From Arenicola marina (Eukaryota > Annelida > Polychaeta > Arenicolidae), in NCBI GenBank assembly GCA_964019135.1, contig OZ025249.1, positions 36,469,759 to 36,533,758 on the forward strand: a stretch of 64,000 nt of DNA, given 5' to 3'. Of this stretch, positions 1 to 64,000 are shown in pieces. The notes beneath the pieces are model-generated. The model was not told the DNA's origin. It was given only the letters and a program-made list of their open reading frames with translations, and searched no databases. Each line of letters begins with the position of its first letter. Within the stretch, counting starts at the first letter, position 1. The position numbers and the translations under genes were made by a program.

Positions 1-1183
1 GTTAGGCATAATCATTGGCAAACGCGCCCAGACAGAGGAATCACCAGATGACATTGTCAAGTGAAGGATGTTGGTCCTGAAGTAGTGCATCAAACAGAAA
101 ATAATTACAAGAACCAATAGATATTATGCATTTTTTTGTCTTCAAGCAGAACCACCAGCGGCTGGAGGAAATGCGGCTCACAACACAAAGCTTAAAGGTG
201 GGGCTTTTATCTCTGGCGAGACATTGATGGAGAAACGGTTGCAACCAATGGCCTCGTTCGTTCTCTATCTGCTTGTGATCAACAGTACAAAGAATCATAT
301 TTACTCTGATCCAATTCTGCAATTGTGTTACTTTGTCGCCAAAGTACGGATGACATGGACCGTTATCAACTACAGAATGGTTCACCACATAACCATTGGT
401 ATTGCTCACTCGGACAACTATTTACTTTAGTAGACGCACGCGTTTTTGACTTGGGCAATGCGGTGGCGTTGCAAGCACAGCCAGAAAAAAAATAGTGTTT
501 CGTGGAAGCTAGATCGACAGCAAGATGACGTCGTGACGACTTATCTGTAGAAGGGGTATAATGCACCTCACAGATGTCATCGTGCAGCATGCTATCACCG
601 TCGTTTGCATGAGATAACTTCTAAGTTGTTCGAAGCACGCCAAAGGTATGTAGTCAACCTTGGGCGATGGCATCACAGATCATAGAGCAAGAGTGGAATA
701 GCAGGGTGAGCTTAGCACACACTGTAAATGCGACACTAACCCCTTGAGACATGTGTCTTTGGGTTCCCCTGGGGGCGAGGGGGGGGGGGGGGCAAGCGAA
801 TGTCCTGAATTGGTACCGCGGGATTTAGCCGCGATCCACATCCCCCGATTGCCACCGAGAGACGTCCAACACACGGTAATGGGTCGTCCCTAAGTAAATC
901 GTGCTATGCGCTGCATAAATGTGTCGTCTGCAAGTGCAAGAAAGGCGGTGATTAATGACTAGACTGTGATTCTGGGGCCTCCACTCTCGAAATGCTACTT
1001 CCGGTGAAAGCTTCCTTCATTGTACTGTTGTACCATTGGAAATCAGTCATCATTCGTTGGGCCGCTGTCCCACAATGATCAGGCACGGGATCTGGACATG
1101 AGCGATCTATGTTATTTCTAGGAGGATATCAGGCGATCCAGTTTAAGACCCGGATCGTGTTGTATGAGGCAAGGGGTCTCGGA
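1..1183. other. No gene recognised
   Basis: Only short open frames without homology or splice context. A G14 run lies at 779-792. Confidence 0.6.
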
Positions 1184-1869
1184 GTTTGGGGGTTTGCACC
1201 ACCTTGAGACCCTCTTCTCTCTCGCTGGCATAGTCCCTACCGTATGACAGGAACCTGTCCTGGGCCAATTACACCAAGGTCACATGGGCTAAGAGATGGA
1301 GAGCGGCTTTGGCAGCGGATATGATGAATGCGTGGCAGAGGAGTGGATAGGGGGATGCGGGGGGTAGGAGGGGGGAGGGGGCAGTAGAACGATGGTGGGG
1401 AGTGGGGCGGTAAACCAGGTTATTGTTCCATTTTGGAGACTACAGTATAAAGAGCATTAATGTTGGTTGAGAGAACGTCCGCTTAGCTTTGGGTGGGAAG
1501 TGGTTCCACGAGGCTTACCGGTTCTGTTTTGGGGGTTTGCACCACCTTGAGATCCTCTTCTCTCTCGCTTGCATAGTCCCTACCGTATGACAGGAACTTG
1601 TCCTGAGCCAATTACACCAAGGTCACTTGGGCTAAGAGATGGAGAACGGCTTTGGCAGCGGATATGATGAATGCGTGGCAGAGTAGTGGATAGGGGGATG
1701 CGGGGGGTAGGAGGGGGGAGGGGGCAGTAGAACGATGGTGGGGAGTGGGGCGGTAAACCAGGTTATTGTTCCATTTTGGAGACTATAGTATAAAGAGCAT
1801 TAATGTGGGTTGAAAGAACGTCCGCTTAGCTTTGGGTGGGGAGTGGTTCCACGAGGCTTACCGGTTCTG
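1184..1869. repeat. 343-bp tandem duplication (two copies)
   Basis: Copies at about 1184-1526 and 1527-1869 with exact period 343. I count about 11 substitutions (roughly 3 percent) and no obvious indel. The unit includes a G-rich segment and lacks a convincing open frame. Its end, TTCCACGAGGCTTACCGGTTCTG, split here as TTCCACGAGG and CTTACCGGTTCTG, abuts the start of the next copy. Confidence 0.93.
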
Positions 1870-4800
1870 CACGGCGTCGACCGGCCGCGTCTATCTTAGA
1901 ACTCCGGAGTTTGCATCGACTGGGACTGAAGCATAGTTATTATGGCCATATCTGTCTAGTTCTTGTAAACCCGGCTTCTCCTTTCCCTGATGTAAGTCAG
2001 ACCTTAAGCTATGCCTACTGCTGGCTGAAGGCCATGTCATCACCTTTCATAGACGGCTTGAACAAGTACACAAAAAAATCATGCAGCCGAGGAGCTCATA
2101 GTAAGTGTTAACCCCGCTTTCCCGTTAAGGTAGTACCACGGCCTGGATTCGTCACACTCTTCAGAAGCTTACAGAGTATCTTAGAATGGCTGGAGAAAAA
2201 CTGATTGCATTCCTTGAAATTTAATTGAATCATTTATAAAGTGTTCATCAATTTATTCACATCATTTACATAGTTTACAAACTGTCCATTGTTCTTAAAC
2301 TTAATGTCACTCAACAAAACTTAGTTAACGCAAAACTTGTTAGATTATAACTCCATCCAAACATGTCCTAAACGGACAGACATGTCTTTACATATCAAAT
2401 ATATATTTTGGATGAAAATGTCCAAAGTCCAAAGTGAGGTACAGTGCCAATCAATTTTGTGAGCGTCAACCTTTGGCCCATATTCGTGAGCTCGATTGCC
2501 GAAGAATCTGCACTTCAATCCGATAAAATCGCTACCAATAAATAACCGCATGTCTTTTTAAGCTAACTACATCTGTTCACAAATGTCAAGGTCAAGGATT
2601 GCGCTCCAGTGATGTCTAAACCGGATGTCGCCATAGATCTGGCCTCAGCCTCGTTGTGGCGTAGATGTAAGGTGGCGCCCTCTGGAAGCAGGATTGATAT
2701 GATTAATCAACTCAATCCGTTAATGCAGTGATTTTCGGCCGATTAATTGTTCCTTTGATAAATGTACCGGACTGATTATCTCATAGTCGTAATATTGACT
2801 ATTTCTAAAAAAAAACACGTAAGGAAATATATGCATTATTATATCAATCGTCATGTTAAAGGCCAAACAGGTTTCAGTTATCCGAATCGTGATGACGAAT
2901 GTGTCTTTAACAACATGCACCCTAAATAATGGTCTTAATGGAATAATGACATAAACACGCCATTCTCATACAATTAGAATTATAATTATAAGCTCGTGCG
3001 TAATTATAATTATAATTATTCTTGTAGGAATTATTGCTATATGAGCAACTTTTACACGTGTATCTTTTTCACCTCAGATATTTGTAAGGCACTAAGTATT
3101 CTTATCCTCTATCGCTGTTTCTGTGCAACTTGCTACGACACAAACTAAGTGTTTCTGTCATAACTAAACGTATTGTATGACAAGCTGGGCAGTTATGAAT
3201 ATAGTTCCCTGCGTATGTCTCTACTAAGAACTGACTTCTGTCAATACAAGTATATGGTGTTAAATGTGAGCTGCTCATTGCTAGAACCACGATGTGGATG
3301 TATCCTGCCCCAGCAGAGTTTATAGCAATATGGAATACATATGCAAACAGCTGCAAACACACCTCACAGTTCCTGCAACAGAGGTACAGGAAATCCGGTT
3401 CTTAATAGGCAGATCTTACATGTTTCAATGGTAACTGTTTCAAGCGAAAAATACGCACGAGCTTATCTATATATATACATGGATTGATTGTCCTCCCCAA
3501 GTGCATTATCTAAAATAATAACCAATGGCTTGCAGCAAATCTTGCAGCAGAGCTTGCGTAATTGGCTGGATCCGATAGACAGAGAGAAGAAAACTATCTG
3601 GCTTAAATGAATTTAAAACTTGCATTGAAGCATTAATTTAAATTCAACAGTCTAAAAGAAACACCAATGGAGACCGGCCCTCGGACTGCAGACCCCGTCA
3701 GCCATGGCCAATGCCGGGCGATGTATACAACGGTGAAACGCCGCACCGTCTTCCGTAAGAGGCAGTTCTATGTCGGGTTTGTTTTATGCCTTGACGATTT
3801 TTCTCTTTTTGGAGAACGCCAAAACCCCAGCGGATGGATTAGTGGGGCGTCGACGTACATATTGATCTTGCCACCTGGGAAGACGGAGGAATTACGACTT
3901 AAATCCCTCCGACTATATGTTGCCATGTTGTGCCATAAAACTGGTTGACCGTGGGAGGCCTGCGGTCTGTCGGGGCGGAATGAAGATGCCACGTGGCGCA
4001 GACCGCCTCGACAGTTTTTTCTGGATGGCTTACAATGTTCAGCCAATCTGCTCATCTTGTCTGCATGTATATATATCTAAGCCCCACAGCCAGTTCCTCT
4101 CTTGGCCAGAAACTAAATCCACGATAATGAACGGAAACACCTATGGGGTCAGACTCATGCTTCCGACACCCAGCGGCATCCATGAACGACTTCGCAATTA
4201 TACGCCACCTTGGCAAAAAGCTGGCGCAAAGATTTCAGGGAAATGTTTTGAAAATGGAAATGTTTTTCTACGGAGATAAATACTGTTTCCAGGTTATTAG
4301 CAATGCATGGATAAAATTACGGTCTAAATTACATCCAGATTAAATACCGTTTCCGTTATATGGATGGCAATATCGCACAGGCAGTGGCGCCTCACCGTGG
4401 ACTAATCTCAACAATGAAATGCTAGGTCGTCTATAAGCCAGCGATTGGGCACCTAAGGGCGGTACTTCCGCTCATATTCAATTGCTGAGCGAGCGAAGTT
4501 GTGGCCGGGGGAGCCAGACTATTAAACAACCGACAGCTAGCGCTGGAGTCTTTTAGCCACATATCGGTCCCCCGCCACTTTGCAACAGAGTCTGCAGCCA
4601 GACATCTGACACGAGGCATCCGGTAGGCAGCCTACTGGAGACGGGGTCTGCCGGGCAGATAGATCATCCCTGGCACAAAACTCGTAGTGCTTCGTAACCT
4701 TTGATCGACAGTAGCTGCGGAAACACTTCGAAGGTTTGGCGATGCTATGGAACTTAGGGATGTACTTGAGCCGATGATATTCACCAAGCGCTATTTTGGG

Positions 4801-5753
4801 AGTGAGGAATCATGAATAGTGCGGGGACAATGCGTTGAGTGGTTGTGGTGAAAGCATGGAGAAAATCCGAGATATCCTATTTTAGGTTTGGCTGCTGCCG
4901 CGTGGCTGCCATGCCGGAGGAACACGAGTGGGCCACGTGACGTGTCTGGTCGGGTTAGCCTGTCTGAGTCAGATATGTCGGTGGGGCTATATCACACACT
5001 TCCGCACTAGAAGATGGGGTTGTCTTTTGTCCTACGTGACATATGATTATGGCACTGTGCAAGTCTCTGCAACGATGACTTAAAACATCCGTTCATTGAT
5101 CACGCTTAATGCCTTCCAGTAGTACCTATATCCTGTATCCTCTTCTATTTAGTTGTGAGATGTCATCTCAATAATCGTTTATTTTTCATTTTGCGGAATG
5201 AATTATATTGAAAGATTCCCTGATCAATCACCAATTTAGCGCGTGCCACAAATATTTCAGCCATCATTTTGCAAACTGACAACCTGTTCTTCTCGCCAGC
5301 AATGAAAACCTTCGACATACTTCACGCACCATCGGACACCGTTGTGTAGGCCCACGTCGGACCATCCGCTGGTTTTACCCTCGCACAGGTCTGCAGTTTT
5401 TCTACCTAACCAGGCACCATTGGCAGCTTTGATTGTAATTGCTACCTGATTGACTACAACTGCTAGAAAATGGGCAATCTTGTTCACGAAAAGTGATTTC
5501 CTTTGCTTGATAGGTCGGTAGATATTCTGCGCGGGCTGAACCATCGATCGTCTGGAGCAGACGGATAAACCCCAATGGTTTGGATCGAGAAGTAAGTGGT
5601 GGACCGATCAGCTGTTATGTATAGTCTGAGTCATCATACACAAAACAAAAGCCGAGAACATCAATCAGCTGTCGTCGCAGGGTTATAGGCAACCAACACC
5701 GCGAACATTGATCATTTATCGTGGCGTGCATAACTGTAGCATAACTGTAACGA
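1870..5753. other. No gene recognised
   Basis: Mixed AT-rich non-coding sequence. Short frames (for example plus 3667-3948) show no motif, codon bias or matching exon neighbours. Confidence 0.55.
2985..3021. repeat. TAATTA-type AT microsatellite
   Basis: Two short runs of AATTAT repeats separated by a 10-bp GC-richer spacer. Low-complexity DNA. Confidence 0.6.
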
Positions 5754-5870
5754 CCGAGATGTACAGCTTTATCGCACGAATCAAATATAACAATGTGTCT
5801 TCCATAGAGAACTGACCGAGATGTACAGCTATATTGCATAAATCAATTATAACAATGTGCCTTCGATAAC
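5754..5870. repeat. 62-bp degenerate tandem duplication
   Basis: CCGAGATGTACAGCT recurs at 5754 and 5816, followed in both copies by similar sequence ending in TATAACAATGTG. The copies have clearly diverged. Confidence 0.75.
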
Positions 5871-6499
5871 GTTCTCATGCTGTGATACACATAAGACCAC
5901 AGAAACTCATCCAATCGATTGGTGAAACCACAATTCTTCAACAATACATAATTAGGTAAATACTCACTATTCCTATGGAATGTAGAATACTTTTCTAGTA
6001 TACCTGTCAGTGAACAATCAATATTTATGTATGAAACAGGCGTTAACATGACCTTTCCATCGCCTATCATTTTCATAATACATCGTAAATGGAGACAGAT
6101 ACTAACATAGCGCCCACAAAATCGCGCATTTTTTTATAGGCGAAATATGATCCCAACAAAGTTGCGGTTACTATACACCAAGGACAGCGAGCAAGCCACG
6201 ACGCGCACGGGTGGGATTGTGGATCGTCATCATACCGCTTACCACGCACCCACAGCGCCTGTCATAAAGGCAGGCCATGACTTTATAGAGCATATCATTA
6301 GTTACCAGTCAATGCGGGCCTGACCTGTGGCGCTAATCGGGGGCAGAAATCTTCCCGTAACGTGCAGCTACATATGTAACAATGATTGCGCGTCCGATAT
6401 CATTGTCATTCTACGTCAAAATAGATTAAGGACTAAGGTAATATATGATTCGCCTGTAATTTGGTTAATAAGTCAAACGTTTTTACCTATGTTGCTTAT

Positions 6500-6690
6500 A
6501 CCGCGACCATGGGGTGCGTTCAAGGGAATACAGGGGCCATGTTTCCCGACAGAGCCCCTACTCTTTGGGAATACAGACCCAGGAATTCATCATGTTGAAA
6601 ACCCTATAATGGTCGGTACCGATGGGGCTCGAACCACGCACCGGACGGCTAGGCTGGCCAGGGGCCACTGAGCTACAAGCCCACGGGGTG
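6500..6690 (-). mobile_element. tRNA-derived SINE, diverged copy
   Basis: On the minus strand the head reads TTGTAGCTCAGTGG (A box) and later TGGTTCGAGCCCC (B box). The body then shares phrases with the copy at 6846-7093, such as AAAGAGTAGGG and GGGAAACATGG, but with much divergence. It lacks a foldable acceptor stem, so it is not a functional tRNA. Confidence 0.6.
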
Positions 6691-6845
6691 AGCCCTAACA
6701 CTTCTGATATCTAAGGATGCCGCTTAATAATTTTCCAAATTGCAAAGTATGACTGGGGAAGTTATGGGAAAAGATAAAATAGTGTGAATTGCCATGTGGT
6801 TCCGATTGGCTGTATATTTAGTAATAGCGGTTGAGTGGTTGGTTG

Positions 6846-7093
6846 GTTACAAATTCAGGACGCTTTCACCAATTTTCGGTCATATCGCGTCAATGGGAGA
6901 AGGAAGGGAGAGTGGAGCCATGTCCCCGGGGGTAACCCCATACTCTTTGTGGAGAAGGATATGGGATTTTTATCCTGCGACCACGCAAACATGGCCACAG
7001 CGGGGCTCGAACCATCGATTCACGTGCCGTTAGGCTCTCAGGTGACCAGAGCACAATGCGAGTCCTCTAGCCCACTGAGCTACCGGGCCGGCC
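6846..7093 (-). mobile_element. tRNA-derived SINE
   Basis: The minus-strand head GGCCGGCCCGGTAGCTCAGT carries a pol III A box, and GGTTCGAGCCCCGC is the B box. A tRNA-unrelated body follows and matches the copy at 36739-36987, sharing CATATCGCGTCAAT on the plus strand near the 3' end. Without the family consensus the ends are approximate. Confidence 0.75.
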
Positions 7094-7160
7094 TCTGTGG
7101 TTCGGAAGACACGACAGTTGTCTATGTGTGATATACCTACACCAGGCAGCGTACACGGAG

Positions 7161-7316
7161 AGCCTCGATGTGAAGCAGTGACCGGGGAAGTTGCTAATCT
7201 GGGCGGTTAAAGGAGCAGCCTCGATGTGAAGCAGTGACCAGGGAGGGTGTTAAGCTGGGCGGTTAAATGGACAGCATCGATGTGAAGCAGTGACGAGGGA
7301 GGGTGTTGAGCTGGAT
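7161..7316. repeat. 55-56-bp tandem repeat, three copies
   Basis: AGCCTCGATGTGAAGCAGTG starts copies at 7161 and 7217, and a variant starts at 7272. The copies share CTGGGCGGTTAAA-type ends. Confidence 0.85.
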
Positions 7317-10300
7317 ATCACGGTGCGATATGTACTAGTTAAAAAACGAGCTGGAGTGCATTAGCCAAAATAATGTTTATTTGGGGAATGCACGACAGCG
7401 AGTTCTTTAACGTACTTATAACATTGTTATAACAAGACATTACATTTTTTCGTGATTTGGGCGGTTAATTTTCTACGTTTGGACATAGGAAATTGACTAT
7501 GGTATCCATTGCATTGCCCGACTAATACGTGAACGAGCATTATGGAAACAACGATCCGTCAATGTGAAGCCCCAGGTGGGAGGATAGGGGTGGGGAGGCG
7601 TGGAGGAAGTAGACATTTTGGATGTCTTGTTTTCTAAATCGCCACACAAGGGTCAAGTCATTACGTCTAATTTTACTGAAAACCTCACCCCCAGAAAAGC
7701 GATATGAGGGATCACTTCCTCTTTAAAATAAATTATCCACCTATGTCGTGTTCCTTGTAATATTTATCCTGCACCATTAACCATATATGTGACACTTGCT
7801 GTACCAATGACATGATTTCATGACAAAAATATATGCAACATGCAACTGTCGAATTTCCATATATTTTGAGGTTTTTATCTAACCCTCCGCCACATTGCAG
7901 CTTAACATTGACCTAAGCATTCCATTGTTTATCTTGAAATTGGCAAGTTCAAAACATCTGCTAGCTCGCTTCACCTCAGCTCGGCACGACTGCTTGCACC
8001 GTGACACGCGGAGTCAATATTAACAACTGCTCATTATTAAGATAATGCACAGTTTTTCCGTTCATTGTCAAAATAATGCACTGTTTTGTCGTTTTTTATT
8101 TAAATAACGCACACTTACGTTAATAAAGCACGGCTAGGTCTGTTTTCCGATATACTCTTCTAGATAATAAACACTTAAGACAACGGCGTCACGTCACACA
8201 ATTTCTTAACAAGTCTGCCAGTGACTTTGAAACTCCATTTGAAACATCAAACATTATAAATTCGGTATCGCATCTTTCACAATGATGAACGCAATGACGG
8301 ACGCCAAGGTCTGACCGGCAGGCCAGACCAGGGTATCCTTGGACGGAAGCGTCCCCTTTCTCTCCATATATACCTGTATACCGTGGTCGGCATGGAAACG
8401 AGAACAGGGTCTGTATACATGGGGGACGCAGGCAAGGGGTGGCAAGGGGTGATATGTAACATTTGGAGATCCAATCAGTACATGATCGAGAGACCAGGAG
8501 CACCCTTCCCGTGTAGTAGTGGCCAGTGGCCTTGCGTAGTGGCCTTGCCTCGCGGCCTCACCTCGGGACTAACGAGGTATCGCCATTGGGTTTGTGTGGG
8601 GGACTATAGTGGTCTGAGGCCCCACACATAACTTAACGCAGGGGCATCTTGAGAGGTGTTACCCACTTCTCGATTGGTTGTCAAGCGCATGATGGATGTA
8701 AGGACTGCCTCTTCTCGCCAAGAGCCCACGATCCGACCCCCCGCCACCTCCCACACCCCCACACCCCACACACACACCCCGCAGCACCCCCGAGACATCT
8801 AAAGGTGCTTAATGGTCACATGCAACGTCCAGGATTGGTTGGGATTATAGTTGAGTGATCATCTGATTATTGTGATGGATCCAGCCATCGGCAAATCGGG
8901 GTGTGCCGAAATCAATCGTGACGACCGGATCAAGGCTTGCTACAAGTACACCCCCGGCCCCTACCCCGGGACAGACCGCTTCTCTAGCCCCCCCCCCCCC
9001 ACCCCCCGAGACAGACCGCTTCTCTAGGGGCACAACGATCGCAATGATGAGTTTCTTTGGACGCTAGCAGGAAATCGACTGTAGCTTTATCAGTTTTTTT
9101 TAACGTACTAAGTGCCTAACGGCAGGATATTCTGTGCCTACCATAGATTGTTCTGCATTCTGACGTCGGCGCACGGATGTCCGTCTGCCCAATCCAGTGT
9201 ATTGTCTACCGGACATGTTTGCCCGTTATCTGAAAAGTGTGTAGTTTGACTACGCTTATGCTTCAGGATGCAAAGATCAGGGAGTGTGGTTTAAAGATCT
9301 TTAGTTTGAATAGTTTGAAAACCAAAATCTGCGCGAATTTTCAAGATCGTGTGTGTCAATACTTTGTGTCATTTCACAAGTCGTTTCACGTGTTGATTTT
9401 CCTATGTGGCACCTTTAGACATTTGTAACTTTGTTACACACAATCAAAGGCGTTAAACCAAGCAAGAAAACAAATTAATTACCTATCCATAAGGTGAAAA
9501 TAGCGTCAGCTTCTGTACTAAAATGTCATTGTATGAAAAAGCACCAATCATGCTACGGTAACACGGGGTAAGCCAATCAAGACAAGATCCCACTTGAGCG
9601 ACCACGTACCGTTCGTAATAATAGTATTTTCGTTTTCATGATCATTTTCTGTCCGGTGAGAGGCTTTAATTATGGCAATAGAATCAAATAATTGTAGTAA
9701 GACTTTCCAGCGTCATTAAAAAATCAGCGCAGACACTCTAAGGGGTATGGAAGGGGTAAATGGCGACATGCGACACAGGCATATTTGGAAAATCGACATT
9801 CGACATTGACCTCCAAATACCGACACTGACGATTTGAAGACAGTGACATCGACATAGATAGCCCCTATCTGAGAAAAGAACAATTCGACATTCGACACTG
9901 AGAATTTTGAAATTTGTGACACTGGACACTAGACACCCCTCCCCCCCCCCTCCCCCCGCCCCCCTCCAGACCCTTATTCTACAATCAATTTTCGAGAGCT
10001 TAAAGGCATGCGGCGTACCTGGCGTACGCGGCGTACGTCGCGTACGTGGTATAACAGGATGCAGACGCCATCACAACATGTGTTGCACATGATAACTTGG
10101 CCAGTACGGGACCAAAAACTACTTGCAGATCATTAAATGTTGTCACATGCAGCCTGATTGAAGAATAGATAATTCCACTGTACAGTTTCCAAACGGACGT
10201 CATATCAATATCATATGACACACGGCCTACTCTTTAATAAGGATCTGTCGTCCACCTCTAGCCACCGACTGAGTGAAATCATGTCAGGATTAATCCCCCT

Positions 10301-10931
10301 CTTGGATCTTGGTGTGTGGCACGTCGGCTGCCTCCATCGTTATTAGCGCACCACTCGATATTCGGTCGCTGTCCTGTAGAGCTTTTGTGGCACATTCATC
10401 AGCATGTCTGGCAGAACTGGAGGAGACTGGGGCAGGCCGGCCCCCCGCCCCCCCCCCCAACCCCAACATATGGTCTACATATCAACAGGTCATGGGATCG
10501 CGCCCTGCTATATATGCATATGGGGCATGTTTCATCTAAAACCGATGTCACTGTCCTGGGAGGATTCTTCTTCCCGCTCAGCCATTATATGTTAACAAAA
10601 CTAAAGTTACTTAGTTTTACTATGTATATACCCAGCGGTTGGGTCACAGGCAATAACATGGCCCTGTGCCACAGAGCTTAAATATCACGCTTATGCGCCT
10701 TATATTAAGCCAATAACTCCTTATCACGGCTATCAACAAGGAGGTCGGGGGTAGTGACGGCGAAGCGGAGTTTTCTGGCGACGGCGTAGATGGCAAGAGG
10801 GAATGGGATAGACCGCAGCACAGTAAAGACTAAGCCTGACTCTCATTTCTATGGCTGGAGCGGCAGAGATTGGTGGGAGTGTGCCTTAGGGATCGGGTGG
10901 GGGCCGAAATGATGCTAATGTGTCAAACCTA
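7317..10931. other. No gene recognised; low-complexity patches
   Basis: Contains CA/C-rich DNA near 8735-8790, a C13 run at 8988-9000, a GACATT-rich degenerate patch at about 9760-9935, a C-rich patch at 9936-9966 and a short GCGTAC-type run at 10010-10050. No coding signal. Confidence 0.55.
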
Positions 10932-12066
10932 AAATTGGCTTTCTCCTCGCCGTCTCGCCCCACCATGTCGGACATTGGCCTCCTCTCGCCGTCTCGCCCC
11001 ACCATGTCGGACATTGGCCTCCTCTCGCCGTCTCGCCCCACCATGTCGGACATTGGCCTCCTCTCGCCGTCTCGCCCCACTGTGCCGGACATTGGCTTTT
11101 TCTCGCCGTCTCGCCCCACCGTGTCTGACATTGGCTTTCCCTCGCCGTCTTGCCCCACCATGTCGGACATTGGCCTCCTCTCGCCGTCTCGCCCCACTGT
11201 GTCGGACATTGGCTGTCTCTCGCCGTCTCGCCCCACCTTGTCGGACATTGGCTTTCTCTCGCCGTCTCGCCCCACCGTGTCTGACATTGGCTTTCTCTCG
11301 CCGCCTCGCAACACCATGTCGGACATTGGCTTTCTCTCGCCGTCTCGCCCCACCGTGTCGGACATTGGCTTTCTCTCGCCGCCTCGCAACACCATGTCGG
11401 ACATTGGCTTTTTCTCGCCGTCTCGCCCTACAGTGTCTGACATTGGCGTTTTCTCGCCGTCTCGCCCCACCGTGTCTGACATTGGCTTTCTCTCGCAGTC
11501 TCGCCCCACCGTGTGTGACATTGGCTTTCTCTCGCCGACTCGCCCCACCGTGTGTGACATTGGCTTTCTCTCGCCGTCTCGCCCCACTGTGTCTGACATT
11601 GGCTTTCTCTCGCCCTCTCGCCCCACCGTGTCTGACATTGGCTTCTCTCGCCGGCTCGCCCCACCGTGTGTGACATTGGCTTTCTCTCGCCGGCTCGCCC
11701 CACCGTGTCTGACATTGGCTTCTCTCGCCGGCTCGCCCCACCGTGTGTGACATTGGCTTTCTCTCGCCGTCTTGCCCCACCGTTTCTGACATTGGCTTTC
11801 TCTCGCCATCTCGCCCCACCATGTTGGACATTGGCTTTCTCCCGCCATCTCGCCCCACCGTGTCTGACATTGGCTTCTCTCGCCGTCTCGCCCCACCGTG
11901 TGTGACATTGGCTTTCGCTCGCCGTCTTGCCCCACCGTGTCTGACATTGGCTTTCTCTCGCCGTCTCGCTCCACCGTGTGTGACATTGGCTTTCTCTCGC
12001 CGTCTCGCCCCACTGGTTCTGACACTGGTCTTCTCTCGTCGTCTCGCCCCACCGTCTCTGACACGG
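10932..12066. repeat. 39-bp minisatellite, about 29 units
   Basis: The unit has core CTCGCCGTCTCGCCCCACC and then a TGTCTGACATTGG-type segment. 39 is a multiple of three and the unit lacks stops on either strand, so both strands appear open: minus-strand MSDTVGRDGERKP and plus-strand TVSDIGFLSPSRP, each 13 residues long. Several units are 38 bp and shift the frame, and there is no start context, splice site or flanking homology. I read it as non-coding minisatellite, not a repeat protein. Confidence 0.93.
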
Positions 12067-13656
12067 GGCCAATCAGGCAGCTTTGTTAACACTCCGTCTG
12101 ACACGTCCAAGCGTTCCCTGAGGTCCGAACCCGGCAGCCAGGGTGTCCGTGCCAGCCCTGAACACTGGCATCAACGAACTCCGTTTTTCTGTGACCCGTC
12201 TGATTCGTTGCCAATAGTGACGCCTCGGGAGTGTAGAGAAATTGCATAAGGCATGTCGACACCACAAAAATCATTACCTGAAATTCCCACCATTCGGGGC
12301 CAGATTTCCCAGGGGGAGTGAGGGGAAAGGGGGAGGGGGGAGGAGTTTGATAATGGCGCCTCTAGTCTATACGCAATTATTGGGTGAGAGAAGAACTTCT
12401 GTTGTTCAGTTGGATGGCTATTTCCGCTTTAAAATTGCCGTTGGCGCTATGAATCCTTGCACAGTTGAATGTCATTTTCGGGTTCTTTCGTCACTGTAAC
12501 CTAATAGAAATACGGGCGGAAGACAGTTTATGCTTGAAGCATTACACCTGCACCCGCACTCGCACCCGCACCAATCGTAGCATCCAATGCTATTAGCTTA
12601 TTACGGTAGTATGTTATGTGCTCGACAATTACTCGACCATAAATCCGTGCAGAAGACCGGAATTCTTGCGATCCCGATAAATGCTCAGGTAACAAGGCCA
12701 CAAGGGTATTATTTTCTGTTTGACATTTATTTTACGGCTTACTCAGATATATTATGGTAGCAAATATGTAATCGAATGCTGTACTTGTTAAATGATACAA
12801 TTAATGTTAATGATAGCCAGACTTATATTTTCAATGCCCTGTTCAATACATGACCTTATATAGACTAATAATAGGAATTTCAAAGTGACGTATAAGCTCA
12901 GTAGGGCTGGGTATGCCTATAATAGTAGTGTTCTCTATTGTGTCACCTGCATACTGTATCACTACAATCAACATCTTCTTTCATGGGAAGTGTACCGATG
13001 GCTGTTCTTATAGTTATCCTGGCACACACCCATGAATGAAATCAACCCTCCCATCACAAAAAATGTCACATACAATGCCACAGTATACAAGGCATGATTA
13101 TGGTATTATACGCCCCATATAGGTCATCATGGTATTCCACTCTGAATTCCACTCTGAATTGTCTACGTACGGTGTTAATCAAATTGTCATGTTCGTTACA
13201 TGCATGATTATGTTCACTATACCAGTTTCGTTTCGTTGTTTCCTGGTTGGTGTGCTTCGATTACAAGCTGTATATAATTTGCCATTGTGTCACTGGTTAG
13301 GTTTGTTTGTTTACACTCGTCCCCTTTTCGTCCCTAATTATCTTTCATCGGTGAAAAAATCACTTTTTTCCGCGGCTGATACATCGCGCATGTCGCCAAT
13401 TACTGAAATCGACCACCCTCTAAGGGGCGAGCTGTTTTTTTTAGTTCTTTCTTGTGTTTAGGCTTGAACCCTTAGCTGAGCAGAAGCTCCCGTTACCATG
13501 TTCCAGTGTTCCGCAACGGTAAACGCAAATGTAAACTGTACAACATGTTCGCTTTACTTGCGCAGTTCTCTTTGCTATGCTGTATAATATCTTTTTGTAT
13601 TTTGTACCTTACGCCCGCGGGTGTCACCAATAAGTATAAGATGAAGTATTTAAGCT
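12067..13656. other. No gene recognised; may include the LINE 5' region
   Basis: No conserved frame. Sequence from about 13.1 kb has an open plus frame (13129-13461) without homology and might be LINE 5' leader or ordinary flank. Confidence 0.5.
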
Positions 13657-16500
13657 ATGGCTGCTAACAATAGAATAGACGTCGATATATTGAGTGAATT
13701 TGAGGATGTAGAAAATAACTCCTTGATTGAAATATTAAGACTTGATGAGAAAAACCTTAATGATCGCAACACAATCGAACCCGAACCTATTCAGCGTTCT
13801 CCATACTGTGATGATGCACTACTTGTGGAAACTTTAAGAAATAAGGTTACTGAATTTTCTGTTTTGAGCCTTAATGTTGCGTCAATTAATTCCAAGTTGG
13901 ATGAGTTACAGGTATTTGTTCAGTGGTTGAGAACTAAGTGTGTAACATTTTCGGTCATTTGTATACAGGAGACTTGGCTATCTGATGATTCAGATATGTC
14001 GTGCTATCAGTTAGACGATTATCAGTTAATTTCTCAGGGAAAATACTGCAGCACACGTGGTGGCCGAATGGTTTATCTAAATGCGAGATTTACATATAAA
14101 GTATTATTGCCCTCAGTCAGATGTATGGGAATGTCAGCTCATAGAAATAAGTGGGGCATCTTCGTCCAAGAAAATAATATTAGGAAATATATACAGGCCA
14201 CCCCGTGACATAAATGAAAATTATGTGTTATTCACGGAGGAACTTTGCCGCCCGTTACATGTCCACCGAGATAGTCGAAGTGAAGTTCTCGTTGCGGGGG
14301 ATTTTAACATAGACTTGCTTAGATTAAATGAAAAACCAGTATACACGGATTATCTCGACGCGATTATCGCTTCAGGTTTCTTCCCTAAAATCACGCTACC
14401 TACAAGATTGTCTAGATATAGAGGAACGCTAATTGACAATATATTCTGCACACTAAGTTCCAATACAATCAGCACAACAGCGGGAATTCTGCTAAAGGCG
14501 ATATCTGACCATCTACCCTATTTTCTTTAACTCGACATCGACATCCGCCACACCATAAAAAGCCCCATACATGTAACAACACGCAAATATAATCCAAAAT
14601 CTATTGCTACTTTCCAAAAGTACATACAAGACTGCAACATACTTGGTAAACTTGACAGAGTAACCTGCGATCCTAACTGCAGCTATAACATAGTAGATAG
14701 CATACTAAGAGACGCAAAAGAACATGCTTGTCCTATAAAACAAGTCAAATGCAATAAAAGAAAACACAAGAAATCTGACTGGATTACCAAAGGAATAATC
14801 AAGTCCATAACTTTTAGAGATAGACTCTACAGGCAATTACAGAAGACTTTAAGAAATAGTGCCCAATACGACATACTTAAGGTGAACCTGAAGACCTATA
14901 ATAACATCCTTAAAAAGAACATAAAAAATGCAAAACAAACGTATTATTGTAGACGTTTCAACCTGTATAAAAATAATATCAAAAATACATGGATAGAAAT
15001 GAAACATGTTCTGAATAGCTCAAAAGACAAAGGAAGGTTACCCAACTGTTTCAATATTGATGGTGAATTAGTTACAGATGATTGTAGGATAGCATTGTAA
15101 GTGCTGCAGCAAGTATTTGTGATCAGATAACGAAACACACAGGATTAATTTTGATGAACTTTCATGGAGATCCTACATGTAAAAATGAACTTACTTTTAG
15201 ACCAGTTTATAAACAGGAGATCCTGCAAATTATACAGGGTCTAAAACCGAAATCAAGTTCAAGGCACGACGAGATATCGGTAAAATTGCTCACTCGCAGT
15301 TAAAGAAGAGCTCAGTGAAATTATCACATTAATCATTAACCAATCTATATCGACAGGAGTGTTTCCCCATAAACTAAAACTAGCCAAAGTCATTCCAATT
15401 TTCAAGGAGGGAGACAAAGATCAGCTGAATAATTATAGGCCAATCTCAATTCTGCCTTCTATTTCTAAAGTGGTCGAAAAAGTCTTATTTAATTAACTGT
15501 ATAATCGCTTTCAAACAGAAAAACTATTTACTCCTGGTCAATACGGGTTTAAAAAGAAACATTCGACCGAATTAGCAACACTAGAACTCATTGATAGAAC
15601 AATCCAGAAACTAGATGAAGATAAAATTCCCATCAACATTTTCTTAGATCTCTCAAAAGCTTTTGATACTCTTGGCCACGATATCATTGACGGCATAAAA
15701 TCTTCCCAAATGGGTCTTTCCCGTGGACTTCCGCAAGGGTCAATTTTATGACCACTGATCTTTATAATATATGTGAATGACATAGAGAATGCCAGCAAAT
15801 TGTTTAAGGCTATGATATACGCAGACGATACGACATTATTCAGCATATTAGAGACCACCACACCAAATATCAGGGAATTAAATAAGGAACAAACAAATAT
15901 AAACGATTGGCTAAAATTAAAATGAATTGTGCCTTAATATACCCTAAACAAAATGTATGGTATTTCATCTGCCCCAAAAGAAAATTACTGTTCCGGAGCT
16001 TCTTATCGATGGGAACAAAATTGAACACGTTGCAAGCTTTAATTTACTGGGCCTCACATTGGATACCCATTTAAACTGGCATAGCCATATAAATAAAGTT
16101 GCAGCAAAAATAAATAAGGTTACGGGTGTAATTTCTAGATTAAAGAACATTCTTCCGCTCCACATTCTAATCACCATCTATAATTCGTTAATTATACCAC
16201 ATTTATTTTATTGTATACTTGTATGGGGTCACCAAATAGAAAGATTAAGTAAACTGCAGAAAAAAATTATCAGAATAATAACAAATAGCAAAATAAACTC
16301 TTACACAGAACCGCTGTTTAAGGATTTGAGGCAACTAAAATTTAGAGACATACATAAACTGCAAGAACGGAAATTTTACCATAAATATATACTTCCACCA
16401 AGCTTGGTCGTTTCAAAGGATATCCGACATACATCACCACAACACCAGACAAAGGCACAATTTCCAAACCACAAAAAACAAACCTAAATTTGCCCATCAT
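13657..16500 (+). mobile_element. Jockey/CR1-type LINE, degraded ORF2
   Basis: This is a non-LTR retrotransposon with an apurinic-type endonuclease followed by reverse transcriptase, which copies its RNA at a nicked target. The endonuclease spans about 13840-14530 with SLNVASINSKLDEL, CIQETWLSDDSD, GNIYRPPRD, AGDFNIDLLR and ISDHLPYF. The RT lies at about 15360-15900 with NNYRPISILPSISKVVEK, QYGFKKKHSTELATLELIDR, IFLDLSKAFDTL, LPQGSIL and YADDTTLF. A C-terminal region follows at 15957-16487 with GNKIEHVASFNLLGLTLD and IIRIITNSKI. The frame changes near 14150 and again several times later, with in-frame stops (for example after LPQGSIL) and an internal deletion between FDTL and the LPQGS motif. 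It is therefore inactive. Its 5' and 3' ends and target-site duplication were not determined; 16500-16850 may be its 3' UTR. Confidence 0.92.
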
Positions 16501-19500
16501 TGCCTCAGGTACTCAATGCCGGAAATCATGAATAATACCCCACAAATTATATTAAGTAAAACAACAACTCATACTCTATGTTATATGCCTTATGTTAAAT
16601 GATTTGTGGTTGTTAATTTATGTTTCGTTATTCCTTTCATTTTTAATCATATAAAATTAAGCTTTGTTTTCTTTTTTTTGAGGTGGGTTCCATGCCAGCG
16701 ACATTTATGTCTTAATGGGACTCTCCTCGGCCAATGCTACTTTGTATCCGGTATTAGTGTAACATTATTTTGTTCCCATATATGCGTCTCTTTTTATTAT
16801 CATGTACTGTTTATCATCATGTATTCCTTGAAAAATGGCGTTGGTTAAACAAAATGATATTCTCTCTCTTAATATGACAATCTATTAACAATCTATTTAT
16901 CACTGTTAGGCCTACATGTTCGGTGATTTGCCAAAACCTTTATTTATTCATTTTTATATTCATCGGTTTAACCGATTTATTAAGCATAGCAGATCACTAT
17001 TATCCATATTCATTATATGCACTTATAGTCGAATTAAAGCTGCATTGGTGGTAACATACGGCGACCACACATTGATAGCCACCACATTTTGATGCTTAAG
17101 TGAACACCGTGGACGCAGTTGACCAATTGAAATCTGTAACTGCATTGTGGCGTATCACGTCGTCACTTCATTAGCCTTGCAAATGTTCAATAAAAGAAAC
17201 TTTTCACCGCAAGCGAGGGTATATAATTACAATGGTAATGGAATGATATGTCGTTATGACCTCTGGCAGCAGTGCTTGGAATAAACGTCACCTACGATGC
17301 CACATTTTCATACGACTGCATTTGACATTTGGCACTGCAGCCGGTTAAAACAGCCATACGAATTATGTGATTTTGTATGTGACTTTCACCGTTTGATTTA
17401 AGCCGGCGTGTTGGACGAAACCTGAGAATGAACAGACAGTTGGACTCATGCACACTGACGTTGTATTGTTAAAATACCCTTTCTGCACCTAACAGTTGGG
17501 AATTACTGTAGAGTGCTGTGAGATTCCAGACATCTGTTGGCCGTTGGTGTAACTAGTTTTTAATGCGGACTGACGAATCGATTATCGGGTTCAGATATAG
17601 CCATCCGCCGCCGGCAAGCAATCAGGACGTTCAGGCTGGCAGCGTACTTATATTTTTGTTTCCAGTCACGGACACAACACGAACTATTGGCTTCAAAATT
17701 AAGCCTGTCGCCTGCTTCCTCCCGCGTATGCGTGACGTCATACTTTTGCACCCAAATGCCGCGCGCTATTATTAATGCGTTTTTTTTGCGAGGTCGCGTG
17801 TCTGTCTACAAATGAGATTACTGCTGCAGCAGTGATTTCTCATATCTCTGCACGGAACCTCAATTTAAGGAAGCTCGACGGTGCGAGCATTATCCTTTTT
17901 CGCTGCAGCTGTCTATCTATATTCGGAGATTACGCAAATATTTATTGTGTTATTGACATGAAGTACCAGTGTCGTCACTGGTTGGCGTGAGACATCAGAG
18001 ACATCGATCTCCCGGTGGAGGGCGTTCCGTTAATGCTAAGTTAGATCATTCTAATGCCTCACTGACAGCAATGTCTGTGCTACGGTATGATATCCGACGG
18101 TATGGTAATTTCCCAGTAGGCAACACTCGTCGTAAACTGGTCGAAACGACGTCATTTTTAGTGGTCGGAAACTGGTTGGAAACTACCGGATTTGCAAATC
18201 AAATAGACGTGTGTATGGCGACGTGTTCCAGGCGTGTGTATAGCGAAGGGTTCCTGATGGGTTCCTGACGTGGGCATAGCGACTAGTGTAGCGGTGTTAT
18301 CGCTGTCTGTAGAGCGACGAGTGTATGACCTGTTTCTAACGTCTCTAGATCAACGGGTGTGTCACCAGTTTCTGACGTCCGTTCGCTTTTTCGCAATATT
18401 TTTAAACTTCGCGCATGCGCAGTACGATCTGCAACCAATAGCTCCGCAAGGCGGCAGCGCAATCTGCGGTGGCGCACCGAATGATGCTCTGGTTTCGCGT
18501 ACTTTGCGGGCTTTGGCACGCTGCACAGGTAGTTTTCGTGTCAACTGATCTGAGCGCCTGTGGCACACTAGGAATCTCGCCGATGTTGTAACGTTGCTTT
18601 CCGTTTCAGAAGGAATTATACTGGGATGAAGTGATGCGAGGGTATGCGAAGCTGAATCACTTGCGGCAGTACAGACATGCGTGAGAATAATAGTGTTCTA
18701 CTAGACCTATATAACACCCACATAAAAATAAGAGAAACCTGCTGTTACAATATATATAGTGTATTGAGTTTAAATAATATATATTTAATTAATGTGTGTT
18801 CCCATTATAACGTTACCAGGATTACCCGTGCGCGATAGCGTGATAGGGTGATAGATACATGGGGGACTGGAAGACAATGGCACGCAGACCAACAAAAATC
18901 TGTAAAAGTACCTCGTCGGATACACGACCAGCAACATTACGGCGTAAGTCCGCCAAGTGCATAACGTCGGTTTCTCATCAGGAGCTCACTGTGAAAACGA
19001 CTTGAGTTTCTTACACGACCGGGGTAAGATCTTTAATAATCAGTGATATGCCATAGCTGCGCCATCTGTTTGAATCCAATCACTCAAAACGTATGATTAG
19101 GCACCAACACAACGTGCGTCGATCCAATGATAGCGCTTTATGGACGGGTTCATGACGTCATGTTTTCGACGTGGGAACGACTAGCCCTTCCACGTCGCTT
19201 ATTCGTCGGTTTTACGTCTTATGACGCCTTGACATAACTGCGACGAATTTACGACGGCGGTGTGTCAAATTAATTTGAGGCAATATTAATATTATCTGGA
19301 TCCATCGAATCAGAGGTAAAACTCGTAAAGCCCGTTTGACCCGTCTTATGTTGATCTGTTTTCTTTGAGGTGGATCAGTTTTGAGGCAATATGATATTTA
19401 AGTGTCAAGATCACTTACATTATGAATCGATGATGCAAAGATCTTTCTCAGAAGCCTATGTGGCCTGGTGAGGTAAACTCATGGCAGTTTACATGGGACA

Positions 19501-19553
19501 CGAGCACGCTTTGATGGGCAAATGATTTCGGGGTCATGCAGCAGCCCCACCAT
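16501..19553. other. LINE 3' flank, then no gene recognised
   Basis: 16.5-16.85 kb may be LINE 3' UTR. Beyond it there are only short frames. GACGTCA motifs occur near 17735 and 19155. Confidence 0.5.
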
Positions 19554-19727
19554 TTGTTGGTGTGAGACATCAGCCAGGTCGATTGTTGGTGTGAGACATC
19601 AGCCCGGCCGATTGTTGGTGTGAGACATCGGCCCGGCCGGTTGTTGGCGTGAGTCATCAGCACCACCAGTTGTTGGCGTGAAACATCAACACCGCCGGTT
19701 GTTGGTGTGAGACATCCTTGCCTCATC
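19554..19727. repeat. 29-bp minisatellite, six units
   Basis: TTGTTGGTGTGAGACATC starts units at 19554, 19583, 19612, 19641, 19670 and 19699, an exact 29-bp spacing. Copies differ at a few bases. Confidence 0.92.
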
Positions 19728-22700
19728 ACCGGATGTTGTTCATGGTGCCTGTCTCACATTGCTAAAGAAAAAGATAAAACATTATGATGAATTGAGACGA
19801 ATTCATTCGAGACAAAGCCAAACTTTCGTCCTGCTCTAAAATACGATGGACCTCGTACAAAGAAACTGTTGAGCGTTTTATGACATTCCTCCTGTCTGAT
19901 CCCGGAATGACCCAGACCGTTGCCTATCCTATGATTATATGGTGCATCCATGTTTAGCGTGAATAACAGAACAGACGAGAGAGAGACAGGGAGGCAGATC
20001 GAGAGACTGGGGCACAAAGGGGAGGGTGGGGGGGGGGGTGACAAGGGAGATGCAGAGAGAAGCAGAGAGCGGGGGCAGTAAGCATTAGATTAATGGCGTG
20101 ACAAGAAGACACCCAAAGAAGATTACATTCTTCACAGTGATGCATGAGATTTGTAAATTTCCCCGAAAGTTTTAGCACTTCACTCACGGCTGCAACCAAA
20201 AACGTGGGAACTGTCAATATGAGCGCATTCATCACGTTGTGAAATATCATCTGCTTAAGCCCTCCAGTGCGGGCGCATGCTGCACGGCAGAGCGATGTAA
20301 GTGCGCCACAGGGATCAGCGTTAGCCTTGTATCCATGGAGAGTATTTGTACCGAGACCTATGGTACGCATTAGAAATATGGGTAGAGAATGCATGTCCGC
20401 ATATCCCAACAAACAAAAACCCGACAAATGAATCAAAACTGTCTAAACGCGGACCAGATTCTTAGTTGTGGCAAACGAATGAAACTGCCAACGTGAAGTG
20501 TTGCAGATGAAAATTTAACTCAGCAGGAACCCGACCAGATGTTTTAGAATGAAGGCCAAGCGAAACCCGAACCTTCAGAAGATGATGATGCCTCCACCTG
20601 AACGCTTTTCCCTTACGTGCTACCCCCCCCCCCCCCCCCCAACTCTCCAGTGGTTTGTTATTACAGATGAGGTGAAGTTGAAGAGCAAGGGTATATATCT
20701 AGGTGAAAAAAAGGCAAAAGCGCTTTGCTGATAGTTTCAGGCTGGGGTGTGATGAAGGATTTTAGTGATGAAAATGAGAAGATTATATGCTAGTCTTGTC
20801 AATTCGTCTATTATATAAATGACTATACTTTGTGTTAGAGAGGAAAGTAGTACAGTACATGCTATAAACAGTAACAGCGCGTCATATATTAAATTATTTT
20901 AATGTTTAATACATCTCGAATGATGTTTATATATTCGCCTTTTTCTATAAATGGGCATAAACCTAGTGAGCGTATACATGTCGCCATCGATATTATGACT
21001 GGAGCCAATCCTTGACCAAGACGATCACTTCCGGTGGCAGACCAAGCAACACGTGCTCGTGTCATCAGCATATATATACTGCCAGCGTCCTTCCTTTGTT
21101 AGCAGCCATCGCTCCACTCCAAGGCAATCTGACTCTCCCTCGCCACCCCACAACTCCACGCCCAACTGATCAAATCCTCAGGGGTAATAAATCCATACCG
21201 TGAAGGCCTTGATTTGTACAAGGTCACGAGGCCCATCGGTCGTGGCGCCCCCTATTAATTTACGGCCCTCCTATAGCACAAACAACGCCTAAAGACCTTC
21301 TAATGGTAATCGTGTCCCGAGGACTTGCTCTGGATCGAAACGGCTGAGTTATTGTGTGGGAGGTAGTGATATCGCGTGAGGCGGTTGCGGGTCACCACAG
21401 ACTAGTTGACACTCATTGTTCCCGTTCTACTCGGTGAAAGATAGTATTGAATAATGTCGATTCTCCTCGGCCATGCCCTAAATCTGGTTACAGAAAAGAA
21501 GCTCATATCAACAGAAGTTTGTATCTCTATGGCCAAGTTTGCTTCATTATACGGAGTACGGTCCCAGGTTTACGAGGCGCGAAACGCGGTCACAGTATTT
21601 TTCCTCTGTCGTAAAGGTCGAATCGATAGCTCGAGGTTAAATAGTGACGCCTTACAACTTTCGAGATAGGTCCTTGTATAAATTACAAAGACAGAGGAAG
21701 CGATATTCGTCTTCCATTTAATGGAGGCCATTTATGTCACAATACGTACATATCCGGTCACACCGTGACACGCTCCTTATATCCAGAGTTGTTGCCCATT
21801 CCCACAACTACTTTCAATACATGTTTGGATATATAAAACAACAATCGGTGGCTTTGTTAGTAAATGGATATTGTGCTGTGTTGGGTTGTTGTAATGTCCG
21901 TTCACTGCATATTCGTATACAGCAAGCCGTCCCCATGCCCCCCCCCCCCTCTCCCCCGTGCCCCCCCCCCCGCCCCAAGTCCCCCCCCACACACACTCTT
22001 CTCTCCCTCTTTCCCACATTGGGACCAGTTTGGCACATCGGCTCGTCTGGCCTGCGACCAGAGACTTCCTTCCGGTCCCGCGGAATGCCACCTCGTTATT
22101 GAATAGACGCTGACACGTGCACAGTAGACACGCCATGGGACCAACCATTGATTGGTCCGCCATACGAGGAAGCCTGTCATCCCCTCCCCCCCCCTCATCC
22201 TCCCCTCCTCCCTTTTGTTCATATCTCAGGGCCATGTGTGTCATGTCAGGCACTGTATGGGGGACGTGTGGCCATAGCGGTCGGCATGGCATCCCCGCTG
22301 ACTGCGCGGTGCCACACAAAGGAGTCAACGTGAAGATTAATAAGCTCGTGCAGTATCGGGCTGGCAGATTGCTTTGCGTGTGTGTGCGGTTGCCATTTTG
22401 TATGGACTATCCCACCTTTATGTCGGGTCGCGTACGTTGACACCTTGATCAATTATGTAGCTGACAGGTATTATTTCTAAAATTTACTTTTCGGGAAAAA
22501 GTCATAATTATTCACCAGGTGTTTGTGGCGATAACACGTTTAGCACGGTTCCAGACGTCTAGATAGACTAGCGAAGCATCCTAAAAGGCCAACTGCTTCT
22601 ATTCCTATGACGAAACGTTCGGTGGAACGGGTTACCGCCCAAGCAGAACTGTGGCGGATTTCACGAACGTAGTACATGAAATAGACCACAGAGCATGATT

Positions 22701-25700
22701 CTGATTCTCCATCAACAAAGAAAGATAGACGTAGGGATTAGTAGTGTTGGTATGACTTACCGCCCCGTCAATGGTCATTCTACGTTGTTTCGAGGCCGTA
22801 TCGTGTAAATCAGATTAACTAGACAGAATGAATTGTAAGGTGGGCGCAATTTATAATGGTTTAAATTGTTGCTATTTTGTGATTCACTATGAACATGTCA
22901 TATAAAAATATTATCATGTGAAAAATTAATGATGTTTCTATGGCATGGCATTGCATCGCGGCTCCAGCGGTGAGAGATACAGTTTTTTGTCCAAAACGCG
23001 GCGTTTCGCGGCAGAACAATATTTTGTTTTTATTTTGATACAAATGGCTTGCCGTTGATCTACTTCAAGAAGTTTTAGCCCAACCAGTGGTTAAGGCGTC
23101 AGCGCAGTCTGTGGAGTGCCACCGTGCGGCACAATATCATATGAGGCAGTCACACGAGAGTAGGTGATATGCAACAGAGGCATAACATCAGGTAAAATTC
23201 TTTTTGTGTCTTGGACTTGAGGCTGTTCTTTGCGATTGGTTCATTATTTATAACGGTGCTATTATTGGTCCGCGGTCGTTGCGCACAAGTCTTGTTTCAA
23301 GTGAGTTTCAGCTGTGGATCCTCCGTTGCTCAGTTGGTAATACAGCAATAATGACACCAACGGACCGTAAGAGGTCCACCATCGTTTAGTGTATCTGTGC
23401 CATCACCGTCATCCGACCGACATTGGATGCGTCCGAATGCCCGAATGTCCACAAGTCAGTCAGTTATAGCAATCAGGGCAGTTACGATTAATCTTCATCT
23501 GGGAAACTACTTCAGGCGTCGTTTATTCTTCCCGTGCTTCCCGTTCTTCCCAGGGCTTCGACAGACAAACCCTGTCACTGAGACATCTAGATGGGTACTA
23601 ATGTGGATGTCGGGATTGTTGAGGGGTGTCTTACCCCCCCCCCCCTCCCCGCCCCGCCCCTTCCAAGTACGCACCCCAACCACCCCTGCACCACGCCCTC
23701 TGTCCTACTGACACACTGTTGTGTCGAGACCACTTACCGGAAGCGAAGCTGCTATATATGTCCAGCTCAGTCCATCCACACCTCCCATCATGCATCTGAC
23801 CTCGCTCATCTGGTTGAAAACAAAACACATTAACCCCCCCCCCCGCCCCACCCCCCTGGGTATCAAGTGGCCAGTCCCTAATGACTGTCTGTGTGACAAA
23901 ATGAGCCGCGCGGGGGCCGCAGTTCGTTGTAGGATGTTTCATCTGTGTAGTTCCCGCAATACTCAGTAGCGGAAAAGCCGTCGGGAGAGCCGTTGAGAGC
24001 ATGGTGTGTGGTATCAATTGTTTGGCGGCGAGCTACAGGCCACTACAAAGTGGATGGCGCGATAGCTGCTTTGGTTTATATGAGACGATAACTACAGGGC
24101 GCAAGACGATGGCGGCAGGGCGCTAGGCGGTCCCACTCCCGGGATGGGCAAGTCAAAGTGGCCCCTAATGGCAAAGACAGAGAGAGAGGGAGAGAGAGAG
24201 AGAGAGAGGGAGGGAGGGAGACAATGCGAGTTGATCGGGGGGGGTGGGGATGGGAGAGGCATTGCGAAAAGGCGAGGATATGGTGAGAGTTGGCCGTGTA
24301 CAAATGGACGGACTGAGCATAGGATAGCGAAGAACAAGGGTGAAATAGTAAGAGGAGGGTGTGGGTGGGTAGGGGGAGCTGCGTAGTGGGGTAGGGGAGC
24401 GGGATGTAGGTTCACGCTGGGATACTGTGCGTGTGGGTCGGGGTGGGATGGGGGGATACATAATGCGAGCCCTAACCATCTACAGATGTAGAGGCGAAGG
24501 GAAGTGGGAAAACCATCAATATATTGGGGGTGGGGTAGGGTTGGGGATGGGGATGTGAAGGGCAGTGGATGGGGGGGGGGGGGGTGATGCAGGCCAGTAA
24601 TATCCAAGGAGGGTGTCGATGTGGGGTAGGGAGTAGGGAGGGGGAGAGGAATGGGAAAGGGAGTGGTCCAGGCGAGAGGACTGAAGCCGGACCGTCTTAT
24701 TTGAGGTTCGTGAATGGCGGTGGGCATTGGCAAACTGAATTGTTTACTCTCGCCTTGCCTTAAACTCAGCACCTCTTGTTCTGTGCAAAGCTTTAGCTTT
24801 TTCTTCCCCCTGTCGGTCACAAGAACGTTCTACCTTCCCAGGGATTTCTTTAAGCCAAGTAAATCGTGTTACATTTCTTAAACTAGAATTAGTTATTGAG
24901 TTAGCGCCCGGCAGTCACTCACACCACCAGACGTCGGGTGTATTGTGACAGATACGGGCACCCAAGTTGTAGGGGTATAAATCATTAAAGAGCAGAAAGG
25001 GTGCCTACACGTCTATTTACCTCTCCTCTTGTTTCCTGGCTCCAGCTAACGAACGGCTGTAGCGACGGGGAAGCTGTTTAATAGGTGTAAAGACAGAACA
25101 AAAAAGTCAGACGTTATATATTACAGCCACAACCGAGAAGCTTCGAAACGCGATAATAATCCAGTTATCTATCCATTTGCCCAGCAGAAAATAAAGAATT
25201 ATCATATGCAAACTTCCAACTGTTAAACTAAATCATAAAAATTCCTCCTGTTTTGGGCCCAATTTTTCGACGTTGTCGGTGGGACGCTCATTTATACAGA
25301 AACAAATGCAAATGAAAGCCCAGGGATCTAAGTAGTTTATAGTCGGCCTTGTAACTGACATCGGAACCTATTAAAATTTGTTTGCCCTTAAAAGATTTAG
25401 TACTGAGGTCGCTCGTTGTTCACATCGCATTTGCCTTACACAACTGCCAACCGAACGGTTGACGTCAATGACGAATGCTATCAGTGCGGCTAGTAATACT
25501 TATTCGATTAAATTTATTTTCCAGCTTTTGCGTAAGCAAGGTACTTTTTGTGATCATATTGAACCTAGGTTGCGTGGGGCAGATGGATCACAGCAAGAAC
25601 GGCCTCTGTCACGAGCTTTTGTTAGGAGAAATACTATTTCGTCTGAATTAAATGCAGTATATTAATGTGTGCCCCCGTAAGTGTTCACCCGTAAGCCAAT

Positions 25701-26130
25701 ACCAGCGGGATCAGGTCTTTCTTGAAATCCCACTTGGGTCAATCATATGGTATTGATGAGGATCAGAATTTTGACAATGGGACGGTGGGAGGGGGGCTGG
25801 GGGGCAGCGTGAGGAGCTCTTCGAAAGGCAAACCAATGGGCACCGGAGGGGGTGAGGCAGGGACTTTCTACACCACAAATGGAATGGAATTTCCCTCAAA
25901 GTGGGGCTTTTTCACTCCGAAGGAGAGGGAACCCGTATTTTTATAGTTGAAACATATACAGACAGGACTCGATAGCTTTGTAAAAATTCCGCGAAACGTT
26001 TGTAACGGACAACAGAGGTATAACGCATCCCCTAGTGTGCTATCCGCTCGCTTGTCAGTCGCATCCGTGTATGCATATTTATTTTACTTTGACAAAAATG
26101 TGTTATCGTATATGTACATGAAAATGTGAC
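19728..26130. other. No gene recognised; several poly-C/G runs
   Basis: Contains C18 at 20623-20640, C-rich patches near 21940-21990 and 23633-23660, and the purine stretch at 24.1-24.7 kb. Frames over the C-rich patches are proline-rich by composition only. Confidence 0.5.
24095..24700. repeat. Purine-biased low-complexity stretch with (GA)n core
   Basis: The plus strand is strongly G/A-biased for about 600 bp, with a (GA/GGGA)n run at about 24179-24222 and G14 at 24571-24584. The open frames across it on both strands are compositional. Confidence 0.75.
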
Positions 26131-26475
26131 TTGAACAAAACGTTTGACGACATGAACAAAGCGTTCAATCACACCAAGAAAACGTCTTCCACAAAGCGTT
26201 CCATCACACCTACAAAACGTTCAATCACCTCCACAAAGCGTTCAGTGACATCAACAAGACGTTCAAGCACACCAACAAAACGTTCAATTACACCAAAAAA
26301 CGTTCAATTCCCCGAACAAAAACGTTCAATCACATCCATAAGACGTTCAGTCCGCTCAACAAAACGTTCAACCACCTAAACAAAACGTTTAATCACCTCA
26401 ACAAAACATTCATTCACCTCCACAAAGCGTTCATAATCACCCCAACAAAGCGTTCAATCACTTCAACAAAACGTC
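26131..26475. repeat. 21-bp minisatellite (AACGTTCAATCACC-like)
   Basis: CGTTC recurs mostly every 21 bp from 26162 onward, with one 14-bp step and later irregular spacing. In one plus frame this reads as a run of KRSITPT/KRSITST heptads. It lies just beyond the 3' end of the GPCR gene. Confidence 0.85.
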
Positions 26476-26501
26476 CTGCGGGTTATGTAGTTCAGATCCA
26501 T

Positions 26502-26507
26502 TTTATT
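26502..26507 (-). terminator. Candidate poly(A) signal of the GPCR gene
   Basis: AATAAA on the minus strand (TTTATT on plus), about 490 bp past the stop codon. It is a clear match in a plausible place, but such hexamers also occur by chance in AT-rich DNA. Confidence 0.35.
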
Positions 26508-26742
26508 GACATAACACATAACATACCAAGATCAACGACGCTGATGAATGTGATGCAGTCCGACGTAAGTAGTTGTAGTAACATGCGCGGTATAGATACT
26601 TTACCTTGCGCTCCATGGCAGTACTTGCGTGGCAGTGTGGCATTTAACGACTTAAAGTACAGGACAACGTGTATAATTATCCAGTATCGTCATTCAATTG
26701 AGCGCGTAAAGATACTTTATACAACAATCACAACAATATCTA

Positions 26743-26888
26743 TGACGTCAACACCCTGGCGTCGGACGCCATGCACGGTCCAATGACGTCATACTGTATT
26801 AGATGACGTCATGATGAAGTCTATCCAATATCCAATGAGGTCCTATTTTCCGTTGTCTTCTTCCACATGACGTCCCCACATGACGTCA
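26743..26888. promoter_or_regulatory. Cluster of four TGACGTCA (CRE/ATF-type) palindromes
   Basis: Exact 8-bp palindromes at 26743-26750, 26784-26791, 26804-26811 and 26881-26888, with a further half-match near 26869. They lie within 250 bp of the GPCR stop codon, in its likely 3' UTR or flank. TGACGTCA is the canonical CREB/ATF site. Function here is inference, since GACGTCA motifs also recur elsewhere in the window (for example near 17735, 19155 and 44050). Confidence 0.45.
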
Positions 26889-26993
26889 TATAACCATTGA
26901 ATACATGGACGCCCGGTACCCACCATTGCACCAGGGATATAGCTAGTCGCTCTTCAGTCACACACGAGTCGCTCGAGATCCACACCAGCATAG

Positions 26994-27254
26994 TCAGCAT
27001 TCAGACACAACTGTGGCGTAGGTCTTTCCCGTTGTTTTACTGGTAGTCGGAGGCGAATAGCGCGTAGAAATACCATTGTTTGTTTTGTTATCCAGATCGT
27101 AGTCGTTGCGCCCGCGGCGACGATGGCGGCAAGAACAGCAGCGACAGTATATCCGACAACTTGTGCGCATGCTCCGGCGGAAGTTGTTGGACATAAACCC
27201 GTATATGATGGGGTTGCTGCAGCTCTGTACACATGGTAGCAGCACAATGACAAG
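26994..27254 (-). CDS. GPCR exon 6: TM7, cytoplasmic tail, stop
   Basis: Acceptor TATCCACAG|CTT, phase 0. The exon has 86 codons and a stop (382-467). TM7 reads LVIVLLPCVQSCSNPIIY, followed by a helix-8 region GFMSNNFRRSMR and a Cys/Arg cluster (CRIYCRCCSCRHRRRGR) suited to palmitoylation. The tail is Ser/Thr-rich and ends VVSEC. The protein length is ordinary for this superfamily. Confidence 0.93.
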   Translation of the reverse strand, partial: LVIVLLPCVQSCSNPIIYGFMSNNFRRSMRTSCRIYCRCCSCRHRRRGRNDYDLDNKTNNGISTRYSPPTTSKTTGKTYATVVSEC

Positions 27255-30200
27255 CTGTGGATACATAAGCAGCCATATAAAAATGACATTCGCAAAGAGA
27301 ATGCATTAGAGTGATTTTTTCACAAAAAGTAAGTTTGTTGTTAGCATGCTGTTGACTCATCAAGCATTTCATCTTGAATACCTGAGCGACAGGGTCGTCA
27401 CTCAATGAGCTTTACTATGAAAGACGGCGATGCCATATTTGTATCGCACAAGGATGCTAATAGATCATTCACTGAATCTAACAAAATGACTACGGTATAA
27501 AAATTATTTTGTTTCTCATTAACTGAATCTTTTAATTTCAATACAACGGGACGCTTACACCGGCATAAAAGGCTCCGTTAGTGTGCAGGATGTCCATCTC
27601 ATGTCGCTTCATGATATTAAGGATCAGCTTAGGACCCCAGCACAGGAGAAAGACAGCAATGATGGTCAGGAGCATCTTGATGACCTGTCCAGATAGAGGG
27701 CGGACAACATGTACATCTAGGCCAGCAGCGTGGCAGGAATCGCGCCACTAAACCAGCAGCTTAATATTGACAATCTAGGTAATCCACCAGGAACTTGACG
27801 GAAACAACGCTTGCTTGCATGCTACAAAAAGTCATAAAATAGTGATATACATGCTTATTACAGTGATGCATTGCAGATATGGCCTTATAATCTATAATTG
27901 GGGCCGTAGTTTTATCACAAGAACGATTACATCATTAGAAAACACAATCATGATCAGTCAAAAAATGTCACATTTCATGAATATTGAAGGAGGGGGAGGA
28001 AGAGGAGGAGGAGGAGGGGGGATGAGGAGGAAGAGGAGGTGGACCAAAGAGCCAGACGGGTCTGTTGGTGTTGCCGAACGTAATTGCAGCCCTGGAGACC
28101 TCATGGGAGACCCACCTGTTTCCGGGCCTCACGAGCGTCCGAGCTGTGAGTTTTGACACCGGCTTTAGACAGAATGCGCTTGGTGGGTCGCATCTGTGAC
28201 CTTGACCCTGAGAGCGTCAGACGATTCCTACTTTCGTCGTCACTTCCGTTTCCGCCACTAGAATAAAAGGAAGAAAAGAATACATTTATGACTAATTGCC
28301 GGAAACAACACTTCCTCTATTCTGCTGTTAAGGGCCACCACTTGGTTGGCGTCTAGTTTCAACACCCGAGACATGCATATTTAAATAATTGCAACTATTC
28401 GAGTTAAGCTAGCATGCAATTCGGAATACTCGCACAAGGTTTTATTTGATCCTTAAAATACATGTAGCTACATATGCACAATGTACGAAATTAGATATTC
28501 AATGCAAGACTTGGTCGAGGGGCTCCTATTAAGATGTGGCTAGTCACTTCGTGGAACCATCCATTGGTTCATAAATATATACATGTCCCAAGAACCAACG
28601 ACTAGTAGAGTAGGAAAATTACCGCGTTTTAATGAAACATAATGTAGATGCTGAGGGACGGTCCCTTTGATATCCAGAGGGGTGGGCTATGGTTTGGGGT
28701 TGGAGGCCCACACATCTGTTTGTGGTGCGACGAGGGCCGAATTTGTACCAGAAAGTGAGCTCCCCCACCCCCCTGGATAATCTGGAATATGTTCAGTGTA
28801 ATGGTACGAGGGTTTGATTTTTGATTTTATCTTTTTTTTTGGTTGGGGGTTACAGCCAAAGCAATATTTGTGTTCATCGAAATTCAGAGCCAGGGATGTT
28901 TTTAAAGGAAAGTTAGCATCCCCGCCACCCCCCACGGAGATTAAATAGTCCGTCGGTCGACCATTATACATGTATTAGTCATTATCATTAAGGTGGTTTG
29001 GCGGTTTACCAATTGACAGAATCATAGTGGAAAAAGTGGTACACTCTGGTAAATGTAATAAATGTAGTCAAAACGGAAACATTCATTTCAGAGCTGTGGA
29101 ATCATAATAGTTAATCCTTCACTTATAAAGGAAAGCATACAAACACATATCTTCATACCATGGAACGGAGAGAGGGTGCACTTACAACAGGCATAATATT
29201 TACTATGTATTGTCTGGATGCATTCTGTACATGCCACATGGCAGGCGAGGGTATGCTTCGACATTAAAGCGAAGGAACCCACATGATCTCACTTTGATAT
29301 TCTGATAGTCTGGTATGAAGTGTTGTCCATGGTGATCACCGCTATGCGGTATGCCCACTCTGCAACATTTGTCTACGCCAAGCTTTCGAGCTCTCACGCA
29401 AGTCTTGTGATAATATGTCAAAGCTGCTTAGTGCTCTTGTGAAACAACGACGTCTTCGTTGTCTTGGAAACGTGCATCGAATGCAAGATGGACGCATTCC
29501 AAAGGATGTGATGTACGGTGAGCTTGCCGATGGCAAAAGGCCAACGGGGCGGCCAAAGCTCAGGTTTTAGGATGTTTGCAAGCGTGACATGAAGGCTTTC
29601 GGCATCGATACACATTCTTGGGAGGACCTAGCATTCGAAAAGAGGGAATGGTCGCGTGTTGTGCGTGAGGGAATGGCCCACCACGACGGGCTCTGGTTTG
29701 ACAAACTGGACTTGAAACGACAATCCAGGCACCCAGTGGGTACAAGCCAAGACCAATCGACGGGTCATCGATGCGACGACTGCGGGAAGCTTTGTCGGTC
29801 ACAGATACGCTTATTCAGTCATAAGCGCCAATGCCGCGACGTAAATCGTATCACTTGAAATCTGACAACGCTGCAAAATCCGTCGTCTTTCGCAGACGGA
29901 CGGATGCCAACCATTCTTGAAAGCTTAGTGGGAAAGGTACCCAAAAAGCGAAAAGGAACGGGCTCCTGCCTTTGCTACGTAGATGGAAGCGGGTATGTTT
30001 TTCACCAATTTCAAAGGGAAAATCTGATTTGTGATTTGCTGGTAATTCTCAGATCTTAAAACGTTTAATAACCGTATCTGTGATCACACACAGCGGAAGA
30101 GTTCACCACTCAGATTATAACGATCGAGCAAACCCGGTCGAATTATCACATGATGGGACCGGCATCTTTACACGTCTGCAAAGAGATGCACAATGGACGT

Positions 30201-33200
30201 GCGTATCTGCCGCATGTCCAAAAATCGACATGAAGGACGGCCATCATAGCATATCACAGATCACAGACATCAGCTGTCTGGTGTGTAAATCACCCGGGAG
30301 GTTCAATTAGGGGGGCAAGGAGAGCCGAGCTATCTCACCAATGTGGCGCTCCTCGCCTTGGCCCGCTGAATGGCGCGCTACCTGTGGAGTCATTTAGGTA
30401 TATTCAAGGACTCGAGAAATCCGTCTGAAGTGGCAGACGCTGCTGCGCCTACACAGCTGGCTCTGTAGGTGTCGGTGCCTATGTCAACACGAAGGGATCT
30501 ACTGCCGCTCCATCGCTGCCGGAAGCCTCGGGACTCGCCACATAAGCGATAATTAGTTTCCGTTGGGCGATCTCCCTGGCTGGTAAATCGCAGGGTGGAG
30601 TAGACGAGGGGTATAATTATACCAGTGGAAGATCTAGAGGAGGGGGGGGGGGGATTATGGAGGTGATCATCTCACATTTTAGTCTGTAAGGGGGGGGGGG
30701 GGGTCATCTTCCATTAAAATACGTCACACCCCCCCCCCCTCCTTGACGAAGGGTCACCTTCCAACGAACGCCACTCTGCACCCACCCGCAAAATTGTTGA
30801 TAGAGTCTTCCCCATCTCCAGTTGCAAGGTTTTCGAATATATACTTCATCCTCTCACCTCCGCTTTTACGAAAGCCTGGATCCGAGCCAGAATACCTATA
30901 TCTCACAGTGCGAACACTGGGAGTCAATAGACCGGTAGTCAGGGTATGCACATAGATATTGCATATTATTACGAGTTGGTGGTCATGTTAAATAATACAT
31001 TAAATCTGAAGGCCACTAAAATGCCGAATTCTGACTAGCACCGCCCTGCTGCCCATGCAATCGACAATAGTTGCCATAGCGACATTACAATGAACAATGA
31101 AACATGACGTCGCGCACAAAAGAATTGTAGTTATAGCTTTAAATGGCCCGCTTAGCCGCCTAGTTGCCTAGTTGCACGTGCCACGTTTCTTGGCAACAAT
31201 ATATGGTATCAAAAAGGTGGCTGGCCAACTATATATGGTGGCATATATGTGCCACTCGCGTTCTCGCATTCTCGCCTGGCACAACCTGAGGCGAGATCGC
31301 GAGAACGCGAGAATGCGCGAGGCGAGAACGCGAGAATGCGCGAGGCGAGGACGCGAGAACGCGAGAATCCGCGGGCGAGAACGCGAGAATGCGTGAGGCG
31401 AGAAAGCGAGAATGCGAGAATGCGCCTGGCGAGAACACGAGAATGCGAGAATGCGCGAGGCGAGAATGCGAGATTAATCTCGCCCGCGCATTCTCGCGTT
31501 CTCGCGATCTCGCCTCAGGTTGTGCCAGGCGAGAATTCGAGAACGCGAGTGGCACATATATGCCACCATAACTATATGTACAAAGGCTTGCGATTTGCGG
31601 ACAGTCAGTCCCAAAATGGTTTACTTTGGTCGTTGTATGCGGAAATTAAACCAAAGAAGCAGAGAGATCGCCTTAAATCTAGATTCAACTCGCAATAGCA
31701 CCAATTTTGTATGGCGTTTGAAATTTTATTGGCCCTTCATCAACCTGTAGCAGCCCTTCATTTTCATTATCCGCCCTGGATAAATTGGCGGCCTGCTACC
31801 ACTTGATGTCGGGCCAAAAAAAATGCCTAACACCCCGCAAACTCGCGCTATTGTTATTATGGTTAATAGTGGCATGTCGATCAGTCTGAGCCGTAATTCC
31901 CGGTCGGTATTGGTTTAGGATAATTGCCAATGCGCACGTTCAGTATAATATTTGTTCCTCAGGCAATGAGAGATGAGCCCACCAGGCGCCGCATCTGACC
32001 ACCCCCCCCCCCCCACCCCCACCCCTTACCCCGACCCTCTCCTGTGGGATATTTATTTTTGACATTCTGAGCGAACATTTGAATATTTATTTGCGTTTGG
32101 CAAATGCTGGACTTGCTCCAGCGCAACCTCAATATTGCGTGCAACTATTATATATACTAATCATTTCTGGGCCAGACTGGAGGGCGAATCTAGGATTTTC
32201 GTGTCAAGAAACTGCCTCTGAAACTCTTCCAAGAAATGGGTCTAGCCATATTGCACTTAGTATGCAGATGGTTATCTAAGTTACGAAGAATATCTGATCG
32301 ATGTCGTTTTTACAAAATAATGACCTCTACTATATAGACCGTTCGGCCGCAGAGCGATTTATCTCGCATCTGTGCTAGCGTCGATGTTAATTAAAGGATG
32401 ACCTATAGGCGACCGACCCTATCCCAACCTAATAATCCCAACCCTAATACGGAACCCGACGCCACCTGAACATCCTCGGTTTCTTCACTGTCACGTGTCC
32501 AGGGCGGCTTACCTGTCATCCGGTTTCCACTTAGCTTAATCCAGCGTCACAGCTTGGTGTATTATTGATGACCAACTTATCAGACAGGGCGTATACAGCC
32601 GTGTCATGTGACGTTAATTAATCTGTGCTAGCGTCGATGTTAATTAAAGGATGACCTATAGGCGACCGACCCTATCCCAACCTAATAATCCCAACCCTAA
32701 TACGGAACCCGACGCCACCTGAACATCCTCGGTTTCTTCACTGTCACGTGTCCAGGGCGGCTTACCTATCATCCGGTTTCCACTTAGCTTAATCCAGCGT
32801 CACAGCTTGGTGTATTATTGATGACCAACTTATCAGACAGGGCGTATACAGCCGTGTCATGTGACGTTAATTAATGTTAACGGTGTCATTGTCTAAACGA
32901 TGACCTTTATGGCCGAAATGGCTCGTTCGAAGCCTCCAGTAAAATTAGGTTATCGTTTGGGTCACAGATTGCACGACAAGCTGCAAAAAATAACAATAAA
33001 GCGAAATAACAATTTCTGAGAAACGTGTGAAAGGTGTTTTGTAGCACACGTTTCTCCACGAGGTGACCCTGAGGGCAGGTGCCCCCAACATTTACCGATC
33101 CAGCCTTTGGGCCGGCCCCTGGTCGATTAGTGCATTAATCCCCCAGACAAGCTGCAATAAGTGAACTAACCCCAAGTGAACTAACGTAGACCCATCAACT

Positions 33201-36200
33201 TTACAGCTGGTATTGCTTGCCCGAAGTGGAAAACCATAGATTGAACTTACCGTCTGATCATATGCTACCTAGAGTAAAACTATTTGAATACTATCTAAAA
33301 AAAATAAACACCTACTTCCATGCGAAGCTGAGATATCTTCTGTGAACATGCAAGATGTACATGTATCTATGGTTAATGTTCACCATGGTTCCATGACCCA
33401 GTCGAGTTCACGTATCCACAAACACAGCCCGTATACTACTAATGTTGATGCTGCACATAGATGTATTCTTATGTTTACTGTTGTGTTGATCGAAAGCCAA
33501 CACCGGCAATGCTAATAAAACCACGCCTGGCGTTCAAACAGCTACTGATTGGTCTGCTCACATCCATAACGAGATTGGAGTAGGCCTAGCTACGAGGTAA
33601 ATAGTACGAAGTCGCTCCACGCCCGAGTCGTACCGGCCGGCTGACCAATGGGACATCCCTGGCGGCTACTTTATTTCAGTTACGGCAATCAGTACGGCAA
33701 TCAATACCTGCCCATCCGACATTGAAATCGGCAAAAACGCAGCAACAATGATCAATGTATTAGCAGCATGGAATGGGCATTTTCTATCCCAGTAGGCGAT
33801 ACCTATCCTCTTGTGGTGGCGTCCATGCTCGTTAGCTCTAACGTATTCATCGTGATGTTCACAATCACATATACAGTTTCGGATCCAGAGCGGTAGGGGG
33901 GGGTTCACCCCCGCCCCGGGGAACCCCCCCCCCCGCCTTTTCAAATTCCTAGCTCTACCTCTGATATAATATATATAGACCTATTGCTGCCACCCAATGG
34001 AAAGATGGCATCTCACCTGTCTGGAAAGGTCTGCGTCATCTTGGCGAGCTGCTTGGTGCTGAGCCAGAGGACATGGATGACGATGGAGTAGCAGTACACC
34101 ATGACGAGAACTGGCACCAGAAACATGATGGTCAGCTGGTACCAGGCGAACACCAGGCGCTCGCTCACGCTGCGCACGTTGCTGTCTGCGCAGGTCAAGG
34201 TCACGGCGTACGTGATGTTGTTGTAGTACATACCCACGGTGGTGTCCTGCGTTTGGGAGAAAAATGACGTCAACGGTATTGTTAATTAATTTAGAAACGC
34301 GAATTCAGTTTAGTTGGTGTAAATACAAACAAAGCAAACCGAAACCTTGCTTTCGTAAATTAGTTTCGAACTTGGCTTGAACTATTGTGTTGGCAACATG
34401 TATTTAAGAAGACAGGAACAATACAGTTTGAAAAAGATGCAATACACGAATAATATTGGATAATAGATGTGCAATGTAAGTGATTATATGTAACATGTGG
34501 CCCAATCTTAAATGTTACCGAATCAATTCAATTCATTTAAAAAAAAATATGCGTGCAATTGGTGTATGTGTGTTTTTTCCATTTTTTTTATCCTTTTGTT
34601 CTCATGCAGTTGCAAATAACCTGTGCATATTTTATATGAACTAAAGCGTACGTAGGCGTGGTTTCTCATCTAGCACTACGCAGCTGGCATGGGACGATGA
34701 CACATATTGTTATTTGTGTCAAGTAACGTTAATCGATGTACGACTGTGAAGGGTTGCCGGGACGTCCCTGTGTGATTTAGTATCTGTGCCTTGTGCGAAT
34801 GACGGATCCTTCATCATCCTAGAGAAATGATTATAACAGTCAAGATTGATATGGTACTCGTCCAGCTACGGGCTTACGGCAGGAGGGTTCAGCTCTTTAC
34901 CAGATGAACATCCACACGTACATACATCACCCGAAGATACAAACCAACCCAACAAATGAATAACGACTAATATGTATCGACGCCATGTTGTTTTGGACCA
35001 AGCTGACCGCCCTGTTCCACGACCACATCCGTCCTTTGTCCTGGAACGGGCTGTGCTTTACAACACGCCGCTCCAATATCACTAGCCACGCCAGACGGTG
35101 GGGTGGCCACGTAGCGTTTACCCCCCCCCCCCCCCTCCCACCTCCACACACACCTACCTGTCAACATAAATAACGAACCCAGAGCGAGACTGGTTGGTTG
35201 GGATGGGGCGCCGACACTTCAGGGACAAATGAACAGGTGCGCGTTGAATTTGTGTAATTTGATGATTTTGAACACATTTAACTGTCTCCTTGAATTACGA
35301 AATACGTCTAAGAAAATGTGAAACACAGCACGAGCTTCGCGCACCCCCCGGAGCTGCGCATCGATCGCGTATAAGATTATACGGCTAATAAATTTTGCTG
35401 CTGTAAAAATTGTTTGGTGGTCAACACAGTGCCGACTTGCGTGTATGCGTGTCGAAAATTGAACGATAAATACGTCCGCGTTCTCTACCTTATTGGCCGA
35501 CCTGTAATACCAGCGAAACGGGCTCAACAAAGGCCAAATTAAGATGACCTCGAACTTATTCTACTGGTTTCATTGGGGAAACATAAAAAGACGGTGAAAA
35601 ACTCGGCTCCGAGCGGTACGGATGATTATATAGGATGACCCACAACATCCATGTTGTACTGCACTATGTGTGGGTGGGGAGAGAGGGGGGGGCGGGGGTC
35701 AGACAGCAAAGATCGCCTAATTTTATGAAGCACTGCCGGTAGGTGTGAGCAGTTCATATGCAGTCGATACATTTTCCGTTTCACGTCAGCCACCTCCCCC
35801 CCCCCCCCCTCTCCACACTTCCCTCCAACCCCAGCCCCGCGACTCCCCAGGGATGAGGGCAAACGATACACGTGGCCTTTCCCTCTACCCTGTGAGCGCC
35901 CTACCAAGCAACGGGTGTTTATCTGAGGGTCTTGGGACTGCGCGAATTTGCGCTGATCGCCTCGGACCAGGAGGTGAAGAACGCCAATCCAAGCTACATC
36001 TCAGTTTTTTTAGTCTCTTTTTAGCCTAGCATACCGCTAGAACGAACGAACGAGCACCGTCGTTACCACCAGCGGGAATATTGCTGGCGTATTCCAAGAG
36101 CACTCCTCAGGGCGATGGCCTAACTCATTATGCCATGGCAGGCTGACGCGTGACCGATTATGGCATTAAGCAGCCTAAAACATATCTGGCCCTGAGAGAT

Positions 36201-39200
36201 CCCGGAGACAGAATCCGTCCAATTGGCGTGCGGGGGCGTGGACAGGCGGAACAGAGGGTCCTTTAGTGGTTGCTGGGGGCTGCGGGTGATTATGCGGGAG
36301 ATTTTAAGCCTTGCCTGCGTCATCAAGAGGGAACATTGCGTCATAGAGAAACACAGAGCCACGGGCTATCACGCTGAAATTCTGAATGTCCCTTGTGTTA
36401 ACCCTGAACATGAATGTTCAACGCGAAAGCTCGCATGTCAGCCTTGTGACACCATAGAGTATTTCCAAATAGCGCTCGTGGGCATTGCTCTCAGAAATAA
36501 ATCGACCGGACCCCAGTCTTCCTACTTTGATTAGGGCGTTTTTATTTCCTAGAATGTAACCTATTATTGAAACACATTCCGACTTGCTTCTTTTCAATAG
36601 ACGAAGTTAACTTCGAACTAAGCAATAACGTGGCACCAACACGTTAAACGCGCCAGGCTGCTATCATACGACAGGTATATTGGATTCTGGGCCTAGATGT
36701 TACTCCGTGCATGACTGCCCTTTTTGTTCTTGGCTGTTGGCTGTATACTCAGGACGCTGTAGCCAATTCTGATCATATCGCGTCAATAGAAGAAGGAAGG
36801 GAAGAGCGGAGCCATGTTCCCGGGGGTAACTCCCTGCTCTTTGCGAAGAAGGACATGACATTTTTTTTCCTGCGACCACACAGCCGTGACCAGAGTGGGG
36901 CGCGAACCACCGATCTATGTATCGTTAAGCTGTCCATCTGGAGCGCTCAATGCGAGCGTTCGAACCCACTGAGGTATCGGGGCGGCCCTTCCTGGCCTTG
37001 GCGGTTTGCTCCCTGTGCTAGTACTACTGCTTACATTCTAAATGTGGGAGCCTCCCTAGCTCAGGTGGTAAACATGGTGAAGTGCGAGAACCAGGTCCTA
37101 GGACAATGTCACGGCGTCTGGCGCATCCATCAGCAAACCCCACATCAGTTTTTCCGGCAGAGTTATTAGCCCAAGATAGCATTGTTGCTAAAGGTTTCAG
37201 GCAGAACTGACCGAAAACACCAGCATATCATTTCTACTCCCAAATGACTTCCATGACTTTTGCTACGAATGCTATAGTTATCATTGTAGCTTGCTTTGCC
37301 ACCTCGCGATAAGTGAATATAGAACTAACTGATTGCATAAAAAGTACATGATTTGCTGGATGTGGCCTCCTGTCCCCCCAAGGTAACTCATTATGCCAAC
37401 CGACCCACGCGGATCCCATTACAACGCCCCTCATCCACCGACTGCAATGGCGATTGGGAGTAAAAAATACTTCGACAGAGCCCGCCTTTTTGCTTTCAGT
37501 TCCTGTTTTTCAACCGCGAAAAAATGAAAGCGGCTGAAGACGATAGATGAAAAGGGGTAGTTATTAATCGAGGAAAGTGGGGGGGCAAACGTGTAATCCG
37601 AGTGCAGGGTTAGAGTAAGACGATGGGGGCAATAGTTCTCGATAAAAAGATGAAATACGGGCAGAGATGCGCGCATGCATTGTACATATCGTAGGGGCGG
37701 TGGTTGACTCCTTGTATCATATAGAGAAGCACACACTGACGAGAAAATCAATGGTAAATTAATATCGCTAGAAGTGATAGTAGTGTGCTGTATATAAAAT
37801 GGACGTCGGTAAGCTGAAGAGTAGATGTGGATTTTAGGCGGGGTGGGGGCACAGGAGATCCCCCCGCCCCGTCTTTTTCCTGGAATTGTATAAAGAAACA
37901 CGTGCACTAATTCCTCTGAATATTTGCAGCACGTTCTCACGATATAAAATAAAATCTAGTATCCCCCTTTTTGCAAAATCCTGGATGGATCCACCACAGA
38001 TTGAACAAATTAAACTGGAAGATCTAGACATATAAAAGCAACCACTCGATGAACTGAGAATGGAAAACGGAATAAAGTCCATGCAGGCAACATATACAGA
38101 GTAATCACTGCACCTATACTCGTGTAGAATACAATAGAGTACACTGAAGGGCGCGAAAGAGAACGAGACAAAACATGCCATGAGACGGAATTAAATTAGT
38201 GCTCTAGACCGCTTTGGTGCACATAAACGCAGAGCAGGACCAATGAACCCAGGACGGATGAAGGGTGAAGTGTGCTTCCGATTATATGCCCAGACCCGGT
38301 TCGAATCCAAGACCTACGATCTGCGGTCCAGGGCACTGACCACGACACCAATGATGCCTACCACCTCGAAGTAGGTAAATACCAGTATGACATGCTGGCG
38401 AACATACCCATGTGGGATAGACACGACAAGGTGGTCCTACATGTGAATACTATTCCATGGAAGAAGGTTGACGGAGAGGCTAGACTCCTTATAGCGATGA
38501 TGGTTGAATAGAATGGGGGCAAGACGGGGCAATTCTTTTTATGGAAAACAGGACTGAATCAGAAACCATGGCTGCATACCTCTTATACTGATTAACTTGT
38601 AAATGGTAACCAGACGGCGTACGTGTTGGATCAAAATGTAGAGGTCCATATCGGTGCGTTTTACCACGTTGATTAAATATTCTATTCTCATAGATTTTAC
38701 CGAATAAAACGCACTTGATGCGTCCTTCCGTTTGAGGTTTGTGCCGATGAGAGACAATCTCACAGGTATCCACGGGGAGAGTGCGCCTACTGCCAGCCCG
38801 TCTGGCGTTATACTCACACCTTACGGGCTTTGATGCTGTAGGGGTCATTGTTGTAAAATATAAGCATATCAGGCTGTATGAAACTCTCAAATACGCACTG
38901 TTGCCAAAGTCGCGAAAAACTAGGGGAATGACGCGATGATTGGGCCCTTTGAGACAGCATCAGACTTGTTTTACTCTTAAGACTTTATCATATTATCGGT
39001 TAAATTCACACAGATATTGCGGCTGACAGTTTTGTTGTGGTCCCTGGCCAGGTTTCCTTGACCTAAAATCGGCTGTCCTGGTCCACATATCCACATGTAT
39101 TTCGTGTGTTGTTGTGCTAACCTGTATATGTGTAACCTGCGTTGTGCTATCCTGTAAATGTGTCCCCTGTGTTATTGTGCTATCCTGTAAATGTATTTCT

Positions 39201-42200
39201 TGTGTTGTTGTGCTAACCTGTATATGTGTACCCTGTGTTGTGCTATCCCGTAAATGTGTCCCGTGTGTTGTTGCGCTATCCTGTAAATGTGTCCCCTGTG
39301 TTGTTGTGCTAACCTGTAAATGTGTCCCCTGTGTTATTGTGCTACCATATAAATGTATTTCTTGTGTTGTTCTGCTAACCTGTATATGTGTACCCTGTGT
39401 TGTGCTATCCTGTAAATGTGTCCCCTGTGTTGTTGTGCTATCCTGTAAATGCGTCCCCTGTGTTGTTGTGCTATCCTGTAAATGTGTCCCCTGTGTTGTT
39501 GAGCTTTCCTGTAAATGTGTCTCCTGTGTTGTTGTGCTAACCTGTAAATGTGTCTTCTGTGTTATTGTGCTATCCTGTAAATGTGTTCCCTGTGTTGTGC
39601 TATCTTGTAATTGTGTCCCCTGTGTTGTTGTGTTAACCTGTAAATGTGTCTCCTGTGTTGTTGTGCTAACCTGTAAATGTGTCTCCTGTGTTATTGTGCT
39701 AACCTGCAAATGTGTCCATTGTGTTATTGTGCTATCCTGTAAATGTGTCCCCTGTGTTGTTGTGCTAACCTGTAAATGTGTCCCCTGTGTTGTTGTGCTA
39801 TCCTGTAAATGTGTCCCCTGTGTTGTTGTGCTAACCTGTAAATGCGTCCCCTTTGTTGTTGTGCTAACCTGTAAATGCGTCCCCTGTGTTGTTGTGCTAA
39901 CCTGTAAATGTGTCCCCTGTGTTGTTGTGCTAACCTGTAAATGTGTCCCCTGTGTTGTTGTGCTGTCCTGTAAATGTGTCTCTCGTGTACAGGTACATAA
40001 CACAGCGCAACAGTGCCAAGATCTTTCCTTTCCATTTAGCCACGATTTATATGCTATGTAAAATAAAGCGACAAACAACTGACACACATTTCGATTAATA
40101 TGCTATGTAAAGTAAAGTGACAAAAAAATGACACACATTTCGATTAATATGCTATGTAAAGTAAAATGACAAAAAACTGACACACATTTCAACTAATATG
40201 CTATGTAAAGTAAAGTGACGGAAAACTAACACACAACGCACGTGCAGACGACTTGTGCGGAGAAAAGTAGAGCAAACGCTTAACCCGCGAAGTCACGTGA
40301 TGTTGCTATTATACACACACATGTCCAGATTTTGAACATTTCGACATATTTGACAGGATGCCCAATAAATGCATTGATGCGGCTTGAGGATATGTCGATA
40401 ATAGGGAGAAAAGGGGGTCGCTCGTCGATACACGCCATGCAAGCCACACCAGGCAGACCTACCATGACGTAGAGAATTGGGGAGGACAGCAGGATGGCCA
40501 CAATCCACACGGTCACGATGATCTTCTTCGTGTTGCTCATGGTGCACCAGGATCGTGACTTCATCGGGTGAACGATGACGATGTACCTGAAGCATGTCAC
40601 GTTGCCTGTTACACTCACTCCGCGCAAATAATTTTTTGGGGACAAAATATAACAAAATCGTATACACAAACATCCAATCAATGTACCTGGTTGAAAATGT
40701 CATCAGGCCATTATCGGTAATATAAGTAGGACGGGAACGCTGTGTAGCGAGCCACTTGAATGTCAATGTGTTAGTTACATTAAACTTATAAGGTTATAAG
40801 GGTTATAAGGACATACATGGCACGTGGGTAAAAACCCTGGTGTTGAGCGACCAGTAAAGGGCTGCGCGTCAGCTTGTCAGCCATGGTGATTGGGAACGCT
40901 CTGGTCTTTGCAAGATCTAATGATGACCACATAAACGCCGTCATGCCTCCACTCTCAATTACCGTCGCTCGCCGTTATCATCTCGTAGTTACTGTCAGGA
41001 CGCATTCAGTATTACCCTATGACGCCGATCGCCATTACTGCTTTGGACGCATTCATCATTACCCTTATGACGCCGCTCGCCATTACCGTCAGGACGCATT
41101 TATTATTTCCCTTATGACGCCGCCCATTACCGCCATGACGCATTCATTATTACCCTTATGACGCCGCCCATTACCGTCAGGACGCATTCATTATTACCCT
41201 TATGACGCCGCCCATTACCGTCAGGACGTATTCACTATTACCCTTAGGACGCTGCCCATTACCGTCAGGACGCATTCATTATTTCCCTTATGACGCTGCC
41301 CATTACCGTCAGGACGCATTCATTACTACTTTATGACGCTGCTATTACCCTTATGACGCCGTTCGCCATTACCGTCAGGACGCATTCATTATTTCCCTTA
41401 TGACGCGGCCCATTACCGTCAGGACGCATTCATTATTTCCCTTATGACGCCGCCCATTACCGTCAGGACGCATTCATTATTACCCTTAGGACGCCGCCCA
41501 GTTCCGTCAGGACGTATTCCTTATTACCATTATGACGCCGCCCATTACCGTCGGGACGCATGCATCATTACGCGTTTGACGCCGCTCGCCATTACTGTCA
41601 TGACGATTTCATTATTACCCTTATGACGCCGCTCACCATTATCATGACGTCGTCACTCGCCATTACTATCACGACACCAATGGTCATGTCGCTCATATGT
41701 TTTGGCTTTTAGTCGATCTCGTTCTGCAGGAAGCCCCGCTGAAACGACTCGGCCTACGTACAGATGGTGCAATCAGATTACTTGACTGGGAATAGGATGA
41801 ATGGCTAAGCTGGACTGTATCGGGTGAAAGCTACCGGACCGAAACAACCACTCACCTTTCCACACTGACCGCGGCCAAATTGAGCACTGACGCACATGCT
41901 GAGAGCATCTCCACAAAGCCAGCCACTTTACAGAGGACTGTCCCGCCCGCCCAGTACATATTCAGCTGCAGGATGGTCTCATAGGGCACGCAGACCACCA
42001 GAAAGCAAAGGTCTGCCACGGCCAGACTGACCAGAAACGATGATGTCACATTGCGCGCCTTCCGGTCACACAGTAGAGCGAAGACGACGAGACAATTCCC
42101 GATGATCCCGATCGTGAATGTCAATCCGTAGGTGACGGTGGTGGGCCAGAAGGCGCGATCCGTACTCCACGGGACACTAAGCTGATCCAGATCCTCGAAA

Positions 42201-42376
42201 TACAAATGGTAGTCGAATTCCGATGTGTCAATCGGGGGTTCGACTCCGGCACCGCGCACGGGCGGCGCTAACTGCTGCTCCGTGACGTTATCTGGAGGCA
42301 GGAAGCTGGCGTCGTCGTCCTGGAAACCCATGTTGGCCTGGGACAGGGAGTAGTCTGACAGCGACGGGAAGGCCAT
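26994..42376 (-). CDS. Rhodopsin-class (family A) neuropeptide-type GPCR, complete six-exon gene
   Basis: The coding sequence joins, in transcript order, 42376-41856, 40586-40463, 34246-34017, 28257-28116, 27684-27559 and 27254-26994. This is 1404 nt and 467 residues, and every intron is GT...AG with compatible phase. It encodes a plasma-membrane seven-helix receptor expected to couple a peptide ligand to G proteins. Visible features are an acidic N-tail with an N-glycosylation sequon (N30-V-T), TM1 about 80-103, TM2 with SLAVADL, Cys149 at the top of TM3, the ERY motif (173-175), TM4 to 215, ECL2 with sequon N225-I-T and Cys234 as disulfide partner, TM5 with Pro260, a basic ICL3, TM6 with CWGP (354-357), TM7 with NPIIY (395-399) and a Cys-rich, Arg-rich tail suited to palmitoylation. 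An in-frame TAG lies five codons before the ATG at 42376. Phrases such as ARKQVIKML and the ERYIVIVHPMKS loop resemble the TRH/ghrelin/CCK-type group of peptide receptors. The exact orthology and ligand are not recognised. Confidence 0.93.
27559..27684 (-). CDS. GPCR exon 5: TM6 and ECL3
   Basis: The acceptor is GGACAG|GTC and the donor GGT|GTAAGC, both phase 0. The exon has 42 codons (340-381). TM6 is VIKMLLTIIAVFLLCWGP, with the Cys-Trp-x-Pro toggle-switch motif. CWGP with Gly between Trp and Pro is less usual than CWLP or CWTP in peptide receptors and may help place the family. ECL3 follows (MKRHEMDILHTNGAFYAG). Confidence 0.92.
27685..28115 (-). other. GPCR intron 4 with purine-rich tract
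   Basis: Short intron (431 bp). On the plus strand about 27988-28040 is a near-pure GGA/GAGG run. The transcribed RNA would therefore carry a long C/U-rich tract, which lies downstream of the donor of exon 4. Confidence 0.8.
28116..28257 (-). CDS. GPCR exon 4: ICL3
   Basis: No simple full-length open frame reveals this exon. It was found by phase matching. Acceptor TTTATTCTAG|T completes the split Ser292, then 47 codons (293-339) encode a hydrophilic Ser/Arg/Lys-rich third intracellular loop ending SDAREARKQ, followed by donor CAG|GTGGGT in phase 0. The loop contains several basic-Ser sites of the kind kinases use. The ARKQ end joins VIKML of the next exon exactly as the start of TM6 in related receptors. 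Confidence 0.88.
29382..29858 (+). mobile_element. RTE-type LINE 3' fragment with C-terminal zinc finger
   Basis: This is the C-terminal tail of a LINE polyprotein. It reads KQRRLRCLGNVHRMQDGRIP, then a GKRPTGRPKLRF block, DVCKRDMKAFGIDTHSWEDL, and a Cys/His finger CDDCGKLCRSQIRLFSHKRQC, here split as CDDCGKLCRSQIRLF and SHKRQC. That order is typical of RTE-like LINE ends in many invertebrates. One in-frame TAG at 29568-29570 interrupts it, replacing a Lys codon usual at that place. The reverse transcriptase itself is absent upstream, so this is a 5'-truncated, dead copy inside GPCR intron 3, in antisense to the gene. Confidence 0.85.
31235..31569. mobile_element. Foldback TIR element with 8-bp target-site duplication
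   Basis: Terminal inverted repeats of about 85 bp at 31235-31319 and 31485-31569 begin ATGGTGGCATATATGTGCCA and differ at about one position. They are flanked by the direct repeat AACTATAT (31227-31234 and 31570-31577). The middle is made of degenerate GCGAGAACGCGAGAATGC units. There is no transposase, so it is a non-autonomous, MITE-like element. An 8-bp duplication is the rule for hAT-type transposases, but the termini do not show the usual hAT CAG start, so the superfamily is open. Confidence 0.88.
32369..32875. repeat. 253-bp tandem duplication, near identical
   Basis: Copies begin at 32369 and 32622 with exact period 253. I find a single substitution between them (CTTACCTGTCATC against CTTACCTATCATC), so the duplication is recent or has been homogenised. 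Confidence 0.95.
34017..34246 (-). CDS. GPCR exon 3: ECL2, TM5, start of ICL3
   Basis: The acceptor is a pyrimidine-rich stretch ending CGCAG|GAC, phase 0. The exon encodes residues 216-291 plus two bases of Ser292. ECL2 contains the sequon NNIT and the conserved cysteine in LTCADS. TM5 holds FLVPVLVMVYCYS with its usual proline and tyrosine. Donor AG|GTGAGA is in phase 2. Confidence 0.92.
36739..36987 (-). mobile_element. tRNA-derived SINE
   Basis: Same family as the copy at 6846-7093. On the plus strand they share TCAGGACGCT, CATATCGCGTCAAT, GAGCCATGTCCCCGGGGGTA-like sequence and a terminal tRNA-like head. The A box has decayed to GATACCTCAGTGGG and the B box is CGGTGGTTCGCGCCCC on the minus strand, so it is an older copy. 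Confidence 0.7.
38288..38360 (-). mobile_element. tRNA-like SINE head
   Basis: The minus strand has GTGGTCAGTGCCCTGGACC, which resembles an A box, and GGATTCGAACCGGG as a B box at tRNA-like spacing. No acceptor stem pairs. It is probably the head of a different SINE family. Confidence 0.4.
39097..39992. repeat. 33-bp minisatellite, about 27 units
   Basis: The unit core is GCTAACCTGTAAATGTGTCC. Period is 33 bp with some 30-bp units that lack one GTT. As three divides both lengths, both strands stay open: minus THLQVSTTTQG (11 residues), plus CVVVLTCKCVP. It lies inside GPCR intron 2, so it is not coding. Confidence 0.93.
40051..40246. repeat. 49-bp tandem repeat, four copies
   Basis: ATGCTATGTAAAGTAAAGTG-like starts at 40051, 40100, 40149 and 40198, an exact 49-bp spacing. 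It lies close to the 33-bp array. Confidence 0.93.
40463..40586 (-). CDS. GPCR exon 2: ERY tyrosine, ICL2 and TM4
   Basis: The acceptor TTCAG|G completes Arg174 and the exon reads YIVIVHPMKSRSWCT, then TM4 with the Ser-Pro pair of its outer half. It ends ...ILYVM|GTAGGT in phase 0 (residues 175-215). The loop after ERY, with a proline four residues on, is normal for peptide receptors. Confidence 0.92.
40587..41855 (-). other. GPCR intron 1
   Basis: Intron of 1.27 kb between the Arg174 split-codon halves. More than half of it is the 44-bp minisatellite described separately. I see no coding or RNA gene in the rest. Confidence 0.85.
40930..41660. repeat. 44-bp minisatellite, about 16 units
   Basis: The unit is built from GACGCCGCCCATTACCGTCA and GGACGCATTCATTATTACCC plus four bases. 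Units vary slightly in length. It occupies most of GPCR intron 1. Confidence 0.9.
41856..42376 (-). CDS. GPCR exon 1: N-tail, TM1-TM3
   Basis: This exon encodes residues 1-173 plus two bases of Arg174. ATG at 42376 is chosen because the codon before it is GTG and an in-frame TAG lies five codons upstream. The context has G at -3 and G at +4. The acidic tail includes EFDYHLYFEDLDQL, whose tyrosines flanked by acids could be sulfated. TM1 carries GNCLVVF (Asn1.50), TM2 carries LAVADL (Asp2.50), and LCKV supplies the TM3 cysteine. The donor is AG|GTGAGT, placing the intron inside the Arg codon of the ERY motif (phase 2). A purely 5' non-coding exon further upstream cannot be excluded. Confidence 0.93.
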
Positions 42377-42385
42377 CACTGGAGC

Positions 42386-42417
42386 TACCTACCTACCTAC
42401 CTGCCTACCTACCTACC
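42386..42417. repeat. (ACCT)n microsatellite in the GPCR 5' UTR
   Basis: Eight tetranucleotide units lie about 10 bp upstream of the GPCR start codon. On the minus strand the run is TAGG-type and supplies the in-frame stop before the ATG. Length changes here would alter the immediate leader. Confidence 0.85.
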
Positions 42418-44263
42418 ACGGGAGGGAGGGGGACCAAACACGATATCCACCGCACCGTATGTTTTAGATAGAATGATATATCCTTTTACCGCCTCATAAT
42501 TATAATCCGGTTGTTTCGATGAAGATCAATTCCTCACAATCCATTATGAAGCCCTCAACCGAGCCGGGTACGTTGTGGTCGCTGACTCCCCGCCACGCGT
42601 ATTCCCCTGTTAGCGGCCCGGACTGAATGCCATCCGGCCTGTGAGGAGCCCTCAGATCCTCCTATCGATGTTTTCTAATTTCCTTCTGTCTCCTCTGAAT
42701 CCGATTGACGTCACTGCGTCCGCTATATATTTATTTATTGATATATATGTGTATATATACAACGGTTGCTTGCATTCAAAGCCTCGAGATATTACCCCGG
42801 TGATTTTCACGCATATTTACCGGACGAGAGGGCCTCTTTCAGAAAGAGGATAAAATGCTGGTATTCATATCGATTCGGCGATGATTCCATTCCACCTTAA
42901 AGGGTTTTGCCTTCCTGTACTTTCTGCAGCTCTGAGAAAGTGTTGATTACCGACCCTGGCGAGCCATGCAAGTGAACTTCCCTGGGCAGAGAGAGAGCTA
43001 GAGAGACAGCGAGAGAGAGGGAGACAGAGAGACAGAGAGACAGAAGGAGGCAGAGGCCGGCCTGAGATGGTGGTGCGGGGCTGACGGCAGGGCGGGGCTA
43101 GGGTGGTGGTGCAGGGATGACGGCAGGGCGTATCTGGGGTGGTGGTGCAGGGATGGCGGCAGGGCGGCGTCGAGTCAAGGAGGGGGGTGGTTGAGGGGCT
43201 GGGGTGGGGTGGCGGCGGTGGTAGCATGCGACTGACGGCGGGGTGGTGTCGAATCGAGGAGCCGCGCTGAGAGGTTGGGCTGGGGGTGAGTGTGCTGGTG
43301 GTATCGGGCTGATGGCGGTGAGGGGCGCCCGGCGGTGACCAGCGAAGGCCAGCGGCGAGGGACTGTTATCCAATGGGAGCGTGCGGTCTCTGCAGGCCGG
43401 CGGGCGCAGAGGGCACAGGCTAGATCACCCTGCGGGGTTGGGAGGTGGGTGGGGGGGGGGGGGCAGCTTGTTATGGGGAGCGACCAGCCCACCGCCCAGT
43501 CAACACATCCCTGCGGTCAGGGCGCAGGGTGTGTTTGCCCCCAGCGCCCCCTGGCGGCCGTAAGGGGTGTCTCCCCCGCACACAGCATGGTACCCCTCGC
43601 CAACCCTATGGAACCACATCCCACCCCAAACCTATGGTACCCTACTCCTCCACACCACTGTCGTACCCTCGCCACCCCGAAACACTACGGAACCCCACCC
43701 CATCTCCAAATGCGTTACTCCTTTTTAACAATACGGAACCGCATCCCACCTCGAACTGCGCCCCCCTCCCCCTCCACAACCCACCGAGACCACGGTACCC
43801 CCTCGGCCCAACACCCCAGGCCACACACCTACACCTTACCGATTACCGAACTTCCCGTTAAACACCAGCTCCCAATCTCCCGTCCACACATGGTTTTTCT
43901 ATTCCAGGCGCGTCCCTTTGTCCTTTCATTCAGTCTCCGTTTGTCACCGCTCAATAGTCGGCGTTACTTAACGGGCGGACGACGACAGGATAATGTCAGT
44001 CGCCGCCGATCTTTTTATTAGACGCCTTCCGCCCGGCGGCGGCCGTCAGTGACGTCATCGGCACCGTGCGACCCCCTCCTCTTCCGTCCCAAGCCCCTCC
44101 CCCCACCTGTCTTCCCCCCCACCCCATTCCTATTCCCTGTCTCCCAGTGTTATCGTCCATGCCCATCAGGTGGCACGCGTAGGGTGCAGCGTGAGCGATG
44201 GCCGCTGACGGAAGTGTGTAAGTCCGCTTGCTCTGTTGGGCGTGTGGATAAACGTTGTGGTTA
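42418..44263. other. GPCR upstream region up to the satellite
   Basis: Would hold the GPCR promoter, but no TATA or initiator can be assigned with confidence. 43.0-43.8 kb is GC-rich with simple repeats and a G13 run at 43451-43463. The satellite starts 1.9 kb upstream of the GPCR start codon. Confidence 0.5.
43005..43260. repeat. (GAGACA)n run and 36-bp GC-rich repeat
   Basis: AGAGAGACAG-type microsatellite at about 42990-43045, then three copies of a 36-bp unit with GGTGGTGCAGGGATGACGGC spaced 36 bp apart (TGGTGC at 43071, 43107 and 43143), decaying rightward. Confidence 0.75.
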
Positions 44264-47200
44264 GACTGGGTGGGTAGCCCCGCAGTGACTGGGTGTGTTA
44301 CACAGCAGTGACTGGGTGGGTAGCCCCGCAGTGACGGGGTGAGTAACACAGCAGTGACTGGGTGGGTAAGCCCGCAGTGTCCGGGTGGGTAACACAGCAG
44401 TGACTGGGTGGGTAACGCCGCAGCGACTGGGTGGGTAACAGAGCAGTGACTGGGTGGGTAAACCCGCAGTGACTGGATGGGTAACCTCGCAGTGACTGGG
44501 TGGGTAACGCCGCAGCGACTGGGTGGGTAACACAGCAGTGACTGGATGGGTAACACAGCCGTGACTGGGTGGGTAACACAGCAGTGACTGGGTGGGTAAC
44601 ACAGCAGTGACTGGGTGAGTAACACAGCAGTGACTGGGTGGGTAAGCCCGCAGTGACTGGGTGGGTAGCCTCGCAGTGACTGGGTGGGTAACGCCGCAGC
44701 GACTGGGTGGGTAACACAGCAGTGACTGGATTGGGAACACAACAGTGACTGGATGGGTAACACAGCAGTGACTGGGTGGGTAAGCCCGCAGTGACTGGGT
44801 GGGTAGCCCCGCAGTGACCGGGTGAGTAACACAGCAGTGACTGGGTGGGTAATCCCGCAGTGACTGGGTGGGTAACTTCGCAGTGACTGGGTGGGTAACG
44901 CCGCAGCGACTGGGTGGGTAACACAGCAGTGACTGCGTGGGTAACACAGCAGTGACTGGGTGGGTAACACAGCAGTGACTGGGTGGGTGGCCCGCAGTGA
45001 CTGGGTGGGTAACCCAGCAGTGACTGGATGGGTAACACAGCAGTGACTGGATGGGTAACCCAGAAGTGACTGGATGGGTAACACAGCAGTGACTGGGTGG
45101 GTAACACAGCAGTGACTGGGTGGGTAACACAGCGGTGACTGGGTGGGTAACACAACAGTGACTGGATGGGTAACCCAGAAGTGACTGGATGGGTAACACA
45201 GCAGTGACTGGGTGGGTAACCCCGCAGTGACTGGGCGGGTAGCCTCGCAGTGACTGGATGGGTAACACAGCAGTGACTGGGTGGGTAACCCAGAAGTGAC
45301 TGGATGGGTAACACAGCAGTGACTGGGTGGGTAACCCAGCAGTGACTGGATGGGTAACACAGCAGTGACTGGGTGGGTAACACAGCAGTGACTGGGTGGG
45401 TAACAAAGCAGTGACTGGATGGGTAACACAGCAGTGACTGGATGGGTAACACAGCAGTGACTGGGTGGGTAGCCCCGCAGTGACTGGGTGGGTAACCCAG
45501 CAGTGACTGGATGGGTAACACATCAGTGATTCGATGGGTAACCCAGCAGTGACTGGATTGGTAACACAGCAGTGACTGGGTGGGTAACACAGCAGTGACT
45601 GGGTGGGCAGCCCCGCAGTGACTGGGTGAGTAACACGGCAGTGACTGGGTGGGTAACACAGCAGTGACTGGATGGGTAACACAGCCGTGACTGGGTGGGT
45701 AACACAGCAGTGACTGGGTGGGTAGCCCCGCAGTGACTGGGTGAGTAACACAGCAGTGACTGGGTGGGTAAGCCCGCAGTGACTGGGTGGGTAACCTCGC
45801 AGTGACTGGGTGGGTAACGCCGCAGCGACTGGGTGGGTAACACAGCAGTGACTGGATGGGTAACACAACAGTGACTGGATGGGTAACACAGCAGTGACTG
45901 GGTGGGTAAGCCCGCAGTGACTGGGTGGGTAGCCCCGCAGTGACCGGGTGAGTAACACAGCAGTGACTGGGTGGGTAATCCCGCAGTGACTGGGTGGGTA
46001 ACTTCGCAGTGACTGGGTGGGTAACGCCGCAGCGACTGGGTGGGTAACACAGCAGTGACTGCGTGGGTAACACAGCAGTGACTGGGTGGGTAACACAGCA
46101 GTGACTGGGTGGGTGGCCCGCAGTGACTGGGTGGGTAACCCAGCAGTGACTGGATGGGTAACACAGCAGTGACTGGATGGGTAACCCAGAAGTGACTGGA
46201 TGGGTAACACAGCAGTGACTGGGTGGGTAACACAGCAGTGACTGGGTGGGTAACACAGCGGTGACTGGGTGGGTAACACAACAGTGACTGGATGGGTAAC
46301 CCAGAAGTGACTGGATGGGTAACACAGCAGTGACTGGGTGGGTAACCCCGCAGTGACTGGGTGGGTAACCCAGAAGTGACTGGATGGGTAACACAGCAGT
46401 GACTGGATGGGTAACACATCAGCGATTCGATGGGTAACCCAGCAGTGACTGGATTGGTAACACAGCAGTGACTGGGTGGGTAACACAGCAGTGACTGGGT
46501 GGGCAGCCCCGCAGTGACTGGGTGAGTAACACGGCAGTGACTGGGTGGGTAACACAGCAGTGACTGGATGGGTAACACAGCAGTGACTGGGTGGGTAACC
46601 CCGCAGTGACTGGGTGGGTAGCCTCGCAGTGACTGGGTGGGTAACACAGCAGTGACTGGGTGGGTAACCCAGCAGTGACTGGATGGGTAATCCCGCAGTG
46701 ACTGGGTGGGTAGCCTCGCAGTGACTGGGTGGGTAACGCCGCAGCGACTGGGTGGGTAATACAGCAGTGACTGGGTGGGTAACCCCGCAGTGACTGGGTG
46801 GGTAACCTCGCAGTGACTGGGTGGGTAACGCCGCAGCGACTGGGTGGGTAACACAGCAGTGACTGGGTGGGTGCCCCACAGTGACCGGGTGAGTAACACA
46901 GCAGTGACTGGGTGGGTAAGCACGCAGTGACTGGGTGGGTAACCTCGCAGTGACTGGGTGGGTAACCCAGCAGTGACTGGGTGGGTAACACCGCAGTGAC
47001 TGGGTGGGTAACCCAGCAGTGACTGGATGGGTAACACAGCAGTGACTGGATGGGTAACCCAGAATTGACTGGATGGGTAACACAGCAGTGACTGTGTGGG
47101 CAACACAGCAGTGACTGGGTGGGTAACACAGCAGTGACTGGGTGGGTAACACAGCAGTGACTGGGTGGGTAATCCAGCAGTGACTGGATGGGTAACACAG

Positions 47201-50200
47201 CAGTGACTGGATGGGTAACCCAGAATTGACTGGGTGGGTAACACAGCAGTGACTGGGTGGGTAACACAGCGGTGACTGGGTGGGTAACACAGCAGTGACT
47301 GGATGGGTAACACAGCAGTGACTGGGTGGGTAACCCCGCAGTGACTGGGTGGGTAGCCTCGCAGTGACTGGGTGGGTAACACAGCAGTGACTGGGTGTGT
47401 AACCCAGCAGTGACTGGATGGGTAACACAGCAGTGACTGGGTGGGTAACCCAGCAGTGACTTGATGGGTAACACAGCAGTGACTGGGTGGGTAACACAGC
47501 AGTGACTGGGTGGGTAACACAGCAGTGACTGGATGAGTAACACAGCAGTGACTGGATGGGTAACACAGCAGTGACTGGGTGGGTAGCCCCGCAGTGACAG
47601 GGTGGGTAACGCAGCAGTGACTGGATGGGTAACACATCAGTGATTCGATGGGTAACCCAGCAGTGACTGGATTGGTAACACAGCAGTGACTGGGTGGGTA
47701 ACACAGCAGTGACTGGGTGGGCAGCCCCGCAGTGACTGGGTGAGTAACACGGCAGTGACTGGGTGGGTAACACAGCAGTGACTGGATGGGTAACACAGCA
47801 GTGACTGGGTGGGTAACCCCGCAGTGACTGGGTGGGTAGCCTCGCAGTGACTGGGTGGGTAACACAGCAGTGACTGGGTGGGTAACCCAGCAGTGACTGG
47901 GTGGGTAACCCCGCAGTGACTGGGTGGGTAGCCTCGCAGTGACTGGGTGGGTAACGCCGCAGCGACTGGGTGGGTAATACAGCAGTGACTGGGTGGGTAA
48001 CCCCGCAGTGACTGGGTGGGTAACCTCGCAGTGACTGGGTGGGTAACGCCGCAGCGACTGGGTGGGTAACACAGCCGTGACTGGGTGGGTAACACAGCAG
48101 TGACTGGGTGGGTAGCCCCGCAGTGACTGGGTGAGTAACACAGCAGTGACTGGGTGGGTAAGCCCGCAGTGACTGGGTGGGTAACCTCGCAGTGACTGGG
48201 TGGGTAACGCCGCAGCGACTGGGTGGGTAACACAGCAGTGACTGGATGGGTAACACAACAGTGACTGGATGGGTAACACAGCAGTGACTGGGTGGGTAAG
48301 CCCGCAGTGACTGGGTGGGTAGCCCCGCAGTGACCGGGTGAGTAACACAGCAGTGACTGGGTGGGTAATCCCGCAGTGACTGGGTGGGTAACTTCGCAGT
48401 GACTCGGTGGGTAACGCCGCAGCGACTGGGTGGGTAACACAGCAGTGACTGCGTGGGTAACACAGCAGTGACTGGGTGGGTAACACAGCAGTGACTGGGT
48501 GGGTGGCCCGCAGTGACTGGGTGGGTAACCCAGCAGTGACTGGATGGGTAACACAGCAGTGACTGGATGGGTAACCCAGAAGTGACTGGATGGGTAACAC
48601 AGCAGTGACTGGGTGGGTAACACAGCAGTGACTGGGTGGGTAACACAGCGGTGACTGGGTGGGTAACACAACAGTGACTGGATGGGTAACCCAGAAGTGA
48701 CTGGATGGGTAACACAGCAGTGACTGGGTGGGTAACCCCGCAGTGACTGGGCGGGTAGCCTCGCAGTGACTGGATGGGTAACACAGCAGTGACTGGGTGG
48801 GTAACCCAGAAGTGACTGGATGGGTAACACAGCAGTGACTGGGTGGGTAACCCAGCAGTGACTGGATGGGTAACACAGCAGTGACTGAGTGGGTAACACA
48901 GCAGTGACTGGGTGGGTAACACAGCAGTGACTGGATGGGTAACACAGCAGTGACTGGATGGGTAACACAGCAGTGACTGGATGGGTAACACATCAGTGAT
49001 TCGATGGGTAACCCAGCAGTGACTGGATTGGTAACACAGCAGTGACTGGGTGGGTAACACAGCAGTGACTGGGTGGGCAGCCCCGCAGTGACTGGGTGAG
49101 TAACACGGCAGTGACTGGGTGGGTAACACAGCAGTGACTGGATGGGTAACACAGCAGTGACTGGGTGGGTAACCCCGCAGTGACTGGGTGGGTAGCCTCG
49201 CAGTGACTGGGTGGGTAACACAGCAGTGACTGGGTGGGTAACCCAGCAGTGACTGGGTGGGTAACACAGCAGTGACTGGATGGGTAATCCCGCAGTGACT
49301 GGGTGGGTAGCCTCGCAGTGACTGGGTGGGTAACGCCGCAGCGACTGGGTGGGTAATACAGCAGTGACTGGGTGGGTAACCCCGCAGTGACTGGGTGGGT
49401 AACCTCGCAGTGACTGGGTGGGTAACGCCGCAGCGACTGGGTGGGTAACACAGCAGTGACTGGGTGGGCGCCCCACAGTGACCGGGTGAGCAACACAGCA
49501 GTGACTGGGTGGGTAAGCACGCAGTGACTGGGTGGGTAACCTCGCAGTGACTGGGTGGGTAACCCAGCAGTGACTGGGTGGGTAACACCGCAGTGACTGG
49601 GTGGGTAACCCAGCAGTGACTGGATGGGTAACACAGCAGTGACTGGATGGGTAACCCAGAATTGACTGGATGGGTAACACAGCAGTGACTGTGTGGGCAA
49701 CACAGCAGTGACTGGGTGGGTAACACAGCAGTGACTGGGTGGGTAACACAGCAGTGACTGGGTGGGTAATCCAGCAGTGACTGGATGGGTAACACAGCAG
49801 TGACTGGATGGGTAACCCAGAATTGACTGGGTGGGTAACACAGCAGTGACTGGGTGGGTAACACAGCGGTGACTGGGTGGGTAACACAGCAGTGACTGGA
49901 TGGGTAACACAGCAGTGACTGGGTGGGTAACCCCGCAGTGACTGGGTGGGTAGCCTCGCAGTCACTGGGTGGGTAACACAGCAGTGACTGGGTGTGTAAC
50001 CCAGCAGTGACTGGATGGGTAACACAGCAGTGACTGGGTGGGTAACCCAGCAGTGACTGGATGGGTAACACAGCAGTGACTGGGTGGGTAACACAGCAGT
50101 GACTGGGTGGGTAACACAGCAGTGACTGGATGAGTAACACAGCAGTGACTGGATGGGTAACACAGCAGTGACTGGGTGGGTAGCCCCGCAGTGACAGGGT

Positions 50201-53200
50201 GGGTAACGCAGCAGTGACTGGATGGGTAACACAGCAGTGATTCGATGGGTAACCCAGCAGTGACTGGATTGGTAACACAGCAGTGACTGGGTGGGTAACA
50301 CAGCAGTGACTGGGTGGGCAGCCCCGCAGTGACTGGGTGAGTAACACGGCAGTGACTGGGTGGGTAACACAGCAGTGACTGGATGGGTAACACAGCAGTG
50401 ACTGGGTGGGTAACCCCGCAGTGACTGGGTGGGTAGCCTCGCAGTGACTGGGTGGGTAACACAGCAGTGACTGGGTGGGTAACCCAGCAGTGACTGGGTG
50501 GGTAACCCCGCAGTGACTGGGTGGGTAGCCTCGCAGTGACTGGGTGGGTAACGCCGCAGCGACTGGGTGGGTAATACAGCAGTGACTGGGTGGGTAACCC
50601 CGCAGTGACTGGGTGGGTAACCTCGCAGTGACTGGGTGGGTAACGCCGCAGCGACTGGGTGGGTAACACAGCAGTGACTGGGTGGGGAGCCCCGCAGTGA
50701 CCGGGTGAGTAACACAGCAGTGACTGGGTGGGTAAGCCCGCATTGACTGGGTGGGTAACCTCGCAGTGACTGGGTGGGTAACGCCGGAGCGACTGGGTGG
50801 GTAACACAGCAGTGACTGGGTGGGTAACACAGCAGTGACTGGGTGGGTAACCCAGCAGTGACTGGGTGGGTAACCCAGCAGTGACTGGGTGGGTAACACA
50901 GCAGTGACTGGGTGGGTAACACAGCAGTGACTGGGTGGGTAACACAGCAGTGACTGGGTGGTTAGCCCCGCAGTGACTGGGTGGGTAACCCAGCAGTGAC
51001 TGGATGGGTAACACAGCAATGACTGGATGGGTAACCCAGAAGTGACTGGATGGGTAACACAGCAGTGAGTGGGTGGGTAACACAGCAGTGACTGGATGGG
51101 TAACACAGCAGTGACTGGATGGGTAACACAGCAGTGACTGGGTGGGTAGCCCCGCAGTGACTGGGTGGGTAACGCAGCAGTGACTGGATGGGTAACACAT
51201 CAGTGATTCGATGGGTAACCCAGCAGTGACTGGATTGGTAACACAGCAGTGACTGGGTGAGTAACACGGCAGTGACTGGGTGGGTAACACAGCAGTGACT
51301 GGATGGGTAACACAGCAGTGACTGGGTGGGTAACCCCGCAGTGACTGGGTGGGTAGCCTCGCAGTGACTGGGTGGGTAACAGAGCAGTGACTGGGTGGGT
51401 AACCCAGCAGTGACTGGGTGGGTAACCCCGCAGTGACTGGGTGGGTAGCCTCGCAGTGACTGCGTGGGTAACGCCGCAGCGACTGGGTGGGTAATACAGC
51501 AGTGACTGGGTGGGTAACCCCGCAGTGACTGGGTGGGTAACCTCGCAGTGACTGGGTGGGTAACGCCGCAGCGACTGGGTGGGTAACACAGCAGTGACTG
51601 GGTGGGTAAGCCCGCATTGACTGGGTGGGTAACCCAGCAGTGACTGGGTGGGTAACCCAGCAGTGACTGGGTGGGTAACACCGCAGTGACTGGGTGGGTA
51701 ACACAGCAGTGACTGGGTGGGTAAGCCCGCATTGACTGGGTGGGTAACCCAGCAGTGAGTGGGTGGGTAACCCAGCAGTGACTGGGTGGGTAACACCGCA
51801 GTGACTGGGTGGGTAACACAGCAGTGACTGGGTGGGTAACACAGCAGTGACTGGGTGGTTAGCCCCGCAGTGACTGGGTGGGTAACCCAGCAGTGACTGG
51901 ATGGGTAACACAGCAGTGACTGGATGGGTAACCCAGAAGTGACTGGATGGGTAACACAGCAGTGACTGGGTGGGCAACACAGCAGTGACTGGGTGGGTAA
52001 CACAGCAGTGACTGGGTGGGTAACCCAGTAGTGACTGGATGGGTAACACAGCAGTGACTGGGTGGGTAACCCCGCAGTGACTGGGTGTGAAGCCTCGCAG
52101 TGACTGGGTGGGTAACACAGCAGTGACTGGGTGGGTAACCCAGCAGTGACTGGATGGGTAACACAGCAGTGACTGGGTGGGTGACACAGCAGTGACTGGG
52201 TGAGTAACACAGCAGTGACTGGGTGGGTAACAGCGGTGACTGGGTGGGTAACACAGCAGTGACTGGGTGGGTAACCCAGCAGTGACTGGATGGGTAACAC
52301 AGCAGTGATTGGGTGGGTAACACAGCAGTGACTGGGTGGGTAACCCAGCAGTGACTGGGTGAGTAACCTCGCAGTGACTGGGTGGGTAGCCCCGCAGTGA
52401 CTAGGTGAGCAACACAGCAGTGACTGGGTGAGTAACACAGCAGTGACTGGGTGGGTAACCCCGCAGTGACTGGGTGGGTAGCCTCGCAGTGACTGGGTGG
52501 GTAACGCCGCAGCGACTGGGTGGGTAATACAGCAGTGACTGGGTGGGTAACCCCGCAGTGACTGGGTGGGTAACCTCGCAGTGACTGGGTGGGTAGCCCC
52601 GCAGTGACCGGGTGAGTAACACAGCATTGACTGGGTGGGTAAGCCCGCATTGACTGGGTGGGTAACCTCGCAGTGACTGGGTGGGTAACGCCGGAGCGAC
52701 TGGGTGGGTAACACAGCAGTGACTGGGTGGGTAACACAGCAGTGACTGGGTGGGTAACCCAGCAGTGACTGGGTGGGTAACCCAGCAGTGACTGGGTGGG
52801 TAACACCGCAGTGACAGGGTGGGTAACACAGCAGTGACTGGGTGGGTAACACAGCAGTGACTGGGTGGGTAACACAGCAGTGACTGGGTGGTTAGCCCCG
52901 CAGTGACTGGGTGGGTAACCCAGCAGTGACTGGATGGGTAACACAGCAGTGACTGGATGGGTAACCCAGAAGTGACTGGATGGGTAACACAGCAGTGACT
53001 GGGTGGGTAACACAGCAGTGACTAGGTGGGTAGCACAGCAGTGACTGGATGGGTAACAGCAGTGACTGGATGGGTAACACAGCAGTGACTGGGTGGGTAG
53101 CCCCGCAGTGACTGGGTGGGTAACGCAGCAGTGACTGGATGGGTAACACATCAGTGATTCGATGGGAAACCCAGCAGTGACTGGGTGGGTAACCCCGCAG

Positions 53201-56200
53201 TGACTGGGTGGGTAGCCTCGCAGTGACTGTGTGGGTAACGCCGCAGCGACTGGGTGGGTAATACAGCAGTGACTGGGTGGGTAACCCCGCAGTGACTGGG
53301 TGGGTAACCTCGCAGTGACTGGGTGGGTAACGCCGCAGCGACTGGGTGGGTAACACAGCAGTGACTGGGTGGGTAGCCCCCGCAGTGACCGGGTGAGTAA
53401 CACAGCAGTGACTGGGTGGGTAAGCCCGCGTTGACTGGGTGGGTAACCCAGCAGTGACTGGGTGGGTAACCCAGCAGTGACTGGGTGGGTAACACCGCAG
53501 TGACTGGGTGGGTAACACAGCAGTGACTGGGTGGGTAACACAGCAGTGACTGGGTGGTTAGCCCCGCAGTGACTGGGTGGGTAACCCAGCAGTGACTGGA
53601 TGGGTAACACAGCAGTGACTGGATGGGTAACCCAGAAGTGACTGGATGGGTAACACAGCAGTGACTGGGTGGGCAACACAGCAGTGACTGGGTGGGTAAC
53701 ACAGCAGTGACTGGGTGGGTAACACAGCAGTGACTGGGTGGGTAATCCAGCAGTGACTGGATGGGTAACACAGCAGTGACTGGGTGGGTAACCCAGTAGT
53801 GACTGGATGGGTAACACAGCAGTGACTGGGTGGGTAACCCCGCAGTGACTGGGTGTAAAGCCTCGCAGTGACTCGGTGGGTAACACAGCAGTGACTGGGT
53901 GGGTAACCCAGCAGTGACTGGATGGGTAACACAGCAGTGACTGGGTGGGTGATACAGCAGTGACTGGGTGAGTAACACAGCAGTGACTGGGTGGGTAACA
54001 GCGGTGACTGGGTGGGTAACACAGCAGTGACTGGGTGGGTAACCCCGCAGTGACTGGGTTCGTAACACAGCAGTGACTGGATGGGTAACACAGCAGTGAC
54101 TGGATGGGTAACACAGCAGTGACTGGGTGGGTAACCCAGCAGTGACTGGATGGGTAACACAGCAGTGATTGGGGGGGTAACACAGCAGTGACTGGGTGGG
54201 TAACCCAGCAGTGACTGGGTGAGTAACCTCGCAGTGACTGGGTGGGTAGCCCCGCAGTGACTAGGTGAGTAACACAGCAGTTACTGGGTAAGTAACACAG
54301 CAGTGACTGGGTGGGTAACACAGCAGTGATTGGGTGGGCAACCCCGCAGTGACTGGGTGGGTAGCCTCGCAGTGACTCGTTGGGTAACCCAGCAGTGACT
54401 GGGTGGGTAACACAGCAGTGACTGGGTGGGTAACCCAGCAGTGACAGGATGGGTAACACCGCAGTGCATGGGTGGGTAACACAGCAGTGAGTGAGTGGGT
54501 AACACAGCAGTGACTGGATGGGTAACACAGCAGTGACTGGGTGGGTAACACAGCAGTGACTGGATGGGTAAAACAGCAGTGACTGGGTGGGTAACACAGC
54601 AATGACTGGGTGGGTAACACAGCAGGGACTGGGTGGGTAACACAGCAGTGACTGGGTGGGTAACACAGCAGTGACTGGGTGGGTAACCCAGCAGTGACTG
54701 GATGGCTAACACAGCAGTGACTAGGTGGGTAACACAGCAGTGACTGGATGGGTAACACAGCAGTGACTGGGTGGGTAACACAGCAATGACTGGGTGGGTA
54801 GCCCCGCAGTGACTGGGTGGGTAACCCAGCAGTGACTGGATGGGTAACACAGCAGTGACTGGGTGGGTAACAGAGCAGTGACTGGATGGGTAACACAGCA
54901 GTGACTGGGTGGGTAACCCAGCAGTGACTGGATGGGCAACACAGCAGTGACTGGGTGGGTAAACCCGCAGTGACTGGATGGGTAGCCTAGCAGTGACTGG
55001 GTGGGTAACACAGCAGTGACTGGGTGGGTAACACAGCAGTGACTGGATGGGTAACACAGCAGTGACTTGGTGGGTAACACAGCAGTGACTGGGTGGGTAA
55101 CCCCGCAGTGACTGGGTGGGTAGCCCCGCAGTGACTGGGTGGGTAACACAGCAGTGCCTGGGTGGGTAACGCAGTGACTGGGTGGGTAAGCCCGCAGTGA
55201 CTGGGTGGGTAACACAGCAGTGACTGAGTGGGTAACCCAGCAGTGACTGGGTGGGTAACCTCGCAGTGACTGGGTGGGTAACAGCGGTGACTGGGTGGGT
55301 AACACAGCAGTGACTGGGTGGGTAACCTCGCGGTGATTGGGTGGGTAACACAGCAGTGACTGGGTGGGTAGCTCCGCAGTGACTGGGTGGGTAACCCAGC
55401 AGTGACTGGGTGGGTAACACCGCAGTGACTGGGTGGGTAACACAGCAGTGACTGGATGGGTAACACAGCAGTGACTGGGTGGGTAACCCCGCAGTAACTG
55501 GGTGGGTGGCCTCGCAGTGACTGGGTGGGTAATACAGCAGTGACTAGGTGGGTAACCCAGCAGTGACTGGATGGGTAACCCCGCAGTGACTGGGTGTGAA
55601 GCCTCGCAGTGACTGGGTGGGTAACACAGCAGTGACTGGGTGGGTAACCCAGCAGTGACTGGATGGGTGACACAGCAGTGACTGGGTGGGTAACACAGCA
55701 GTGACTGGGTGAGTAACACAGCAGTGACTGTGTGGGTAACAGCGGTGACTGGGTGGGTAACACAGCAGCGACTGGGTGGGTAACCCCGCAGTGACTGGGT
55801 TCGTGACACAGCAGTGACTGGATGGGTAACACAGCAGTGACTGGATGGGTAACACAGCAGTGACTGGGTGGGTAACCCAGCAGTGACTGGATGGGTAACA
55901 CGGCAGTGACTGGGTGGGTAACACAGCAGTGACTGGGTGGGTAACCCAGCAGTGACTGGGTGGGTAACCTCGCAGTGACTGGGTGGGTAGCCCCGCAGTG
56001 ACTAGGTGAGTAACACAGCAGTGACTGGGTGAGTAACACAGCAGTGACTGGGTGGGTAACACAGCAGTGATTGGGTGGGCAACCCCGCAGTGACTGCGTG
56101 GGTAGCCTCGCAGTTACTCGTATGGTAACCCAGCAGTGACTGGGTGGGTAACCTCGCAGTGACTGGGTGGGTACCCCAGCAGTGACAGGATGGGTAACAC

Positions 56201-59200
56201 CGCAGTGCATGGGTGGGTAACACAGCAGTGAGTGAGTGGGTAACACAGCAGTGACTGGATGGGTAACACAGCAGTGACTGGGTGGGTAACACAGCAGTGA
56301 CTGGATGGGTAAAACAGCAGTGACTGGGTGGGTAACACAGCAGTGACTGGGTGGGTAACACAGCAGTGACTGGGTGGGTAACACAGCAGTGACTGGGTGG
56401 GTAACACAGCAGTGACTAGGTGGGTAACCCAGTAGTGACTGGATGGCTAACACAGCAGTGACTAGGTGGGTAACACAGCAGTGACTGGATGGGTAACACA
56501 GCAGTGACTGGGTGGGTAACAGCAGTGACTGGGTGGGTAACACAGCAGTGACTGGGTGGGTAACCTCGCGGTGACTGGGTGGGTAACACAGCAGTGACTG
56601 GATGGGTAACACAGCAGTGACTGGGTGGGTAACCCCGCAGTAACTGGGTGGGTGGCCTCGCAGTGACTGGGTGGGTAATACAGCAGTGACTAGGTGGGTA
56701 ACCCAGCAGTGACTGGATGGGTAACCCCGCAGTGACTGGGTGTGAAGCCTCGCAGTGACTGGGTGGGTAACACAGCAGTGACTGGGTGGGTAACCCAGCA
56801 GTGACTGGATGGGTAACACAGCAGTGACTGGGTGGGTAACACAGCAGTGACTGGGTGAGTAACACAGCAGTGACTGTGTGGGTAACAGCGGTGACTGGGT
56901 GGGTAACACAGCAGCGACTGGGTGGGTAACCCCGCAGTGACTGGGTTCGTAACACAGCAGTGACTGGATGGGTAACACAGCAGTGACTGGATGGGTAACA
57001 CTGCAGTGACTGGGTGGGTAACCCAGCAGTGACTGGATGGGTAACACAGCAGTGACTGGGTGGGTAACACAGCAGTGACTGGGTGGGTAACCCAGCAGTG
57101 ACTGGGTGGGTAACCTCGCAGTGACTGTGTGGGTAGCCCCGCAGTGACTAGGTGAGTAACACAGTGGTGACTGGGTGAGTAACACAGCAGTGACTGGGTG
57201 GGTAACACAGCAGTGATTGGGTGGGCAACCCCGCAGTGACTGGGTGGGTAGCCTCGCAGTGACTCCTATGGTAACCCAGCAGTGACTGGGTGGGTAATCT
57301 CGCAGTGACTGGGTGGGTAACCCAGCAGTGACAGGATGGGTAACACCGCAGTGACTGGGTGGGTAACACAGCAGTGACTAGGTGGGTAACAGAGCAGTGA
57401 CTGGATGGGTAACACAGCAGTGACTGGGTGTGTAACACAGCAGTGACTAGGTGGGTAACAGAGCAGTGACTGGATGGGTAACACAGCAGTGACTGGGTGT
57501 GTAACCCAGCAGTGACTGGATGGGCAACACAGCAGTGACTGGGTGGGTAACCCCGCAGTGACTGGATGGGTAGCCTAGCAGTGACTGGGTGGGTAACACA
57601 GCGGTGACTGGGTGGGTAACACAGCAGTGACTGGATGGGTAACACAACAGTGACTTGGTGGGTAACACAGCAGTGACTGGGTGGGTAACCCCGCAGTGAC
57701 TGGGTGGGTAGTCCCGCAGTGACTGGGTGGGTAACACAGCAGTGCCTGGGTGGGTAACAGCAGTGACTGGGTGGGTAAGCCCGCAGTGACTGGGTGGGTA
57801 ACACAGCAGTGACTGAGTGGGTAACCCAGCAGTGACTGGGTGGGTAACCTCGCAGTGACTGGGTGGGTAACACAGCAGTGACTGGGTGGGTAACACAGCA
57901 GTGACTGGGTGGGTAACAACAGTGACTGGGTGGGTAACCTCGCAGTGACTGGGTGGGTAACCTCGCGGTGACTGGGTGGGTAACACAGCAGTGACTGGGT
58001 GGGTAGCCCCGCAGTGATTGGGTGGGTAACCCAGCAGTGACTGGGTGGGTAGCCTCGCAGTGACTCGGTGGGTAACCCAGCAGTGACTGGGTGGGTCACC
58101 TCGCAGTGACTGGGTGGGTAACACAGCAGTGACTGGGTGGGTAAAACAGCAGTGACTGGGTGGGTAACACAGCAGTGACTGGGTGGGTAACACAGCAGTG
58201 ACTGGGTGGGTAACACAGCAGTGACTGGGTGGGTAACACAGCAGTGACTAGGTGGGTAACCCAGTAGTGACTGGATGGGTAACCCGGCAGTGACTGGGTG
58301 GGTAACAGAGCAGTGACTGGATGGGTAACACAGCAGTGACTGGGTGTGTAACCCCGCAGTGACTGGGTGGGTAGCCCCGCAGTGACTGGGTGGGTAACAC
58401 AGCAGTGCCTGGGTGGGTAACAGCAGTGACTGGGTGGGTAAGCCCGCAGTGACTGGGTGGGTAACACAGCAGTGACTGAGTGGGTAACCCAGCAGTGACT
58501 GGGTGGGTAACCTCGCAGTGACTGGGTGGGTAACACAGCAGTGACTGGGTGGGTAACACAGCAGTGACTGGGTGGGTAACAACAGTGACTGGGTGGGTAA
58601 CACAGCAGTGACTGGGTGGGTAACCTCGCGGTGACTGGGTGGGTAACCTCGCAGTGACTGGGTGGGTAGCCCCGCAGTGACTGGGTGGGTAACCCAGCAG
58701 TGACTGGGTGGGTAGCCTCGCAGTGACTCGGTGGGTAACCCAGCAGTGACTGGGTGGGTCACCTCGCAGTGACCGGGTGGGTAACACAGCAGTGACTGGG
58801 TGGGTAAAACAGCAGTGACTGGGTGGGTAACACAGCAGTGACTGGGTGGGTAACACAGCAGTGACTGGGTGGGTAACACAGCAGTGACTGGGTGGGTAAC
58901 ACAGCAGTGACTAGGTGGGTAACCCAGTAGTGACTGGATGGGTAACCCGGCAGTGACTGGGTGGGTAACAGAGCAGTGACTGGATGGGTAACACAGCAGT
59001 GACTGGGTGTGTAACCTCGCAGTGACTGGGTGGGTAACCCAGCAGTGACAGGATGGGTAACACCGCAGTGCATGGGTGGGTAACACAGCAGTGAGTGAGT
59101 GGGTAACACAGCAGTGACTGGATGGGTAACACAGCAGTGACTGGGTGGGTAACACAGCAGTGACTGGATGGGTAACACAGCAGTGACTGGATGGGTAACA

Positions 59201-60085
59201 CAGCAGTGACTGGGTGGGTAACACAGCAGTGACTGGGTGGGTAACACAGCAGTGACTGGGTGGGTAACACAGCAGTGACTGGGTGGGTAACAGCAGTGAC
59301 TGGGTGGGTAACGCAGCAGTGACTGGGTGGGTAACCTCGCGGTGACTGGGTGGGTAACACAGCAGTGACTGGATGGGTAACACAGCAGTGACTGGGTGGG
59401 TAACCCCGCAGTAACTGGGTGGGTGGCCTCGCAGTGACTGGGTGGGTAATACAGCAGTGACTAGGTGGGTAACCCAACAGTGACTGGATGGGTAACCCCG
59501 CAGTGACTGGGTGTGAAGCCTCGCAGTGACTGGGTGGGTAATACAGCAGTGACTGGGTGGGTAACCCAGCAGTGACTGGATGGGTAACACAGCAGTGACT
59601 GGGTGGGTAACACAGCAGTGACTGGGTGAGTAACACAGCAGTGACTGTGTGGGTAACAGCGGTGACTGGGTGGGTAACACAGCAGCGACTGGGTGGGTAA
59701 CCCCGCAGTGTCTGGGTTCGTAACACAGCAGTGACTGGATGGGTAACACAGCAGTGACTGGATGGGTAACACAGCAGTGACTGGGTAGGTAACCCAGCAG
59801 TGACTGGATGGGTAACACAGCAGTGACTGGGTGGGTAACACAGCCGTGACTGGGTGGGTAACCCAGCAGTGACTGGGTGGGTAACCTCGCAGTGACTGGG
59901 TGGGTAGCCCCGCAGTGACTGGGTGGGTAACACAGCAGTGACTGGGTGGGTAACCTCGCGGTGACTGGGTGGGTAACACAGCAGTGACTGGGTGGGTAGC
60001 CCCGCAGTGACTGGGTGGGTAACCCAGCAGTGACTGGGTGGGTAGCCTCGCAGTGACTCGGTGGGTAACCCAGCAGTGACTGGGT

Positions 60086-62078
60086 GGGTCACCTCGCAGT
60101 GACTGGGTGGGTAACACAGCAGTGACTGGGTGGGTAAAACAGCAGTGACTGGGTGGGTAACACAGCAGTGACTGGGTGGGTAACACAGCAGTGACTGGGT
60201 GGGTAACACAGCAGTGACTGGGTGGGTAACACAGCAGTGACTAGGTGGGTAACCCAGTAGTGACTGGATGGGTAACCCGGCAGTGACTGGGTGGGTAACA
60301 GAGCAGTGACTGGATGGGTAACACAGCAGTGACTGGGTGTGTAACCCCGCAGTGACTGGGTGGGTAGCCCCGCAGTGACTGGGTGGGTAACACAGCAGTG
60401 CCTGGGTGGGTAACAGCAGTGACTGGGTGGGTAAGCCCGCAGTGACTGGGTGGGTAACACAGCAGTGACTGAGTGGGTAACCCAGCAGTGACTGGGTGGG
60501 TAACCTCGCAGTGACTGGGTGGGTAACACAGCAGTGACTGGGTGGGTAACACAGCAGTGACTGGGTGGGTAACAACAGTGACTGGGTGGGTAACACAGCA
60601 GTGACTGGGTGGGTAACCTCGCGGTGACTGGGTGAGTAACACAGCAGTGACTGGGTGGGTAGCCCCGCAGTGACTGGGTGGGTAACCCAGCAGTGACTGG
60701 GTGGGTAGCCTCGCAGTGACTCGGTGGGTAACCCAGCAGTGACTGGGTGGGTCACCTCGCAGTGACTGGGTGGGTAACACAGCAGTGACTGGGTGGGTAA
60801 AACAGCAGTGACTGGGTGGGTAACACAGCAGTGACTGGGTGGGTAACACAGCAGTGACTGGGTGGGTAACACAGCAGTGACTGGGTGGGTAACACAGCAG
60901 TGACTAGGTGGGTAACACAGTAGTGACTGGATGGGTAACCCGGCAGTGACTGGGTGGGTAACAGAGCAGTGACTGGATGGGTAACACAGCAGTGACTGGG
61001 TGTGTAACCTCGCAGTGACTGGGTGGGTAACCCAGCAGTGACAGGATGGGTAACACCGCAGTGCATGGGTGGGTAACACAGCAGTGAGTGAGTGGGTAAC
61101 ACAGCAGTGACTGGATGGGTAACCCAGCAGTGACTGGGTGGGTAACACAGCAGTGACTGGATGGGTAACACAGCAGTGACTGGATGGGTAACACAGCAGT
61201 GACTGGGTGGGTAACACAGCAGTGACTGGGTGGGTAACACAGCAGTGACTGGGTGGGTAACACAGCAGTGACTGGGTGGGTAACAGCAGTGACTGGGTGG
61301 GTAACGCAGCAGTGACTGGGTGGGTAACCTCGCGGTGACTGGGTGGGTAACACAGCAGTGACTGGATGGGTAACACAGCAGTGACTGGGTGGGTAACCCC
61401 GCAGTAACTGGGTGGGTGGCCTCGCAGTGACTGGGTGGGTAATACAGCAGTGACTAGGTGGGTAACCCAACAGTGACTGGATGGGTAACCCCGCAGTGAC
61501 TGGGTGTGAAGCCTCGCAGTGACTGGGTGGGTAATACAGCAGTGACTGGGTGGGTAACCCAGCAGTGACTGGATGGGTAACACAGCAGTGACTGGGTGGG
61601 TAACACAGCAGTGACTGGGTGAGTAACACAGCAGTGACTGTGTGGGTAACAGCGGTGACTGGGTGGGTAACACAGCAGCGACTGGGTGGGTAACCCCGCA
61701 GTGTCTGGGTTCGTAACACAGCAGTGACTGGATGGGTAACACAGCAGTGACTGGATGGGTAACACAGCAGTGACTGGGTAGGTAACCCAGCAGTGACTGG
61801 ATGGGTAACACAGCAGTGACTGGGTGGGTAACCTCGCAGTGACTGGGTGGGTAGCCCCGCAGTGACTAGGTGAGTAACACAGCAGTGACTGGGTGAGTAA
61901 CACAGCAGTGACTGGGTGGGTAACACAGCAGTGATTGGGTGGGTAACACAGCAGTGACTGGGTGGGTAACCCAGCAGTGACTGGGTGAGTAACCTCGCAG
62001 TGACTGGGTGGGTAGCCCCGCAGTGACTAGGTGAGCAACACAGCAGTGACTGGGTGAGTAACACAGCAGTGACTGGGT
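60086..62078. repeat. Second copy of a 1993-bp higher-order repeat
   Basis: Variant markers recur at a fixed 1993-bp offset: GGGTCACCTCGC at 58093 and 60086, and again at 58756 and 60749; AGTGCCTGGG at 58404 and 60397. The parent copy begins about 58093. The match decays near the right end, so the boundary is approximate. Confidence 0.85.
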
Positions 62079-63900
62079 GGGTAACCCCGCAGTGACTGGG
62101 TGGGTAGCCTCGCAGTGACTGGGTGGGTAACGCCGCAGCGACTGGGTGGGTAATACAGCAGTGACTGGGTGGGTAACCCCGCAGTGACTGGGTGGGTAAC
62201 CTCGCAGTGACTGGGTGGGTAGCCCCGCAGTGACCGGGTGAGTAACACAGCATTGACTGGGTGGGTAAGCCCGCATTGACTGGGTGGGTAACCTCGCAGT
62301 GACTGGGTGGGTAACGCCGGAGCGACTGGGTGGGTAACACAGCAGTGACTGGGTGGGTAACACAGCAGTGACTGGGTGGGTAACCCAGCAGTGACTGGGT
62401 GGGTAACCCAGCAGTGACTCGGTGGGTAACACCGCAGTGACAGGGTGGGTAACACAGCAGTGACTGGGTGGGTAACACAGCAGTGACTGGGTGGGTAACA
62501 CAGCAGTGACTGGGTGGTTAGCCCCGCAGTGACTGGGTGGGTAACCCAGCAGTGACTGGATGGGTAACACAGCAGTGACTGGATGGGTAACCCAGAAGTG
62601 ACTGGATGGGTAACACAGCAGTGACTGGGTGGGTAACACAGCAGTGACTAGGTGGGTAGCACAGCAGTGACTGGATGGGTAACACAGCAGTGACTGGATG
62701 GGTAACACAGCAGTGACTGGGTGGGTAGCCCCGCAGTGACTGGGTGGGTAACGCAGCAGTGACTGGATGGGTAACACATCAGTGATTCGATGGGTAACCC
62801 AGCAGTGACTGGGTGGGTAACCCCGCAGTGACTGGGTGGGTAGCCTCGCAGTGACTGTGTGGGTAACGCCGCAGCGACTGGGTGGGTAATACAGCAGTGA
62901 CTGGGTGGGTAACCCCGCAGTGACTGGGTGGGTAACCTCGCAGTGACTGGATGGGTAACGCCGCAGTGACTGGGTGGGTAACACAGCAGTGACTGGGTGG
63001 GTAACACAGCAGTGACTGGGTGGTTAGCCCCGCAGTGACTGGGTGGGTAACCCAGCAGTGACTGGATGGGTAACACAGCAGTGACTGGGTGGGTAGCCCC
63101 CGCAGTGACCGGGTGAGTAACACAGCAGTGACTGGGTGGGTAAGCCCGCATTGACTGGGTGGGTAACCCAGCAGTGACTGGGTGGGTAACCCAGCAGTGA
63201 CTGGGTGGGTAACACCGCAGTGACTGGGTGGGTAACACAGCAGTGACTGGGTGGGTAACACAGCAGTGACTGGGTGGTTAGCCCCGCAGTGACTGGGTGG
63301 GTAACCCAGCAGTGACTGGATGGGTAACACAGCAGTGACTGGATGGGTAACCCAGAAGTGACTGGATGGGTAACACAGCAGTGACTGGGTGGGCAACACA
63401 GCAGTGACTGGGTGGGTAACACAGCAGTGACTGGGTGGGTAACACAGCAGTGACTGGGTGGGTAATCCAGCAGTGACTGGATGGGTAACACAGCAGTGAC
63501 TGGGTGGGTAAGCCAGTAGTGACTGGATGGGTAACACAGCAGTGACTGGGTGGGTAACCCCGCAGTGACTGGGTGTGAAGCCTCGCAGTGACTCGGTGGG
63601 TAACACAGCAGTGACTGGGTGGGTAACCCAGCAGTGACTGGATGGGTAACACAGCAGTGACTGGGTGGGTGATACAGCAGTGACTGGGTGAGTAACACAG
63701 CAGTGACTGGGTGGGTAACAGCGGTGACTGGGTGGGTAACACAGCAGTGACTGGGTGGGTAACCCCGCAGTGACTGGGTTCGTAACACAGCAGTGACTGG
63801 ATGGGTAACACAGCAGTGACTGGATGGGTAACACAGCAGTGACTGGGTGGGTAACCCAGCAGTGACTGGATGGGTAACACAGCAGTGATTGGGTGGGTAA
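60900..63900. repeat. Copy of a large duplicated block of the satellite (offset about 9.6-9.7 kb)
   Basis: Unit order at 51.3-54.2 kb is repeated at 60.9-63.9 kb. The offset is 9626 bp at 52401-52852/62027-62478 and 9720 bp at 53558-54160/63278-63880, so a small indel separates the two parts. Confidence 0.8.
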
Positions 63901-64000
63901 CACAGCAGTGACTGTGTGGGTAACAGCGGTGACTGGGTGGGTAACACAGCAGCGACTGGGTGGGTAACCCCGCAGTGTCTGGGTTCGTAACACAGCAGTG

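Follow-up and report, generated by a model that had tools for sequence, protein, structure and literature searches.

A single-locus 23-bp minisatellite array of 70.5 kb in an annelid assembly, with copy patterns that suggest block-wise exchange

The window, a stretch of 64,000 nucleotides from one contig of Arenicola marina, is occupied on its right side by a long tandem array of a 23-bp unit, with a receptor gene and several smaller tandem repeats to the left of it (Table 1). The order of the mitochondrial genes likewise indicates an annelid. The closest solved relatives of the receptor exon are galanin, histamine, CCK, and neuropeptide receptors. The exon reads away from the array, toward which it turns its 5' side, such that the array lies 1.9 kb upstream; heterochromatin next to a gene had been considered possible, and the exon supports the neighbouring gene. 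The motif GTGAGT at the end of the open frame (minus strand, 41855-41850) is a putative splice donor. In a genome-wide 7tm_1 search, the locus of this exon was absent among the matches listed. On the other side of the array, open frames of at least 110 aa were collected from the first 45 kb of the right flank after low-complexity filtering.

Table 1. Features of the window around the 23-bp array (window positions).
Feature	Position	Strand	Evidence and remarks
33-bp minisatellite, 27 copies	39105..39980		TRF
44-bp minisatellite	40989..41632		TRF; beyond the left edge of the GPCR exon, where its first intron is presumed to lie
Open frame (stop included) with first coding exon of a rhodopsin-family GPCR, peptide-receptor-like	41852..42388	-	Pfam 7tm_1, E 9.5e-20
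36-bp tandem repeat, 2.8 copies	43068..43167		Between GPCR exon and array
23-bp minisatellite, consensus GACTGGGTGGGTAACACAGCAGT	44264..64000	+ (G-rich strand)	TRF, continuation and unit decomposition; left 19.7 kb of the 70.5-kb array
Left end domain, shorter exact copies	44264..53215	+	Median longest copied run 6-18 units, first four 100-unit lots
Tandem block duplication, first copy	59523..63925	+	4,403 bp copied at a shift of 4,267 bp, with 12 mismatches; the other copy is at 63790-68192 (continued numbering)

TRF reports the window part as one array of 860 copies (87% match, 0% indels, score 28,656). Position 64000 is the window edge only; the right end of the array, C2:36584548, lies 50.8 kb beyond it. 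The whole array (G000:C2:36514022-36584548, reaching to about 114790 in continued window numbering) measures 70,527 bp and consists of 3,078 units, and neither the window part nor its continuation contains an insertion or an N. The sequence-only reading had described an uninterrupted satellite of at least 19.7 kb with about 850 units in the window, and both its continuity and its copy number hold. Unit length is nearly constant: all units have 20-25 bp, 2,928 of the 3,078 have 23 bp, and 134 have 21 bp. The units are arranged head to tail in a single orientation (every match on the plus strand, none on the minus strand), with a strong strand asymmetry (GC skew about +0.31). A short unit (about 7-100 bp) repeated head to tail is what characterises a minisatellite.

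Chance is excluded as the source of the array, since a genome search allowing up to 3 mismatches gave 2,551 forward matches to the unit and 2 to the same pattern read backward. Of these 2,551 matches, 2,550 fall inside the array, and the sole match elsewhere (C1:53233220) is at chance level. Within the assembled DNA, the array is thus confined to one locus, as expected of a minisatellite or VNTR; it accounts for about 0.008% of 867 Mb. A classical satellite, abundant and spread over many or all chromosomes, does not agree with one 70.5-kb locus, and neither a dispersed satellite nor a centromeric or subtelomeric repeat of many chromosomes finds support in the whole-assembly unit search, which leads to a single interior place at 36.5 Mb of a 61.5-Mb contig. 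A mobile-element origin was likewise rejected, as the unit occurs at one place and no second full-length copy of either flank was present among the scored candidates. The exact 23-mer had 0 matches among viral contigs and among the genomes of bacteria and archaea, which is expected for an animal repeat. The literature on annelid satellites, minisatellites, and VNTRs yielded background only, and no paper among the published texts searched contains any of the unit strings. This is in agreement with the earlier statement that the unit is not a known satellite, as far as these texts go.

At the level of single units, the array is not homogeneous, contrary to what had been claimed: 210 distinct variants occur, and 677 of the 3,078 units are identical to the consensus. 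The variants are interspersed, as in minisatellites and VNTRs, and neighbours are no more alike than random pairs (lag-1 identity 0.078 versus 0.073; longest run of identical units 4), by which single-unit slippage is rejected. On a larger scale, exact repeats of at least 150 bp cover 95.3% of the array; they form 1,304 maximal pairs, the longest of 2,790 bp, and the longest near-identical stretch extends over 4,444 bp with 3 mismatches. An LZ parse of the unit string required 613 phrases, whereas on average 20 shuffled orders required 2,003 and 20 first-order Markov strings required 1,138. Fourteen pairs were extended, with irregular shifts between 1.1 and 21.6 kb. Among them are tandem block duplications whose length is close to their shift, with ratios of 1.03 (4,267 bp), 1.08 (3,457 bp), 1.13 (1,098 bp), and 1.12 (2,221 bp). 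In nine of the 14 pairs the ratio is far from 1 (0.18-0.66 in seven, 1.45 and 1.58 in two); these pairs can be explained only with nested events, additional copies or conversion, and they are no proof of crossing over.

Copied runs are also shorter on average at both ends of the array. Taken in lots of 100 units, the longest copied run has a median of 9 and 20 in the last two lots, next to the values of the first four in Table 1; the 25 interior lots range from 13 to 121 with a middle value of 62, two of them at 20 or less. By this measure, some interior lots are at least as old as the array ends. The right boundary of the left end domain was our choice and corresponds to the start of copies shifted by 13.99 kb; no 21-bp units occur in the first 300 units of this domain.

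Step size was explored in 24 simulation runs over four step ranges, each mutation being counted as a new variant. Six runs with steps of 1-3 units gave lag-1 identities of 0.42-0.88 and identical runs of 35-210 units. In the six runs with steps of 5-20 units, the share of units in copied runs of at least 40 was 0.00 (rounded), where 0.61 is observed (0.29 for runs of at least 80); two of them came near the observed lag-1 identity (0.090 and 0.073), but without the observed copied runs. With steps of 50-200 or 100-300 units and mutation at its lowest setting, the four runs yielded shares of 0.53-0.65 (at least 40) and 0.27-0.37 (at least 80). Of these, the second seed with 50-200 units agreed with the array in lag-1 identity (0.073) and in longest run (4) as well. 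The other 50-200-unit run at this setting had a lag-1 identity of 0.001 and a P of 0.032, and the two 100-300-unit runs had a P of 0.017 and 0.025, as compared to 0.073 observed; at higher mutation settings P dropped to 0.010 or less. The replicates varied among themselves. In the simulations that fitted best, each exchange was accompanied by only about one or two new unit variants in the entire 70 kb. In this model, steps of 50-300 units can reproduce the pattern of the array, while steps of 1-3 or 5-20 units did not.

We therefore regard the array, known from one assembly, as a non-coding, single-locus G-rich minisatellite (VNTR) of 70.5 kb that was grown, shrunk, and homogenised by large-register unequal exchange or copy-back repair, and assign this reading a probability of roughly 80%. 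Sister or homologous arrays would pair with an offset of tens to hundreds of units, and unequal exchange or copy-back repair would then duplicate or remove whole blocks of about 1-7 kb. The copy patterns suggest growth by the copying of blocks of about 50 to 300 units, not of one unit at a time. Exact block repeats, duplications with a length close to their shift, and the simulations jointly support unequal exchange, as had been proposed from the sequence, and allow the step size to be bounded. That exchange and not another duplication process made the blocks is probable, the locus is presumably still unstable, and the array would have no function of its own.

The block copies could alternatively stem from wrong joins or duplicated haplotype paths in the assembly, the real array being shorter or longer. 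There is one assembly, and near-identical stretches of up to 4,444 bp are beyond the reach of short or noisy reads, while accurate reads of 10-20 kb would resolve block copies of such size. We consider such an artefact unlikely, as the array lies without any N on one contig between single-copy flanks, and as its block copies differ by scattered changes and show many different shifts instead of one repeated segment.

A regulatory or structural role comparable to that of DXZ4-like arrays, in which the thousands of similar short sites would influence the neighbouring GPCR gene or the folding of chromatin, is rather improbable. The position upstream of the first coding exon and the GC skew are compatible with such a role, and so is the folding of the G-rich strand. 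The unit can fold on itself by an outer stem ACTG/CAGT and an inner stem GTG/CAC, and all four pieces analysed fold better than shuffles, the consensus with a z of -2.41 (4 of 200 shuffles as good) and three array pieces with z of -2.99, -3.07, and -4.89 (0 of 200 shuffles as good); for the C-rich strand, z was -1.33 and -1.37 in two of these array pieces. Against it, no general covariation was found over the 7 hairpin pairs in 192 distinct 23-bp variants: double changes numbered 3 versus 0.53 (shuffled) at one pair, 3 versus 5.85 at another, and 0 at five, and we claim no function for the hairpin. Canonical G-quadruplex motifs are likewise absent from the array, and 25-bp windows with |G4Hunter| of at least 1.2 are rarer (0.2%) than in the flanks (4.4% and 5.6%), such that G-quadruplex formation was rejected as its main property. 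A looser pattern with one long loop gives 808 matches, which is weak evidence.

That the array is a centromeric satellite specific to C2, homogenised in the manner of higher-order repeats, is still less probable. Its interior site and the part at 87-111 kb (continued numbering), whose higher-order structure is irregular with shifts of 3.3-4.1 kb, would fit, but the array has only 70 kb, other contigs carry no match except the one at chance level, the GPCR exon is close by, and no regular higher-order period exists (the best lag among 1-1,499 units reaches only 16.7% identity). Macrosatellites of the DXZ4 and D4Z4 type have kilobase units and are not matched by a 23-bp unit with irregular block shifts. 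The chance that the minus-strand frames, open up to 2,312 codons, encode a repetitive protein is negligible, since the unit length is not a multiple of 3, the three frames are about equally open with none protected from stops as in a coding VNTR (85, 80, and 71 stops per about 23,493 codons each), and the total of 236 stops is unchanged by shuffling the unit order (235-237 in 5 shuffles); the long frames are thus a by-product of the unit sequence.

Apart from these alternatives, the block-exchange reading may be set into the context of the flanks. Tandem repeats of many unrelated units make up 34% (right) and 16% (left) of the first 16 kb on either side, and 5% and 8% farther out; in an exploratory, post hoc comparison, for which the array flanks served as baseline, the crowding of other minisatellites around the array had a p of about 0.0015. 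It is conceivable, if doubtful, that there is a fixed zone within an annelid chromosome, prone to breaks or active in recombination, and that the array is its marker; one local process would then have made the surrounding repeats and, as its most extreme outcome, the array, which would renew itself by exchange of kilobase-sized blocks. The crowd of minisatellites leads to a testable prediction on break or recombination hotspots away from chromosome ends.

The sequence of the array is new, while it carries no new class of element: this kind of DNA is already known, and the array is an unusually large example of it. What is known of minisatellite mutation comes mostly from mammals and yeast, in which many mutants differ by the gain or loss of a few units. 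The assembled string of unit variants, 3,078 units long, is a record of the history of the array and speaks for steps of about 50-300 units; should reads confirm it, this string would be a convenient natural record for testing step size against array length.

Among known systems, the array resembles the large human VNTRs of PMC2588610 as far as its Table 1 and the accompanying descriptions go, with short units (at least 20 bp), a single locus, more than 10 kb, and some higher-order structure; these human VNTRs are described there as matching no known repeat classes, and one with a 61-bp unit has irregular blocks of 1.6 and 2.5 kb. It is also similar to mouse single-locus large tandem repeats, which combine a short unit and occurrence once per genome with some higher-order structure (in one case a 17-bp unit over 10.3 kb) and are smaller among the rows compared (PMC3218096). 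A mouse array of the 'single locus' type gave about fifty FISH signals according to the same account, and the same caution thus applies to our single-locus call. Short units, interspersed variants, and a proposed repair-based exchange (SDSA) are shared with the human hypervariable minisatellites MS32, CEB1, and MSY1 (PMC2599865, for the part covered there). The length mutants of MSY1 described in that source change 1-3 units, and repeats of the same type lie in blocks, whereas neighbours in our array are no more alike than random and the steps would amount to tens or hundreds of units. Classical VNTRs reach up to about 50 kb according to the text of PMC2588610, the table of which also lists a 246-kb array of a 125-bp unit on the Y chromosome and units of up to 1.8 kb; unlike the classical VNTRs described there, the array reported here attains 70.5 kb with a 23-bp unit, and it does so in an annelid.

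The window maps to C2:36469759-36533758, on a contig (C2) of 61.5 Mb in an assembly of 867 Mb. Positions 44264-64000 consist of a single 23-bp array of 860 copies with 87% match and 0% indels (TRF). Traced in the 140 kb directly right of the window, this array runs to approximately 114790 in continued window numbering, i.e., window positions carried on past 64000, without N and without insertion. The whole array thus spans C2:36514022-36584548, 70,527 bp, and the uninterrupted array described by the sequence-only reading is both borne out and extended. Its right edge decays to irregular units. Wrap-around alignment divides the array into 3,078 units, of which 2,928 measure 23 bp, 134 measure 21 bp, and 16 measure 20, 22, 24 or 25 bp. 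The units fall into 210 distinct variants, of which 53 occur once; positions 7, 14 and 16-18 within the unit are the most variable.

The sequence-only reading had also proposed searching the whole assembly with the unit. Allowing up to three mismatches, this search yielded 2,551 forward and 0 reverse matches, and 2,550 of the former lie inside the array. Since a control, the unit pattern read backwards, obtained two matches, the sole match outside (C1:53233220, on another contig) is at chance level. All 1,467 matches of a two-unit pattern fall inside the array. The left flank (41852-44263) matches in full length at one place among the 40 of 97 candidates scored, the remaining listed matches being short and all on one low-complexity stretch. 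The right flank likewise matches in full length at one place (40 of 158 candidates scored), and shows two shifted matches within its own 57-bp tandem repeat. Within assembled DNA, the unit and flank searches exclude a satellite common to several chromosomes.

Other readings of the unit were rejected. The assembly searches found no further copies of the unit or, among the candidates scored, of the full-length flanks, and hence, within their reach, the array is not part of a mobile-element family. A coding repeat is dismissed, as all three minus-strand frames are equally open and give no evidence of a gene. Canonical G-quadruplex motifs are absent from the array, and general covariation indicating a unit hairpin was not found.

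That unequal exchange shapes the array, as previously suspected, is supported by block copies in the unit string, and its step size was estimated by simulation. Identity of neighbouring units is 0.078 vs. 0.073 for randomly drawn pairs, and at most four identical units occur in succession. Exact repeats 150 bp or longer cover 95.3% of the array (longest, 2,790 bp). Of the units, 61% belong to exactly copied runs spanning at least 40 units, and 29% to runs spanning at least 80. Parsing the unit string gives 613 phrases, compared to a mean of 2,003 (sd 10) in 20 shuffles and 1,138 (sd 16) in 20 first-order Markov strings.

Fourteen block pairs, an incomplete list picked among the longest exact matches, were extended, and their length was related to the shift, i.e., the distance between the two copies. 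The ratio is 1.03-1.13 in four pairs (shifts 1,098, 2,221, 3,457 and 4,267 bp) and 0.87 in one (3,315 bp); values of 0.87-1.13 are the mark of tandem duplication. Two pairs reach 1.45 and 1.58, and therefore more than two copies of those blocks exist. The seven pairs with 0.18-0.66 require nesting, later events or conversion. A windowed scan revealed more pairs with ratios near 1 (shifts 1,964 and 1,993 bp). The closest long pair comprises 4,444 bp with three mismatches and 6,759 bp between copies.

Under unequal exchange, array ends are expected to share less in recent exchange. When the units are grouped by hundreds, the longest copied run has a median of 6-18 units in the four lots at the start of the array and of 9 and 20 in the closing two (the final lot holding 78 units), compared to 13-121 in the 25 interior lots (middle value 62; two of 25 at 20 or below). 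The shorter runs at the ends match this prediction.

Duplication and deletion were simulated with four step ranges, three mutation settings and two seeds (24 runs). Steps of 1-3 units (six runs) gave lag-1 identities of 0.42-0.88 and single-variant runs of 35-210, unlike the observed array; under the lowest mutation setting, however, the shares in copied runs resembled the observed ones. With steps of 5-20 units (six runs), the share in copied runs reaching at least 40 units was 0.00, and lag-1 identity was near the observed value in two runs. Steps of 50-200 or 100-300 units reproduced the observed copied-run profile in four runs at the lowest mutation setting. One run, the second seed at 50-200 units with one mutation per event, came near the observed array on every measure; its twin had a lag-1 identity of 0.001. 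Steps of 50-200 or 100-300 units are therefore supported, and the mutation ratio is a rough estimate.

The neighbouring features are compiled in the table.

Features in the vicinity of the 23-bp array (window positions unless stated otherwise)
Feature	Position	Strand	Evidence
Minisatellite, 39-bp unit	10934-12063		TRF
Minisatellite, 33-bp unit	39105-39980		TRF
Minisatellite, 44-bp unit	40989-41632		TRF
First coding exon, rhodopsin-family GPCR (predicted)	41852-42388	minus	7tm_1, E 9.5e-20
Minisatellite, 57-bp unit, 39 copies, 2.2 kb	right flank, 2.0-9.0 kb past array edge		
Minisatellite, 40-bp unit, 53 copies, 2.1 kb	right flank, 2.0-9.0 kb past array edge		

The predicted GPCR exon has its 5' side toward the array, and its open frame ends at a splice-donor-like GTGAGT; galanin, histamine, CCK and neuropeptide receptors are among its closest solved relatives. 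A relative with 70% DNA identity approximately 0.5 Mb leftward (C2:35999787-36000086) suggests a local receptor duplication.

Unrelated tandem repeats abound around the array, the largest other array within the examined flanks measuring 2.2 kb. Repeats of period at least 7 occupy 34% of the first 16 kb on the right and 16% on the left, vs. 5% and 8% of the remainder (89-kb right and 64-kb left flank, respectively; p = 0.0015, circular-shift test, 20,000 shifts). This crowding is a lead only, because the 16-kb limit was set after the bins were inspected and the left-flank bin at 32-40 kb is also repeat-rich (19%). The right flank further carries a dispersed repeat of approximately 343 bp (L014:2004-2347; C2:36585762-36586105) that has relatives across many contigs; one part of this repeat recurs at 89-bp intervals at C18:22676103-22677607. 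Plus-strand open frames of non-LTR retrotransposon appearance at window 13654-16487, presumably resembling endonuclease and reverse transcriptase, gave no Pfam matches in the three frames scanned. For window 1-3000, 33 additional matches of 72-87% identity lie 30-102 kb leftward, several approximately 11.4 kb apart (C2:36390415, 36401892, 36413269), perhaps an older large tandem duplication.

Elsewhere in the assembly, we interpret contig C762 (15,942 bp) as the mitochondrial genome. COX1, with 13 internal TGA codons, was identified with Pfam and the other frames were assigned by eye; one strand carries COX1, COX2, COX3, ND6, CYTB, ATP6, ND5, ND4, tRNA-Val, ND1, ND3 and ND2, which we take to be the annelid ground pattern.

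The sequence of the array is new, its kind already known. The human VNTRs longer than 10 kb listed in PMC2588610 are single loci with units from 20 bp, several with higher-order blocks; classical VNTRs reach approximately 50 kb and, separately, a 246-kb array lies on the Y. Mouse single-locus arrays are similar and, in the rows listed in PMC3218096, smaller. Length mutants of MSY1 change by 1-3 units (PMC2599865), a mode contrasting with that of our array. The array, known here from one assembly, would belong with the large human and mouse single-locus VNTRs as a larger example from another phylum (PMC2588610, PMC3218096).
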